Positions 1 to 64,000 of a stretch of DNA of 64,000 nt are shown one piece after another; positions within the stretch are counted from its first letter, which is position 1, and each line of letters starts with the position of its first letter. The notes beneath the pieces were generated by a model. The model had not been told where the DNA came from. It saw nothing but the letters and a program-made list of their open reading frames with translations, and did not search any database. Where the stretch lies: assembly GCA_947034885.2 (NCBI GenBank), contig OX344751.2:47087082-47151081 (forward strand), given 5' to 3'. The stretch is from Thuidium tamariscinum. Lineage: Eukaryota > Streptophyta > Bryopsida > Hypnales > Thuidiaceae. The position numbers were made by a program, and so were the translations under genes.

Positions 1-5
1 CGTTG

Positions 6-720
6 GTTGGGATTGGCAATGACATTTTAATTCTAAGAAAGAAGAACAACTCATTACGTCGAAATTAGGTGAAATTTAATTCTTAAAATTAGATAAATTT
101 GTAATTCAATTAATCAAAGAATAATAATACTAACAATTAGATAGGATTTTCATTGATCATTCGAACTATTTAGTAGATTCAAAATATTGTGACATTTTTC
201 AATTACCAATAAATTAGGAATTGAAGAGAAAATGTGCAATTAATTCGAACCTACATAACTTTCAGTGGCTTATTTTAATTAGGAGAAAATTTACCAACAA
301 TTGTGGAAAATTACTATGGATTAGATGGAGAACCGGGATGATTTCGATGGCGAGGTCGTAGGGGAATATTTACACATGATGATGTTTGACGACGGGACCA
401 TGGGGATTTACGCAGAGGAGGTAAACCGCTCACATTTGATTTTCATTCTCATTGTTTTACTGTTAAGTTTCTTTTCACCAAACACTTGGAATTAGATTTA
501 GGCAAAACTATAGAATAGAGTAGGGTCACTTGGTTGCATTTTAGAATAGAATAGATAGAATTATAACCACGAAATTAGATTAGAAACACCCAAAACGCGT
601 GACTAAAAGAGTTCATTGCTTGGAAGGCTTTCTTTTTCACCCAATTAGAAAGAAAACTCAATTAGACACAGGACCCGTGTGAAAAACTCTTAGCTCGAGG
701 GTGGAGTTAGGAGTGCTCAC
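6..720 (+). repeat. Left terminal inverted repeat
   Basis: About 715 bp matching the reverse complement of 14991-15706. The inner edge is sharp: both copies carry the block CTCGAGGGTGGAGTTAGGAG and diverge just past a GYGCTCAC. The repeat contains a short coding exon at 325-420 that reads into the element. Confidence 0.92.
325..420 (+). CDS. Mirrored first exon inside left TIR
   Basis: A 32-codon exon starts at an ATG, encodes a peptide beginning MENRDDFDGEVVGEY with a Met-rich centre and acidic end, and stops at a consensus donor (GAG^GTAAAC at 421). The same exon occurs in the right TIR, so it is part of the repeat. No plus-strand exons follow inside the left arm, so a transcript from here would have nothing recognisable to splice to. 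I infer it is the passive mirror of the right-hand exon. The reading frame and donor are seen directly; the function is unknown. Confidence 0.55.
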
Positions 721-829
721 AATCTGCAATTCGAATGTATTGATAAAAACACAAGCAATCAGGCCTAATCTGATAATACAATGTCAGATGTTTGTTTGAA
801 TCTTATATTTCTAGATTATTTTTAACTCG

Positions 830-1666
830 ATCCGACTTGAATGGATGGAAGTGATATCCTATATAAGTTATTTTGAATTTTTATATTATCAATTCATGTC
901 GTATCGACTTGAATGGGAGGGGAAGAATAGTATTGAACGCGAATGGAGTATGGGCTGGACTGGCTTGATCTGCGGGAGAGGAGATTACAGGCAGTTCATG
1001 TCGCCTCGACTTGAATCAGTTAGCAGGTTGGGTACCGGCGATTTGGATTTCATATTAAGAAATAGAGGTTCTAATGAATTCATGTCGTATTGACTTGAAT
1101 TAGTGGTGGATGATTCGAGGCTATTGGTCTAAAGCGGAGAGATTGCAGTGAAGGCTTTGGTATTTTTCATGGCGTCTTGACTGGACTTGCGAAAGGAAGT
1201 GAATTCAAGTCGTATCAACTTGAATGTTCTGAGGGAAGGGAATCTAAGTTGAATATGAAGAAGGACGGAATTCAAGTTGTTTCGACTTGAATGTTTTGAG
1301 GGGAGGGAATTTAAGTTGAATAAGAAGGGGGGAGGGAATTCAAGTCATTTTGACTTGAATAGAAAGGAGAGAGAGTATTGAACTTATGTTGAATTCTTTA
1401 AAATGGCGAGGGAATTCAAGTTGTATCGACTTGAATTGAATGAGGGGAGGGCATTGAACTTATATGGAATTCAGTGAAAATGGGGAGAGAATTCAAGTTG
1501 TATCGATTTGAATGGAACGAGGCTACTGTTTTCTTTGTTTTTTCTTGCGAGGCTGTATCAAAGCAACTTCATTTCTGAGGTACTCTTCTAGCAGATAGTG
1601 TTCATTTTGCCATCTTTGTAATTCTACGCTATGAGGGGTCGACTTGAATGGGATCGACTTGAATGG
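830..1666. repeat. Subterminal array of palindrome TCAAGTCGNNTCGACTTGA
   Basis: Eight near-complete palindromes occur at about 891-914, 993-1016, 1077-1100, 1202-1224, 1269-1292, 1337-1360, 1412-1436 and 1490-1513, with half-sites near 830 and two at 1637-1666. Spacing is roughly 65-120 bp, so helical faces are not strictly kept. Each arm reads AATTCAAGTCG. The array lies just inside the left TIR and has no match at the right end. Repeated subterminal palindromes are typical binding sites for a transposase, which is the most likely role by analogy. Confidence 0.8.
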
Positions 1667-1670
1667 GAGA

Positions 1671-2550
1671 CAACATGAATGGTATGACTTCCTGCCTTGG
1701 AGAAGTAAGAAACTTTGAAATCTTTTCCAATTCAAGTCCATAAGAACACTTTCTGAAACTAATGAATCTTTCCTCTGTATTTGGAAAACCCAACTTTTCT
1801 ATATCTTGCAACTTTGACCTTCAGTGACAATAAATTGGTTCTTCGGCAGGGAAAAAGGAATAGATATAAAGTAAGAATGCAAGAAAGAAGAAATACCTTG
1901 AACTAAACACAGAATTCGGACTACTAACTTGCAAAAACTTGCCTCAAGCAATCACTTGTACAGAGAGAATGGAATTTTTAGAATTACAAATCAATGAAAA
2001 GAAATGCACTTAAATGTTTTGAAAACCTAGACAAAAGAAAGATTCTTGACTTCAAACAATGGAGCCGGCAATCACAATGAAAGTGAAAATGATAGTAGAA
2101 TGACAATGTAAATGCCAATGAACAAAGAACAAACAAAATGCAAAAACCAATTGAAGAAATAAAAAACATACAAAACGAGCAAGTAAATAATCTGACTGCA
2201 AATAAGGTGGGAGAAGCAACATACCTCCTTTGCTTCTTAGTTTTCAAGCAGTTTCCTAATGCGACTTAGGATCCTACTGAAACCAGATCACCGTGCACCT
2301 GAGACTCTCAAACCAAAGCGGCAAAATCGGATCAACTTCCAGCCAAAATCAGACTGTGCGCTCATTTTCTGAACTCAAACCCTACGCAGCTGTTACCACC
2401 GCGCGACTCTCACAAAACAACATGAAACATGAGCTTCCACTCTCCGACAACGACTAATTTCCGTAAAGCCTGACCGTATACAAAACACAACCAACCCTCA
2501 CACAGCAACACTCATACAACCCTCACACAACAACACTCATACAAGCCTGA
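1671..2550. other. No gene recognised
   Basis: AT-rich sequence inside the TIR element. Short open frames are present on both strands but show no domain, no plausible splice-linked partner and biased low-complexity composition. I see nothing I can name here. Confidence 0.5.
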
Positions 2551-2810
2551 GAACACTCCGTGCCTAAACCCTCTCATAGCATTCACCCACAGCGAACACA
2601 CCGAAGCAAACCCAAACAAACCCTCTCACAGCACTCATCGACAACACACCAAAGCAAAACTGACACAGTCGTCACTCACGTAACACTCACACGACACCAC
2701 AGCCACTCACGAACCCCCGCACCGCACTCCAACACAGCTCCCGCACCGCACTTGAAAATCAGCTCGCGCACCGCATGCACAAATCTTGCACTTTTCCCGA
2801 AACTGTCAAA

Positions 2811-2985
2811 CCGAACTCTCGCACCGCACTCTCAGCCGCACCCGAAATTGTTGGACCGAACTCTTGCACCGCACTCTCAGCCACACCCAAAAATGTCGAA
2901 CCGAACTCTCGCACCGCACTCTCAGCCGCACCCGAAAATGTCAAACCGAACTCTCGCACCGCACTCTCAGCCGCACCTCTTACTT
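2811..2985. repeat. 45-bp C-rich tandem repeat
   Basis: About four copies of a 45-bp unit whose core reads CGCACCGCACTCTCAGCCGC, alternating with CGAAAATGTCAAAC-like linkers. The surrounding 2560-3140 is C/A-rich and open in several frames because the period is a multiple of three. I treat those open frames as a by-product of the repeat, not as genes. Confidence 0.85.
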
Positions 2986-3539
2986 TCAAAACCGACAAGC
3001 AGCTCCCGCATTCAATACCTGAACCAAACAACAGTGCAAATCTCGCCCTCACCAAACGGACTCTGCCCTAATTCTCCAGCAACTTCAAACACAAATGCAG
3101 CTGCACATGCTAACACCAAAGAAAACGCATAAAACACGAGAGAAAGTGCACGAGAAACAACACTAGAGAAAACGCACGAAACACGGAAGAGGACGCAAAA
3201 GCAAAGGAGAGAGAGTGAACGAGCTCCAAACCCTAATGTCAGGAAGCCGTTCTGCTCCCTTCCGGACCTTCATACCCGCCAATACCCGCTAATACCCTAC
3301 CCTGAACCTAATATACCCGCCAATATCCGCGACGGCCCTACTGATACCCTAACCCCACAGTCACCAATCATTCCAAGCTGATACCCATTTTGATTGTACT
3401 TGTTTGATATCCGCCTTTAATGTACCTTCCATGGTATCCGTCTAAAGTAGTACTTATAATTCTCAATTGCCATGAATATATGGTATGCTATTTTATTTTT
3501 ATTTTTATTTTCTATTACATTTTTTTTCTTTCGCTAAAG

Positions 3540-3985
3540 TTCTTCTAAAGTTTTTTTTCCCACTAACCACTATTTAGATCTAGAACTTCTTCTAAAGTTT
3601 TTTTTCCCACTAACCACTATTTAGATCTAGAACTTCTTCTAAAGTTTTTTTTCCCACTAACCACTATTTAGATCTAGAACTTCTTATAAAGTTTTTTTTC
3701 CCACTAACCACTATTTAGATCTAGAACTTCTTATAAAGTTTTTTTTCCCACTAACCACTATTTAGATCTAGAACTTCTTATAAAGTTTTTTTTCCCACTA
3801 ACCACTATTTAGATCTAGAACTTCTTCTAAAGTTTTTTTTCCCACTAACCACTATTTAGATCTAGAACTTCTTATAAAGTTTTTTTTCCCACTAACCACT
3901 ATTTAGATCTAGAACTTCTTCTAAAGTTTTTTTTCCCACTAACCACTATTTAGATCTAGAACTTCTTATAAAGTTTACTTTCCCA
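3540..3985. repeat. 47-bp tandem array, 9-10 units
   Basis: A highly regular 47-bp unit (TTTTTTTTCCCACTAACCAC then TATTTAGATCTAGAAC) is repeated nine to ten times with almost no change except TTCTTCTAAAG versus TTCTTATAAAG. The first and last units are degenerate. The high identity means the array expanded recently. There are no unique spacers, so it is a minisatellite and not a CRISPR array. Confidence 0.95.
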
Positions 3986-4210
3986 CTAACGACTGTTTAG
4001 ATCTACAAATCAGGTATAGAGTTTAGAGTTAACAGATAGAGTTTGAGATTCTTTTACATATAGAGTTATCCAAGCTCAATCGCTTTCTTATAGATGCAAA
4101 GTTCTAAAACTTATAAATGTGGCATAGAATTTCTCACTTAGCTAGAATTTTGTATAATGATGTAGTTTTGTGCAAGTTGTTGCAATAGGAAGAAAAGTGA
4201 ACTTTTAAAA

Positions 4211-4540
4211 CTAAACCCAAACGTGCACTGTCAAGTGCCTGAAAACCTTACCAACATCATATTCATTAAAATGAGAGTTTTCCAAGGAAATGGGAGTCTC
4301 TAGAGACACATAAGCAAGAAATTTTTGTTCTACAAACACGTATGAGAGAAGGCGATGACATCCAAAACATATACTTGGATGAAATAATTTAGATTTGACA
4401 TGTACAATTTGAAAAATGCTTTCATTCAATAGAGAATTTTCATCAAATACATACATAAGTGTTGGCATTTTTGCATTGCCAAATAAAATCCAAAACAAGC
4501 ATAGCCTACCGTTACACTCCTGGAAGCAAAAATATGACAC
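4211..4540 (-). CDS. Unrecognised ORF abutting a fold-back element
   Basis: A 109-codon open frame with a Phe/Leu/Val-rich, cysteine-containing product that I do not recognise. Its 5' end enters the fold-back repeat at 4531-4897, so the true upstream coding sequence, if any, has been replaced. It lies between the 47-bp array and the gene set of the TIR element on the same strand as that set. Composition looks more protein-like than its neighbours, but there is no domain or splice evidence, so this could be chance. Confidence 0.25.
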   Translation of the reverse strand: MSYFCFQECNGRLCLFWILFGNAKMPTLMYVFDENSLLNESIFQIVHVKSKLFHPSICFGCHRLLSYVFVEQKFLAYVSLETPISLENSHFNEYDVGKVFRHLTVHVWV

Positions 4541-4897
4541 CTCCAGTGCCTGTGTTAGACACTAATTGTAATTGATTTCGTCAAGGGTGACAACGGACTG
4601 AAAGAATGAAGTGGATGCTAAACTTTGCCCTAAAATGATTTGGACTCACATAGTATAGAAACTCAAGCATCCAAAATTCTTCCTAGCACTCTCAAAAATC
4701 ACACTCCAAACGTTAAGGTTTGAAGTGAGATTTATGAATGTGCTAGGGAGAACTCTGGATGCTTGTGTTTCTATACTATGCGTGTCCACATGTAGATCAA
4801 AGCCTAGCATCCACTTCATTATTTTAGTCCGATGTCAACCTCGACGAAATCAATTACGCGTGACTATCACAAGCAATGAAGATGTCATATTTTAACT
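4531..4897. mobile_element. Fold-back MITE with about 150-bp arms
   Basis: The segment is an almost complete inverted repeat: the left arm starts AAAATATGACA and continues to about 4700, and the right arm is its reverse complement ending TGTCATATTTT. Within it AATTGATTTCGTC and GACGAAATCAATT, and AATGAAGTGGATGCT and AGCATCCACTTCATT, pair up. It codes for nothing and could form a long hairpin in RNA or single-stranded DNA. A target duplication is not clear. Confidence 0.85.
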
Positions 4898-5135
4898 ACC
4901 CGGTTTATAATATTTTAACGGTATGCATTTTTAAGTTCTATCACTAGAAAAGCAGATCAATTTTCAGTGCTGAAAATCATAGTTTCAGCCTTTGCTATAT
5001 CATATCCTAAATGTCGGGAGTGTGTTAACTAAGTGAGTCGGCCTTTTCTATCTACTATTAATATAGCACTGCTACTATAAAACAGGAGTCCAAAATCTAA
5101 TAGTGCTTACAAACATTTTCCTATACATGTATTTT

Positions 5136-5761
5136 CTAATTCTGGACAGACCTACTCTTCAACTTCTCAAACGCCCTTAAAGTTTCTGGCCCTCGGCTGC
5201 ATCCCGCCTTCACACCTGCGCTTGCCTGCCGCATGTGCTCTCTTCTCTGCGCATGTAGTGACCTCCTCTCCCATGCGTCCGATGTTGCAGTTGACGATTG
5301 AGTGCACGATGACGAGTCCGCTTTCCTTTTCAGCCCTCTTGAAACAGTCACTGCATGCCGATGTAGATTCAAAAGCTGAATAGCAGCTACCTCATGAATT
5401 ATGTCACCCACATAATCAGGCATATCGGATTTCACATCTGGTGCAGACATTGGATAATTAGCGTCCCCATATAGTTTCCTTTGCGTCCCTCTCTGAGAAT
5501 TAGTGGGCGATAAGGTTGAATCCAGAACTGTCCTTGAGCGCAAAGGGGACGGGGAGCACGAAACTGGTAAGCACGGCATCTTGTCCGGAGGACTGTTGAC
5601 CACTCCATCCTCAACATGCCTGACCAAAAAGTCTATAGTGAAATTGAGCGTAGGAGCCGAGCAGAGGAAGTCCCCCGTACTAAGTCTTCCGTATTGGCCG
5701 CAGTCCACTGACGCTTGACATGGGAGGTTCCCATTCATCCCGGATGTACCTGCATTCCTTA
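5136..5761 (-). CDS. Terminal exon of the TIR-element gene, basic protein
   Basis: The open frame is preceded by a good acceptor (TTATTCACAG at about 5762) and runs to a stop at 5136, giving about 208 residues. No known domain is visible. There is a Ser/Pro-rich first half and a basic stretch with a nuclear-localisation look (SRGLKRKADSSS), then an Arg/Ala-rich tail. It follows the HAD exon on the same strand across an intron of about 225 bp that carries one GCGC palindrome. The donor at 5986 and this acceptor do not join in a clean open phase, so either the copy is damaged here or the splice site is slightly different. Confidence 0.5.
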
Positions 5762-5985
5762 TCTGTGAATAATTAAAAAAGAAAATTAGTCTTATGAATT
5801 CCATCACATCTTAAGTCAAAAAGGTTAAAGGAAACTCCATGAGATGAAAACATTAACGAATGAGATGAAAACATGAACTCAATCTAAAGCACAATTCAGT
5901 GCGAGTCGCGCTAAAATGAAACAGAAAAAAGAAGAGCATACTACATTCCCATAGAATATAGTTCCGCTTGATTCTGACCGCATAC

Positions 5986-6797
5986 CTCGAAGACCAGATC
6001 TAACTAACATGAACTAGTCCTAACATGAGCTCTTTGAGCATTTTATACTCTCGTTGGCCCCAAACCTCGCACAGCATTAGTCCTCCGATCCTCTCGTTCA
6101 AATTCTCCCTGAAGGACTTGAGTCCAGTTTCGCGGCTCTCGTGCAATCGTTGGAACCAAGGAAGTAGGACCGTCATCAGAAACGTGTCCATGTGACCATT
6201 ACACACGTTCGTCCAGGAATCCGTGATCACAACATTCTCTGGCTTATTCAAGATGTGTTTCCTCGGACTGTCGTCGACTATGATCGTATTATTAGGGGTA
6301 AAATTCCGATGAAAGCCAAAGAAAAGTGTGACCAGGTCTTTCAGGAACAAATCCTTACTCGTCCCCGGCTCCTTGTGAATCGTCAACCTCCCTTTGTGAT
6401 CCCGCCCCTTGATTGTTTTGCACGAGTTCTGCCCTAGAACGAGCAGGGGTTGTTTCATATCTCGGAAGAGGTGCACACAAATTGCATCTGCCGTAAGTTT
6501 CTTCATGGAGCTCCAAATAGAGATTCTCGCTATCTTCTCTAGCTCCATCAAGAACTGAGCGCAATTAGGACGAACATATACGGCCTTGGGTCCAACCTTT
6601 GCAGGGATTGTAGCGGAGTGTGGATCAGAGGCCTCCTGAAACTCCCTGATAGAAGTGTTGGATTTCCAGTCCTCGGTGCGACATAACACGCCATTGAGGT
6701 CTAGGACGACGTTCAACCACTTCTCGGTCACCCCAGACCTCAATGACCGATGCACGCCCTCCGAAGTTCCCTCATGCACTACTACAGGACGTGACCC
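5986..6797 (-). CDS. FCP1/NLI-type HAD phosphatase-like domain exon
   Basis: The exon opens at an acceptor TTTGTTAGCAG and encodes an FCP1-homology (HAD superfamily) fold. Motif I is VVLDLNGVLC: the first Asp is the expected nucleophile, but the second Asp of DxD is Asn, as in many plant HAD relatives. Motif II is ISIWSSM, a Lys region follows (SCKTIKGRDHKGRL), and motif IV is IIVDDSPRKH. The family dephosphorylates phosphoserine proteins such as the RNA polymerase II tail; the Asn suggests altered or lost general-acid catalysis. The phase joins cleanly to the preceding short exon (EVPEK then GSRPVVVHEG). A TAG at 6000 interrupts the frame 15 bases before a good donor (TCGAG^GTATGC). It may be a captured host domain or a genuine element component. 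Confidence 0.8.
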
Positions 6798-6937
6798 CTG
6801 CTAACAAACGGGGAATGCAAAGGTCGTTACGATCGAGAACTGTGTTTAACTTGGACGCATTGCAAAATTCAGTCAGAGCTAAAAGAAAAACATGAAAGAA
6901 GTCCACGCATGCTACAAGAAAACTAAGGATTAATTAC

Positions 6938-7092
6938 CTTCTCGGGAACTTCACTTGACGGCTGTTGATGAGGTCGAGGAGCAATTTTTCCAATATCAGG
7001 CTTTGAATTATCCTCTTCCACTTCTAAAAAGTCCGGAATATCTACTGAATCCCTAGGCTCTTCCTCCCAAGGTGCAGTCGTGGGTAATTCAT
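6938..7092 (-). CDS. Short acidic linker exon of the TIR-element gene
   Basis: It begins after an acceptor (GCAATCCACAG) near 7093 and ends at a donor GAGAAG^GTAATTAAT at 6938. The product is acidic and Pro/Glu-rich (ENELPTTAPWEEEP onward) and probably disordered. It joins in phase to the HAD exon. No function can be named; it looks like an inter-domain linker between the coiled-coil segment and the HAD domain. Confidence 0.6.
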
Positions 7093-7344
7093 TTTCTGTG
7101 GATTGCAAAATAGAAATCTTAGGACAACATTCCATATTCCATATTCACAAGATCGAAGACCGAGGACTTTTGCAAAATGAATCTCTGCGAGAAATATATT
7201 ACAATTTCAGAGATGATTCTCTTTTACACAAAAAGATCAGCCTAACAATATCTAATCCAATATCTATAACTACCTTCACATATAAAACTAGAGCTAAACT
7301 CTATCAAAATTGTTTTAGCGCGAGTCGCGCTAAATTGACATACA

Positions 7345-8421
7345 ATGAAGATGACGAGGAGGTTATTGGGCAGAACCTGCAGCTTGATCTCTGGTGGGCG
7401 AATCACCTCTCTCAAGGTTCTGCCCGGGCTCCGTATCCTGGGTTTCAGGGATCGTATCCTGGCCCATACTTTGCGCCTGTGATGTAGAAGGTGGAGCTTG
7501 AATATCCTGGACAGGAAGCTCTGGTGCTCGTATGGGCGGATCTGCTGGAGGAGTCGGAAGAGTCTGCTCTTCATTCGACGGAGTCGGAATCTGCTCCATT
7601 TGCGAAGGACTTGAGGCGTTGCTCATGTTGGAACCGGACGGCTGCCCCTTAATCGGCAAGGCGGAGGGCTGAGAGGCGAGAGGCAAAATTCCACCCAAGT
7701 CAATTCCTACGTGCTTCATTAAGAGACCGAGCATGGCGGAATTCTGCGCCGCTAGCTCAGTCTATTTCCTGCTATCTTCTCGCATCCAGTCCTGGGTCTC
7801 CTTATGCATTTCGATATTCTGGAGCCTGTCATTCGTAGCGTTTAACTTTATCTGCGCCATTTGAATCTCCGTGTTCTTTTTCTGGATCTCAGCCTCCACC
7901 TTCATGGCTTCAATCTGCTGCGATTGCGTCTTTTGCAATTGAGCCAATTGCTTGGAGAGACTAGTAATGCTCTCTCTCTTCCTCTTCTTTGGCGTCCGTC
8001 TTGTTGTCGAAGGAGTGGCCGGTGTTGTAGGAAGCAAAGGGGGCATGGAGTTGGATGAAGACCCCAGCGCATTCGTGAATATCTGGCTGGTGGGTGTATT
8101 CATTTCATCCAGCCCTTACGTTTCTTGCAGTTCCTGCTCATCCGTTCCGGCCTCCTCCTCCTCTTCTTCGTCACCCTCCTCCTCTTCCTCCTCCTCTTCG
8201 TTGTCAACCACAGGTTGAGGAGCCCTTCTGAGTTGGCTAAGTGGGGATTTCTGACTCGCCCTCGTTATTCTCCTGGAAGAGGAAGGAGATTCAGCAGGAG
8301 CCGCAGCGTAGCTATTGTCGCTGAAGTCATTGATGTCTAGCGTCATTGCGGACCTCGCAATGCTTTCCCACTCGTCACCCAACTCAGAACGACCAATCGC
8401 ATACACGTCTATATCACTCAT
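7345..8421 (-). CDS. Methylase tail plus acidic and coiled-coil exon
   Basis: The exon starts at GAATGCAG^ATGAGTG, in phase with the methylase exon before it. Its first residues (DVYAIGRSELGDEWESIARSA) are what follows motif I in N4/N6 DNA methylases, which supports the splice. Then come a Ser/Arg patch, a long Glu run, a basic patch (TPKKRKRES), a coiled coil of about 70 residues rich in Gln/Lys/Glu, and a Pro/Gln-rich tail. The single frame holds TAA at 8116, TAG at 7762 and TAA at 7363. The 3' donor is probably GTATGT near 7346. The polymer-like composition suggests a nuclear scaffold or partner-binding region. Confidence 0.6.
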
Positions 8422-8616
8422 CTGCATTCACATTTACGCAAATCAGATATTATGGGAGCTGGATAGGTGAACTTCAGCGCGGTTCGCGCTAAATGAGAAC
8501 GTACAATTGAACAAATGAAATCTAGAACAAATCATCTATACAACTAGAACTTCAAATAAGAGACTAGCCTAAACAAATCAGCGCGATTTGCGCTAAAAGG
8601 TAGCAAAGGAACTTAC

Positions 8617-9963
8617 CACCGCCGCACAAGTGAGTTTCCCGCCCGAGAAGCCGTCATAAATTGCCTTGCCCGCTGAGGCGAATTTCTTCACGAGCCAAAG
8701 GTAGAACTCCATCCTCAATTCCTGGTTATGAATCCTATATTCGAGCTCACTATAGGCGTGCAATTTCATATACCAAGGAGTTTCCGGACAATTGAACTCT
8801 GGAGGAACTTTCACCTGATTGGGACATTCTGGATTCTGCAGAAAGATGAGGAACACCGTCTTGGGTGTCTTTGCAACCGGCAGATCCAAAAGCTTATCAT
8901 ATTTTCCTGCCGAATACAAAGAGTATTGACAAGTGAATGTCGACAAGATCGGGTGAGTCTCAACGAAATTGACGACCTGTGACTCCCCCTTCTCGTCTCC
9001 GCAAATGAACAGCCAGGAGGGGACATCATCAAATGCAGGCTGCTTTGCTTTCTCCATCGCGGAAATAACTTCGAGGAAGTAAGGGCGCTCAACCGTTGAA
9101 GTTTCCATCCCCTCAATCCCAGGCAAAGATCTGAAGTCTATCACCCCAAGCATGATCATTTTGCGGGTGTTCGAAGTCCACGCATCTTTGTCCCACTTCT
9201 GGAAATGATTCGTGTTCATCTTATAAGGTCGGTAGTGCGCTAAGGCACTAGGCTTCTGAAAACCGGCCTTGTGCTGGAGGAATGCTTTGAAGAAAGCAGA
9301 CGCCTCTTCAGATAGTTCGGACACGTCTTTATTTTTGGCGCTATTATTTTTTGCTTGTCCGAAATAGGCCTCTCCTGGTCTCTGGAGGAGAATATCCATA
9401 GTCGCCCTTGAGAATAATTTCTCCCTCTTGAACTCCTTCCACTTCTCCCCAATGACCTCTTTCCTTGCATTGACAAGACCAAGAGTAGGGTCAATATTGT
9501 CAAGTTCCTTGATGACCAGGTTCTTCCTCTTCCGCCTTTCAATCCAGTCTTTGGTGGAGTAAGTGTTTTCCTTCACCCCGGTGATACTCTTGATGGTGAC
9601 TTTTGGGTAAAACTTGTTGTTGGATCCACCCGACCGGTTCAGGATATGCCTTGCAAGCTTGCCCATTTCCTCATAGCTTAGGTTCCCCAAGTGTTTGAAG
9701 AATTCGCGGTTTAGTACGCAGCATTCAGGGTTCCAATCTTCCTTCTCGTTAAGCATCAACCCTGTATCAGGGTTAACAAGCTTTCCATGCGGAGCAGCAC
9801 TGATCACCTCGCTCCATAGTTTAAAGATGTCATCAGGTGCACAAATCATGCGGAATTCGTTGATCAGTTTCAGCTTGTCTTCCACTTTCTTGGTCTTTGC
9901 AATCTTCAGGGTCTTGTTGACATCGATCATGGAGAATCTTGCTAACGTAGCCCTCTCGAATTC
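8617..9963 (-). CDS. DNA N4/N6-methylase-like exon
   Basis: A 449-codon open frame ends at donor GTG^GTAAGT. The last 40 residues carry the SAM-binding end of a beta-class DNA methylase: a helix (FYLWLVKKFASAGKA) followed by YDGFSGGKLTCAAV, matching the DPFxGSGTT-type motif I. The next exon supplies the expected continuation. A catalytic (S/D)PP(Y/W) motif is not clear; LLDLP or TPWY upstream are only degenerate candidates, so activity is doubtful. The rest of the exon is Lys-rich and unfamiliar. Joined to the ParB-like exon upstream it resembles prokaryotic ParB-methylase fusions. The likely acceptor is CTACAG^GAATTC at 9963. Its intron carries the nested CACTA element. Confidence 0.7.
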
Positions 9964-10042
9964 CTGTAGGTCATCAACAAAACGTAAGTTAGGAAGTGTA
10001 TCTGAGAACACAATTAGGAATCTCAGATGAAGCTTGAGCCAA

Positions 10043-11682
10043 CACTATAAGAAAACATCTAATTCTGGGACGTCCAAAAAAACGCGATTTTCGTGTCAAA
10101 CACGATGTCTCCTAAAATCCGTCAAAATGGACAAGCAAAAAACATGGTGGAAAAAACGGAAAATACGTTCTTTTTTTTTGGACATCCTTCAAGACAGGGT
10201 AATTTGAGGGATCCAAATAGTGCCATTTGGCATTGCAAAAAGGTCCACATCAACAACTTTTTGGCGGGCAGTGCCACCTATGATTTTTCTTCATCCATTG
10301 CCTCATCCATGTTTTTTGTGACGTGGACCCCTGAATTATGCTGACGTAGACCCCAAATTATGTTGACGTGGACCCCAAATTATGCTGACATGGACTCCAA
10401 ATTATGCTGACATGACATGCTTTGTCAGCACACTTTTGGGTCACTTGAAAACAGGGTTATCTTGTCGGACATATTTTTGGGTTTGGGTGTCGTGTAGGAC
10501 GTCTGACGTCGCGTGTCACGGTGACAACTTGTTACGAAGGGCGTCGCACCTTGTCGCGAAAGTCCATTTTTAGCAGCTCAAAAAAATGAAAATCTTACTA
10601 TAACTATGAATCTAAATATAAAATGTAATATGTAATCATGAAACTAAAACACTTAATTGAAACGGAACTTAAATATGTCAAAAATTTTAATTTCTAATGA
10701 TTTATTTTTATTTTTTTATGATGTTGACACTATTGGACGTCGCGAGGGCTCTACTAGACGTCACATGACGTCTATCTGTCGCGCTGTCACGCTGCCCGGG
10801 TAGAAAACCCTGATTGAAAATTGTAATGGTGTTTTTTAAGATGTCAAATTAAACGTCAGTTAGTACACTGTATCCACAAATCCAAGTCAGAAAATAAATA
10901 ATATTAAAATAAATAATAAAATAAAATAAATAATAAAATAAAATAAATAAATAAAATTAAAAAATTAAAAAAATTAAAAAACTTACCACTTACCTTTTTG
11001 AGAACTTTTGATGGTAAAATGAAAAGATTACTTCATTTAAAGTTAATGAAAATGAAGGAGAAAAAGCCTATACTTATATTCTTTCTCAGCCTTAGGTGAG
11101 ACAAAAGATATGGGATTTGAGAAATGGCAACTTGACAATTGAATATGTTGATGTCATTTGAGACATGTCACGTCATTTCAGACATGCATGTCATTTCAAA
11201 CATCAAGATGTTCTCTCAACGTTATTTTTGCATATCCCATATTGATTGTCTCTCCTCCCACCACTGAACTAGTATAAAGACCACTTGTTTTCATCCATAT
11301 AATGCATTCAAATCATCCATCCATTCCCTTTTTTTTTGCAAAACATGCCACGTGGCTGCCCTTTCTCTAAATTTTTCACTTGTGATCAATTTTTACTACA
11401 GACCATAAATTTTTTAATTAATTTAAAAAAAATTAGAATGAACTCTTTGCTGACGTGGCCATCTATGTTTTTTTGGATGTTTGAAAAAATCTTACCATGT
11501 TCTATGTGATGTCCAAAAAAACATCCTTGTCTCAGTGGACATATCAAAAAACATGCAATGTTTCTAGTGACATCTAATAAAATCCTATGAGCATTGACGC
11601 GTTTTTCAAAAACATGACGCGTTTTTAAAAACATGACGTGTTTTTGTTTTGACGACACAGAAAACGCGAGTTTCTTATAGTG
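10043..11682. mobile_element. CACTA-type non-autonomous element with CAA target duplication
   Basis: The left end reads CACTATAAGAAAAC and the right end GTTTCTTATAGTG, flanked by direct CAA at 10040-10042 and 11683-11685. The 3-bp duplication and the CACTA tips define the superfamily. The interior has short GACGT/GTCGC-rich repeats and an AT-rich core near 10890-10980, with no transposase, so it depends on a partner elsewhere. It sits in an intron of the TIR-element gene. Removing it and one CAA restores a short intron of about 130 bp. Confidence 0.93.
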
Positions 11683-11736
11683 CAATGAGATTTTCGAAAT
11701 TCTACAATTTAGCGCGATTCGCGCTGAAAAATTTAC

Positions 11737-13212
11737 CTGAAAGCGTTGTTTCGTCTTCCTAGTTTCGATAGGACTCTTCTTGGCAATGACAACACCAACT
11801 GCCGTTGGTGGTTTAGGATTCACCGGTCTCCCCATCGCTTCCCAGATAGTGCGGGCTCTAAGTATATTTGTGGCCCAGGAAGGTTGCACAACAACGAAAT
11901 GGTTCGTGCGATTATAGTACGCGGAGATGCATCTCAATTTCTCCGCATCTTTCGACCATACGACGAAGCAATTCCATTTGCGGAAGTGCTCTCTCTGGTC
12001 ATGGTTCACATTATTCGCGTCGTCCAACATGAACCTGCTCGCTGCAACGCTATGCTACCCGTTGATAATATAAAATTTGCCGCTCTAAATGTCTTCCCAC
12101 TTCTGGGGCTTCGTTTCTTGGTCTACGGGCATGACACAAAGCGTCTGCTTTGTGCTTTTGTCCGGCATATTGAGCAGGTATGTCACGAGATCCTAGACAA
12201 TGCTCTCTTCCTTGGAGCATACGTTGAAGGTTGCTGGGGCGTCAACCATTTGAGAGATGTCAATCTCTTTCTTGTCATCAACTTTGAAAATGTACGCGTC
12301 CTGGCAGCTTATCCAAAACTGCTGGTACACTTGGCTGACGTGCTTATAGTCAGGCTTCCTATCTGTTGCCCGAGAGTGCGGAATGCTAGCTATCGCGCCA
12401 ACTAAGTTACCATCTGGCAACTCAGATTCCTCTGAAACTTTTGCACCTGTTTTTGGCACAGATGGAGAGGCATTTGACTTTCTACCCTTCCTTCTCTCTT
12501 TTGGAGGTGCTTCATCTGGGTTCTGAGATCCTCTCTTCCCCCTGGAAGTGTCTACTTCGGCTTTCTTCGTGGGCTTCTGAGATTCTCGCTGCTTTTTAGA
12601 ACTCCCTGGCTCGACCTTGATGGTTCTCGGAGTGTTCATTTGAATTTGAAGCTCGATCTTACCCTGCAGGATGCTGAACTTATTGATGAGAAGTCGTATT
12701 TTGCTACATAACTTCTTCCAAGCCAATGGCGACCCATTTGCATTCCTCCACTCATTGTTGTCAATTTGGGCTTCCAGCGGCTTCACTTGGTCGGCGTAGG
12801 GTGTAAGGTCGAGAGTTTCTAAGAGTGGAGAAAGGTAGAAGGGGATGTCCGCGGAGTTCAAGCAAATTGCGAAGTGGTACTCATCCTTTCTCGCAACACC
12901 CGGGATGTCGGTCATGCACTTGATCCTGATCATGGGGTGTGCATCTGCCTCCACGTCCTTCAGTTTTTCTTGATAGGATAGCTGCATGTAGACTTGCCCG
13001 TTCCTGAACTTGTAGGAGAAGCAAAGCTTGTTCACGAACGGAATCATGTGCAGGCTCCAGGACTCGACTTGCTCTGGCTCTTTGAATTCCCAATATTCTC
13101 CCTCAATGAGATAATCGTCTGCAGTTCTGTCGTCCTCTTCAAATTGGATTTCACATCTCTTAAAGTACATCTCCAGGGCGTCATAAAGATTCTGAAGTTC
13201 ATTCTCCATTCT
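11737..13212 (-). CDS. ParB-like domain exon of the TIR-element gene
   Basis: One frame from an acceptor near 13213 to donor TTTCAG^GTAAAT at 11737. The first 180 residues are unfamiliar; a Lys/Arg/Ser/Pro-rich linker follows. The last 190 residues look like a ParB/sulfiredoxin-type domain: a KKEIDISQMVDAPATFNV start, the signature FYIING-stop-HSVAASR where ParB proteins have a GQHR-like motif, then VVWSKDAEKLR and AYYNRTN. ParB domains bind DNA and hydrolyse CTP or act as nucleases, and in bacteria are often fused to DNA methylases, as here. Three TAGs interrupt the frame at 12193, 12085 and 12055; each could come from CAG. It is probably dead in this copy. Earlier 5' exons must exist because this start does not join in phase to exon 1 in the right TIR. 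Confidence 0.72.
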
Positions 13213-13759
13213 ACAATGTTGAAATCAATTGACTCAGTAGTTGTTGACAATTTAGCGCGAGTCGCGCTAAATTTACAAGCAAGTTAGGGATTGGGAATTT
13301 GATTAGCGATATCGAGCATAAATAATTAGTTTCAGTTTATTCTTGAGCTGAGGGAAATTATTCTTCTGGTTTATAGGGGTTGAGCTTTAGCGCGAAACGC
13401 GCTAATGTAGTTACATCATGTATGTATCTAGGATTTCGTGAATGCTGGATTTGGTTTCTGGGTTTAAGCGCGATACGCGCTGAATTGTACATGCTATCAT
13501 TACAGTGTTGTGTTCCTGATATACTACTGACAATATATCTTATATCTATTTTTATTTGTTTTTATCTATTTTTAAATATTTTTCTTGGTTCGGATTTCTT
13601 CTGCCTTGGGGATACAAGTTTAGCGCGGCTCGCGCTAAACTGCTGAGCGTGAGCCTCGCTGATTAGCATTGTGGGCACGAGGTTTGTAGATGACTTCTAC
13701 ATAGCCGGTGTCTGTCATTTGAGCGCGAGTCGCGCTGAAATGATAGATTTGCTAAATTT

Positions 13760-14990
13760 GGGTTTACTATTGATCTGCTCTATGTTCTTGTGGGTTTGTG
13801 TTCATATAAATTTTTAGGGTTTGCACGAATTCTTAATCATATACTATACTTTTCGTTCATAAACTCTGTGAATACAAGGCTCTGGTTTCTGGGAACTCAA
13901 TGCAGCATCTCGTTATTGATATTGAAGAATTTAGGGTTCCCTACGTTGATGAAGAAAATCAAAGACTACTACAACAGACTCAAGCATTATCCACACAACA
14001 TCCTTGTTCTAGCATTGAGAAAAATCACTTTGGCAACAAATGCGCACCACCACTGTCGCAATTAAAAAGTACTCCAATTGCAATACAAGAAATTGATAAA
14101 CACTAACCTGATAAGTAAGAAGGATGTGGAAGCTCCAACTGCAGCCGAAATCCAAATCGCAGAAAGAAAACAAACCAACTGATCTGCAAACATTGGAACA
14201 CGATGCTGCGTTACTTCAGAACTTCACATACAAGAGCCCTAAACCTCCAATATTACAAGTCACACAGCCCAAAACAATACCTACAGCCTACATTACACAG
14301 CCCAAATAGGAAATTTTTTGCCTACATTGGAACTTCTAGTAAAACCACAATTGCAATGAAAAAACGAAATTCAGATCACCAACAGGAAACCCACCACGAG
14401 TAACAAAGAAACCCATCACAAACAACAAGCAGCACAGGAATGATGCAACATCTAAGCTGGTACATAAACAGCAAATGCAACAATTCAAAGCAATTGTAAA
14501 GCAAAGTAACGCAACCAATCATTCAGCTCATGCACATGCTTCCAATGCCATCCCATTCCCAGCACTCTATGCATTGTCAAGCCATCAAACATCAGGGTTT
14601 AAGGGAACTGACATTCACAAAGCAACTGAATGCACACCTATAAAGAAAACTGAAAAGTGGTAAATTGAATGAATTTAGAGCTTACCACAATCCTCGACGG
14701 AGTTCCGCCGCCTGCACAGCGCAAAAATCCTTGCCCAACCGCGCGCAAGTTGTACACAAGAAAGCCTCCGTCCTCGCAAATCGCGCTAAAATAATCAACC
14801 TCACAGAAAAAGTCTCCGCCAACCTCACCTTCTCTCACGCTGAAACTCACAGACAAAGATCGCTTGAAGATAAAGATCACCGCCTCCCAATCAATCCTTC
14901 CACAGGTTGCTCTCACAATGACTACCTCAGAGACACACAGCGCCTACAGACAAGCAAAACGCAGACTCCTTACACACACACCGCGCGCGC
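13760..14990. other. Probable 5' non-coding region of the TIR-element gene; no firm gene
   Basis: Short open frames occur on the plus strand (for example 13900-14106) but are Gln/His/Thr-rich, without domains. On the minus strand the interval must hold any missing 5' exons between exon 1 in the right TIR and the ParB exon. A 27-codon minus-strand frame at about 13718-13635, sandwiched between two palindromes, is the best candidate but lacks a clear donor. The 14690-15000 part is C-rich and resembles 2560-2800 in composition. Confidence 0.4.
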
Positions 14991-15706
14991 TGTGAGCGCT
15001 CCTAACTCCACCCTCGAGCTAAGAGTTTTTCACACGGGTCCTGTGTCTAATTGAGTTTTCTTTCTAATTGGGTGAAAAAGAAAGCCTTCCAAGCAATGAA
15101 CTCTTTTAGTCACGTGTTTTGGATGTTTCTAATCTAATTTCGTGGTTATAATTCTATCTATTCTATTCTAAGATGCAACCAAGTGACCCTACTCTATTCT
15201 ATAGTTTTGCCTAAATCTAATTCCAAGCGTTTGGTGAAAAGAAACTTAACAGTAAAACAATGAGAATGAAAATCAAATGTGAGCGGTTTACCTCCTCTGC
15301 GTAAATCTCCATGGTCCCGTCGTCAAACATCATCATGTGTAAATATTCCCCTACGACCTCGCCATCGAAATCATCCTGGTTCTCCATCTAATCCATAGTA
15401 ATTTTCCACAATTGTTGGTAAATTTTCTCCTAATTAAAATAAGCCACTGAAAGTTACGTAGGTTCGAATTAATTGCACATTTTCTCTTCAATTCCTAATT
15501 TATTGGTAATTGGAAAATGTCACAATATTTTGAATCTACTAAATAGTTCGAATGATCAATGAAAATCCTATCTAATTGTTAGTATTATTATTCTTTGATT
15601 AATTGAATTACGAATTTATCTAATTTTAAGAATTAAATTTCACCTAATTTTGACGTAATGAGTTGTTCTTCTTTCTTAGAATTAAAATGTCATTGCCAAT
15701 CCTAAC
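14991..15706 (-). repeat. Right terminal inverted repeat
   Basis: Reverse complement of 6-720. Past 15706 the similarity to the left end stops, so this is taken as the outer end. No target duplication can be tested because the window starts at the left tip. Confidence 0.92.
15292..15387 (-). CDS. First exon of the TIR-element gene inside right TIR
   Basis: ATG at 15387 opens a 32-codon exon that ends at donor GAG^GTAAAC, mirroring 325-420. The peptide starts MENQDDFDGEVVGEY; the two copies differ at two residues (Q/R and E/G). It reads toward the ParB/methylase/HAD exons on the same strand, so it is the likely translation start of that transcript. Its end phase does not fit the ParB exon directly, so at least one exon in between is unidentified. 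The product is short and acidic and has no recognised domain. Confidence 0.6.
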
Positions 15707-15733
15707 TTATTCAATTTCTTGGTAATTCCTAAC

Positions 15734-15975
15734 GAAATTGGTTGTCAATTAGTTTGGCTTTTTAGAATTAATTTAAATGAAGAATTGCAACCAAATCTTT
15801 TATAATCTAATTAATTTTAATTTCTTTTAAATCCTTAAGAAATTGGTTGTCAATTTGTCTTTTTTAATTTGTCTTATTAGGATTAATGTGAATAAAGAAT
15901 TGCAACCAAATCTTTTATAATCCAATTAATTTTAATTTCCTTAAAATTCTTGAAGAAATTGGTTGTCAATTTGTT
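15734..15975. repeat. AT-rich tandem repeat, about 110-bp unit
   Basis: The block GAAATTGGTTGTCAATT recurs at about 15734, 15840 and 15954, each followed by GAATTGCAACCAAATCTTTT and TAATTAATTTTAATTTC. Two full units and a partial third lie immediately outside the right TIR. Confidence 0.85.
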
Positions 15976-18955
15976 GTTTTCCTTTTGGCTTATTAGGCCT
16001 AATAAAACAAAACTAGCAAAATCCAAACCTTCTAAGAATCTAATAGCCAAAGAATGTAGAACATTCCAAAAGACCGAGAACAATTTCAATAGTGTTATTC
16101 CAAATAAATGGATTTTTTATTCCCAAAGGTCAACCCCCAAGATTAAAGAATCCCAATCTATAGTGTTATTCCCCCAAAAATCAATTGTTTATTCGTAATT
16201 GGCTTCACGTGTCAAATTTCATCACCTTAATCTTCCTAACTACTTCTCCTTCTCCCTCATTCTTGCTTAGTATGTTTTGCAAGTTTTTGTGGCGAGAGGT
16301 GGCTATGGAGTTTAGAATGTGAAGAAGGTTATGAAATTTTTGTGACTTCCAAATGTTGGATTTTTGTTCAAAAAGCAAGGGTGTGGCGCCAACTGCCAAC
16401 CATAAGTGTGAATTTATATCCAACTTTTGAGAGTTCCAAACTTACTTGAGTCCCTGGACTGAACCCGACTCCCCTCCAACGACCTGACTCCCTTCTCCAG
16501 CGACCTGACTCCCTTCTCCAACGACCCGACTCCCCACTCCAGCGACCCGACTCCCCTCCAGAGCCCGACTCCCTCTCCGGCGCCCGACTCCCCACTCCAG
16601 TGCCTGACTCCCCACCGGCCCGCCTGGTTGGTACCCGACCCGCCCGGGGCTGTCCGCCTGGGTGGTTGTCCGCCTGGGTGGCTGGTCTGCCTAGGTGTGC
16701 TGTCCGCCCGGGGGTTGGTCTGCTCTGGGTGTGCTGTCCGCCTGGACTGGTCCGCCCGGGGTGTTGGCCTCTTATTATGAAATTTGGAATTTGGGGATTC
16801 TCCAATTTGTAGATTTTGGGAATTCTCTCCAATTGAAAACTAATAATTTGAGGTTGCACTTTGGAATGGTTTAATAATGGAACCCGAGAATTTTGGTTCT
16901 AATTTCCTTCCAAGGCTTACGTGGTTTTTGAGAGTAGAATTCTCCCAATGTTTTAGTAAGTCTCAAGGGTACAAAGCTCTGCCGTGTCTTGATAATTGTA
17001 GTATTTTGAGAGTTTTATTCGCAAAAGGAGGTACACATGACAGTGTTTAAACCGGACTTTCACATTAAACCCTTAAAATTTCCTAGTATTTTGGAATTTT
17101 GCAACCAAAGGAGGTACACATGACAGTGTTTGAACCGAACTTTGGCGCTCAATACTCAAAATTTCAGTGAACTAGTAGCAAAGAAAGTGTTGAGGCCTTG
17201 CCTCTTGAGTGATGTGAAAAAATAAATGAAAGTTGAAGGGGCCCTAAGCCTTCAATTTTGAAGAAGAAAAAAACTAAACACAAACAAGACTTGGCCAAAA
17301 TCTTGGTCCAAGTAGTGCCCCAACCGTGTTGGTGGCACGAGTAGCAGAAGAACAAAGTGTCGGTGCGAGAAATAAGGGTACTGGCAACCTCGAGGGAGGC
17401 TCTTATATACCCGTGGCCGGGCCCCTCTCGGTAATTGCCAGTGAAAACACTTTGTTACTTCCTATCCTAAACTACCCTAATGTAATTCCAAAATATTAGT
17501 TGTTGAATGGTGGAAATTTCTAAAAACATCCCCATTTTGTCAAAGAAATCTTGGCCAAATCAAATCCAAGATCTTAACCAAAAATATTTTGGAATTAACC
17601 CTAATCTACCTAGATATTTTGCAAATTAATCCAAAGTCATTTTGAAAATTGTCTTTCTTTAGCCCAAAGATGGCTTTTTACGCAAGAAAGAGATCTTGAC
17701 CAAATCCAATCTTTGATTTTCCAAGAGATATTTCCAAAATCACTTCTAATTAACCGCAATTAACGATTAAAAAGTCAAACTAAGAGCTGACCCTCTCTAT
17801 CTTTTAGGGAACAACTCGAAACGGAAAACCGTCTGCGCCATTGTCTTCAGAAGACCCCAATTAGCCTAATGGACCCCTTACCCCTCACTCCTAGGCCATT
17901 TGCGCGCCCAAATTGGAATTACGGTAACTCCAATTAAAAGTCAAAAATCTAACTTTTAGGATTTGCGCAATTTGATGAATCTGTCAGGCCAGGGTCGTTA
18001 GGAATTTCTGTGAGAGTAAGGAATGATTCCTCATTTGCGACAATCGGACATCATTCGCTCCTGATACGCCGGTCAACCCGCCGCCAACTTGTAACTTCCA
18101 GTGAATTTCGATGTCGATGCCAGTTTTGGTAGTTGAAAATGTCGGAATGTCGTCAAACTTGACCGGGCGCTTATTAAGCATACAAAAACCTATCCTAATT
18201 TTTAGTGAGATTTTACCGCATCATACGTAATTTCTATGATTTTACGAACATTTCTATGTGCGGTTGACTTCCCATGGAGTCAACGTGGAATTTCGGAAAA
18301 ATCCGAAATAAATTGGGTAACATCTAGGGCACTCCTAGATTCTTGGTGTAAGTCCCACGCAACCTTGCACCTTTCTAATTTTAGTAATTTGGAATTACTT
18401 TGCCCAATTGGACAATTTAATTCCCGATGCCCGGGAATCTTGGACAATTGTTTGATTCTCGTTCGCTCCTGGCATGCTCCTACCCTTGGAACACCTCTCT
18501 GTAGTCTTCAATCTCCAATCCTCCATTTTTTGTCTCGTGAAATTCAAATTCTCCAAATCCATTGTAGTGGTTTTACCTTTAAATCCAATTTATTTCCAAA
18601 ATTGAACTTAAGCCCTGATAACTTCCCACGCTCGTAGTAGATTCTTTTAGCTTAGTCAGTGTCTTATGCATCCTTAAAAGGTTGACTTTGCACAGACATT
18701 CGCTAGGACTGACTAACTCTCTATTCCTTATTTCTCTCGGAATTACTAATTCTTCACATATACTCGCTTTGGAGACTTAGAATGATTCCAATTTCTAATA
18801 TTAGGAATTTTCCACCATCTAAGTTGGTTTTCCGCCATTTTGGCATAGACTGACACCAAAACTCCCTCAACATTCTTTTTATGTATTTTTCTTGAATATT
18901 TTAACTAATTTTTGCTATTTAATCGCGAAAAATGGACCCAGAGTCCTGAGTGCCA
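15976..18955. other. No gene; GC-rich minisatellites and repeat debris
   Basis: From 16467 to about 16610 there is a C-rich repeat of roughly 20 bp (CGACCTGACTCCCTTCTCCA and variants), then a GTCCGCCTGGGTGG-type repeat to about 16760. An 80-bp direct repeat containing GGAGGTACACATGACAGTGT lies at 17023-17165. A minus-strand TATA-like GGGTATATAAGAGCC is at about 17400-17414, inside an inverted repeat (AACAAAGTG/CACTTTGTT), and could be an old promoter. The rest is AT-rich with no domain-bearing frame. Confidence 0.6.
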
Positions 18956-18959
18956 TCTC

Positions 18960-19045
18960 GAGGGCTCACACGCGCACACACACAACCCGCAAACACACAC
19001 ACACACACAGCGCGCAAACACACATAGACAAAGCGCACATAGACA
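18960..19045. repeat. CA-rich microsatellite
   Basis: Runs of CACACACACACA broken by CGCG and AACCCGC. It opens artefactual frames on both strands. Confidence 0.95.
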
Positions 19046-19307
19046 AACCCAGGATTAGGAAACTCACGGCGCGCAAACAGCTCGCAAAACCCAGAACCCG
19101 GAAACGAAGGAGAGAGAAGACCTCCCAAACCTGACTGCCGAACGTCAACCCGTGGTCCGGGTCTACCAAACCTATGGCATTGGAACTGAAGCTCAAGTAC
19201 GGTAAGAAGGCTCGGGTGCCAATACTAGGCTTGAATTGTAAACTACTCAAAATATTTGTCAATGAATTCCCCTTCTAAGACAAGTTGAATTGTAACCCAA
19301 TTGGTTT

Positions 19308-19963
19308 AACCCCAAAATGACCCTGGAACTTCCTTTAGCTTCTAGAATTTGCTCTAAATTAAACTAAAAGTCAACATTTTGATATATTGTATCAATTCTT
19401 TTTGAATTGTAACCGTATAAAATCAAACTAGACATGTTAGAGATCACATTAGGAAAAAAAATACAACAATATCTCTTATGGATTGAAAGATTATAATGTT
19501 TGATCATGAGGGTGTTAAAACTGTGAAAGTAATTTGAAATATTTCAATCCTCTTTTTTTCATGTCAAACCTAAAAAGTTGGTCACCAAAAAAATATGAGG
19601 CTAGAGGGCCTAACATGCATAACCCCAATCAATTTATAACTTCTCAAAATCTACTCTACATATTTTTGAAATGAATTTTTAATGTGTTTTTTTCTCAACG
19701 ATCTAGTGTATTTGAGTCTCATTCCCCAAAGCCCTCAACAGTACAAGAAGGCAAGATTGCAATGGACACCCATGCACAAAATCTTGAATAGAAAAATCAT
19801 AAACAATCATTTTCAAAATCAGATTATTGAGGCTAAAACTAAACTTCAAAAAGAATTTTTCAAAAATATAAACTACTTAAAATAATCATTTGGTACGGTT
19901 TTGTTTAACTTTAAAAATCGGTCGAGGACACATTCTGTCCTCAAGGTCATTCAGGGGTTAATT
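19308..19963. mobile_element. TTAA-flanked TIR element, copy A
   Basis: The left end reads TTAACCCCAAAATGACCCTG and the right end is the reverse complement of TTAACCCCTGAATGACCTTG. The interior is homologous to 23817-24390 (same strand) and, inverted, to about 26040-26590. It is non-coding. The TTAA at each end could be a target duplication or part of the repeat. Confidence 0.7.
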
Positions 19964-19982
19964 CCTTGGAAATCATTTTTGA

Positions 19983-20360
19983 ATCATACTACAAAAATCA
20001 CAACTCCCTCTGTAATATCACAAATGCTTCCATTAATACTATGGGCTCATGTTTCCTAGGGTAATCATCTACCTAATTATATACTAGTAAAATTTTGATA
20101 TACTTGAATAGAATGCATCAGAATGATTCCAATAAGCCTTTGAAATAATTATTTTAAATGTTTTGTAAGAATGTTTTCAATTATGGATACACTAAGATAA
20201 TATTTCTTCAAAATGTTATATTACAAAAATACAGTAGCAGTTGGCAGTCACGTCTGTAATTTCACCTTTCACAAAGGGTGACATTATAAAAATGATGCAA
20301 TCGTTGCAATGAAGGTGATATTGAAAACGATCCGTATGGTAATATTAGAGAGGTAGCAAT
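19983..20360. mobile_element. MITE with TAATATCAC repeats, copy 1
   Basis: Begins TCATACTACAAAAATCAC, continues CCCTCTGTAATATCAC and ends with several GTGATATT/GTAATATTAGAGAGG blocks. Closely matches 33119-33495 along its whole length. It is non-coding. Confidence 0.75.
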
Positions 20361-20576
20361 TTCAATGTCTGTAACAATCGAGTCATTCAATTTTAAATGC
20401 ATTCTAATGTACATGTATCTATTATAGTATTCACCACCACATATATTTCATTTACCGTTCTATAAATTTCAATTGTACATTTCAATACATGCTTACTTAT
20501 ACTATAAATTTACATGAAGATTTTAGTAATTTGTATTTGAAGATTTACAAAATTTCTTTAGAGTACATTCTATCTA

Positions 20577-21304
20577 GGGTCGTTGCAAGAAACACTTACC
20601 AGTTTTGTCTCAAAATGGCTCAAAATCAATGAGTCCTGTGAGTCCTATGACCCTTTGAAATAAAATTTTTTTAAATTGAAAAAAATATGGATAATTTGAA
20701 GAGCAATGAGAATATTATGTCTCTTGAAATTCAGACCTAAGAAAAAATTTCTCTAAATGTTATAGACAATGGAAAATACAATGAAAATAGCTCTTTTTTC
20801 ACTAATTTGGTAAAAATAGTAAAAAAATTCAAAAAAAGAAAATGAAAAATCCTTTTTTTCTTCAAGTAAAGGTCTTTCTTTTCCAACAAATTTCATATTT
20901 GGAAAAAATAAATTCTATTCTCTACACGTGCGCAAAGTCAGCCACTTTGACGACATGTGGAAGTTGGACAGTTTAATATTTTCAAAAATCCTTTTTAGGG
21001 ATTGTGTAACTATACTATATATCTAAGCATGACAATTTTCAGCTCAAAATTTGCATTTTTGGGTCAAAAATAGGACTAAAAACCCCCAAAATGGCCAAGG
21101 TAGACAGCCAATCGGGGGCAGTTTAAAAATAGTAAACTAATTTTTTTTAAATTGAAAAAATTACACAACATATAAAACTTTTGTGCTCACCTTCATTCCA
21201 AATTTCAAGTTGATAGGTCAAACTATGCAAAAGTTATAAGCAAAAAACTACCTGTTGGAGGTCAAGGGGACAAAAAATAGGACAAGTGTTTCTTGCAATC
21301 ACCC
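20577..21304. mobile_element. 728-bp non-autonomous TIR element, TCTA target duplication
   Basis: The left tip is GGGTCGTTGCAAGAAACAC and the right tip is the reverse complement of GGGTGATTGCAAGAAACAC, flanked by TCTA at 20573-20576 and 21305-21308. The interior is AT-rich and non-coding. The same family, inverted, lies at 54887-55583. The superfamily is uncertain: a 3-4-bp duplication fits PIF/Harbinger- or CACTA-like elements, but the tips are unlike classic ones. Confidence 0.88.
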
Positions 21305-21329
21305 TCTAATACTTAAAAATTATAATAAA

Positions 21330-21372
21330 ATTCTAATGATGAATGCATAGCATAGCAAGTGCCAACCGCTAG
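21330..21372 (+). mobile_element. Helitron-like 3' terminus
   Basis: The stretch ending GCAAGTGCCAACCGCTAG matches the end of the autonomous Helitron at 63457-63460 (GCAAACGCCAACCGCTAG), with similar AT-rich sequence before it. The base after CTAG is C here, not the usual T, so it may be a truncated or rearranged end of a non-autonomous relative. Confidence 0.5.
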
Positions 21373-21595
21373 CCTGGTAAGTTAGTTATGAAAGAACAAT
21401 TTCTCTAGTAAGAATTTAATAGTCAAGGTAGGGTTTTATTGAAATCCTATGAGATTTTCTAATGAAAGTAACTGCATGAAATTTTATTTTTTATAATATC
21501 ACATGAATTTTATGGAATGGAAAAATTCTTGACTTGAAATTAAAGGGACGTAGAGAGTAAAAAGTCAAAGAATTCTTATGAAATTTATTTAGTAG

Positions 21596-22763
21596 GAAAA
21601 AAAACACGTGCAACTTTTAATGTCTATATTCCCTAGGAATCCCCCAAACTATTCTATTGGTGTTTTGTTTTTATTCACGTTCACGTCAATTAAAGACCAT
21701 TGGAAAAGAAAAGTTGGCCTGTATTTTAAGAATAAAAAAAATATGAAGTCATGGAATTGGTTTAAAAAAGTGGATGATTATTTATGATACTGTCTCAAAA
21801 TACAAATCATGTGGTGCGAAGAAGTGAACCGATACTTTTTTATTAAGTTGAAGTCATTTGTTACTCGACACAATGAACAACGAATAAAGTTTAGGGTGGC
21901 ATTGGACTTACTAGTGGCTTAACTTTAGTATTAACCGTTGTACCTAAAACTAACAATTATATTTGAATGATTCTTCTAGCAATCTAATAAATAGTGTTGA
22001 CGGTGGAATCTATCATTAGTTTAGTAGTACACACTATTCATTGTAAGAATGAGTACTTCCTACTAAGTGGCGTGCATTGCATGAACATATGCATTGAATG
22101 ATTTAACCAAGTATTTAAAGTCACCCAACCTCTTTAATAATGATGACGGTAGAGTCCATCATTCATCATTAGTTTAGTAGTAGACACTATTCATTGCAAG
22201 AATGAGTACCGCCTCCTAAGTGGCATGCATTGCATGAACATATGCATTGAATGATTTAAGCAAGTGTTCAAATTGATGCACCCTACTAATGATGACGGTG
22301 GAGTTCATCATTAGTTTAGTAGTAGTACACATTATTGCAAGAATACAAGATCATTAGTTTAGTAGTAGTACACATTATTACAAGCATACAAGTGAACTTG
22401 CAAATGTATGTTTTTTCATCTACTTTCATAGAAATGCCATGAATTTTTATGCTCAGAGTCTTCAAAATACAAGGCATTATCATGTGATTATGGAAAAATA
22501 CAAACATGTTTTGAATACAAAAAAACCTGAAGCCTCTAAGAAAAAAAAATCGAGATTACTACTTCCACATGTTTGTATTTCCACTAATTTCATAGAAATT
22601 CCATGACTTCATATTTTTTTTATTCTTAAAATACAGGTCAACTTCTCTTTTCCAACTGTCTTTAATTGACGTGAACGTAAAATCAATAAAAACAAAACAC
22701 CAATAGAATAGTTTGGGGGATTCCTAGATAATAGAGAAATTACAACTTGCACGTGTTTTTATT
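21596..22763. mobile_element. Inverted-repeat element with internal tandem repeats
   Basis: About 160-bp arms: 21596-21760 and 22597-22763 are reverse complements (for example CCAATAGAATAGTTTGGGGG in the right arm). Between them, a unit of about 145 bp (TTAGTTTAGTAGTA then GCATTGCATGAACATATGCA) repeats near 21995, 22142 and 22287. There is no coding sequence. Confidence 0.75.
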
Positions 22764-23250
22764 TCCACTAATTTCATAGCAATTCCATGACTTTGTATTG
22801 CTTGGATCCTGAATGTAAAGGGCATGATTTCTGCCAGTTGCCTGTAAATAATGTATGGGAACATGAGTCTATAATGTACATGAACACGAGTAAAAAGAAA
22901 ATACCAGTAGTTTTTTGGGTACATTCTCAAAGAATAGGAAGATTACACTTTCCTCATTTCCACGTACACCTAAGCTAGTGTATGACTTTATATTCTTTAT
23001 ATCTTTAAAGTACATGGCATATTTTCATTTTGTTGATCTTTAAAGTACGTAGAAAGTGAATAAAATATACATGTGATTAGTAAAACTTTTTGGATTTTTT
23101 GAGTAAAGAGAAATTACAAGTTCCATATTTTTTTTTTCCACTACTTTCGGCGGAACAAATTCACATTCTATTCTTTTGGTCTTCAAAGTACTAGTGAAGC
23201 ACTAGCATTATTAGTGTGTCTTTTTTTGTAATATTTTTACTTCCACTATT
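22380..23250. repeat. Degenerate repeats of about 180 bp
   Basis: The block TTTCCACTAATTTCATAGAAATTCCATGA and variants recurs at about 22400, 22575, 22760, 22950 and 23130, each followed by a CTTTAAAGTAC/CTTCAAAATAC tract. The right arm of the 21596-22763 element is made of one such unit. Confidence 0.6.
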
Positions 23251-23542
23251 TCTGAAGAATGTCTCTATCTTTAAATTCATAACTTCTTAAATTTTTGGTT
23301 TTTATATACTAGCCTCAATTTCTCGCATTTCAATTTTTTTTTATTCATCGAAATCGATCACATTTTTTTGATTTAAAAAAATCCAAGTTTGTATTTTGTC
23401 ATCCAAATGAGCACCACCCTTTTCGACCTTTTCTCATAGGAAAGTGAGCTTTTCAGGTGGTGCTATCCTGTTTTTGGCAAGGTCCAATAAAAGATTTTGG
23501 TGAATTTGAATGCTAATATCTCTAAATCCGTAAGGTAAGAAT

Positions 23543-23771
23543 CACTATAAGAAAACCTTGTTTTAGGTGACGGATTGGCATCTAAAGGAACGGATTTTAG
23601 GTGACATCCAAGTTGATATAAAAAAAACGAACCCATGTTTTTATGTCAACAATGATGTTCATTGATGTTATATTGGACATCATTGTTGACATAAAAACAT
23701 AGGTTTGCTTCTTTAAATGTCACCTAAAATCCGTTCCTTTTGACATCAATAAATTTTGGTTTCTTATAGTG
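23543..23771. mobile_element. 229-bp CACTA MITE with AAT target duplication
   Basis: Tips CACTATAAGAAAACC and GGTTTCTTATAGTG, flanked by AAT at 23540-23542 and 23772-23774. The whole element is nearly a palindrome (GGATTTTAGGTGACAT pairs with ATGTCACCTAAAATCC). It shares its tips with the larger element at 10043-11682, so one transposase could mobilise both. Confidence 0.95.
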
Positions 23772-23816
23772 AATTTCTGCAATCCGCAAGGTAAGAATCC
23801 ACAAGGTAACATTTTC

Positions 23817-24390
23817 ATATGTTGAATCAATTTTTCTCAATTGTAACCATACAAATTCAAACTAAACAAATTCGGGATCTCATAGGTAAAGAATCACAAC
23901 AATCTCACTTATAGAGTGAAAGATTATAACGTTCGTCCAGGAGGGTGTTAAAATTGCTAAAGTTTTTCAATCTCCTTTTTTCAAGTGAAATATAAAAAGT
24001 TGATGACCAAAAAGATATGAGGTAAAAGGGTCTAACACGCATCACCCCATTTAATTTATAGCTTCTTAAAATCTAATCTACAATTTTTTTAAATGAATTT
24101 TGAATATGATTTTTTCTCCAAGGTCTAGTGTATTTGAGGCTCAATTTGAAGAGCTCTCAACACTACGGGAAGTCAAGATTGAAAGGGGTACCCAGGTTGC
24201 ACTAAATCTTGCATAGAAAAATCACTATCATTGATTTTGAAGATTGGATTTTTAATGCTAAAACTAGACTTGAAGAAGAATTTTCTAAAAATATAAACTA
24301 ATCAAAATAGCAACTTGATTAAATTTTATTTGCCTTCTAAATTTTGCAAACACCACATTCTGGAGCCTGGGACATTTAGGGGTTAAATAC
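23817..24390. mobile_element. TTAA-family element, copy B
   Basis: Homologous to 19380-19963 over most of its length and ends ACATTTAGGGGTTAA. Its left end is missing or was replaced close to the CACTA MITE. Confidence 0.65.
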
Positions 24391-27300
24391 CGGGCTCTTG
24401 ACCGTGGAAATCAACCTTTCTGGAACCGTGCGACATCATCTAGTTTAAAAAAATAAAAAATATTCATTGGAAGTCAAACTACTGTAGAAGAATTATCCTT
24501 TCCACCCCTAATTCCGAGGATTAATAGTTGTATTTCTGTCCTACAGAGGAGATCGCCTTGTCACAAAATGTCTGCCTCTACGTTTATGGGTTATGTCAGA
24601 ATAATACAAAATTCTACAGTTATATGTGTCAAAAAAAGGTTTCATCAAAATGTAATACTTATACTAAAAATGGTAGTCTTTGAGTGTTTTAGGGTACAAT
24701 TCGATGACAACACAGTCATGGAACTTTAGGGGTTAACAAGGACTCTAATCTTAATATGATTTCCCAAACCCTAATTCCTAGTTTTGAAGTTTTTTTGGTG
24801 ACCAATCGTAACTGTGTTTTCCATGACGATATAGTCATGGACTTTCAAGGGTTAATAAGGACTCTAATCTTATGAGTTCCCAAATCCTAATTCCTAATTT
24901 TCAACCTCCCATTTCAAAGTCATTAACCTTTTGTTTTGGCAGTCAGAAAAAATCATTCCCTAAATCATCCTGCAAGTTTTGTAGGAGGAATTTAGGGTTT
25001 AGGGTTCACGAATTTAGGCTTCAGGGTTTCCTAAATCATCCTTCCAATTTTGTAGGAGGAATATTTAGCGCGCCACTGTAACTACTTCATTTAAAAGAAA
25101 AAATGATTCCCTGCAAGTGCGTTTACTTTGAATAGAAAAAGGAATGCACCCTAAGTTGAAGAAGACAACGACAACTTCGGCAATAGTAATACTATAGCGA
25201 TGGCGGACATCCCAGTATATTCTTGCGAGTGCACTGAGCTCCTATCTTTCCATTATTTTTGAACATTTTAGCTTGCGTCCTTTGTGTTTGTTTTTGTCTG
25301 ATTTGATGTATGCCTATTGTTGTTGGTCAAGCTGCAAATTGGCTTTCGGGCAGGGAAGCAGGAAAAGCCAATAAAAAGTGTTTTTTTCTTGATGGCGATG
25401 CTTGAGGGAACTTACTTTTATGACTTCTGAGTTTCTTGGGCGCAAATTTAGAATCTAGGAGGGAGTCAGGCTTCCAAAATTTCTAAACACTTGTATTGAA
25501 TGCTGAAAGTAAGTTAGCTCGGCTGCCAACAGTAGCTAGCTCGTTAGAAATAAATAATTAAAAGGGATATTTCTAATTAGTGGTAGAACCCAAAAACTCG
25601 AACTGGCTGTAGGTGGAGGATCCCCCAACAAACTTTGAAATTTTCCACTTCCATGTAGAGAAGCGAGGGCCGAGCTAGCTTGTGGAAAAGGGTAGATCAG
25701 GTTTAGAGGGCCCAAGTTTTTCCTCTGTTTTTTTTTAACATTTAGGATTAATATTGATCATTTCATAAGAATAATATTGGTCATTTAACACATATAAATG
25801 TAATTTTTTTAATATATTGAATTTAAAAAACATTAGTATTCATCTTATTAGAGAACTGAACCAAAATTATTAATTCAAATATCAAAGCTATAGAATTTTA
25901 AAAATCAATGTGATTTACATGAACTTCTATTTATATCAAAAATGTCAACCCCTTCAATAATTCAATTATATATTTTCATTAAAAAAACATTTGATAATTG
26001 TATTCATGCAAAAAATTTCATCACTTCCTAGCATTGTAATTTTAACCTTTGAATGCACAAGGCACCAAATTCTAGTATCGACAATACTTTGAAATTAAAT
26101 AAAATATAAATTGGTTATTATTTTTGGTAGTTTATATTTTTGAAAATTATTTTTGAAGTCTATTTTGAAAATGAGTGATTATGATTTTTTGATTCAAGAT
26201 ATTGTGCAAGGAGTCCATTGCAATCTTGACTTTCCATAGTCTTCAAAGCTCTTGGAAACAAGCCTCAAAAACATTAGATCTAAGAGTATAAGTCACAATA
26301 GAAATTTATATTAAAAAAATTGTAGAAGAGATTTTGAGAAGTTGTAAATTGATTTGGGTTATGCATATTATATCTTTTGATCTCTTTTTTGGATGACCTT
26401 TTTTTTAGATTTGAGATGTGAAATGAAGATTGAAACACTTCAAATCACTTTCATGGTCTTAACACCTTCATGATCAAACATTGATAATCTTTTAATCCGT
26501 AAATAATTTTATTTTCTTATGGGATATCTAAAATAACTAGTTCGTATTTTTATGGTTACAATTTTTTTTAAATTGATAAAACTCATCCAAATGTTGAATT
26601 TTTGTTCAATTAGAAAAAATTCCTAGAAGTTCAAAAAAGGCCTTGGTTACTTTGAAGTTAATTGAGTACAATGAATTAACATATAGTCCCTAGATGCAGA
26701 TTCTTTTGTAATTAATTAGGAATAAAATACTGAATATTTGAGATTAAAATTTTTGTGTTAGGTGAAATAAGTATTCAGAATGTAGTGATTTTTTGAGAAA
26801 TTTGGATTAAATTAAAAAAGAAATTAAAACGTAATTTTTGATGAATTTTAAATGTTAATTATTTTTTAATTCACTAGCCGCCACCTTCTGACTCGGCAAG
26901 AACAGCTCCTCCAAGCCTCCACCTTCCCATTACAAAAGAAGTTCCCAACTTGAGCAGTAAGTACAAGCTATAAAGTAAAACAACCCATTACGGACCTTTT
27001 ACCCATTATGGACTCCTAAAAATGACCCCATTGTAGTTTTCTTTTAATGAATCATGGTTTTCTTCCGGTGAATCAAATCTCTGCTACAATCAATGAGCTA
27101 GGTAATCGGAATGGAGTAATTAGTAACTACAATAGAAACTTCTAGATTTTTAGTGTCAATTCATTATAGGAAGTGATTTTTTCAGGCCTTCTATATTAGA
27201 CAATATTGTGACCGCAATAGGTGACTTAGATGAGTGTTATGGATAAAGTATTTGTTGGTTTTGGGATAGTCACCTACAAGCTCTTTAGCCATTATGGGCA

Positions 27301-28010
27301 GAATACTTCAGAAATTTTAAAAAAATTAACACTTTATCCAAAAAACATAATTTCAATTGATCTCACCATTTCTGTCACTTGACTTCGTGTATGCACCATG
27401 TATGCACATTCACTACAAAATTTGTGTGTTTAACCCCTAAAGTCCAAAGGTCTCTTTTCTATCAAAAAACACTCAAAACTCCCATTTCTATAGCAAAGAG
27501 CAATAAAAAATTTAAAATATTTTTTTGGCATTTCTAACTGTAGGATATTGTACTAGACTAGTATAAGAATGTGTAAAAGAAATTTCAAATTTTTTGACCT
27601 TGTAGATTGCAAGATATTTGCGAAATAAACAAAAAAATTTGTACCTTGCTCAACTACAATTTTTGGTTTTGAACCTTCATAACTTAAAATTTTTGCTCTA
27701 TTGATTTTGAATTTATAATTTTATATGATAGATATTTGAGTTGAGAGTCTAGGAATAAAAATTAAGAAAATAATCACTTAATTTTTACTCATTAAAAAAT
27801 TGTTAAATAGAAGAAGATTCAAGATTGAAAGAAAATCTAAATTGTTAATTTTGCGTTCGATGCTCCAATGTCCTCCCATGCTGCAGCAAAATAATTCTCA
27901 AGATTCAAGCCTCAGAATATTGTGGGCACGCAACTCCACTTCCACATCTCACATCATTCAGAAATAGTGATCCTTCAGCATATTCCTGTTGTTAATCAGC
28001 CTCTATGTAG
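24391..28010. other. No gene; AT-rich repeat debris
   Basis: The interval holds TTTAGGGTTTAGGG-like tracts near 24990, an inverted divergent copy of the TTAA family at about 26040-26590, and a TTAACCCCTAAAG tip at 27428. A short ATG frame at 25199 (MADIPVYSCECTELLSF) has no continuation or donor. A block at 24470-24600 is homologous to 35460-35640. I find no coding region. Confidence 0.6.
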
Positions 28011-28011
28011 A

Positions 28012-28660
28012 TTAGGTAGAATCCCAATCCATTGGTTCTCCCCAATGCAAGTAATTTTGGAATTTGTATGGATATTGGTCAAGGGTAAGATTCCATTGAT
28101 TGTACTCGTGGCCGGATGGTATGAGAAGCAAAATCCCGAGCATTTCAAAAAACCTTGAAGTCAAAGGAATACGGCATATGGGACAATGAGCGTCATACGT
28201 TGCGGCCCTTTGGATACAAAGGAAATGAAAAGAATGGCCACATTGACCCAAAGTTAAACCTCCTTCGGGCCCAAAACCTTGTTGGCAAAGACAACACCTC
28301 CCTTTCAACAAGAAATTGTTGGGAGTACTGCCAAGCACAAGTGTCTTTTCTTCACCTATAATGTGAGCAGACAATGTGCTGTGAACTACCCATCCTTCTT
28401 CCACTTCCTTGGACCAATCAATGTCATTAGATTGATAGGATTTGCCATGGTTTAGGCGCTCAAACATTCGATCCATGTCTCCCCAAACCATAATTTGCAC
28501 TTCAAGATGCGGTCCTTCATCCCACAACTTCTCCTACAAACGCCTAAAAGAAGTGGTCACGTGATTATAATTTTTGTTTGACTCCATTGCATACTGTAGA
28601 AGCCCATTCATAAGTTGAGAGGTCAAGCGTGCAGGATCTTGTAGCTGCCTTGCCCAAAAC
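28012..28660 (-). pseudogene. RING-H2 finger protein fragment
   Basis: The C-terminal part carries a RING-H2 pattern: CCLC, then C-GH-FHFLC and CPIC, the zinc-binding core of ubiquitin E3 ligases. It is followed by about 60 residues ending at a TAA at 28012. Upstream the same frame continues as a helical Gln/Leu-rich region (FWARQLQDPARL onward) to at least 28657, with one TAG at 28534 that could derive from CAG. It then runs into the left end of the gag-like element at about 28663. No continuation is clear beyond the element at 32745. I infer a broken E3-ligase-like gene; the substrate and full length are unknown. Confidence 0.7.
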
Positions 28661-28904
28661 TGTCACAATTTGATTTTTGATTTTTTTCTTTGATATTCCT
28701 AAGTAACAAAGATTCAACCGGAAAAAGCCATCCGGATCTAGCTAAGAAAGAGGAAAAAATCAAACAGTGAAAGAGTTAGAAACTTAAGTCAGAAAGATGA
28801 GAGAACGGAATCGGAAAGTATTTCCGTACTGGAACAGAAAAATAGAAGATTCCGGATTCTTAGAGCAGAACCGGAAAAGTAATGATTGCTTTTCCAGAGT
28901 ATAT

Positions 28905-28912
28905 AAACTTGG
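28905..28912 (+). promoter_or_regulatory. TATA box of gag-like element copy 1
   Basis: AGTATATAAACTTGG lies about 335 bp before the ORF start, in the position matched by CTATATAAGGCC at about 51144 in copy 2. Conservation of the site between diverged copies supports a real promoter. Confidence 0.6.
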
Positions 28913-29243
28913 ACTTAGGGTTTGGAGCTCCCATTTGCTTATTCTCTCTTCAACGTGTTTGAAGCTCTCACCTGCACCCTTGTGTTTTCTAGCGTTTCCT
29001 TTGTGTTTTCTGGTGGTCTTTGGTTGTTTTTCACACTTGAGCGTTGGGAGGTTGGAGATTGAAGTGCGCGAGTGTGCTTTGAGGTGTTTTTGAGTGGCGT
29101 GTGTTGGAGGCAGGCCAGATCTGAGAGCGGAAGTGAAGTGACTTGGGTTTGAGAGGAGAAGTAAGGTGAAAATTGAGTTTTTTGGCTGGGATACGAGACG
29201 TGCGGCTAGGAGAGAGTGAGGTCGCTGAATTTGGTGAGGACTG

Positions 29244-31058
29244 ATGGTCAGGAAGGCTAAGGCCGCAACCAAACCCAATGCACCTATGCCGGAGGTCAAG
29301 CTTAGAACAATAGTACCTTTGGAGCCCGAGACGGATCGAGAGAAAGCCATGTTGCTCGAGGATTTGCAGGCAATGGGTTGTGAGGGGTTCCTAATGGTGC
29401 CTTGGGGCTTCAAGAACAAAGGAATGGTGCAGGAACTTCAGGACGGAGCTCCAAACCAGTTCATCAACACCATTAGAGCGGCTCTCGAGCAATGGCGGGA
29501 GAAGTATGGAGGGGGAGTGTACGATTTTAAGACCGGAGGCACCCCCAAGGCTACCTCCAAGGATGACTACGTGAAGGGGTTGTTCCAGGAAGGAGCCAGT
29601 AGCAAAAATGGATTTGCAGTAATGGATTGCATAAACCCACGACACCACAACCTACTGAGGTTCGTGCTCTCCATTCTCTACCCGGAAAAACCTAGGCAGG
29701 TGACTCACGCGGTAGGGAATACCATTTTTGGAGCCCTGAGCGGAGAGCAGAAGGTCAACTGGGGCAAGTACATGGCGGACATGGTTGCCGGATTAGTTGC
29801 TAACCTGGGCAGGAGTAGGAATTCTCCACTCTGCCCGTACATGTTCTACCTGTACAAGAAGAGAGGACTCCTCACTAAGAGTGAGGATAGTGAGTGGAGG
29901 GCTCACATAACACTCTCCAAGTACGGAGAGTCAGACGAGGATGGCTCTGCTGCAGAAGAGAGCACGCCGCCGACAAGGACGCCCACAGGAGAAAAACGTA
30001 ACTGGGCGGAGGAACCGGAAGAAGAAGAAGAAGGTACCCCTCTGCAGAAACCTAAGCGGCTGAAGCAGACGGTGGGAAGCCGCGGGACCCCGGAAAAACC
30101 TAGAGGAGCTGCAGCGGGAATTGGAGCGGAAGCAGCAGCCACCGCTAAAACTAGTCCGGCCAAGACTAGCTCGAGCAAGGCCGGCCAGTCCCAAGTGAAT
30201 CCCCAGACCAGAAAAGCCAAAGGAAAGGGGGTAGCAACCATACTCCCTGTGGATACAGGGATGAACAAGCTCTTTGAGGAGCTGATCCGGATTTTGAGCG
30301 ACCTCAAATCCGGATGTGTGATGAAGCAATCCGTGCTAAAGGAGGTAGCCGGATTGGTGGGAGGTAAAGCTAACAAGTCTCTTCCGGAAACAGTGGCGAA
30401 TTGTATTAGCAACCTAGATGAGAACCGGGAATTGGAGGAGCGGAACCGGAAGCAGGCTGACACTCTCACAGGGATGGATGAGCAGATGCTCAAGATGAGA
30501 GCAGAGAATGTCATTCTGAGGAAGGATAGGGAGAGTGCCATCAATAGAGCAAAGGCCGCAAGGACTTTGCAGGAGGAAATCCGGACGTCCATTGACCGGA
30601 TGTCTCACATGGTGGCTGCGTCCGAGGATGTATTGGCGAAGGCGAAACTCTTTGATGAGAGCGTGCACCAGGACCAGAAGATATCAGGAAGGAGGGTGGC
30701 ACGGATTCTCGTGGACTTTGCGAGCCAGATAGAGGTATCAATGGGGGAGTTCCGTACTGCCGCCCAGTAGATAGATGAGAGCAGTAAACGGCTCCATCTG
30801 GACCATCCAATATCCCTATCCAGATTGTCGGTTCCGAGCCCAAGTCAGATTGGGGATTCGGATGTGCAGGAGATTCCAAGCTCGCAGTTTGGATCTCTGG
30901 GTCAAGATCAGGCAACCCCAACTGCACCAATTACTGAGGAAGAAGGTCCTGGTGCTGTGGAGACTCCAGCCCTCGTTCCGGAGCAAATTCCCGAAAGAGG
31001 GACAAAAGAGGGGAATCTCGAGGAGATTTTCAATACACTAGTTAGTGGTGGGCCTTAG
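29244..31058 (+). CDS. Gag-like protein, interrupted by one TAG
   Basis: The ORF encodes 508 residues to TAG at 30768, and the same frame then continues 96 codons to TAG at 31056. Alignment with copy 2 shows the downstream part is genuine coding sequence (AAQ-stop-IDESSKRL against AADRMEDCSRRL), so TAG is internal nonsense. Residues 1-230 form a compact unknown domain with the shared PWGFK, NTIFGAL and W-K/R-R-E motifs. Next is a Glu-rich then Lys/Pro-rich linker, and residues about 330-500 form a coiled coil. It vaguely resembles the plant transposon proteins annotated as Transposase_32/gag-like. There is no protease, reverse transcriptase, integrase or transposase motif. Its GC content is higher than the surroundings. 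Confidence 0.75.
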
Positions 31059-32640
31059 GAATCTAGGAAGTAGATAGGATGTATATTATTAAGAAAATTT
31101 TGTTAGGTACAGAATTGTAGCGAGAAATCCGGGAGGATTAGATCCTACAATCTCGGCCGGAACCAGTGCCGGATTTTCAAGGTGTTTCCCCCCTTGTTTT
31201 GAATACTGATTTTTGTGTATATAACGAGGTCTCACGACTGAGACTAGGAGAATTTCCATTGCAATTTTCTGTGTACCTTGTATTTTCTATTGTTTGTTCT
31301 ACCTTCCCATGCTTTGGCCGGGTGTGCAAGTGAGAGATTGAGTACTGGTAGACGGGATTGTGAAGTGAGGTTTTTCCCTTGGTGTTTTCTTGTGATTTTT
31401 ATGTGTATGTGAGAGGGTTGTAAGTGTTGGGAGTAAGTCATTGCACCTTAGTAGAGTTTGGAATCTAATATGCCGGATGAAATAGCCATTGTTAAGCTAG
31501 GCAGTCATTAGAAAATACTTGAACCCAAAAAGAGGCCGCTTTGTAATGCAAAAATTTAGGTGGAAAGAGCCTTCACAACTTACTAATTAGGCCAAGAATT
31601 CTATGATGAATTCAAAAATTAGTCATCATTACTCAATCCATCTCCATGATCTCATGAATTAGTGGGTGGGAAGAGCCTTCTAAATTCACTAATTGGCCAA
31701 GAATTGCACTATGAATTCAAAAACTCACCATCATTACCCAATGTAACTTCAAGATATCATAAATCTCATGATGATTTTCTCATGAAGGATGGAATACATG
31801 CCAAGTGGTGGTTGTCTCATGATGGTTTCTTCATGAAGGATGGCGCACCTGCCAAGTGGTGGGTGTAATGCCACATATGATTGCTTCCATACTCATGCAA
31901 TTACATGCAATTACATCCAATTAGTGCTAAAATTGGTAAGAAAACTCAAGGCCTCTTTTTGGATTCAATTCTTTTCTAATGTGGGAAGGGAGTTCCTGAT
32001 TGGGCTAGAGCGACCGGATGGGAGATCTGGTTAGCATCTGATCATTTGAGAGGTCTCATCAGCTGAATAAGCAAACGGAAGGAATCCGGATTCTATTGGT
32101 ACGGGTGGTCATACTTGTAGTCACCTTAGCTTCGCACAAATTGTGAGAATTACTAAGGTCGTTGTAGTCTTGAAGGGATCGTACGGGGGGTCTTCGTGTG
32201 ACCTGCATCCGGAATTATATCTAGGGTGTTGTGGAAGGCCAAACCGAATCCTAATTAGTTAGGAGGTTAGTAGAGTACAGTGCAGTCTTCCGTCACTTTA
32301 AGATCTGGAAGGTGTGGCAAGCCAGCCACTCTCAAAACCAAGTGGCAGATCCTTCTGACGAGTCAATAGAGGTAAAACTAAACCGGAGAATAGGATAGGT
32401 AAAATAGGAAGAGGAAGTTTCCGTCCCCAAGCAGTAAAATCCGGAAATGCCCGGATGGTCGTGTTAGTCAGGAACGGCAAGCATTCGTACTAAAAAGGAA
32501 AAGGAAAGAGTTAGTACGTCCAGATGTCCTAAGTTTTTGGAGGGAAGAGGGAAATCCGTTCTAGACAGGTGTTGGAACGGAGTGTGAACTCCCTTTGGGA
32601 ATTGACCATAGCATTGAAAGATACTAATAAGACTAAATAC

Positions 32641-32745
32641 TTCACAGAATCTCGTGGGTTCAATCTTTAGAGTCACTTTGTTATGCTTTAGAGAGGTTTT
32701 TGTAAGCATAATAGGGAATTTTACTTCTCTGTACTGCGACAACTT
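32641..32745 (+). other. Conserved 3' end with covarying hairpin, copy 1
   Basis: ACTTCACAGAATCTCGTGGG and TTTAGAGTCACTT are near-identical to copy 2. An 8-bp stem, TTATGCTT at 32681-32688 with AAGCATAA at 32704-32711, replaces TTATACTC/GAGTATAA in copy 2, with paired compensating changes and the same 31-nt span. Confidence 0.8.
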
Positions 32746-33118
32746 TCATTGAGTATGGGCCCTCCGGATTGAACTTCCCTATCCACCATCTCGAACTGTG
32801 TTAGTTATTATCTTTCTATTTTTGCGATACTAATCCAAAGAAATTTTCAATGCATGTTTTGTTTGTTTACAAAAAATGCATGAAATAACGAAAATTGGAA
32901 AACAACATACGGATGTTATGTTCCTTATATTAATGATATTTTTTACTTATTTATTTTCATTATAGTCGTTACAATGCTTGAAAAATTTAGACTCTAAGTA
33001 TTTTGAGTATTAAGGTCACGTGACTTTAACGTATGACGACTGAATAAGTGTTTAGGCCTTCAACATTTTAATTTTGGGAGTATAATAGAAATTTATAATG
33101 TTCTGTGAATGCTTTTGA

Positions 33119-33495
33119 ATCATACTACTAAAATCATAAGCCCCTCTATAATATCACAAGTGCTATTATTAATACTAGGGATTCATTTTTGCTATTGTAC
33201 GCATTCATTGTATTATGTATTGGTAAAGTTTTGATATATTTTGATAGAATGCACTACAATGACTTCAATAAGTCTGTAAAATGATTATTTTAAATATTTT
33301 GTAAGAGAATTTTCAATCATACATGTATAGAAATAATATTTTCACAAAATGTGATATTATAGGAATAGAGTTGTAGTTCACAATTCTCTTATTGATATCA
33401 CTTTCTACAAAGGGTGATATTAGAGAAATAGTGTTGTCATGCAATTCAGGTGATATTAAAGAGGATCCACAGGTTGGTATTATCGAGGTAGTAAT
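33119..33495. mobile_element. MITE with TAATATCAC repeats, copy 2
   Basis: Begins TCATACTACTAAAATCATAA and CCCTCTATAATATCAC and ends GTGATATTAAAGAGG followed by GGTATTATCGAGGTAGTAAT. It matches 19983-20360 throughout. Confidence 0.75.
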
Positions 33496-33958
33496 TCCAT
33501 CGGTTCTCTTCTCTTTTTGCGTACAACTCGACGAGTTCTCTCCTCTTCTCTGGTGGCAACGCACTGTTGCTAGTCTTGTAGGTTGTACATTTCCCCCAAA
33601 CCTCCTCTATCTTCTCTTGTGTCACCACGGCCATATCGCTAGCAAGTTTAGGGTTTAACCCCTCTCCACACAAGCCTCTTTTAGTCTCAAAAAAATCATG
33701 AGTCTGAGCCTTCAAGTTCGCTAGCTCCATTAAGAGCTCTAGAACACCGACACCAGCTTTCACTAGTCGCGGCTTCCTCTCCAATGAGGCCCTCTTTTGT
33801 TTCACAAGACATGCGGACTCTCCACGCACAAGAGATGAATCCATGAACCCCCCTAAACACAATGAATGTAAACCCTTAACTAACCTTAAGCCCCAAGCTG
33901 CGACCTCAAACCATAAATCCCAAGCTGCGAGCTCCGTAACTCCACCCTTCTTCCACAC
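33446..33958 (-). pseudogene. Unrecognised coding remnant truncated by a MITE
   Basis: A likely start is at about 33843 (MDSSLVRGES). The product has a helical Leu/Lys/Glu-rich sequence (VLELLMELANLKAQTHDFFE; then KRRELVELYAKREENRW) and ends in residues encoded by the MITE at 33119-33495, so its true 3' end is lost. The composition is protein-like and the helical register is good, but I recognise no domain. The upstream 34000-34150 looks like a 5' untranslated region with TCTCTCTC tracts. Confidence 0.4.
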
Positions 33959-34205
33959 AAGAGAAAATGAAACCTCACAAAAAATTGGCCTGACAGCACC
34001 TCGTCAACCCTAACGTCAAGAGGAGAGAGAGAACGGGAGTACATTTCGTTGCGAGGAACGAAAGCGGGAGCGCCATTTCAAAATCGCGCACCGAGCGTAG
34101 AAGTCCAGCAAGGCTTGTCAGAAACGGCAGTCATCAACACACTTGCACATAAAGGACTCCGTTAAGCACCCTCTCCATGTCGCAAGTGGCTCATATTAGC
34201 TCATG

Positions 34206-34523
34206 TGTACCCCTATCTACTTCCTAAATTCCTAAGGCCCACCACTAACTAGTACACTGGAAATCTCTTTAAGACTTCCTTCTTTAGTTCCTCCTGTCGG
34301 AACTCTCTCTGGATCGGGAGCTGATGTCTCCATTGCTCCGAGGTCAACTTCCTCCATCACTGGTGTGGCAAGTACCCCTTGATCTTTAGCCGGAGATTCA
34401 AACTGAGAGCTTGGTATCTCCTACACATCTGCGTCCCCCATACGACTTGGACTCGCAATCGTAAATCCGGAAAGAGATACCGGATGGTCAAGATGGAGCC
34501 GTCGACTGCTCTCATCTATCTGC
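34206..34523 (-). pseudogene. Inverted fragment of the gag-like gene, copy 3
   Basis: The reverse complement matches 30768-31075 of copy 1 at roughly 75-80 percent, from GATAGATGAGAGCAGT through the shared AGTTAGTGGTGGGCCTTAGG and AGGAAGTAGATAGG. It covers only the C-terminal coding part and the first bases of the 3' region. With copy 1 it forms an inverted pair 3.1 kb apart. Confidence 0.9.
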
Positions 34524-36190
34524 CGTGTTTTGGAAATTTGGAAATAAAAATTATATTCCCACTAAGCTTATGTATCTTTATAGCTTCACCAGAAGTTTTA
34601 GAAAATTATGATGAATATTGAGATTGTATGAGCCTATCCAAAGTTGCATTTTTAGGGTTTAAAATAGAAGTATAGATGTTCATCCTTTGAATTTTGTGCA
34701 AAAAGATGAGAGGTCTTTTACAATAGTTTAACCTCTAATTATGAGTGTTTTTTGATTTCTTTAAGTAAACATTCCACATGGCATCAAATGGATGATTTCC
34801 ACAGTGACCATCCCTTTGTTTCAAGGTTAAAAAAAATCTTACCAAAAGCATGAATTTTGACTTTTTCTTTCTTAGTTGAATACCCTCTAAAGTGTATTTT
34901 AGCATCAAAAATTCGATTATGAAAAAGAATTGTTTGTGGTTTTTTTATTGAGGATTTTATTGCAAATCTTGATTTTTAAGTGTTAAAAGGCTCTATGAAA
35001 TGAGACTCATAAACAATAAACTCCTTAAAAAAAATCAAATTGAAAATTCATTTTAAAAAATTGTAAAGCAAAATTTGAAAATCCGTAATTTAATCAGGTA
35101 TGGTTAAGCGAGTATATCCTTTAATATCAAATTTTTTTCATGACTTTAAATATTGTACATTCAACTAGGTATCATAGTTCCAAATGTATAAGGTTGATTT
35201 CAAGGTCTTTGAATAGGTGATTGAAGTTGTAGCAAACCTACATTCAATTTGCCTCTATAAACACTACTTGTGCAATCTAATCATTGGAAAATGCAAGATG
35301 TACAACTTGGTCTTTAATAGAAGAAATTTTTTTTGTATATGCAAATAATAGCACATCATGTATAAAGCTTGCATTTTGGTTATCAAACCTTATATTTTCA
35401 TGATATTTCCAATAGACCAATTACTTCATGTTGAGTGACATTGTCTACTATCTACTATAAAAGAAAAGTACTCATTCAAAATCAAACTTCTATAGAAGGC
35501 CTCTTCTTTTCACACAAACTTTTGAAGATGAATAGTTGCATTTTTGTCCTACACAGAAGGATTCTCTATCATTCATTGACCAGAAAATGGTTGTGGCATC
35601 ATTTATGAATTAATTGTCTATCTCATGATCATTACCATCTACACTAGCTATAGCTGTATATTTCAACATTTCTTGTACCATTTTGTGCACACTCCACTAT
35701 ACACCGACTTTCTTCTCTATTTTCTACCAATTTCAATGATGGATTATGCCTCTCTGTGAAGAGAAGTTAGCAAAGCACATGAACATCCATTCTATATGGT
35801 TACATTCTCCGTTACTGCTCAACGAAGTTCACAATCCCACCATGTTCGAAACACTCTCACCCCCTCCCTAATAGGTCAGGGATTCGAAAGGGTTAAAGTG
35901 ATGGCAATGAGTGCCCAAAACTCAAGGGCAAAACAAATGAGGTAAAAAGGAAGAAAACTGATTGGTAGTTGCTTGCATGAACTCAACCGAATTTAAGTGA
36001 TTTGGAAAAGCAAAAACGGTAAGATAGATGAATGAATGACTACAAGTAAACGCACAAATATAGCCTGAATAGCATTATATTTAAGTTCACGTCCGAGGTC
36101 ATTTAGTCATGACCACCTTGACAAAAAGAACAGCACCAAATGACTCCTACACACAACATCTACAGTACCTTCCAAAATCAAACCGTTTCC
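34524..36190. other. No gene recognised
   Basis: AT-rich intergenic sequence. 34860-35070 is distantly similar to the TTAA-family interior and 35460-35640 is homologous to 24470-24600. There is no coding frame of note. Confidence 0.6.
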
Positions 36191-36195
36191 ATTAA

Positions 36196-37838
36196 CCCCT
36201 GAGCGCCCAGCTCAAAATCAACAAACTGGAAGTGGTTAAGACCACCTTCCATTCGCATGACTCTAGTGTTTAGTAAAATGACATCCGTGGAAGTTAGTTG
36301 TTGAAAGTGGTAGAACCTTTCGTCTTGAAGGTGTATAGAAAGTTTCAAGGATTTTGATCGTATTGATGAAAATATTATAATGGTCAAAGGGAGGTTGAAA
36401 TTCCACAAATGCCTTGAATTTTGGGGCATATTGCAGTTCGGATTGCTACACAGATTTGACAACTTGGAATTCTGCCCTGAAATTTTGCGAGCCTTTAGGT
36501 GAACCAAGCATCTGGCTGCTCCCTAAATCCCTGAATTTTTTAACAATTGTAGCACCTCAAAATTCGACATGGAATGCACAAGTGCCTGCATATGCCACCG
36601 GGAGCAATGTACGGTTGTTGACTGACAGCAAGGATGCGCCACCGGAAGTAAGATCCCACCTGGCATCTGACCAACACTGTTTGCCTACCCTTAATTGTTG
36701 AGTCCAGTTGAACCAACGTGCTGTGTCGATTTCCAGAACACTTGCTTGGCAAGAAAAACCCTATTGAAGAGTAACTATAAGAGTGTTGCGTCCAAATTTG
36801 GGGCAAAGATCATGAGAGAGGGTCGACATTGCCAAACTGGACATGTGTACAACATAAAGTGAGGGGCACATAATGTGCAAAATTAGTCGATTGAGAAGAA
36901 AAAAGTAAAGAGTACCGATGGTTCTATTCTAGTTGCCATGTACAACACTCCTTGAAGATAACATTTGTGACAGAAAAAACTAAACTCTGCATCACTGTTG
37001 CTACTCAGACAAGACCCCAATTCGAGTAACCTCATTGAAACCACTCTGACGTGGTCCCTAATCACTTGGCCAAGTTGAGGCCTCCGTGAAAAGAATTGTG
37101 ACCTAAAATGACCTCACAATAACACATCCCTCATCACCGGATAGAGACTACGAGCTTGTTGCCGCCCAAGCCCCACACTCCATGCTTGGATCACTGCCAT
37201 TGAAGAAAAAAATAATTCAACACAACCAAGTCGATACAGTATGAAGCAAATCGCAAGCAACAAGGACTTGTTCAAACACCACCCAAGCCATGCACTTTAT
37301 CAAAGGATCAATGAAGACACAAGAGACCAAAACAATTTACAGTCGCCAAGAGACAAGGGTATAAACAAAATCTGCCTAGCAAGGGATACGTTGCGTTACC
37401 ACCCAAGACTTGCCTTTCATGGATGAACCGGCCACAAGCAAAACTACTCACGGCCACGACACAATCATACCCTAAATCCCAGAGAGCTCTCCATGTCTGA
37501 TTGGCGAGGACTAATGACTGTGACGAGTAAAGGAGGTCATGAGCGCAGGTTATCTGGCTATCTTCCACCAAATTCACCAACGGTATGCAACCGGCCCTAG
37601 ACGGTGATGTCGGTCACTCCTTTTGGTCGAATACCTCTCCCGTAGCATTTTTTTCCCATTAGATCCGTGAATCTTGAGTACAAGGTCATAATTCTCTTCA
37701 AACACCCTCACTCATGTTTGTGCCCCCAGTACGTTCGACATTACAACAGTCTGCGAGACAGTACAATCCCATCTGGTGGTACAGTGCCCCAAATTAAATC
37801 TATAGAGGCTAGATATGGGGCGCTGGGGCGCTCAGGGG
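36196..37838. mobile_element. 1.64-kb TIR element flanked by TTAA
   Basis: The left end is CCCCTGAGCGCCCAGC and the right end is the reverse complement of CCCCTGAGCGCCCCAGCG, with TTAA directly outside at 36192-36195 and 37839-37842. The interior has no transposase frame. TTAA flanks with CCC tips recall piggyBac-type insertion, but that superfamily is not usual in plants. Confidence 0.75.
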
Positions 37839-38084
37839 TTAAGTAAACCAACTGACTTTAAATGAAACTAAGTCAACCACTTAGAATTTCACCTAATGCA
37901 ACCAAGGCAAGAGCATGTTTTGAGTAAGGAGAGTACGAAAAGCATGATGTCCCTACAAAGGCACTGGCTCAAAAAGAAAGACCAAGTCTTAAGTAAGGCC
38001 CCCAAGATACAAACAACCTAGTGATGACCCAAGATTCTTCCACAAGGGTATGTACGTAGATTACTCCACAGCATCGCCACTGTT

Positions 38085-38404
38085 TCAGGCACGGCCTGAA
38101 AGTGAAACGTAGGCTATAAGAAGCAGCCCAAGCATTATCACCCAACATGATGCCAAGACAGCAAGAGCCATCTGCCGTGTGGGATCAAGGTCGTTGAACC
38201 CATTTACCGAAATCTCCTCCATCTGAAACAACAAACAAGGGTCACACTTCTTAAGTAATCGATTAATGGAAAAAAAAAATATGAACCAGCTGATTCGACG
38301 TACAGCCTCGTCATGAGCAATAACATGCCAAGCCATGAGAGTTTGGCGAGGACATCTTTCCCATAACAAGGCTCTACATTCACAGTACCAGACATGTTCC
38401 CAAT
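38085..38404 (-). CDS. Possible 3' exons with C-terminal membrane anchor
   Basis: Two short exons follow the NTPase-nuclease gene on the same strand. One (about 38412-38304) reads NHWEHVWYCECRALLWERC onward after an acceptor TTGATTGTGCAG. The other (38222-38085) starts after TTGTTGTTTCAG and encodes MEEISVNGFNDLDP, then a hydrophobic helix (LAVLASCWVIMLGLLLIAYV) and ends SGRA with TGA. They would belong to the upstream gene only if the TAG at 38488 is bypassed or spliced out. Otherwise they are a remnant. The single terminal helix suggests tail anchoring. Confidence 0.4.
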
Positions 38405-38487
38405 GGTTGAATTCTGCACAATCAACATGATAAAAGATAAAAAAATAAAAACAAAAGTGATTACCGGTTACATAGAATGATGGCACT

Positions 38488-40740
38488 CTACTCCAAATCG
38501 ACAAGCTTCTCAATCTCATGAAAGGTGCGGGTGTGACCCCTCACTATCAATTTTCCATTGCGCCCCTTTCCCTCCTCTTCAACTTCAGAGTACACTGTTT
38601 CCTTTGATCTCGCAAACTCACTCTTCTGAATATACCATATGAAATATTTTTTCACCTTTTCTGATGCAATGTTCTGAAACCAAACATCACAACAACTAGG
38701 ATGCCAAAATCTGTTTTCAGAACTCGAATGTGCTGGAAAGTTGCCCATAGTCACTTGAACAGCTGCCACGGAGAGGCAGCCCAGTTTCGGGTCCCACCCT
38801 CTAACCATAGCGTCAACTCTTGCATAATTGTAAGCTGAGGGAATGTATATCGTCCACCCTTCCTGTAGTTTGAGATCGCACTCTAAACCAGTTTCGAAAT
38901 AAACTGCATTGTCAAGCTTTGCAGTCTCATCTGCACACACACGTCATTAAAAGCAATCAGAATAACAAACCTACGTACCCAATCAAACACTAAAACTGAA
39001 ATGTGAAGTAAAATTTCTTACTTGACAACAACTTCATGCCATCCTCCCACGCCTTCACAACAACCATCTGCTCAACCATGAACCCGAGCATCACAGCGTT
39101 GCGATGAACCTTCCTTCCTTCCCTTTTGATAGCCTGTTCCCACTCTACTTGAAGAAAAACTTTTCTCTTGAATGTCTGAAGATGCTGCGCAATAATCCTC
39201 TTCACAACCCCCCACACACATCTTCCATGACAAAGAGTCTCTGCATCCTTACTTTGATAAAGGTATCGACTATCATAATCCTTTGGTTCTTGATACACAC
39301 GATGCTCTGTCAGAAAATCTCTGTACATCTCGGTGTATGATGCACAAGATGCATTGCTTTCCTTCAATTGCTCATCCATTTGTCGACGCAGCTGATTACT
39401 TGCTGAAGAAATCTCTGGCATTGCAAAAAACTCACCCCTTGACATTTCTGGTGAAGTAATCTTACTCCAGCATTCAAGAAATAAAGGAAGGCAACCTGTA
39501 TCATACATCATCCTTTCTTCATCCTCTGTTGATAGCTGCAGCAGAGCTGGCAGCACCAATTCGGCTTCCTGGTCTTTCTCTATTGAACCACACTCCATCT
39601 TTCCAGTACGAGTTCTCAGATGTTCCTTCCACTCCCTATACTCCTCCTCATCTAAGCCACCATACAAAAAAACCTTGCGTATGTTGCTTTGCTTAGCAGC
39701 CCATTTTTGAGCATTCTCATTGTTGGCAGAGGCCCCCTTTAAAATTCCTCCATGATAAGCCAACGCATCGATTACGCCCTGAGCTTCTTGCTTCAAAACC
39801 AAATTCACACCATGTAAATCCAATGCATTCTCTTGGTCAACAATAATGAACAAAAAAAACCCTCTGGCCGCCTCCTTCACAACGAAATCAATAAGGGCTT
39901 TCTCATCTTTCACACCATCAACCCACTCTAAAACTCTTTCGTCATCTGCATACCCCAACAAAAATGCCGCCTTCAAATAACTGAGGCGAATGACATGCCC
40001 CACCAAGTAGAAACAATCTGGAAGATAGATCACCCTCTGTGTCTGCAGCTCCCCAGCACCCACCTTCACCCTAGAACGTTTGTGGAAAGAGTACAGCAGC
40101 TCACATACCACAGCTGCTAAAATATAGCTCTTCCCGCTGCCCATGTTGCCCCATAGGCTTGCCACTAAAAATGGGCGCAAATGTTCATCTGGTTCGATTA
40201 TCCGCTTCTCTGATGGAGACTGAAGGCTTAAGATTGCATTCCGCACCTCCCGATACTTCTTACGCCCCATGTAATTCCAATAGTTGCCTGAGTCACACAA
40301 GAAACGCAGCGGTGTCGTCCTACCAGCCACACTTGGAAAAGGAAGCTTGACGTAGGTCTTAGGGTCTGCAAATACAGAAGACGGCTCCAATGTCTTCCCA
40401 ACAGCATCACAAATTCGATGAAACAACTCTGTAGCAGGATGGGGACTTCTTTCTAGATTCTCAGCGCCTGGAACTGGGTTTGGGACCACGCCCGGGGATG
40501 AGACTTCGCCTGCCCATAGCCCTAATCCATATGAAACAAACAGTTGTTACCAAATTCAGAAAAAAATAAAAGGACATGTAAACCAACACAACTACTCAAG
40601 CATAATGGAGTCGAGCAACATTTCAAAGACTGCACAATTTCACCATACATCTGTCAGAAATAATACCTTCACCAACGTCAACCTCACGTGTGTCTGCATG
40701 TTTTAGTCTTTTCGCTTGGTTTTCCCGAAGATTCTCACCT
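38488..40740 (-). CDS. Crinkler/RHS-type P-loop NTPase with nuclease-like C-terminus
   Basis: Three exons are clear: 40740-about 40668, 40512-39022 and 38930-38488, with donors GAAG^GTATTA and CAA^GTAAGA and acceptors GGGCAG, TGTGTGCAG. The long exon has Walker A GNMGSGKS, Walker B-like FIIVDQENALD, a KGASANNEN sensor region and a GGLDEEEYREW segment, the order seen in the NTPases of Crinkler and retrotransposon-hot-spot (RHS) proteins. The last exon has AAVQVTMG, HPS and FIWYIQK, resembling the REase-like domain that follows the NTPase in that class. In oomycetes and fungi these are effectors that enter the host nucleus; in plants the role is unknown. The frame is intact to the TAG at 38488. 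Confidence 0.78.
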
Positions 40741-41086
40741 ACATTCGAAAAGCAGAGACTCAGATATGGAATGAAGCATCGAACAAGCCATCACCAAACC
40801 GTCAGTGCAAATCTTATATGCGGGAGCATATGTCTCCTCTAACAGTCCTCTTCTTACTGCGACAACTATAGAGTCTGAAAAATGTGGGGAGAAGCAGCTC
40901 TCCTAAAGTGCAAAACCTAAGAAACTGATCCAGTTACACTACAATATCCCCAGAAACAAAATCACACGGACGTTCAAAACCCTAACCAACAAAACGTTGT
41001 CACCTGACAGTAGCCATAGGTGAGGGAAAAGCAGGTGGCCACACTCAACCCGTCGTCATCGGCTTCCACCACCCTAAACCCTAAAC

Positions 41087-41402
41087 CAGGCGAAAGCACA
41101 GATTAAACGCTAAACCCTACACTAAACCCTAAACGTGTGGAAAAACCTAATTGTTCGAAACCCTTCCATAAGGCAAATGATGCTATGCATATTAGCAGTA
41201 TCAAAGGCGAAAGCACAAATTAAACGCTAAACCCTACACTAAACCCTAAACGAGTGGAAAAACCTAATTGTTCGAAACTCTTCCATAAGGCAAAGCCTCA
41301 AGAAGATAGGAAACAATTCTAAACCAGAAGAGACCAAGTGAGGGTTGAAGTCCGTTGAAAGTAATATCTCCTCCCTTTGGCTAAATTTAGATTGGAGGGG
41401 AT
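41087..41402. repeat. Duplicated and partly inverted sequence shared with the second Crinkler-like gene
   Basis: A unit with CTAAACCCTACACTAAACCC and CCTAATTGTTCGAAAC occurs twice (41087-41179 and 41203-41294). 41293-41340 matches 44682-44730 directly (GAAGATAGGAAACAATTCTA), whereas 41341-41402 matches 44751-44811 in inverted orientation. Confidence 0.88.
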
Positions 41403-42949
41403 TTTTCTAAAACCAAGTATATGTAACATCATGCATGTTTTACTATATCATTGTTTTCAGACATGCTTCTAGAAAACAATTTGCATGAACGTCAAAAAAA
41501 AGGATTGAGTCTCTCAAATTTTGCATGGAGGTACCCAACTTGATTACCTACATTGAAAAAAATATGAGCAAAATGTTTGGGGTAAAAATCTTCAACTCCC
41601 CCTTTGCACCATGGAAACAATGCCTCTCGAGCAAGGCCCAAGAAAAGTTTTAAACAAACTTTGGATGTTATGATCTCGCAAATGATAAACATTCAACAGT
41701 CAATTTTTGAAACATTAACTTAAAATAGGCTTTTTTACAAGATCTTACGGTTGAAAAAATTAAATAAATAAATAAAATTGGTGCATACCCTCGAGAGTAC
41801 ATAGAGGTAGAAAATCACAGTTTTGAGGTTTCAAGCTCCCAAAAACACTTGGATTTTTAGGGGTTAAGTAGTATAGGTTATTTTTTTGTAAGGCACCAGA
41901 ACTTCAAATGATCCTATCTACTACCTCAATTTAGCATTTTGTAAATTAAATGTAATATAAATTTATATAATATTAGTAATATATATATTTACTATGGGTT
42001 AGTATATTCCAAATGATGTAATATGGTGCATTTATTTCAAAAGGATCATGAGTTGGTCCTCGCTTTTGTTTGCAGGAAATCTACTGTTGGAACCGAAGCC
42101 ACAGGAGCCAACAAAGCACCAGTGTGTACCTTTTCCTGATACTCGTCTGTTACCTTAAAACGATGACGTACTTTGTGTTCTCTTTGTCAAAGAATCTGTC
42201 CTTGCCTTCCCAATAGCTGACTACGCTATCTAAAAAGTCTGAAATGAGCTGATCTTTTACATCTATGAGTTTTCAGGTACGATTGGGATGCGGCAACCAC
42301 TATGGGCTTTCTGAAGAATTACGGACTCTCAAGCATGAACATTACTTAATCTCATTTCTATATTTTCATTGCTGTTCAGATGTAGCGTATGGGTGACTTG
42401 TATTGACAGTGCTTGTGTTCATGTCGACATGTTTCACTTCAGAAAGATTCATGAATGTTTAATGCGTAAGGAAGTTCATGCCCTTCTTAGTTTTTAGAGG
42501 AGTTATTCATTGTGAGTGTGGCAAGGGCTCTAGAAATGTAGAATTTTGAAATGAAAATAATAGCTAAAAGAAATAACCACAGTTGTACCAGCTTTGGATC
42601 GATGTTAAAAGAGGGGTTCTATTTCTGTCACTTGAATCACTTTGAACTGTCAATGATTCACTGGCGAACTCAGTCCTCTGTTACTTCGTCACATGTTTAC
42701 ACCAACCACCATCCCTCAATTTGCACTACCATCTGACTCGGCCAAATACTAAAAAATGACCTAGACTCTCACTGCTCCCAACCGATCTAAGCCGCCAAGC
42801 GGAATTCCTCCCCAACCTCCTGAAATTTCCCCGAGAGGGACAAACCTCCCCCTAGCAAACAGTGAACAAAGTGAAGCTCATCAGTCCCTACGTAAACTAA
42901 TTATACAAAATCTACAGCACCTAACCTACACAGCACTCCCCTAAATCCT
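41403..42949. other. No gene recognised
   Basis: AT-rich spacer. A GGGGTTAA tip lies near 41870. 42060-42560 has a slightly more gene-like texture but no domain or reliable frame. Confidence 0.55.
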
Positions 42950-43140
42950 CTACTTGCTGTCTGTGAAATCAGCATCGATCACATCATCTCCTCCCGCAGC
43001 TGGACCACTGCTGCCCCCTTACGCACCTGGCGCACCTCCCTCAGGAGCACCACCAGCTCCAGGTTGGTTGTACAAAGACTGTCCTAATTGCATCACCTCC
43101 TGATTCAAAGCTGCCATCGCATCCGTCATGCTTTGTGTGT
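42950..43140 (-). pseudogene. Plastid-type Hsp70 C-terminal fragment
   Basis: The frame reads TQSMTDAMAALNQEVMQL, GQSLYNQPGAGGAPEGG, then DDVIDADFTDSK and TAG. This is the lid helix, Gly/Pro linker and acidic tail of DnaK-like Hsp70, with the chloroplast-type ending. One internal TAA at 43019 replaces what could be a Gln codon. Only the last 60 or so codons are present; upstream sequence is not Hsp70. It lies just downstream of the second Crinkler-like gene on the same strand, and is most likely a captured or leftover gene end, not a working chaperone. Confidence 0.88.
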
Positions 43141-43247
43141 GCAGTCCACATTGGGATTTCGATCTTGCCAAAAACACTCAGTTCCACACACAAGCTCAGC
43201 CCTATACACAATTTGAAGCCTAAACTGCGGTAAAGTCAAACCATATG

Positions 43248-46083
43248 TTACCCATGCACTGATACATCCTCACCAAAGTCACCAAAGTCATCAAAGTCAT
43301 CAAAGTCCCGCATGTTTCCGACATCATGTAGGTTGTTTTTCCAACGGGCTGCCATGCTCCATAAGGCAACCTGTCCAGCTGTTTGCGACGTATCTTGCTG
43401 TTGACCTGTTGAGTTCACCCCCAAATCACTCGACTTGAATTTTTTGCGGGCAGGCCCAGAGAGACTGTCTGGACAGACAAGTCTTTTACTCGTCCAGTCA
43501 TCTTGTCCTAAATCTGGTGGTAAGGAATTTCCAAATTCTCTTAGAAACCGCCTTACACCTTCCATGCTCTCCAAAGTCAAAATACGGACATCACGTCCTG
43601 TGGAAATAGCAACCGAAATATCTTTAGCAAAGTATAACTCCGGTCGGATGTTGCTAACCAGAGAACCATACACGTAACAGCAACATGCTATTCAACAGAA
43701 CCCAATATTAAACTCACATTTGAAGTGAATAACTCACCACTCATGCAGTATATTGCTACTCCACCATGTTCCATGTCGGTGATCAACTGCACATAAGGGA
43801 AAATAGACTGCTCAGACCACAAATAGAATTCAACCTCCGTTTGACGTAATCCCTGCCATGTCAATTTCTTCTTCAGCTCCACCCCCAATAGAGCACCAAG
43901 CTCGAACATAGGACTGTAGCGGCTCACACATAGCACTACATCATTACTGGCAGACACAGGAAACTCAACACCTTTGAAAGTCTTTCGAAGCGTTTTCCCA
44001 GTTGCAGACTTCCATTCGAGCTTCCGAGCACGTTTGGCATTTTCTGGTATACATGCCTTCAGTACTTTTATATACTGCTCTTCCTGTTGTACCTCATAGC
44101 GATCATCCCTGCACCATATAAATAGAATGATCATAAAACACATCACAATATGCCCAACGCAGCAAGACAAGTTCCAATTTGAGCACACGACAGCATCATA
44201 AGGCTCACCTCATGTGAGGATGGGTAAGGCCCCGCACAATCATCCTATGTCCTAGAGCAATGACATGATGACATATGAAAATAGCTTACCAGAAGGTCTC
44301 TGCTCCAGCTGAGTCATTTCCAAGCAATGTTGCTAAGCGATGTGTTGAGGATGAGGCATCGCACTCCGGAGTTGGACCCAAAATCCCCAAGGCAGTACGC
44401 AGGCTTGCCAGATCCTCACTATTTATACGAGAGGCTGCCCTTGTTGCTGACAAGCGTTCCAGCAACATGGACTTCATGCCATCAATCACAGGCGTGAATG
44501 TTGAGAAACCCTCTGCCACTGCCCGAACGATCACAGAACTCAAGTCTCCTGGGCAAAGGTCACAAGATCTGGTCAAACAGCAAACAAAAGATGTCCAAAT
44601 GACATGCCCTCCAAATGTCTCAATGAGCCGTGTCACAACACAAAAAATTAGACAGGAGATTACACCCCTCTCTTCTAAAGAAAGCCTCAAGAAGATAGGA
44701 AACAATTCTAAACCAGAAGAGACCAAGTGCCCGACGCAGTGACAGCTTCCCCTCCAATCTAAATTTAGCCAAAGGGAGGAGATATTACTTTCAACGGACT
44801 TCAACCCTAACATTCTAGAAAAACCCTAAAACGTCATAACCAAACGTGCAGACATAACAACAGACAGGCTCAGGGTGCCCTAGGCAACCAATCAGCTTAA
44901 CCAAGTGCTTTTCTGTGAACTTAGCGTGAATACTTAAAATTGAAACCAGAAGAAAGCAAGTCAGGAAGCACAACCTAATTGTTCGAAACCCTAACATAAG
45001 GCAAACGACAAACCAGAAACTCTACCGAAAGAGCCATAACAAAGCATTACCCTAAGCAATAACAAGAAGAGACTCCAAAGCAACCGTCCTAAGTATCAAA
45101 CAGACGAACTTAAGAAAAAGCAAGGCAACCTGAACGGATGAAGACCTAAATATCTAATAACGGCGTTTCCATCAAAGAAAGCCTCCAGGGAGGAGTCCAA
45201 AAATCCAGGAAGTAAGAGAAACAGGTAAATGAACTCTTTCCATCAATCTGCGTAATAGATAAGCAGTGCAACAAGCTCAGCGAAATATCAACTCACAAAA
45301 ACAACGATTCAGCAAAACCCTAAACAGCAAGTATCACTATATCACTATCACTTAATATCTGAAATTTGATCTCGTCAGAGAGCAGAGCCAAGACCAGAGC
45401 AGAAAGCAGGCTAAGAAGATAGACACAACGCTGTTCAAACAAGAAGAAAGAAAGAGAAAATCATCATGATACAACGGACATACACTCAATCCATCATCAG
45501 AACAGTCCTCTGCACGTAACGACTCTGCAAAATGCATCCGACAGGAAATCAACATGGGTCGTATGAACCCCTGCTCTGCAAAAGTGCCCTTGCAGACGAC
45601 CAGTTTTCAGAGCCAACAGAGCCTCAATCCTTCAAACCCCTCAGCGCAAATCTTAAGAAGACGTAAAGAAAGGCGGGGGGAGCGGAAGAAAGAGTTGAAG
45701 ACGACAGGAGGAGGAATATAAAACTGCACCCTGGGAACCGTGCACCCTAACCCTCAACCCTACACCAAAAGAGAGTAAGTGCGCGTGGGAAACATACCAG
45801 TAGATTGGTGTAGTATTTCGGCCTGATTAGGAACTGCAGGGTCACCAGTGACTACAACAGGGGCATCTTCCGTTGCTCCAAGAGGTTGTCCACGCTTTAT
45901 GAAATATTCTTTGACCTTCTCCCAGTCAGATCGAATATCCCCGGGAAACCGAACACTATTTAACTTGATGGTTTCTGGTTTCAGCCGGAACTCTTCACCA
46001 AGGTCGGTGAAAGGAATCTTTCCATCATCAAAGGCAAACTCAACAGGTTTGGATGAATCCGTCCTCAAGTAGACGGTCTCCAT
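43248..46083 (-). CDS. Crinkler-like protein with PD-(D/E)XK-like domain
   Basis: Predicted exons are 46083-45798, 44548-44290, 44108-43738 and 43687-43248, with consensus GT-AG sites at each edge. Exon 1 starts METVYLRTDSSKPVEF and looks like a small beta-rich header of the kind that begins Crinkler proteins. Exon 2 is Ala/Leu-rich and helical. Exon 3 has MFELGALLGVELKKKL, an E-x-K signature, then QTEVEFYLWSEQS and VQLITDM, typical of REase-fold nucleases. Exon 4 is a helix-rich end with a basic patch (GPARKKFKSS) and an Asp/Phe-rich tail before TAA. No NTPase exon is seen. It is a tandem relative of the gene at 38488-40740 or part of the same ancestral locus. Phases between exons were not all verified. 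Confidence 0.65.
44682..45005. repeat. Segment shared with 41087-41402
   Basis: Within the first intron region of the second Crinkler-like gene. Contains GAAGATAGGAAACAATTCTA, the inverted TTAGCCAAAGGGAGGAGATA block and CCTAATTGTTCGAAACCCT. Confidence 0.85.
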
Positions 46084-47600
46084 TGTGAAACCCTCCACTG
46101 TGAAAACCTGCACACCCGTCAGTTCATTAACAAAATAGACGAACACAAATCAAGTTACTCTCATCGACTACAAACACAGAATTCTACCACTATCCTCGAG
46201 TTCCTCGCAACCCCGTAGGGGCCACAAGGCACAGAACAGACACCAAAAAACGACATCATCGTACAAACAATTCATGAGCGAGAAAATCATCCCGAAATGT
46301 CCAAACTGAGCACTCTCACGTGTCACGAATTCGCCGCTGTGCTCTCGAACTGTTGAAAATCTCCTCAAAACGCTGCTCCGCGCGCCTGCTGCTCCAGAAT
46401 CCACACGCACAGAGTCTCACACCACCACCAAATTATTCTCCAGTAACGAAGCTCACCTCCGCCCACACAAGCTCGGCGCCACTGATGCAGAGCACCCGCA
46501 CACACAGCTCTCGCGAATGAGAGATCGATAGAGAAGCCAGAAGAAAGATAGAAGAACAGCAGGTACCCCCAACCCCTAAATCGCCCACAGCCACAGGATC
46601 CCCCGACTCGATCCAAGCCATCCGTAATTGTAACCGTTAGATCAGGTGAAGAGATCCAAGTCGTCCATCGTTCTAATTTCCACATCAGCAGGTTCATGCA
46701 TTACTTTTACTTTTCTTTTTCTTTACTTTCTTGTAGAAACGTAAATTGTCCTTTCCACACTAAAAAACCCTTTTCTACCTTAGAAGAAAGGATGAAATGT
46801 GGAACATTTAAGTTTGATTCTTTTTAATCCAAACCCCATTTGGATAATCCTTCTCAAATCCTTGTCTTTACCGAACCTTAAAAGTGGTGAACCTAGATAT
46901 TGGACCATCGTTATTTTTGGCCTTTGCACCTCAACATGTCTAGTGTAAGGTAGAACCACCCATTCCCGACCAGCACCCCATAGCCAATCTGTAAATTGAT
47001 GTACTTCCAACCAAGGCTAGAATGTGTTTTTTTCTCATTTTCAAAGTTTGGACTAATATCAAATTATGAATATGTGATATGTACTAATGTAATGTTTTCT
47101 ATTGAATATGTAGATGAATGTCAAAATTAGTAGCACCAATATAATATTCAATGTCACCTCTTTGGCACTTCATAGAAATTGACCGAAAAATCATTGCTCA
47201 TAATTCAAAGATGTATTACAAAAAGCAATATAAACAAATAGTTTGATCTTGGTGTTTGAGCAAAAGTTGTAGATTTTGATTTTTAGATCACATCTGTAAA
47301 ATTAGATTTACTTATTGCTATCACTAATACTTATGAATAAAATTTGAAACTTAAAATTCAAAATTCCTTCAAAAATCATTTACATCTTAAACATTGAAAA
47401 TTTTAATTGAATTTTTTTGCAATGGATATAGCCCTAATTATAGTTATTTTCCATTATTTTTTTAAAATTAATTTGAGAGGCTCATTTTTCAAGGTAATTT
47501 TTTGAACTTTAGAAAGCAAGCTTTTGAATTTGACATATTTTTAATTTTTGATTCACACAATAATAGTAGAAAGTAATTTTGACAATCCAAACTGTTCAAA
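46084..47600. other. Probable 5' untranslated region then AT-rich spacer
   Basis: 46084-46600 has balanced base composition, an acceptor (GGGTGTGCAG) just before exon 1 of the second Crinkler-like gene and no coding signal, fitting a spliced leader of that gene. 46700-47600 is AT-rich and empty. Confidence 0.45.
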
Positions 47601-49330
47601 TAATACTCTACTAGCACAAAAAACTAGGTTTAGGATTTTACAAGAGTATCCTATAGGTTTTTGAGTTTTGGGGTGTGATTTTTATTACACCTATACTCCC
47701 ATTTGCAAGGCTTGTGATACTAGTTGTGTGGTCAGAAACCTATACAAGTTTATAGTTTGGAAGATATAGATAGTTTGATTTTTGTCCTATTTGGTTGATT
47801 TTTTGAAGAAGTTGTTATTTTTGAAATTTGATTTGAGTTCTCCCCACTAATTTGGATATTGGGATTTCAATGGAGTACTTTGATTTCACGAATACTGTTT
47901 TTTTTGAAGTTGACATTTTAGGACAGACTTTTTAGGTTTGACTTTTTTAACATTTTGATTGGTTACTTGTTGTTGAGTCCTGAATGGGGATTTTAGAATG
48001 GTTTGGCACTTCATAATCAAATACTTTATGCAAGAGTTATGGATGGATGAAATTTTGAATGATATGGACTTTAACTCATACATAAAAATTTTGATTTTGA
48101 GTGCCTTACTAATTTGAAATCCTTGTTTTAGCCTCTACAATGGAATGTCAATGATCTTTCTAAAGAAACCTTAAATAAAAAGTCATACAAATGTTGAGCT
48201 TTTACATATTGCTATTTTTAGAATTTTTATCTTAAAAATGTTGCAAAGGATTAAATTAACATTCTGAAACGGTATGGCACTTCTTAATCGGACATTATAT
48301 CAATGGATGATATATTGATGGACGAAGTGTCTACTTTTAGAGTTTTTATGAACTTTAACCACATATCGCATCCATAAAGATTTCGATTTCTAAATACAAT
48401 ACTATTTTAGAGGTTTAGGATTTAGGGTGTACATGGGTGTTTTAAGAGTTTAGGGTTTGGAAATATTGTTGGGATGGAGGCTATCCTTCCATTTATGACC
48501 TTTACAATTCCAATGGTGCAACCAAAACTCTTAGGAAGTGTGGCGTTTGGAAGATATGAGGGTTTTACTTGTGGGGGCTCTAGTTGACTTTTTTAGTGGT
48601 ACAAAGTTTGGAAATTCCAAGGTGACCTACCTCTCCATTTTTTATGCTTGCAATTTTTATGGTGTGTTTATTTTCTGTAATAGATGTACAATTTGAGAGA
48701 TGTAGATGATCTAGGTTTGGATGATGGTTTAGAGTTGAAGGTTTAGGACTTAATTTTAATTTTTTACTTTGGAGACTTTGCAATTAGACATAAATCCTCT
48801 AATTTTGAACCTTGCAATTGCAATGGTGCAATGAAAACTCTTAGGAATTGTGCCGTTTGGAAGATATGAGCGATTTGATTTATGGAGGCGTTTGGTTGAC
48901 TTTTTGAATGGTGGAGAGTTTGGAAATTCTAATGTGATCTCCCCCCCCCCCAATTTGGGATGCTTGCAATTCTTGTGGTGTATTTATTTTTGGAAATGGG
49001 TGTGCCGTTTGGAAGATATGGTTGATCTAGTTGCGGACAAGGATTTTGTATTTAGGAATGGGATGTTATAATTTTGGATTTAGAGGTTTGGTTTTGACTT
49101 ACTATTGTAGACTTGTAATTGGACCTACCCCATGTTTTCAACTATAGCAATTTTAACAATGCAATGAAAATTCTTAGTAAATGTTCAATTTGGGAGATAT
49201 ATAGCATTTGACTTTTGGATAGATTTTGTTGACTTTTAGAGTCATGAAGAATTTTGAGGTTTTGAGGGACTTGTGATTGTGTGGTAATTTTATTATTTCA
49301 AATGGGCATACTTTAAGATAATCGTGTTTT
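47600..49330. repeat. Long degenerate tandem array, 270-320-bp units
   Basis: A block CAATGGTGCAATGAAAACTC, TTAGGAATTGTGCCGTTTGG recurs near 48505, 48815 and 49140, followed each time by GGTTGACTTTTT and GAGTTTGGAAATTC. Earlier divergent units share GTATGGCACTTCTTAATC (about 48000 and 48270). A poly-C run is at about 48942. Confidence 0.7.
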
Positions 49331-49348
49331 TCTTGGTTTAAGATTAGG

Positions 49349-49495
49349 GAGGCCCTCTTCCTGTCAAAGTTGGAAGAAACTGCCAAGGTTCGAGCTCTTG
49401 TAGAGTTAGACGGGGATTCCAACACCTCACAATCAATTGTGGAAGTGACAAGGGCTTTCGATAGGAGGATGAATGAGGCTGTAATGTCCTTTTGA
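49349..49495 (+). pseudogene. Isolated coding remnant, helical
   Basis: After an acceptor-like TTAAGATTAG the frame reads REALFLSKLEETAKVRALVE, then a Gln/Ser-rich stretch, FDRRMNEAVMSF and TGA. The heptad-like pattern and codon use look genuine. It lies upstream of the kinase remnant on the same strand and may be its N-terminal exon. Confidence 0.4.
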
Positions 49496-49544
49496 ACATT
49501 TTTAGTGGGAGGAGATGGCCCCAGCCCACACTTGTTTTCTTGGC

Positions 49545-49872
49545 TAAGGTAATGGAGCCATTAGGAGAGATTTGAGGGCTATGGGAGCCCGCGAGTTCCC
49601 ATAGCCCAAAATCGCGTAATTTGCCATGGGAACGTAGATTTCTAGCAATCCTACATGGTCGCGACTTTGCCATGTCATTAATTTTTTTTTTCTTGAAAAA
49701 AAATAAAAAATTTTGGGCTTCTTTTCATATTTTAGGACCTTAAAATTTATTTTTTTATTCTTTTAAAATGCTGGCCCGACAATGGCCAGCCATTCCCAGG
49801 CTAGTTTTGGGAACAATCCTAAAATAGCCCTATGGAGCCTTCAAATCTCTCCTAATGCTCCCAATCTCCTTA
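49545..49872. mobile_element. 328-bp MITE with about 40-bp TIRs
   Basis: CATTAGGAGAGATTTGAGGG at the left pairs with the reverse complement TCAAATCTCTCCTAATG at the right. A second inner inverted pair (CTATGGGAG, CCATAGGG) is present. The centre is AT-rich and non-coding. Confidence 0.85.
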
Positions 49873-51143
49873 AAACCAAAAAGGGACAACTTCAAGCCTA
49901 TAGAAAAAATGAGGGTAAATGTGAAAAATACTAGATAGAAATACTAGCTCTCTTTATCGTTGCCAACATGCTTCTAAAGCCTCATTTTATTTATTATGCA
50001 AAGTCAAAATTGCATACAAAAATTACATATTCAAAATTGTATACTCAAAATTTGGCCTCCTTCAATTAAGGAGCCAGTCTACCTAAAACCTTCTTGAAAG
50101 GAAGGCCACATCACCATTTGTCTGAAAACCAAAAAAAAAATCATGGATCTGCTTAAGCTGGACTATAACATTCAATAGCATTGGTTGGCACTACCTTTGG
50201 AGGGTGTAGAATATTCGACACCCTAAGAGTGTTCCATCTATAATTACTGAAGGAAGAGGACAGGTGGAGAACGGAGAGGCTGTTGGAGTGTGGAATATGC
50301 CACACCCTTCCTTGTAGAAGGAAGGCAGTGCCACAATATGCTACTGAATGTTATGGACCACCAACAAGGAACCTCTCTCAATTACAATTTTCCTCTGTCA
50401 GTGTTGCTGGACCAAGCTACTTGAATTTGTATGGATTGACTGGGTATGACTCCCTCTGCACTAGTGAAAAACTTGCAGAATGAGGGCAGGTAGTGATTTT
50501 TGAAGCTCTCAGAACCCAAGGCACCCAAACCAACCTTGAACTCAAGGTTTTCAAGCATGCTTTTCCTTTGCAAACATGGCTCCAACCTAATGTGCCCCAG
50601 TTTGGAGGCGTTTACCTGGTCCGTCCATCTCCTTTCCTTTGTACTGCCTTGGGTGTGAAATTCCTCGACGATGATGGCCAATGTGCATTTGTGTTTCCTT
50701 GGCATTGGGGCGATCTACATCACTTCATCCATCAACAAGGACTGATACACTCACCTTTTGAATTCCCTACCACAGTCAAAATCATGCCAGATTGCGGAAG
50801 GAATGCAAAGTCTGTACATTGGTGTGGCAAGGCATATTTTTGATTTTTTCCTTTAAGCATGTTTTGGGAACGGAAGTCAGGAACTTAGCAACCGGAATTT
50901 CTCATGGAACGGGTAAAATCCTGCAATAGTACCAGAGAATTTTGTAGTGACCGGTCACGGAATAAATCCGGTCCATGATAACGGAAGCCCGGATCGGAAA
51001 GGATTCCGGACCCTTTCCGGAGAGGAACGGATTCTATCCGGATTCAGTTCTTGATCCGGACCGGACCTTTTCCGGACTTGGACCGATCGGATAGGAACGG
51101 GAACGGATGATCAGGACCGGAAGACTGAATCCATTTCGGGAAA

Positions 51144-51151
51144 CTATATAA
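51144..51151 (+). promoter_or_regulatory. TATA box of gag-like element copy 2
   Basis: CTATATAAGGCC, about 355 bp before the ORF, in the position equivalent to the TATA of copy 1. Confidence 0.6.
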
Positions 51152-51499
51152 GGCCTGACATTTTCAGTTGGCCCATTTGCTCTCAGGCGCCTCGTTGTGT
51201 GTTTTTTAACCTTCAGCGTTTTTCACCTTTTCTGTGAGTTTGTCTTTTTGCGCGTGTTTGGTGGCGCGACTTTCTGTGGCGCGGCTGTCAGTGTTTGCGG
51301 CTGGTGTTAGTCAGAGCGGGCAGTTGTCAGCGGCGCGGGTTTCAGACTGTGCGCTGAGACGCTGGTATGCGGAAACAGTGTATGTGTCTATGTAGGTGGT
51401 TATTACGAGCGGATTGCCTTCGTGTTTGTATTGTGAGTGTGTGTGAGGAACGGGACGTGTGGCTAGGAAGGAAGTGAGGTAGTTTTCCGGATAGTTGCC

Positions 51500-53179
51500 A
51501 TGTCGCAGCTACGCCGGAAGAGGAACGAGTCCACCACACCCCCGCCCCCAGGGATACGATTGAAGAAAGTAGTTCCGCTCATCCCTTCTACAGAGCCGGA
51601 GAGAGGTAATCTGATGGCCGACCTGACCACCATGGGGTGCCTAGGGTTAGCAGAGATACCTTGGGGGTTCAAGGAGGAGAAGATGGTGAAGGAACTGATG
51701 GGGAAGGTGTCGAATCAGTTCGACAACACGGAGCGGGGAGTAGCGCACAAATGGACGGAAGAACACTAGAGGACCGTGTACGGATTCAAGCACCAGGGGC
51801 ACGGACCGGCCGGGAGGAAGGTAGACTTCTTCCAAAACAAGTTTAGTGGCACCCCTCACCCGAAGGACGGATACCGAATCATGGACTGCAACGAAGACAG
51901 GCATAGGCGCCTGTTGAAGTTTCTGCTTCCGGTCCTTCATCCGGAGAAACCAACCCGGATCACGATCGGCCTGGCCAACACCATTTTCGGTGCGCTGATC
52001 GGAGACCGGAAAGTAGACTGGGGCCGGATCATCCATGAGCTGGTCGGCCGGTTACTGAGAAACCTTACAGGGAGCAGGGCGACCCCGATCTCTCCCTACC
52101 TCTTCCACCTCTATCACAGCTTACAGCTCCTCACGGATACGGAGGAAAAGACTTGGCGCGCTCAGGAGATAGTCCTGAAGTACGGAGAGTCGGAAACGGA
52201 TGACGAGGAGACCCCCTCCGATTCCGACTCGGAAGAAGAGGACAAAGATGAGGAACCGGAAGCTCCTCCCGTGAAGCGGCATAAATCAACACCGCCGAAC
52301 ACGAGAGGATCACCTCCGGTCCGACGGAATCCGGCCATGGAGGACAAACCAGGACCGTCAGAGCCGGGGCCATCCGAACCGGCACTGAAGGCGAAGGGCC
52401 CTAAGAATCCGTTCGACAAATTGACGAAGATCCTGTGTGACATTCGGGCAGATTGGGAGATCAAACAGATTACCCTGGAATCTATCGCAGCTATGGTTAA
52501 TGGCCAACCGGATAGAGATCTTCCAGGCGTAGTGGGGAATTGCATCGCCTCCCCCACGGATCTCGCCAAGTTGGAGGCGGAAAACCGGAAACTTCAGAAT
52601 GAAGTTGACGGTTTGAAGGCGGAGCTCCTCGTTCTCAGGGACAACGAGGCCGCTACCACGGAGATGGCGGCGGAGACCGTCAAAGTGGCGGAGCACGTGA
52701 AGGCGACGTTCGGGGAACCCGGATCGGCAGTCATCAGGGCTCGCCTGTTTGACGAGGAGGTGCACAAGGAGAAGAAACTATCCGGAAGCCGGATAACTCG
52801 GATCCTTACCGACTTCTCCGATCGGGTGGAGGCAACTCTGGTGCAAGTTCGGGAGGCAGCCGACCGGATGGAAGACTGCAGCCGGAGGCTGACGGAAATT
52901 CCGGTCAGACTCTCCGATCTATCTCTACCGGATATTTCCGAAGGGTTGCCTCAGAGGCCAGGGAAGGACAGGACGCCGCAATCCAAGAAGTCGGGGCGAG
53001 CGTCAAAGGGTAACCGGGAGGCGGCAATTCAGTTGTCGGAGTCTCCTGCGAGTCCGGATACTGGAACTCCGGTTGCAATAGACGGGGAACGGAATCGGAA
53101 CCTCACCGAGGTCTTCGAGCAGATCAGTAGGGTGGAAAGCCCAACTATAGGATCTAGGGTAGCAGGGCCGGATACGTAG
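51500..53179 (+). CDS. Gag-like protein, copy 2, interrupted by one TAG
   Basis: The frame is 560 codons with a single internal TAG at 51767 and no frameshift. It aligns with copy 1 along its whole length: PWGFKEEKMVKEL, NTIFGALIGDRKVDWG, YLFHLYHSLQLLT, an acidic DSDSEEEDKDEEPEAP linker, a Pro-rich basic linker and a C-terminal coiled coil with a conserved ARLFDEEVHKEKKLSG-R-TRIL segment. The TAG replaces a residue in the poorly conserved segment before VYGF. Protein divergence between copies is high but without indel decay, so the family was under selection for its protein. Function unknown; possibly a nucleocapsid-like or DNA-binding scaffold. Confidence 0.75.
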
Positions 53180-54360
53180 GTGTTAGATTTTCCTGTTTTT
53201 GTAGTTTTTAACTTAGGAACGGATCAGGAGGAAATCCGGTCCGGTTTAGGAACTTGGAGCGGGTTGGAATCCGTTCCGGTTCAGAAGTAGGTAGGAATGG
53301 ATCCGCCGAGCGTTAATCGCGGCGGACTTGTATGGCGCTTTTTGCTTTTTGCTGATTATTTAAGTCAGTCCCCTCGCGGTGGATTGGGAGTCTTTTCCTT
53401 TGCATTATCTTTGTGTATTTTATTCTCTCTTGCTTTGCGTGTGTATCTCCCGAGTTTGGCAGGGCGGCGTGACGCGGAGTTAGGAAGGCGCAAGTGGTTT
53501 TGCAGGCAACATTCTCCCTTTGGTGTTTATTTTCCGTGTCTGAGTATATGAGAACGGGTAGAGAAGAGTTGGGAGTGTAATTCTAGTGCCTTAGCGCTTC
53601 TAAGACTTAAGATTCCAGGTGAGAAAGCCGTTGTTAGGCTAGACGAGAGGGAGGGATTCCTTAATCGTGCTAGAGCTCCTGGGTGGGAAACCCAGTTGAG
53701 TGTCCGATCTCCTGTGAGGTCTCACCGTCTTTGTGGCAAACGGAAGAGTTTCGGTTGACGTTGGAATGGACGGATACACTTGTAGCCACTTGGCTCCCCA
53801 GGAACGGAAAGTAGTGTCAAAGTCGTTGTAGTATGAGAAGATCGTACGGGGGATCTCTATGTGACCTACAGTCTGGATCTTTGTCTGGATTGTTGTGAGG
53901 GATCAAACCGGATCTGAAGTAATTTTAGAATTAACGGGTAGAAAGTGGGTCTTCAGCCACTATAAGTCACGGAAGGAGCGGTGGGCCTACCGCTCACAAA
54001 ATCAAGCGGCGACCCCTCTGATGGTAAAACAGAGGCAAAGCTAAACCGGATTGAGGAACGGGTGTGGAAGGATCATCCGGAACGGATTGATCCAGAGAGG
54101 AAATAAGGGGCGGAATCCGTTAGGGAACGGATCCGTTGCAGTCTGACGGAACGGATAAATTTCGGAAAGCCGGAAGAGTCAAGGAGCGGATCCTTTCCGG
54201 GCCAGATTGTTAGAGAACCGGTTTTGAACAGGATAATGGGTTGTTGTGTTCGGGTCGTTTTGGTGTTTCCGGTTCTAGATCTAGAAACCGGGTTGTAGAG
54301 TTTCAGGGCTATCCTATCTTAATCGTTTAACTAAGCCAGATACTTCACAGAATCTCGTGG

Positions 54361-54446
54361 GTTCGATCTTTAGAGTCACTTAGTTATACTCTACAGTGAT
54401 TTTTGTGAGTATAATGGGGAATTTACTTACCCTGTGTTGCGACAAT
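54361..54446 (+). other. Conserved 3' end with covarying hairpin, copy 2
   Basis: Stem TTATACTC at 54384-54391 with GAGTATAA at 54407-54414, matching the differently spelled stem in copy 1. The hairpin lies about 30 nt before the element end. Confidence 0.8.
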
Positions 54447-54886
54447 TGGCAACATCCTGCACAAGGATTTGAAGGCCTCCAATGTCTTCGGCAATGGAGG
54501 CAATCCTAATGGAGAACTCAAGACTTTCGATGAGTGGCAGCTGATTTTGAATGCTCTGTGGGAGTGTTGACCAGTGATTTCATAATAGATTCAAGGTTTT
54601 TAGCCAAATGCTCATTTTGGAAGATTTTTGAAAATTTACACAAAGGGTATAAAAAAATAAGTAGAAAATGAGCAAAATTTAGCCAGTTTTGGAATCAGTG
54701 GTGTTGGGTATGTGTTTTTGGAGAGCTTCAGAGATACTGTATGAACTCAAACATCAAACAAGCTCTATGCCAAAAGCACTTGCATGGTTGAAAGAAGTAG
54801 ATGTCTACAGTTTTGGCATGACTTGTTACGAGATTTTAACAGGATGTACACTGTTCAAAGACTTGAAACCATTAGATTGGGATGTG

Positions 54887-55583
54887 GGGTGATTGTAAGA
54901 AACACCTGTCCTATTTTGTGTCACACGTTGTGTGTTGATCTCTTTTTTGGTCATCACTTTTGTGTTTTGGCTCCAAATGACTCAAGATTTATAGGAAAGG
55001 TACTCATGACTATCATACACTTGACTTGTTTTGTTTTTCTTAATTTTCAAAAACAATTTACTATAAAAAATAGACTTCAATTTAATATCACACTTGCCAA
55101 TTTGGAGGTTTTAGTACTATTTAGCATTCAAAAAACAAAATTTGAGCTGAAATTTCGAGGCTAGGATTGAAGAATTTTTAAAAATAAATAACATTTATGT
55201 GGTGTGAAAGACTACAAAGTGAGCCTCTTTTTGCTTGCATTTTGAAGCATTTAAAATATCATTTTGGTGGTTCTTTTGGTGAATGACCATTTCTATAGAG
55301 TTGTTAGAAATTATGAATTTTTATTTTTTGTATTTACTTATTTTCACTATTTTTAAACAATTTAAACATCCAGATATTTGTTTTTTTGAAATTTGGCACT
55401 TTCCTAGTTCTCCTACTTAGAGAATTTTTCTATGAATTTCCTTTGGTGGTCTTAAAGGTATATACATTATTTGTATTTTTAAAATTTTCTTAAAATTAGT
55501 TTTTAAATTTTAAAGTACTCTCCAAAAAATCATGAATACTATTGAAAATGTAACAAAATCAACAAGTGTTTCTTGCAATCATG
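54887..55583. mobile_element. TIR element of the 20577-21304 family, inverted
   Basis: The left tip GGGTGATTGTAAGAAACAC with TGTCCTATTTT matches the right end of the 20577-21304 copy in reverse. The right tip is the complement of GATTGCAAGAAACACTTGT. GTG flanks both sides, consistent with a 3-bp target duplication in the kinase remnant. It is non-coding. Confidence 0.85.
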
Positions 55584-55788
55584 GTGCTTTCCAAGGGTAG
55601 ACCATAGTTGCCTCCTATAGAGTCAATATTGAAGGTGCTCATCAAATTTTGCTAGCATGCTGCTCCAAAGTACAGACCCAATTTTTCTAAGATTTGCAAA
55701 GTGTTTATTGATGTGAAAGGTGAAAATTGTTAAAAATATTATAATTTGTGAATTCAAGTATTGAATGACCTAATAACTAGATACAATA

Positions 55789-55963
55789 GAACCTTTCTAA
55801 CTCAATAAGATTGGGATCGGTTTGAAACATTAAGTAAGAGAGGTTATTGAATCAAAGAGGAACATGATATTTGTATGTGGTACATATTGTTAAGTTGGGA
55901 CCAACAATCAATGTTCTCGGATAGCACTTTATTGAGTTAGAAACAATTAAGTTAGGGAGGTTC
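55789..55963. mobile_element. Small mariner-like MITE flanked by TA
   Basis: The left tip GAACCTTTCTAACTCAAT and the right tip, in reverse complement GAACCTCCCTAACTTAAT, are bounded by TA dinucleotides. It is 175 bp and non-coding. TA flanks and CTCCCT-like tips fit Stowaway-type elements. Confidence 0.7.
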
Positions 55964-56385
55964 TACTCTAATGCATTATGAGACTAGAACTAGCATTATG
56001 ATCTACCTAGTAAGACATTTATGTCCATTGCTGTGTGGACTCAATCATTATATCATCTTGTATAAGATTTTCTTGCAATGAAGACTAAATTGTGTGGGAA
56101 ATTGAGTAGGAAATGCAATGGGGCGAGTTGGATATGTACAAATTCATTAAAAATAGGCTAATTTTCTATGATGATTTGAGTTTCCCTCATTGATACTATG
56201 TTTTATATATGGGGACAATTTTGGTGTAGTTGTTGAACTTTTAGAGGACCTAGAGGATTGGAAGTCCAAAATATCTAAGCCTCTTTGTTTTCTAAAGCAA
56301 CTTTGAGTACGTCATGTATATAGGAACTCTATCATGAGATATTTGGATTTGTTTGAATCCTCAAATACAGTAATAAGGAGGTTTA

Positions 56386-57160
56386 TCATACTACTAAAAT
56401 CCTAGCGACCTTTGTAATATCACATTTATACACTATGTGATATTACAGAAATTTGATCCTTTGTAATATCACATTTACACGCTGTGTGATATTACAGAAA
56501 TCAGGGTGCCGTTGGATGCGATGTGATATTAAAGAGGGTGGACAGAGTGATATTAAAGAGGTTGACTTGAAATTGATTCAATTTACTTCAAATTTCATGT
56601 CACTTTCAAAAATTTGTGATTCTTATGAGCTTTGGACTTTCATACTATCAATCTTGTACTAAGTGAGTTGGAAATTTGTGTTCTATTGAAGAAATATTGA
56701 ATTCTACAATAATTCAATTACAAAGTCTTTGAATCTTGTACTTTCAATTTTGTTGATCATTGTTTGTGAAGCAAGAATTTTATCAAGTGGTCGTGGTAGT
56801 ATGCAAGTATTGGATTGAGTTCAACAATTCTTCCAAGGTACACAACTTTGTTTTTGATTGCATTATTGAAATTTGATTTTCAATGTAAATTGATGTTTTA
56901 AAATTGAGTTATGTTAGAGCTTCATTTGACCTTAATTTGAACAATAAGAATGTAATTTGAGTCTTGATCTACTAATTTGATCTATTTAGAGCTCAAACTT
57001 CAAACAATTTCAAGAAATTTTGAAGAAACTTGAGAGATTTCTCAATGTATTCTATAATATCACATTTTCTAACTGGGTGATATTACAGAATTTTGATAGA
57101 ATTCAGTCTTTGAAGGTGATATTACGGAAGGTCGATAGCGTGATATTATAGAGGTATGAT
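56386..57160. repeat. TAATATCAC/GTGATATTA repeats, copies 3 and 4
   Basis: 56386-56565 starts TCATACTACTAAAATCC and has TTTGTAATATCACATTTA twice, then GTGATATTAAAGAGG twice. 57050-57160 repeats the pattern and ends GTGATATTATAGAGGTATGA, which mirrors the family's left tip. It may be one 0.78-kb element or two small ones. Confidence 0.65.
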
Positions 57161-57289
57161 TTAAATTGCTCTTTTAGCTATATATTTTCATGTATTTTGA
57201 AATTCTTTTAATTTTGTTGACTATTTTTTATCTATTTGAAGCTTGACTTCAAAAAATTAATCTAAATTTGACCTTACATAGAGCACTTT

Positions 57290-58110
57290 CATCAAATTTC
57301 AATCAAATTTTAAATATTTGACCTAATTTTCATACTCAAACCAAATAGAACCTAATTTGAACATCCTTGAGTGTTTTTTGATAATTAATTTCATCAAATT
57401 TGACCTAATTCCAATAATTTTGCCTAATTTTGAAATAGTTTTGGCTAATTTGACCTAATTTGACCTAATTAGTAAAAATTTGACCTAATTTGCAAATTTA
57501 AACTTAAAGAGAGCCTAATTTGAACATCTTGAGCATTTTTTGACCTAACTTCAATTATTTTGGATAATTTTGAAATAGGTTGGCATAATTTGACCTAAAT
57601 TGATCTAATTTCATCAAATTTGAATTAAATTATTAAAATTTGATCTAATTTTTATACTCAAACCTAAATAGAACTTAAATAGAACATCTATGAGTGTTTT
57701 TTGATACATAATTTCATCAAATTTGACCTAATTTCAATTATTTTGACTAATTTGACCTAATTTGTCCTTATTTCATCAAATTTGAATTAAATTATTAAAA
57801 TTTGATCTAATTTTTATACTCAAACCTAAATAAAAGCTAAATAGAACATCTATGAGTGTTTTTTGATAATTAATTTCATCAAATTTGACCTAATTTCAAT
57901 TATTTTGACTAATTTGACCTAATTTGTCCTTATTTCATTAAATTTGAATTAAATTATAGAAATTTGACCTAATTTTTATACTCAAATTTAAATAGAACCT
58001 AATTTGAATATCTTTGAGCATTTTTTGATCATTAATTTCATCAAATTTAACCTAATTTCAATTATTTTGCCTAATTTGACCTAATTCAACCTAAGTCATT
58101 TAATTTGAAC
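57290..58110. repeat. 160-bp tandem array rich in TTTGACCTAATTT
   Basis: Five units marked by GAGTGTTTTTTGAT or GAGCATTTTTTGA at about 57371, 57530, 57690, 57857 and 58016, each with ATTTCATCAAATTTGACC and TTTTTATACTCAAACC. It lies directly upstream of the Helitron coding region and could be within the Helitron. Confidence 0.88.
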
Positions 58111-59032
58111 ATAATTTATTTAATTTGAAATAGTTTAGTGTAATTTGTCCTAATTTTGAAAGTTTGACTTTATTTTCTACTTCATTAAAAATTAAAATTA
58201 AAAATTAAAGAAGGATTGATAATTGATGGTTGATAATTGATATTTTTGAATGCAAATCTAGGAGATTGGAGCATTGAGGCGTTATTTTCTTTCCGCAAAT
58301 TATTTAGGTAAAAGATTTTGCTCCTCTTGTGGTTTGTGTAGTGTAAACGATTATTTTTCGTTTGCATGTCCAAGTATTCCTACTCCAGTGTTGTTAGGAG
58401 GGGGCTTGGTGTGTTTTGTGATAGGTGCTTTTGATTTTAGACATTTTTGTTGAGATTGAAGTCGGATTGATCACCGGCAAGATTCTCTTATGTCGTTGAG
58501 CCTGTGTTTGTGGAAAGTGATGATCTCCACAAACCATAGTTGAATTGTTGCAGGTTGTCCTACAAGTTGCCCTTTTTCCCTGTCTATCACGTATTTTGTG
58601 GTCCAAACTTGAAATTCACGAGAATTTACTAAAAGGAATTGTAAACCCTTTGTTTTAAAAGCTTTGTAGTGGAAAGTAGGAAGAGAAGGGTGAATCCACC
58701 TTCCTAAAACCTGCACAAGGTTTAGGCTAGGCAATCTCCTCTTATTGGATGCACACATTCAAGTATGGCAAGGCTTTTTTTGTAAATTAATTTGGACTTA
58801 TTGATTGATTGATTTAAAAAAGACTAAAATATTTGATTGGTGTGTTTTCTTTTAATATTGATTACTGAATTTATTCACTTGTAGTATTTTTTTTTAATCT
58901 TTGAAAACTTTAGTTTATTATAAAATTATTACGAGTTTGATTTTGAAGCTACCTCGAGTATCAAATCATTGCGATAGGTCATTGTTATCCTACATTACGC
59001 TTAGTATTAGAATTTATCATCTTTTTTAGACC
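58111..59032. other. Upstream region of Helitron; no gene
   Basis: AT-rich. Minus-strand open frames are present but have no domain. The Helitron 5' end (TC) could not be placed. Confidence 0.5.
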
Positions 59033-62000
59033 ATGGCTCTTGCTTTGACTACAATTGATGACTTTATAGATGTTAATGTTTAGGATCTTGGATCTATGTG
59101 CATTCAATGTCCAGAGTGTTTAGCATTTCGTTTTAGAAAAGAAAAATCCACCATTTGTTGTTATAATGGTAAAATTGCCAAGGAACACGTTAGTCATCCG
59201 ATTGTCCATCCAATGCTCAATGAGCTATTTATGGGTATGACACATAATTCTCGTGAGTTCCTTAAATCCATTCGAAAGTATAATCAAGCTTTTGCATTTA
59301 CAAGTATGCGTAGTAAATTTCAGTCTAACCAAGTTGAAGGAAGAGGGGTATATACTTTTCGTGTAAATGGAGAATTATGCCATCATATTGGAAGTTTAGA
59401 GCTTGAATCACAAGAAGGTGCAAAATTTGCTCAAATTTATTTCTTGGATGATGGTTTGCAAACAAATCGTCGCATGGAGATTTTTGATGATCTTCAACAC
59501 GAAACCGTTAATATCATCCAAGAAATTTTAGAATCGATAAATGCTTTGGTTCAAGGTTTCAAATCTTCACGTGATGTGCTTTTAGGAGGACATAACACGG
59601 GACTTTGTATCTCCGGTGAGGTTCCCTCTGGTGAACATCCCCGTCGATACAATCGACCGGTAGTTCCAGAACTTGCTCCTGTTGTTCTTGATGAGCAACA
59701 TTTAGATTCTGGTAGAGATATCGTTCTTCATCAATGTGGTGGAAATTTATTACGAATTAAAGAAACCCATGCAGCTTATGATGCTTTATCCTATCCTTTA
59801 TTGTTTCCAGATGGACGATGTGGGTGGTCACCAACTTTTAAAGTAGATACTGGAGTGACTTTAAAGTCATTTGTTCAATATTTGCTTCAAAAGCGACCTG
59901 AATCGAATGTATTACACAGGGCTGGAAGATTATTTCAGCAATATGTAGTAGATCAATATTTACGTGTAGAACATGAAAACTTACTTATTATTAGACAACA
60001 TCAAGCTGAGCTTCGGGCAGAATGCTATCAGGGGGTGGTAGATGCTTTACAAGGAGACAATAGAGCACGTGTTGGACGTCGCATTGTCTTACCAACAACT
60101 TTTGTCGGATCTCCTTGATATATGCAAAAACTCTTCCAAGACAGTATGGTTTTGGTTAGAGTTTTAGGAAAACCTGATTTATTTATTACGATGACTTGTA
60201 ATCCTACATGGCCTGAAATTCTTAATGAACTTGAGCTGGGTTAAAGTCCCCCTGATCGTCCGGATGTTGTTGTACGTGTTTTCGAGCTCAAGTTGAGAGC
60301 TATGATGGATGAGATTACAAAGAAAAATATATTGGAGGAAATTATTGCTTTTTGTTACACTATTGAATTTCAAAAGCGTGGTCTCCCTCATGCACATATT
60401 CTTCTTTGGTTAAAAAATAAGGTCAATGATTGTGACATTGTAGATCGCATAGTATGTGCTGAGATTCCTGATTCAAATAGGCAACCGCAATTATATGTTG
60501 TAGTTGCTAAACACATGATGCATGGCCCATGTGGTTTAGATAATCCTAATTGTCCATGAATGAAAGATGGTAGATGCTCAAAAAATTACCCGATGCAAGC
60601 TCGAGATAGCACTATAGTCGGTGATGATGGATTTATTTTATATCGTCGCCGAAACCAAGGCCGGTATGTTGAAAAACATGTACAAAGACAAATTGTTCGC
60701 TTAGACAATCGCTCAGTTGTACCATACAATCCTTATTTAGTAGGTCGATTTAATTGTCATATTAATGTTGAAATTTGTAGTTCAGTAAAAACTGTCAAAT
60801 ATCTTCATAAATATATTTTTAAAGGTGTAGATCGTGGTGTTGTAGAAAGAGATGACGTTGTAGATGAGATTAAAGAATTCTTAGAAGGCCGTTATGTAGC
60901 CGCTCAAGAAGCATGTTGGAGGCTTTTTGGTTTTGAAACTAATAATAAGAGTCATAGTATTTGTCGATTACCTGTTCATCTTCCTGCTCAACAATATGTT
61001 TCTTTTCACGAAGGAACATCTTTACAATCGGTAGTTGATCAAAATGCTCACATTAAACTTACAAAGTTTTTTGAGCTTCATAGTCACATTCGTGCCTTGA
61101 TTGCTTCTGGTAATCAAGGCAATCACAAACTTCTTCGATACATGGATCTTCCACTTCATTACAAATGGGATGTAAAAAACAACATGTGGGTTAGAAAACA
61201 ACGCAATGTAAAGGTATTTGGTAGAATAAATATGGTTCCTGTAGGCACTGAAGTATTTTATTTACATTTATTGTTGACTCATGTTGAAGCACCGACTTCA
61301 TTTGAAAATTTACTTCATTTTGACGATATAGTATATCCGACGTATAAAGCTGTTTGCATTGCAAGAGGACTTTTACAGGATGATGTTGAGTAGGAGAATT
61401 GTCTCCAAGAGGCAACTATTATTGCGTTGCCTAAACAAATTCGGCGGTTGTTTGCAACACTTCTTGTGTTTGGACAACCGCAAGATCTTGTTGGTTTGCT
61501 TAGGAGACATCTTGATGCAATGTCTGACGATTGGCGTAATGATCAAAATCGCTATTGCAAAATGATTTTATGCATAGAAGAATATTTGTCATCATCCGAT
61601 AAACACCTTGTAGATTTTTTTAACATTGATGATTTGCATGAGTTTGGTTATCCAAATAATGTTGATTTGAACATTAATGTCGATGACGATAATAATTCAA
61701 ATAATATTAATATTACTTTTGTAGAAGAAGATGTCGATAGGCTCAACGAAGAGCAGAGAATTGTTTTCAATGTAGTTACCACAGCAGTTTTAGAACCTAA
61801 TTCTCCAAATAAGCTTTTTTTCCTAGATGGTCCAGGTGGTACAGGTAAGACTTTTTTGTATAATACTATATTAAATTATCTTCGTGCTCGAAGCGTCAAG
61901 TGTATAGCAATGGCTACAAGTGGGATTGCTGCATGTCTTTTAAATGAAGGACGAACAGCACATTCTTCTTTAGCTATTCCTTTACAATTACATGATACAT

Positions 62001-63082
62001 CAACTTGTAACATTAGTGCCCAATCTGCATTGGCTCAAAACTTATGTGAAGTACAATTAATTGTACTTGATGAAGCTTGTGCTGGACATAGATTTATGTT
62101 TGAAGCTATAGATAGATCATTGCGAGATATTCGTGGAATCAATAGCCCTAATGGTGGTCTCGTAGTTTTGTATGGTGGTGATTTTCGTTAAACTTTACCA
62201 GTTGTTGTACGTGGAGGTCGTAGGCAAACTGTTGAAGCTTGCTTGCGACGTTCATATTTATTTCCACTAATGCAACATTTTCATTTGACTACTAACATGC
62301 GTTTGCAAAGTCAACCAGATTTTCAAAGATTTTTATTAGATGTTGGTGAAGGTAAAACTGGTTCAGAAGTAGATTTACCGCTAGGATTAGTTGCGCCTGG
62401 AAACTCTTTAGATGGTCTTATTGATGCCATTTTTGATGATCCAATTGATTTCTCTGAGCGTGTCATTTTGGCTGTCCGAAATGATGATGCTCAAGAAATC
62501 AATCGAAAAATTATTGATCGCATGCTTAGTGATGCGTGTCAATGTTTTAGTGCAAATTTTGTGCATGAGAGCGATGAGCATGCTCATCATTATCCGGTAG
62601 AGTTTTTAAATTCTTTACGATTAAGCGGTTTACCTCCTCACCAATTAAATCTTAAATGTGGTCAATATTTGATGTTGCTAAGGAATTTGAATCCGGCAAA
62701 AGGTTCGTGCAATGGAAGTCGTTTGCGTCTTTTGCAAGTGTCATCGAATGTATTATTATGTGAAATAGTAGAAGGGCGCTATTGTGGCCAAGAAGTGTTG
62801 ATTCCTAGAATCACACATCATTGCAATGATAGCCGTTTGCCATTCACACTTTGTTGGAAACAATTTCCTGTCACTGGTGCTTTTGCCATGACAATTAACA
62901 AATCGCAGGGCCAATCATATGATCGAGTCGGCATTTATCTTCGAAATGAAGTATTTAGCCATGGTCAATTATATGTGGCTTTGTCTCGTGGTAGACATCC
63001 TGCAAACATTAAAGTTGCTAATGACAACGATGAAGTCGTGGGAACGGTAAAAAATGTGGTTTACCATGAGGTTTTTTCATGA
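59033..63082 (+). pseudogene. Helitron Rep-helicase, one frame with six stops
   Basis: From ATG at 59033 a single frame of 1,350 codons reaches TGA at 63080. It is broken by TAG 59081, TGA 60116, TAA 60242, TGA 60557, TAG 61391 and TAA 62189, with no frameshift. In order: an N-terminal Cys-rich zinc-binding region (IQCPECLAF), the Helitron N-domain, FITMTCNPTWPEI, the HUH motif GLPHAHILLWL (about residue 449), the two-tyrosine motif KYLHKYIFKG (about 588), Walker A GPGGTGKTFLYN (about 931), Walker B IVLDEA, and C-terminal NKSQGQSYDRVGIYL and LYVALSRG. This is a rolling-circle replication initiator fused to a Pif1-type helicase of normal length. At least four stops sit where the family has Gln, Arg or Trp, so they are C-to-T or G-to-A changes. 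It cannot be active as written. Confidence 0.97.
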
Positions 63083-63138
63083 CTTTGTCATGTAATGTCC
63101 TTTAAATATTTACACTTGAATCAAGTGGATGGAAAAGT

Positions 63139-63460
63139 TAAGAGTTTGTTTCAAACTCTGCATGTTTAGGGTTCATGCATGCTTTTGCGACGTCCCCTTC
63201 CATCCAACTTGCATTCTCTAAGTGTGCAATTATATTGTCTCAATTGAAACAATCTACCATATCAACATATGGAAGGACTGTACATGAGACATTATTGCTA
63301 TTTGATGGACGGATATTTTTTTAATTCATGCATCTTTAGATGCAATTAATTGATAAAATTTATCATTCTCCATTACAATCTATTAAAATTTATAAAAATT
63401 TATAAAAATCATATCAAAATAGTTGGATTAATGTGTTGCAAAGCAAACGCCAACCGCTAG
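63139..63460 (+). mobile_element. Helitron 3' region and CTAG end
   Basis: A strong hairpin AGAGTTTG/CAAACTCT lies at about 63139-63158. The most likely terminus is CTAG at 63457-63460 followed by T, preceded by GTTGCAAAGCAAAC, a weak stem. The same end is found at 21372. Helitrons end CTRR and insert between A and T, which fits. Confidence 0.6.
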
Positions 63461-64000
63461 TGTAGCTACAAAAATGACAAGTGTGTGGTATCATCATACT
63501 TCCTAGAAATCTTGATTCTTTGGGGGCTAAATATTATGAAGATCTAATTTGAGGAATCTTTGTATGTGCTGCAAAAGTTGCAAGTATACTAAAGAATTTA
63601 CCGTATTTCTTAGAAATCATTCAATTTCCTACTTGATTTAATTCTACATGAATTTGATATGTGATTGTTCATTAATTTCTTGTTCTAGTGTCCGTCACCC
63701 CCATAACAAATGACAACTTGGACCCTTGGATGATTTATTGGCGTTGATTCAAACCATAGGAGGCTTTCGTATTGTAGAAAATAAAACTTGAGTAACTACG
63801 TGGTAAAGTAAAAAGTATCATTTGAATGTTACAAAGTATCATATTATTCATAGGTCTTCATACTCACAAAAATTTCATATTTTTATCCAACTTTTACTTG
63901 AGACTTTCTTGTCCTTTGTAAATTCATTTATTTTTCTATTTGGGATCTAGACTCCAGTATACATAGTTAGAGACGCTTTTATTTTCTTCCACACATTGCA
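63461..64000. other. No gene recognised
   Basis: AT-rich flank of the Helitron; nothing recognisable. Confidence 0.6.

Follow-up and report, generated by a model that had tools for sequence, protein, structure and literature searches.

Proteins that join a ParB-like domain to a DNA methylase are already known from giant algal transposons. The closest described system, Sola1-1_Ec32 of Ectocarpus, is a 21.5-kb giant DNA transposon encoding a transposase and a 1,104 aa protein with ParB-like and N4C/N6A-methylase parts, and its authors suggest that this protein binds and epigenetically marks the element's own sequence (PMC12477816, as far as the available part of that account goes). The same source traces the occurrence of this domain pair in transposons to earlier work (Petroll 2025; references 50 and 51, as cited in PMC12477816). 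The element described here from the moss Thuidium tamariscinum is similar in being a giant DNA transposon, of about 23 kb, with a ParB-like/methylase gene, but its gene has 1,813 codons in the copy studied, and its protein includes a HAD region of the NIF/FCP1 type, with another sequence in place of the methylase catalytic motif. The available part of PMC12477816 describes no HAD part and mentions no palindromes for Sola1-1_Ec32, whereas the moss element contains palindromes; conversely, no transposase was found in the parts of the moss element that were read.

Phage ParB-methylase proteins (L058, L059, L061, and L062) have the same order, ParB followed by a beta-class methylase, and a weak profile alignment with the moss protein falls on the expected motifs; however, Pfam ParB_N and N6_N4_Mtase are found in the phage proteins and neither is found in the moss protein. 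In parS/ParB and in TnpA of Spm/En, a protein encoded by the element binds clustered short sites cognate to it, and the moss element has similar clusters of candidate sites, mostly around its gene. We did not meet these palindromes in the literature searched, using searches that were not aimed at palindromes alone.

The window, by which we mean the whole 64,000-nucleotide stretch analyzed (contig OX344751.2), contains the following features, with the strand given for the terminus and the exons.

6..721, truncated, opposed second copy of a dispersed repeat, outside the element (left 'TIR' of the first-pass annotation)
4253..4277, minus strand, true 3'-side terminus (CTCTCATTTTAATGAATATGATGTT), located by genome pattern search with 2 mismatches; the flank starts at 4252
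5136..5762, minus strand, exon 6 with the stop codon
5895..5915, palindrome in intron 5
6009..6800, minus strand, exon 5, NIF/FCP1-like HAD domain (LDLNGVL)
6938..7095, minus strand, exon 4
7314..7334, perfect palindrome in intron 3
7377..8421, minus strand, exon 3, end of the putative methylase-like region, acidic and coiled-coil-like stretches, two internal stops
8473..8493, palindrome no. 2 of intron 2
8577..8597, palindrome in intron 2
8617..9963, minus strand, exon 2, putative methylase-like region with DFR at the DPPY place and FSGGKLTCAA
10043..11682, nested CACTA-type element in intron 1, CACTATAAGAAA ends, CAA on each side
11708..11728, palindrome in intron 1
11737..13209, minus strand, exon 1, putative ParB-like region, NG*HSVAAS motif conserved in relatives, three internal TAG codons
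13251..13739, upstream cluster of five 21-bp palindromes (13251, 13386, 13464, 13619, and 13719)
14991..18970, nested dispersed repeat (TG...CA, CGCGC duplication), one end of which is the right 'TIR' of the first-pass annotation
18971..20354, sequence past the nested insertion that is colinear with the C7 copy and probably lies inside the element

The first-pass annotation took the gene to lie in a 15.7-kb element bounded by inverted repeats. Inverted repeats of 716 bp do bracket the gene, at 6-721 and 14991-15706, and are 98.3% identical with 12 mismatches, all of them transitions. They do not bound the element but represent an unrelated dispersed repeat, present here as two copies in opposite orientation: in seven of eight fetched copies the repeat extends beyond the claimed outer end, the window's left arm being the lone exception, and the flanks at the claimed inner end differ in six copies, while L002 and L003 share one flank. 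The right arm belongs to an insertion of 3,980 bp, forming one of its ends, and the C7 copy lacks this insertion. Among the matches listed, a by-eye comparison finds an exon match no more than 20 kb away for three of 40 repeat places, these being both window arms and C5:27.66 Mb, so that copies of the 716-bp repeats lacking these genes are evidently present in the genome.

The true end of the window copy, at 4253-4277, is absent from that earlier account, as are the ten palindromes described below; the second end was not found in the 64-kb window. Eleven copies with ends paired by coordinate are 23-29 kb long, all 11 have a match to the methylase-like exon inside, and ten have an exact 4-bp target duplication; both these copies and the right-end query were reached from gene-bearing copies, so large copies without the gene could be missed. 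For the gene, then, if not for the 716-bp repeats, the expectation that full-length copies would share ends, an exon, and exact target duplications was borne out. Among 18 fetched copies, the sequence next to the right terminus takes 17 different forms, two copies having it in common, and of 41 places matched by a left-end query (40 of 157 candidates scored), 39 align from its first base. The unit in C9 measures 23,212 bp. For the C7 insertion the window contains the empty site (TTAT, 1384-1387), and the sequence shared with the C7 copy extends past the terminus; this copy may derive from a segmental duplication. From these copies, the element is commonly about 23 kb long with short imperfect terminal inverted repeats (AACATCATATTCATTAAT.../...ATTTTAATGAATATAGTGTT) and a 4-bp target duplication.

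Sola1 DNA transposons generate 4-bp target duplications, and exact ones flank ten of the 11 large copies and five of seven short copies described below. CACTA/EnSpm elements have CACTA ends and 3-bp duplications, which fits the nested insert at 10043-11682; the large element, with AACAT.../...TGTT ends and 4-bp duplications, is not of this class. Nor is it Mutator-like or of another long-TIR class, as there are no long TIRs at the unit's ends. A left border at C9:662009, giving a unit of ~15.3 kb, was also rejected, this border being the site of a 3.9-kb insertion in one copy (C3:6.2 Mb).

The gene between the inverted repeats has six exons, totaling 1,813 codons with five internal stops, and belongs to a family with at least 88 exon matches in the genome. 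A Helitron frame is also present in the window, and contains five internal stops including TGA, TAA, and TAG. An altered code reading TAG as Q was considered for the gene and rejected; ordinary decay is simpler because the Helitron frame of the same window also carries five stops. The product would be one long protein with ParB-like, methylase-fold-like, and FCP1/NIF HAD-like regions. The last of these is the best supported, with a match to Pfam NIF PF03031 (E=6.7e-17, 62.1 bits against a cut-off of 21.8) that confirms the FCP1-type HAD assignment. NIF/FCP1 HAD phosphatases have a DxD catalytic pair, and this pair is absent from the HAD region, which reads LDLNGVL in the window gene and LDLNGIL in the C9 relative.

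The proposed splicing of a ParB-like to a methylase-like region stands as far as the exon joins are concerned, all being GT-AG with consistent phases, but searches of Pfam, NCBIfam, PHROGs, and PDB sequences gave nothing convincing for either region. Profile searches recovered NIF/FCP1 and no convincing ParB or methylase; for the exon-1 region there was no ParB profile match in Pfam, NCBIfam, or PHROGs. The phage controls were recognized by Pfam, the methylase in five of five and ParB_N in four of five. Alignment of the ParB-like region with phage ParB domains by hhalign is weak (E=0.17, probability 0.4%), and in it the YIINGQHSVAAS motif, which is conserved in relatives, falls weakly on the phage GGH/GQH-type motif. 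Beta-class N6A/N4C DNA methylases have a DPPY/DPPW/SPPY catalytic motif and an FxGxG AdoMet motif with its flanks. The methylase-like region has an FxGxK pattern, on which a weak hhalign match to phage methylases falls (E=0.0022, probability 13%), and all 13 aligned copies have DFR without variation at the presumed DPPY-type position, the catalytic motif being absent. The ParB-like and methylase-like labels, drawn from motifs and weak profile scores, are weakly supported, and the methylase-like part is unlikely to be an ordinary DNA methylase. DNA methylation is doubtful because DFR replaces the catalytic motif, and this argues against the earlier suggestion that the element marks its own DNA in this way.

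Structure models of two exons, made without relatives, were unusable (pLDDT 32.8 and 32.3), and one PDB sequence search gave solely matches with E > 0.03, to Lon proteases and two arginine methyltransferases. Nothing informative came from viral contig scans, tblastn of the methylase-like exon against phages, tRNA and Rfam scans, or Pfam searches of additional window frames. The initial remark that no standard transposase is visible holds for the sequence read.

Ten copies of a 21-bp palindrome lie around the window gene, compared with none in 100 shuffles. None of the ten is in an exon, although 22% of the stretch is non-coding once the CACTA insert is set aside, and five are within introns. 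Two decayed copies are present inside the element, and the next best score in the 64 kb is far lower. A genome search allowing up to two mismatches found 66 places, and none with a reversed control; among the 50 of these that are listed, 36 belong to a second type (B) and 14 share the GCGC type of the window, each of these 14 being at the window locus or in the C7 copy. In large elements the palindromes are mostly around the gene and not close to the ends.

Diverged subfamilies have different palindromes in like places. Version A is TTTAGCGCGANTCGCGCTAAA, version B is TTTAGCTCGANTCGAGCTAAA (23 of 28 loci, L012-L039), version C is TTTAGGTCGANTCGACCTAAA (seven of seven loci), version D is TTCAACTCGANTCGAGTTGAA (two of two), and version E is TTCAAGT...ACTTGAA (one locus), these versions representing a few events by descent. 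A clear palindrome set is absent from four of the 28 loci (L031, L035, L036, and L037), and L053 and L045 have single sites of mixed or other type. All seven short derivatives fetched (266-548 bp) have the terminus at both ends and one to five B-type sites. The placement of the palindromes around the gene, the subfamily versions, and the site-bearing short derivatives suggest self-recognition, so that the idea of an element binding its own DNA, putative and drawn from sequence, is favored even as marking by methylation is not.

The giant DNA transposon is present in the window as a decayed copy, and we consider it fairly probable that the element's own protein binds the palindromes and that this binding is needed in cis. 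We infer that the protein would bind most likely through its ParB-like part, and that mobility, or else the maintenance of a marked state on the element's DNA, would depend on this binding. A need in cis is proposed as the reason that short derivatives keep sites and subfamilies have their own versions. A separate transposase would likely be encoded in the element's left part, by analogy with the Ectocarpus Sola1 element.

The strongest alternative, less probable though quite conceivable, is that the palindromes are binding sites of a separate transposase, with the long gene an accessory passenger. Short derivatives need sites for a mobility protein and do carry palindromes, and Sola1-1 of Ectocarpus has a transposase beside its ParB-methylase gene (PMC12477816, available part). 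Moreover, a C/B-mixed site at C9:659546 (L054:47), inside the C9 element and more than 10 kb from the methylase-like exon, adjoins the left part at C9:654946-659499, and another gene there could thus be tied to the sites. However, most sites in large elements are in the gene's introns and upstream part, and in the C9 copy no palindrome was found across L054 2510-10000, nor in the part of L055 up to 2323. That the palindromes are structural and serve no dedicated protein, whether as hairpins, as intron signals, or as DNA prone to form cruciforms, is very unlikely: half of those in the window are intronic and each could self-pair, but they also occur in short derivatives and in the upstream cluster, and their sequence, beyond its symmetry, is constant within subfamilies and different between them. 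The 15.7-kb unit has virtually no remaining probability, for although its repeats are real and flank the gene on both sides, they run outwards elsewhere with varied flanks at the inner end, the right one belongs to an insertion missing from C7, and the family terminus at 4253 is within the claimed unit.

Returning to binding by the element's own protein, a more specific and tentative form, which we think rather unlikely as a whole, is a parS/ParB-like self-recognition code in which each subfamily's ParB-like protein loads on its own palindrome only, on the large element and short derivatives alike, and the methylase-fold and HAD parts act on the complex. Code changes would then separate subfamilies and prevent mutual mobilization. 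Under this reading the long protein might also be what mobilizes the element. The available part of PMC12477816 names no binding site, whereas candidate sites can be read directly in the present element. The palindrome versions, the matching protein subfamilies, and the short derivatives that keep sites allow specificity, and how it evolves, to be tested in vitro, and offer a possible way for competing families of one giant transposon to stay apart in one genome.

A 15.7-kb unit between long inverted repeats, with genes for ParB-like, methylase-like and HAD-like proteins, had been proposed by the first-pass annotation. The 716-bp repeats are present, with 98.3% identity and twelve differences, all of them transitions, but they are not the ends of the element, and the family terminus lies at 4253-4277. 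At least 40 scored places among 1,103 candidates in the genome (363 Mb in 19 contigs, with the window at C3:47087082-47151081) match the repeat, both window arms included. Beyond its outer end the sequence extends farther outwards in seven of eight fetched copies, the exception being the left arm in the window; flanks at the inner end (TGTGAGCG / CGCTCACA) differ in six of the eight, and loci L002 and L003 have one common flank there. A copy of the gene region on contig C7, 97% identical to the window across the methylase-like exon, follows the window colinearly from 1384 to 14990 and resumes directly at 18971 (except for a CACTA insert and one further stretch). The intervening part of the window, 14991-18970, therefore represents an insertion; its ends read TG...CA, and CGCGC is duplicated. 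The right arm is one end of this insertion, and the left arm is an opposed, truncated copy of the repeat that forms it. Outward continuation, varied inner flanks and a right arm inside a separate insertion thus rule out these repeats as element ends.

The borders were traced by searches starting from two family-C copies. The right terminus, CTCTCATTTTAATGAATATAGTGTT or a near variant, has 17 distinct flanks across 18 fetched copies, and its pattern occurs at 137 genome places with up to three mismatches (none for the reversed control), one of them in the window:

4253-4277, minus strand, right terminus, real end of the window copy (genome pattern match)

The left end was derived from a 64-kb-wide insertion on C7 (28565288-28629414), whose empty site is TTAT at window 1384-1387, from which we infer that both of its ends belong to one single insertion; matches to this left end start at its base 1 in 39 of 41 places. 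Eleven copies with left and right ends paired by coordinate have 23.1-28.5 kb between ends, and ten carry exact 4-bp target duplications. All eleven enclose a match to the methylase-like exon, in a pairing that covered part of the possible pairs and a search started from gene-bearing copies. This exon has at least 88 genome matches, from 474 first-look candidates, and 42 of the 88 listed are on the 17.5-Mb contig C11, which may be a repeat-rich special chromosome. No second end of the window copy was found within the 64 kb. The C7 and window copies share sequence past the terminus (721-4252), so both may be products of segmental duplication.

Several other features were seen in the window. Tandem repeats with 45 and 47 bp units lie to the left of the element (2796-2975 and 3443-4100), and an imperfect foldback-type inverted repeat of about 400 bp (4512-4910) is just past the 3' end of the gene and inside the terminus. 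The Helitron reading frame at 59084-63082, in which the domains Helitron_like_N and PIF1 are found, is decayed and interrupted by five stops. Reading frames at 38085-44209 contain a P-loop-like motif and presumably resemble Crinkler-type proteins; Pfam gave nothing convincing for two of them, nor for two long frames (29238-30770 and 51770-53179) that look alike by eye and perhaps encode a common repeat protein.

Ten 21-bp palindromes, TTTAGCGCGANTCGCGCTAAA with up to three mismatches, are all within 5895-13739, with none elsewhere in the window at that threshold and none in 100 shuffles. The next-best scores are two decayed palindromes, also in the element's stretch, beyond which nothing comparable occurs in the 64 kb. 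Five of the ten are in introns, five upstream of the ATG and none in exons, and the C7 copy also has ten. Nine palindromes of a different version, TTCAAGTCGTATCGACTTGAA or variants of it whose arms have up to two mismatches, form a second array at 821-1512, beyond the terminus at 4253; this array is possibly a remnant of another subfamily's element.

Genome-wide there are 66 palindrome places at up to two mismatches (reversed control, 0). Among the 50 listed, 14 are window-type, all at the window and C7 loci, and 36 are of a second type (B) with half-sites TTTAGCTCGA. The second type has at least one site beside the methylase-like exon at 23 of the 28 loci L012-L039; L031, L035, L036 and L037 are without a clear palindrome set, and L039 has a third type. 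Half-sites of this third type, TTTAGGTCGA, are found at 7/7 loci (L044-L049 and L053, the last being the L039 locus, which also has one second-type site), with a fourth type, TTCAACTCGA, at L050 and L051, and a fifth, TTCAAGT, at L052. A change of version affects both half-sites together, and the versions trace back by descent to a few events rather than to dozens.

Among the places of the right-terminus pattern are head-to-head pairs with a few hundred bases between them. We fetched seven such short derivatives (266-548 bp), four at listed palindrome places and three (C6:9.2 Mb, C2:19.2 Mb and C11:15.3 Mb) without a listed palindrome. All seven end in inverted repeats 29-30 bp long and contain one to five B-type palindromes (up to four mismatches; zero such sites in 940,000 shuffled bases), and five have exact 4-bp duplications. 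The ends, duplications and short derivatives show that this is a DNA transposon mobilised in trans. Retention of palindromes in the short derivatives suggests a requirement in cis, and their switching with subfamily points to a matched binder.

The gene has six minus-strand exons with GT-AG borders and compatible phases, together making up 1,813 codons. In the window copy the frame is interrupted by five internal stop codons, four TAG and one TAA. The proposed FCP1-type HAD-like part was borne out by a NIF/FCP1 domain in exon 5 (E=6.7e-17). For the ParB-like and methylase-like parts the splice joins and phases fit, but library searches, including Pfam, matched neither domain; in phage controls Pfam detected the methylase in 5/5 and ParB_N in 4/5. 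The ParB-like reading is based on YIINGQHSVAAS, in which the window copy has TAG in place of Q, and the methylase-like reading on FxGGK...CAA and a post-splice stretch resembling the end of that motif block. Profile comparisons align both regions at the expected motifs with weak scores (E=0.17 and E=0.0022, respectively), and the presumed DPPY position is an invariant DFR across 13 aligned copies (36-97% identity to the window copy, itself included). We therefore use only the names 'ParB-like' and 'methylase-like', and methylation by the element's protein appears doubtful.

The best candidate for the palindrome binder is the ParB-like part of the element's own protein. The main rival is a putative separate transposase encoded in the left part of the element, and this is favoured somewhat by one further, mixed site in the C9 copy (659546), distant from the gene and adjoining that left part.

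Sola1 transposons generate 4-bp target duplications. The 21.5-kb Sola1-1 of Ectocarpus has a ParB-methylase gene next to its transposase (PMC12477816) and resembles the Thuidium element, with its ParB-like and methylase-like regions, in being a giant transposon. On this gene and the duplication length, rather than on a transposase, we provisionally file the element as Sola1-like. That giant transposons can carry ParB-methylase genes has already been published, and self-binding has even been suggested in print (PMC12477816); as far as our literature searches extend, the HAD-bearing version, the palindromic sites, their subfamily-specific versions and the short derivatives that carry sites are new.
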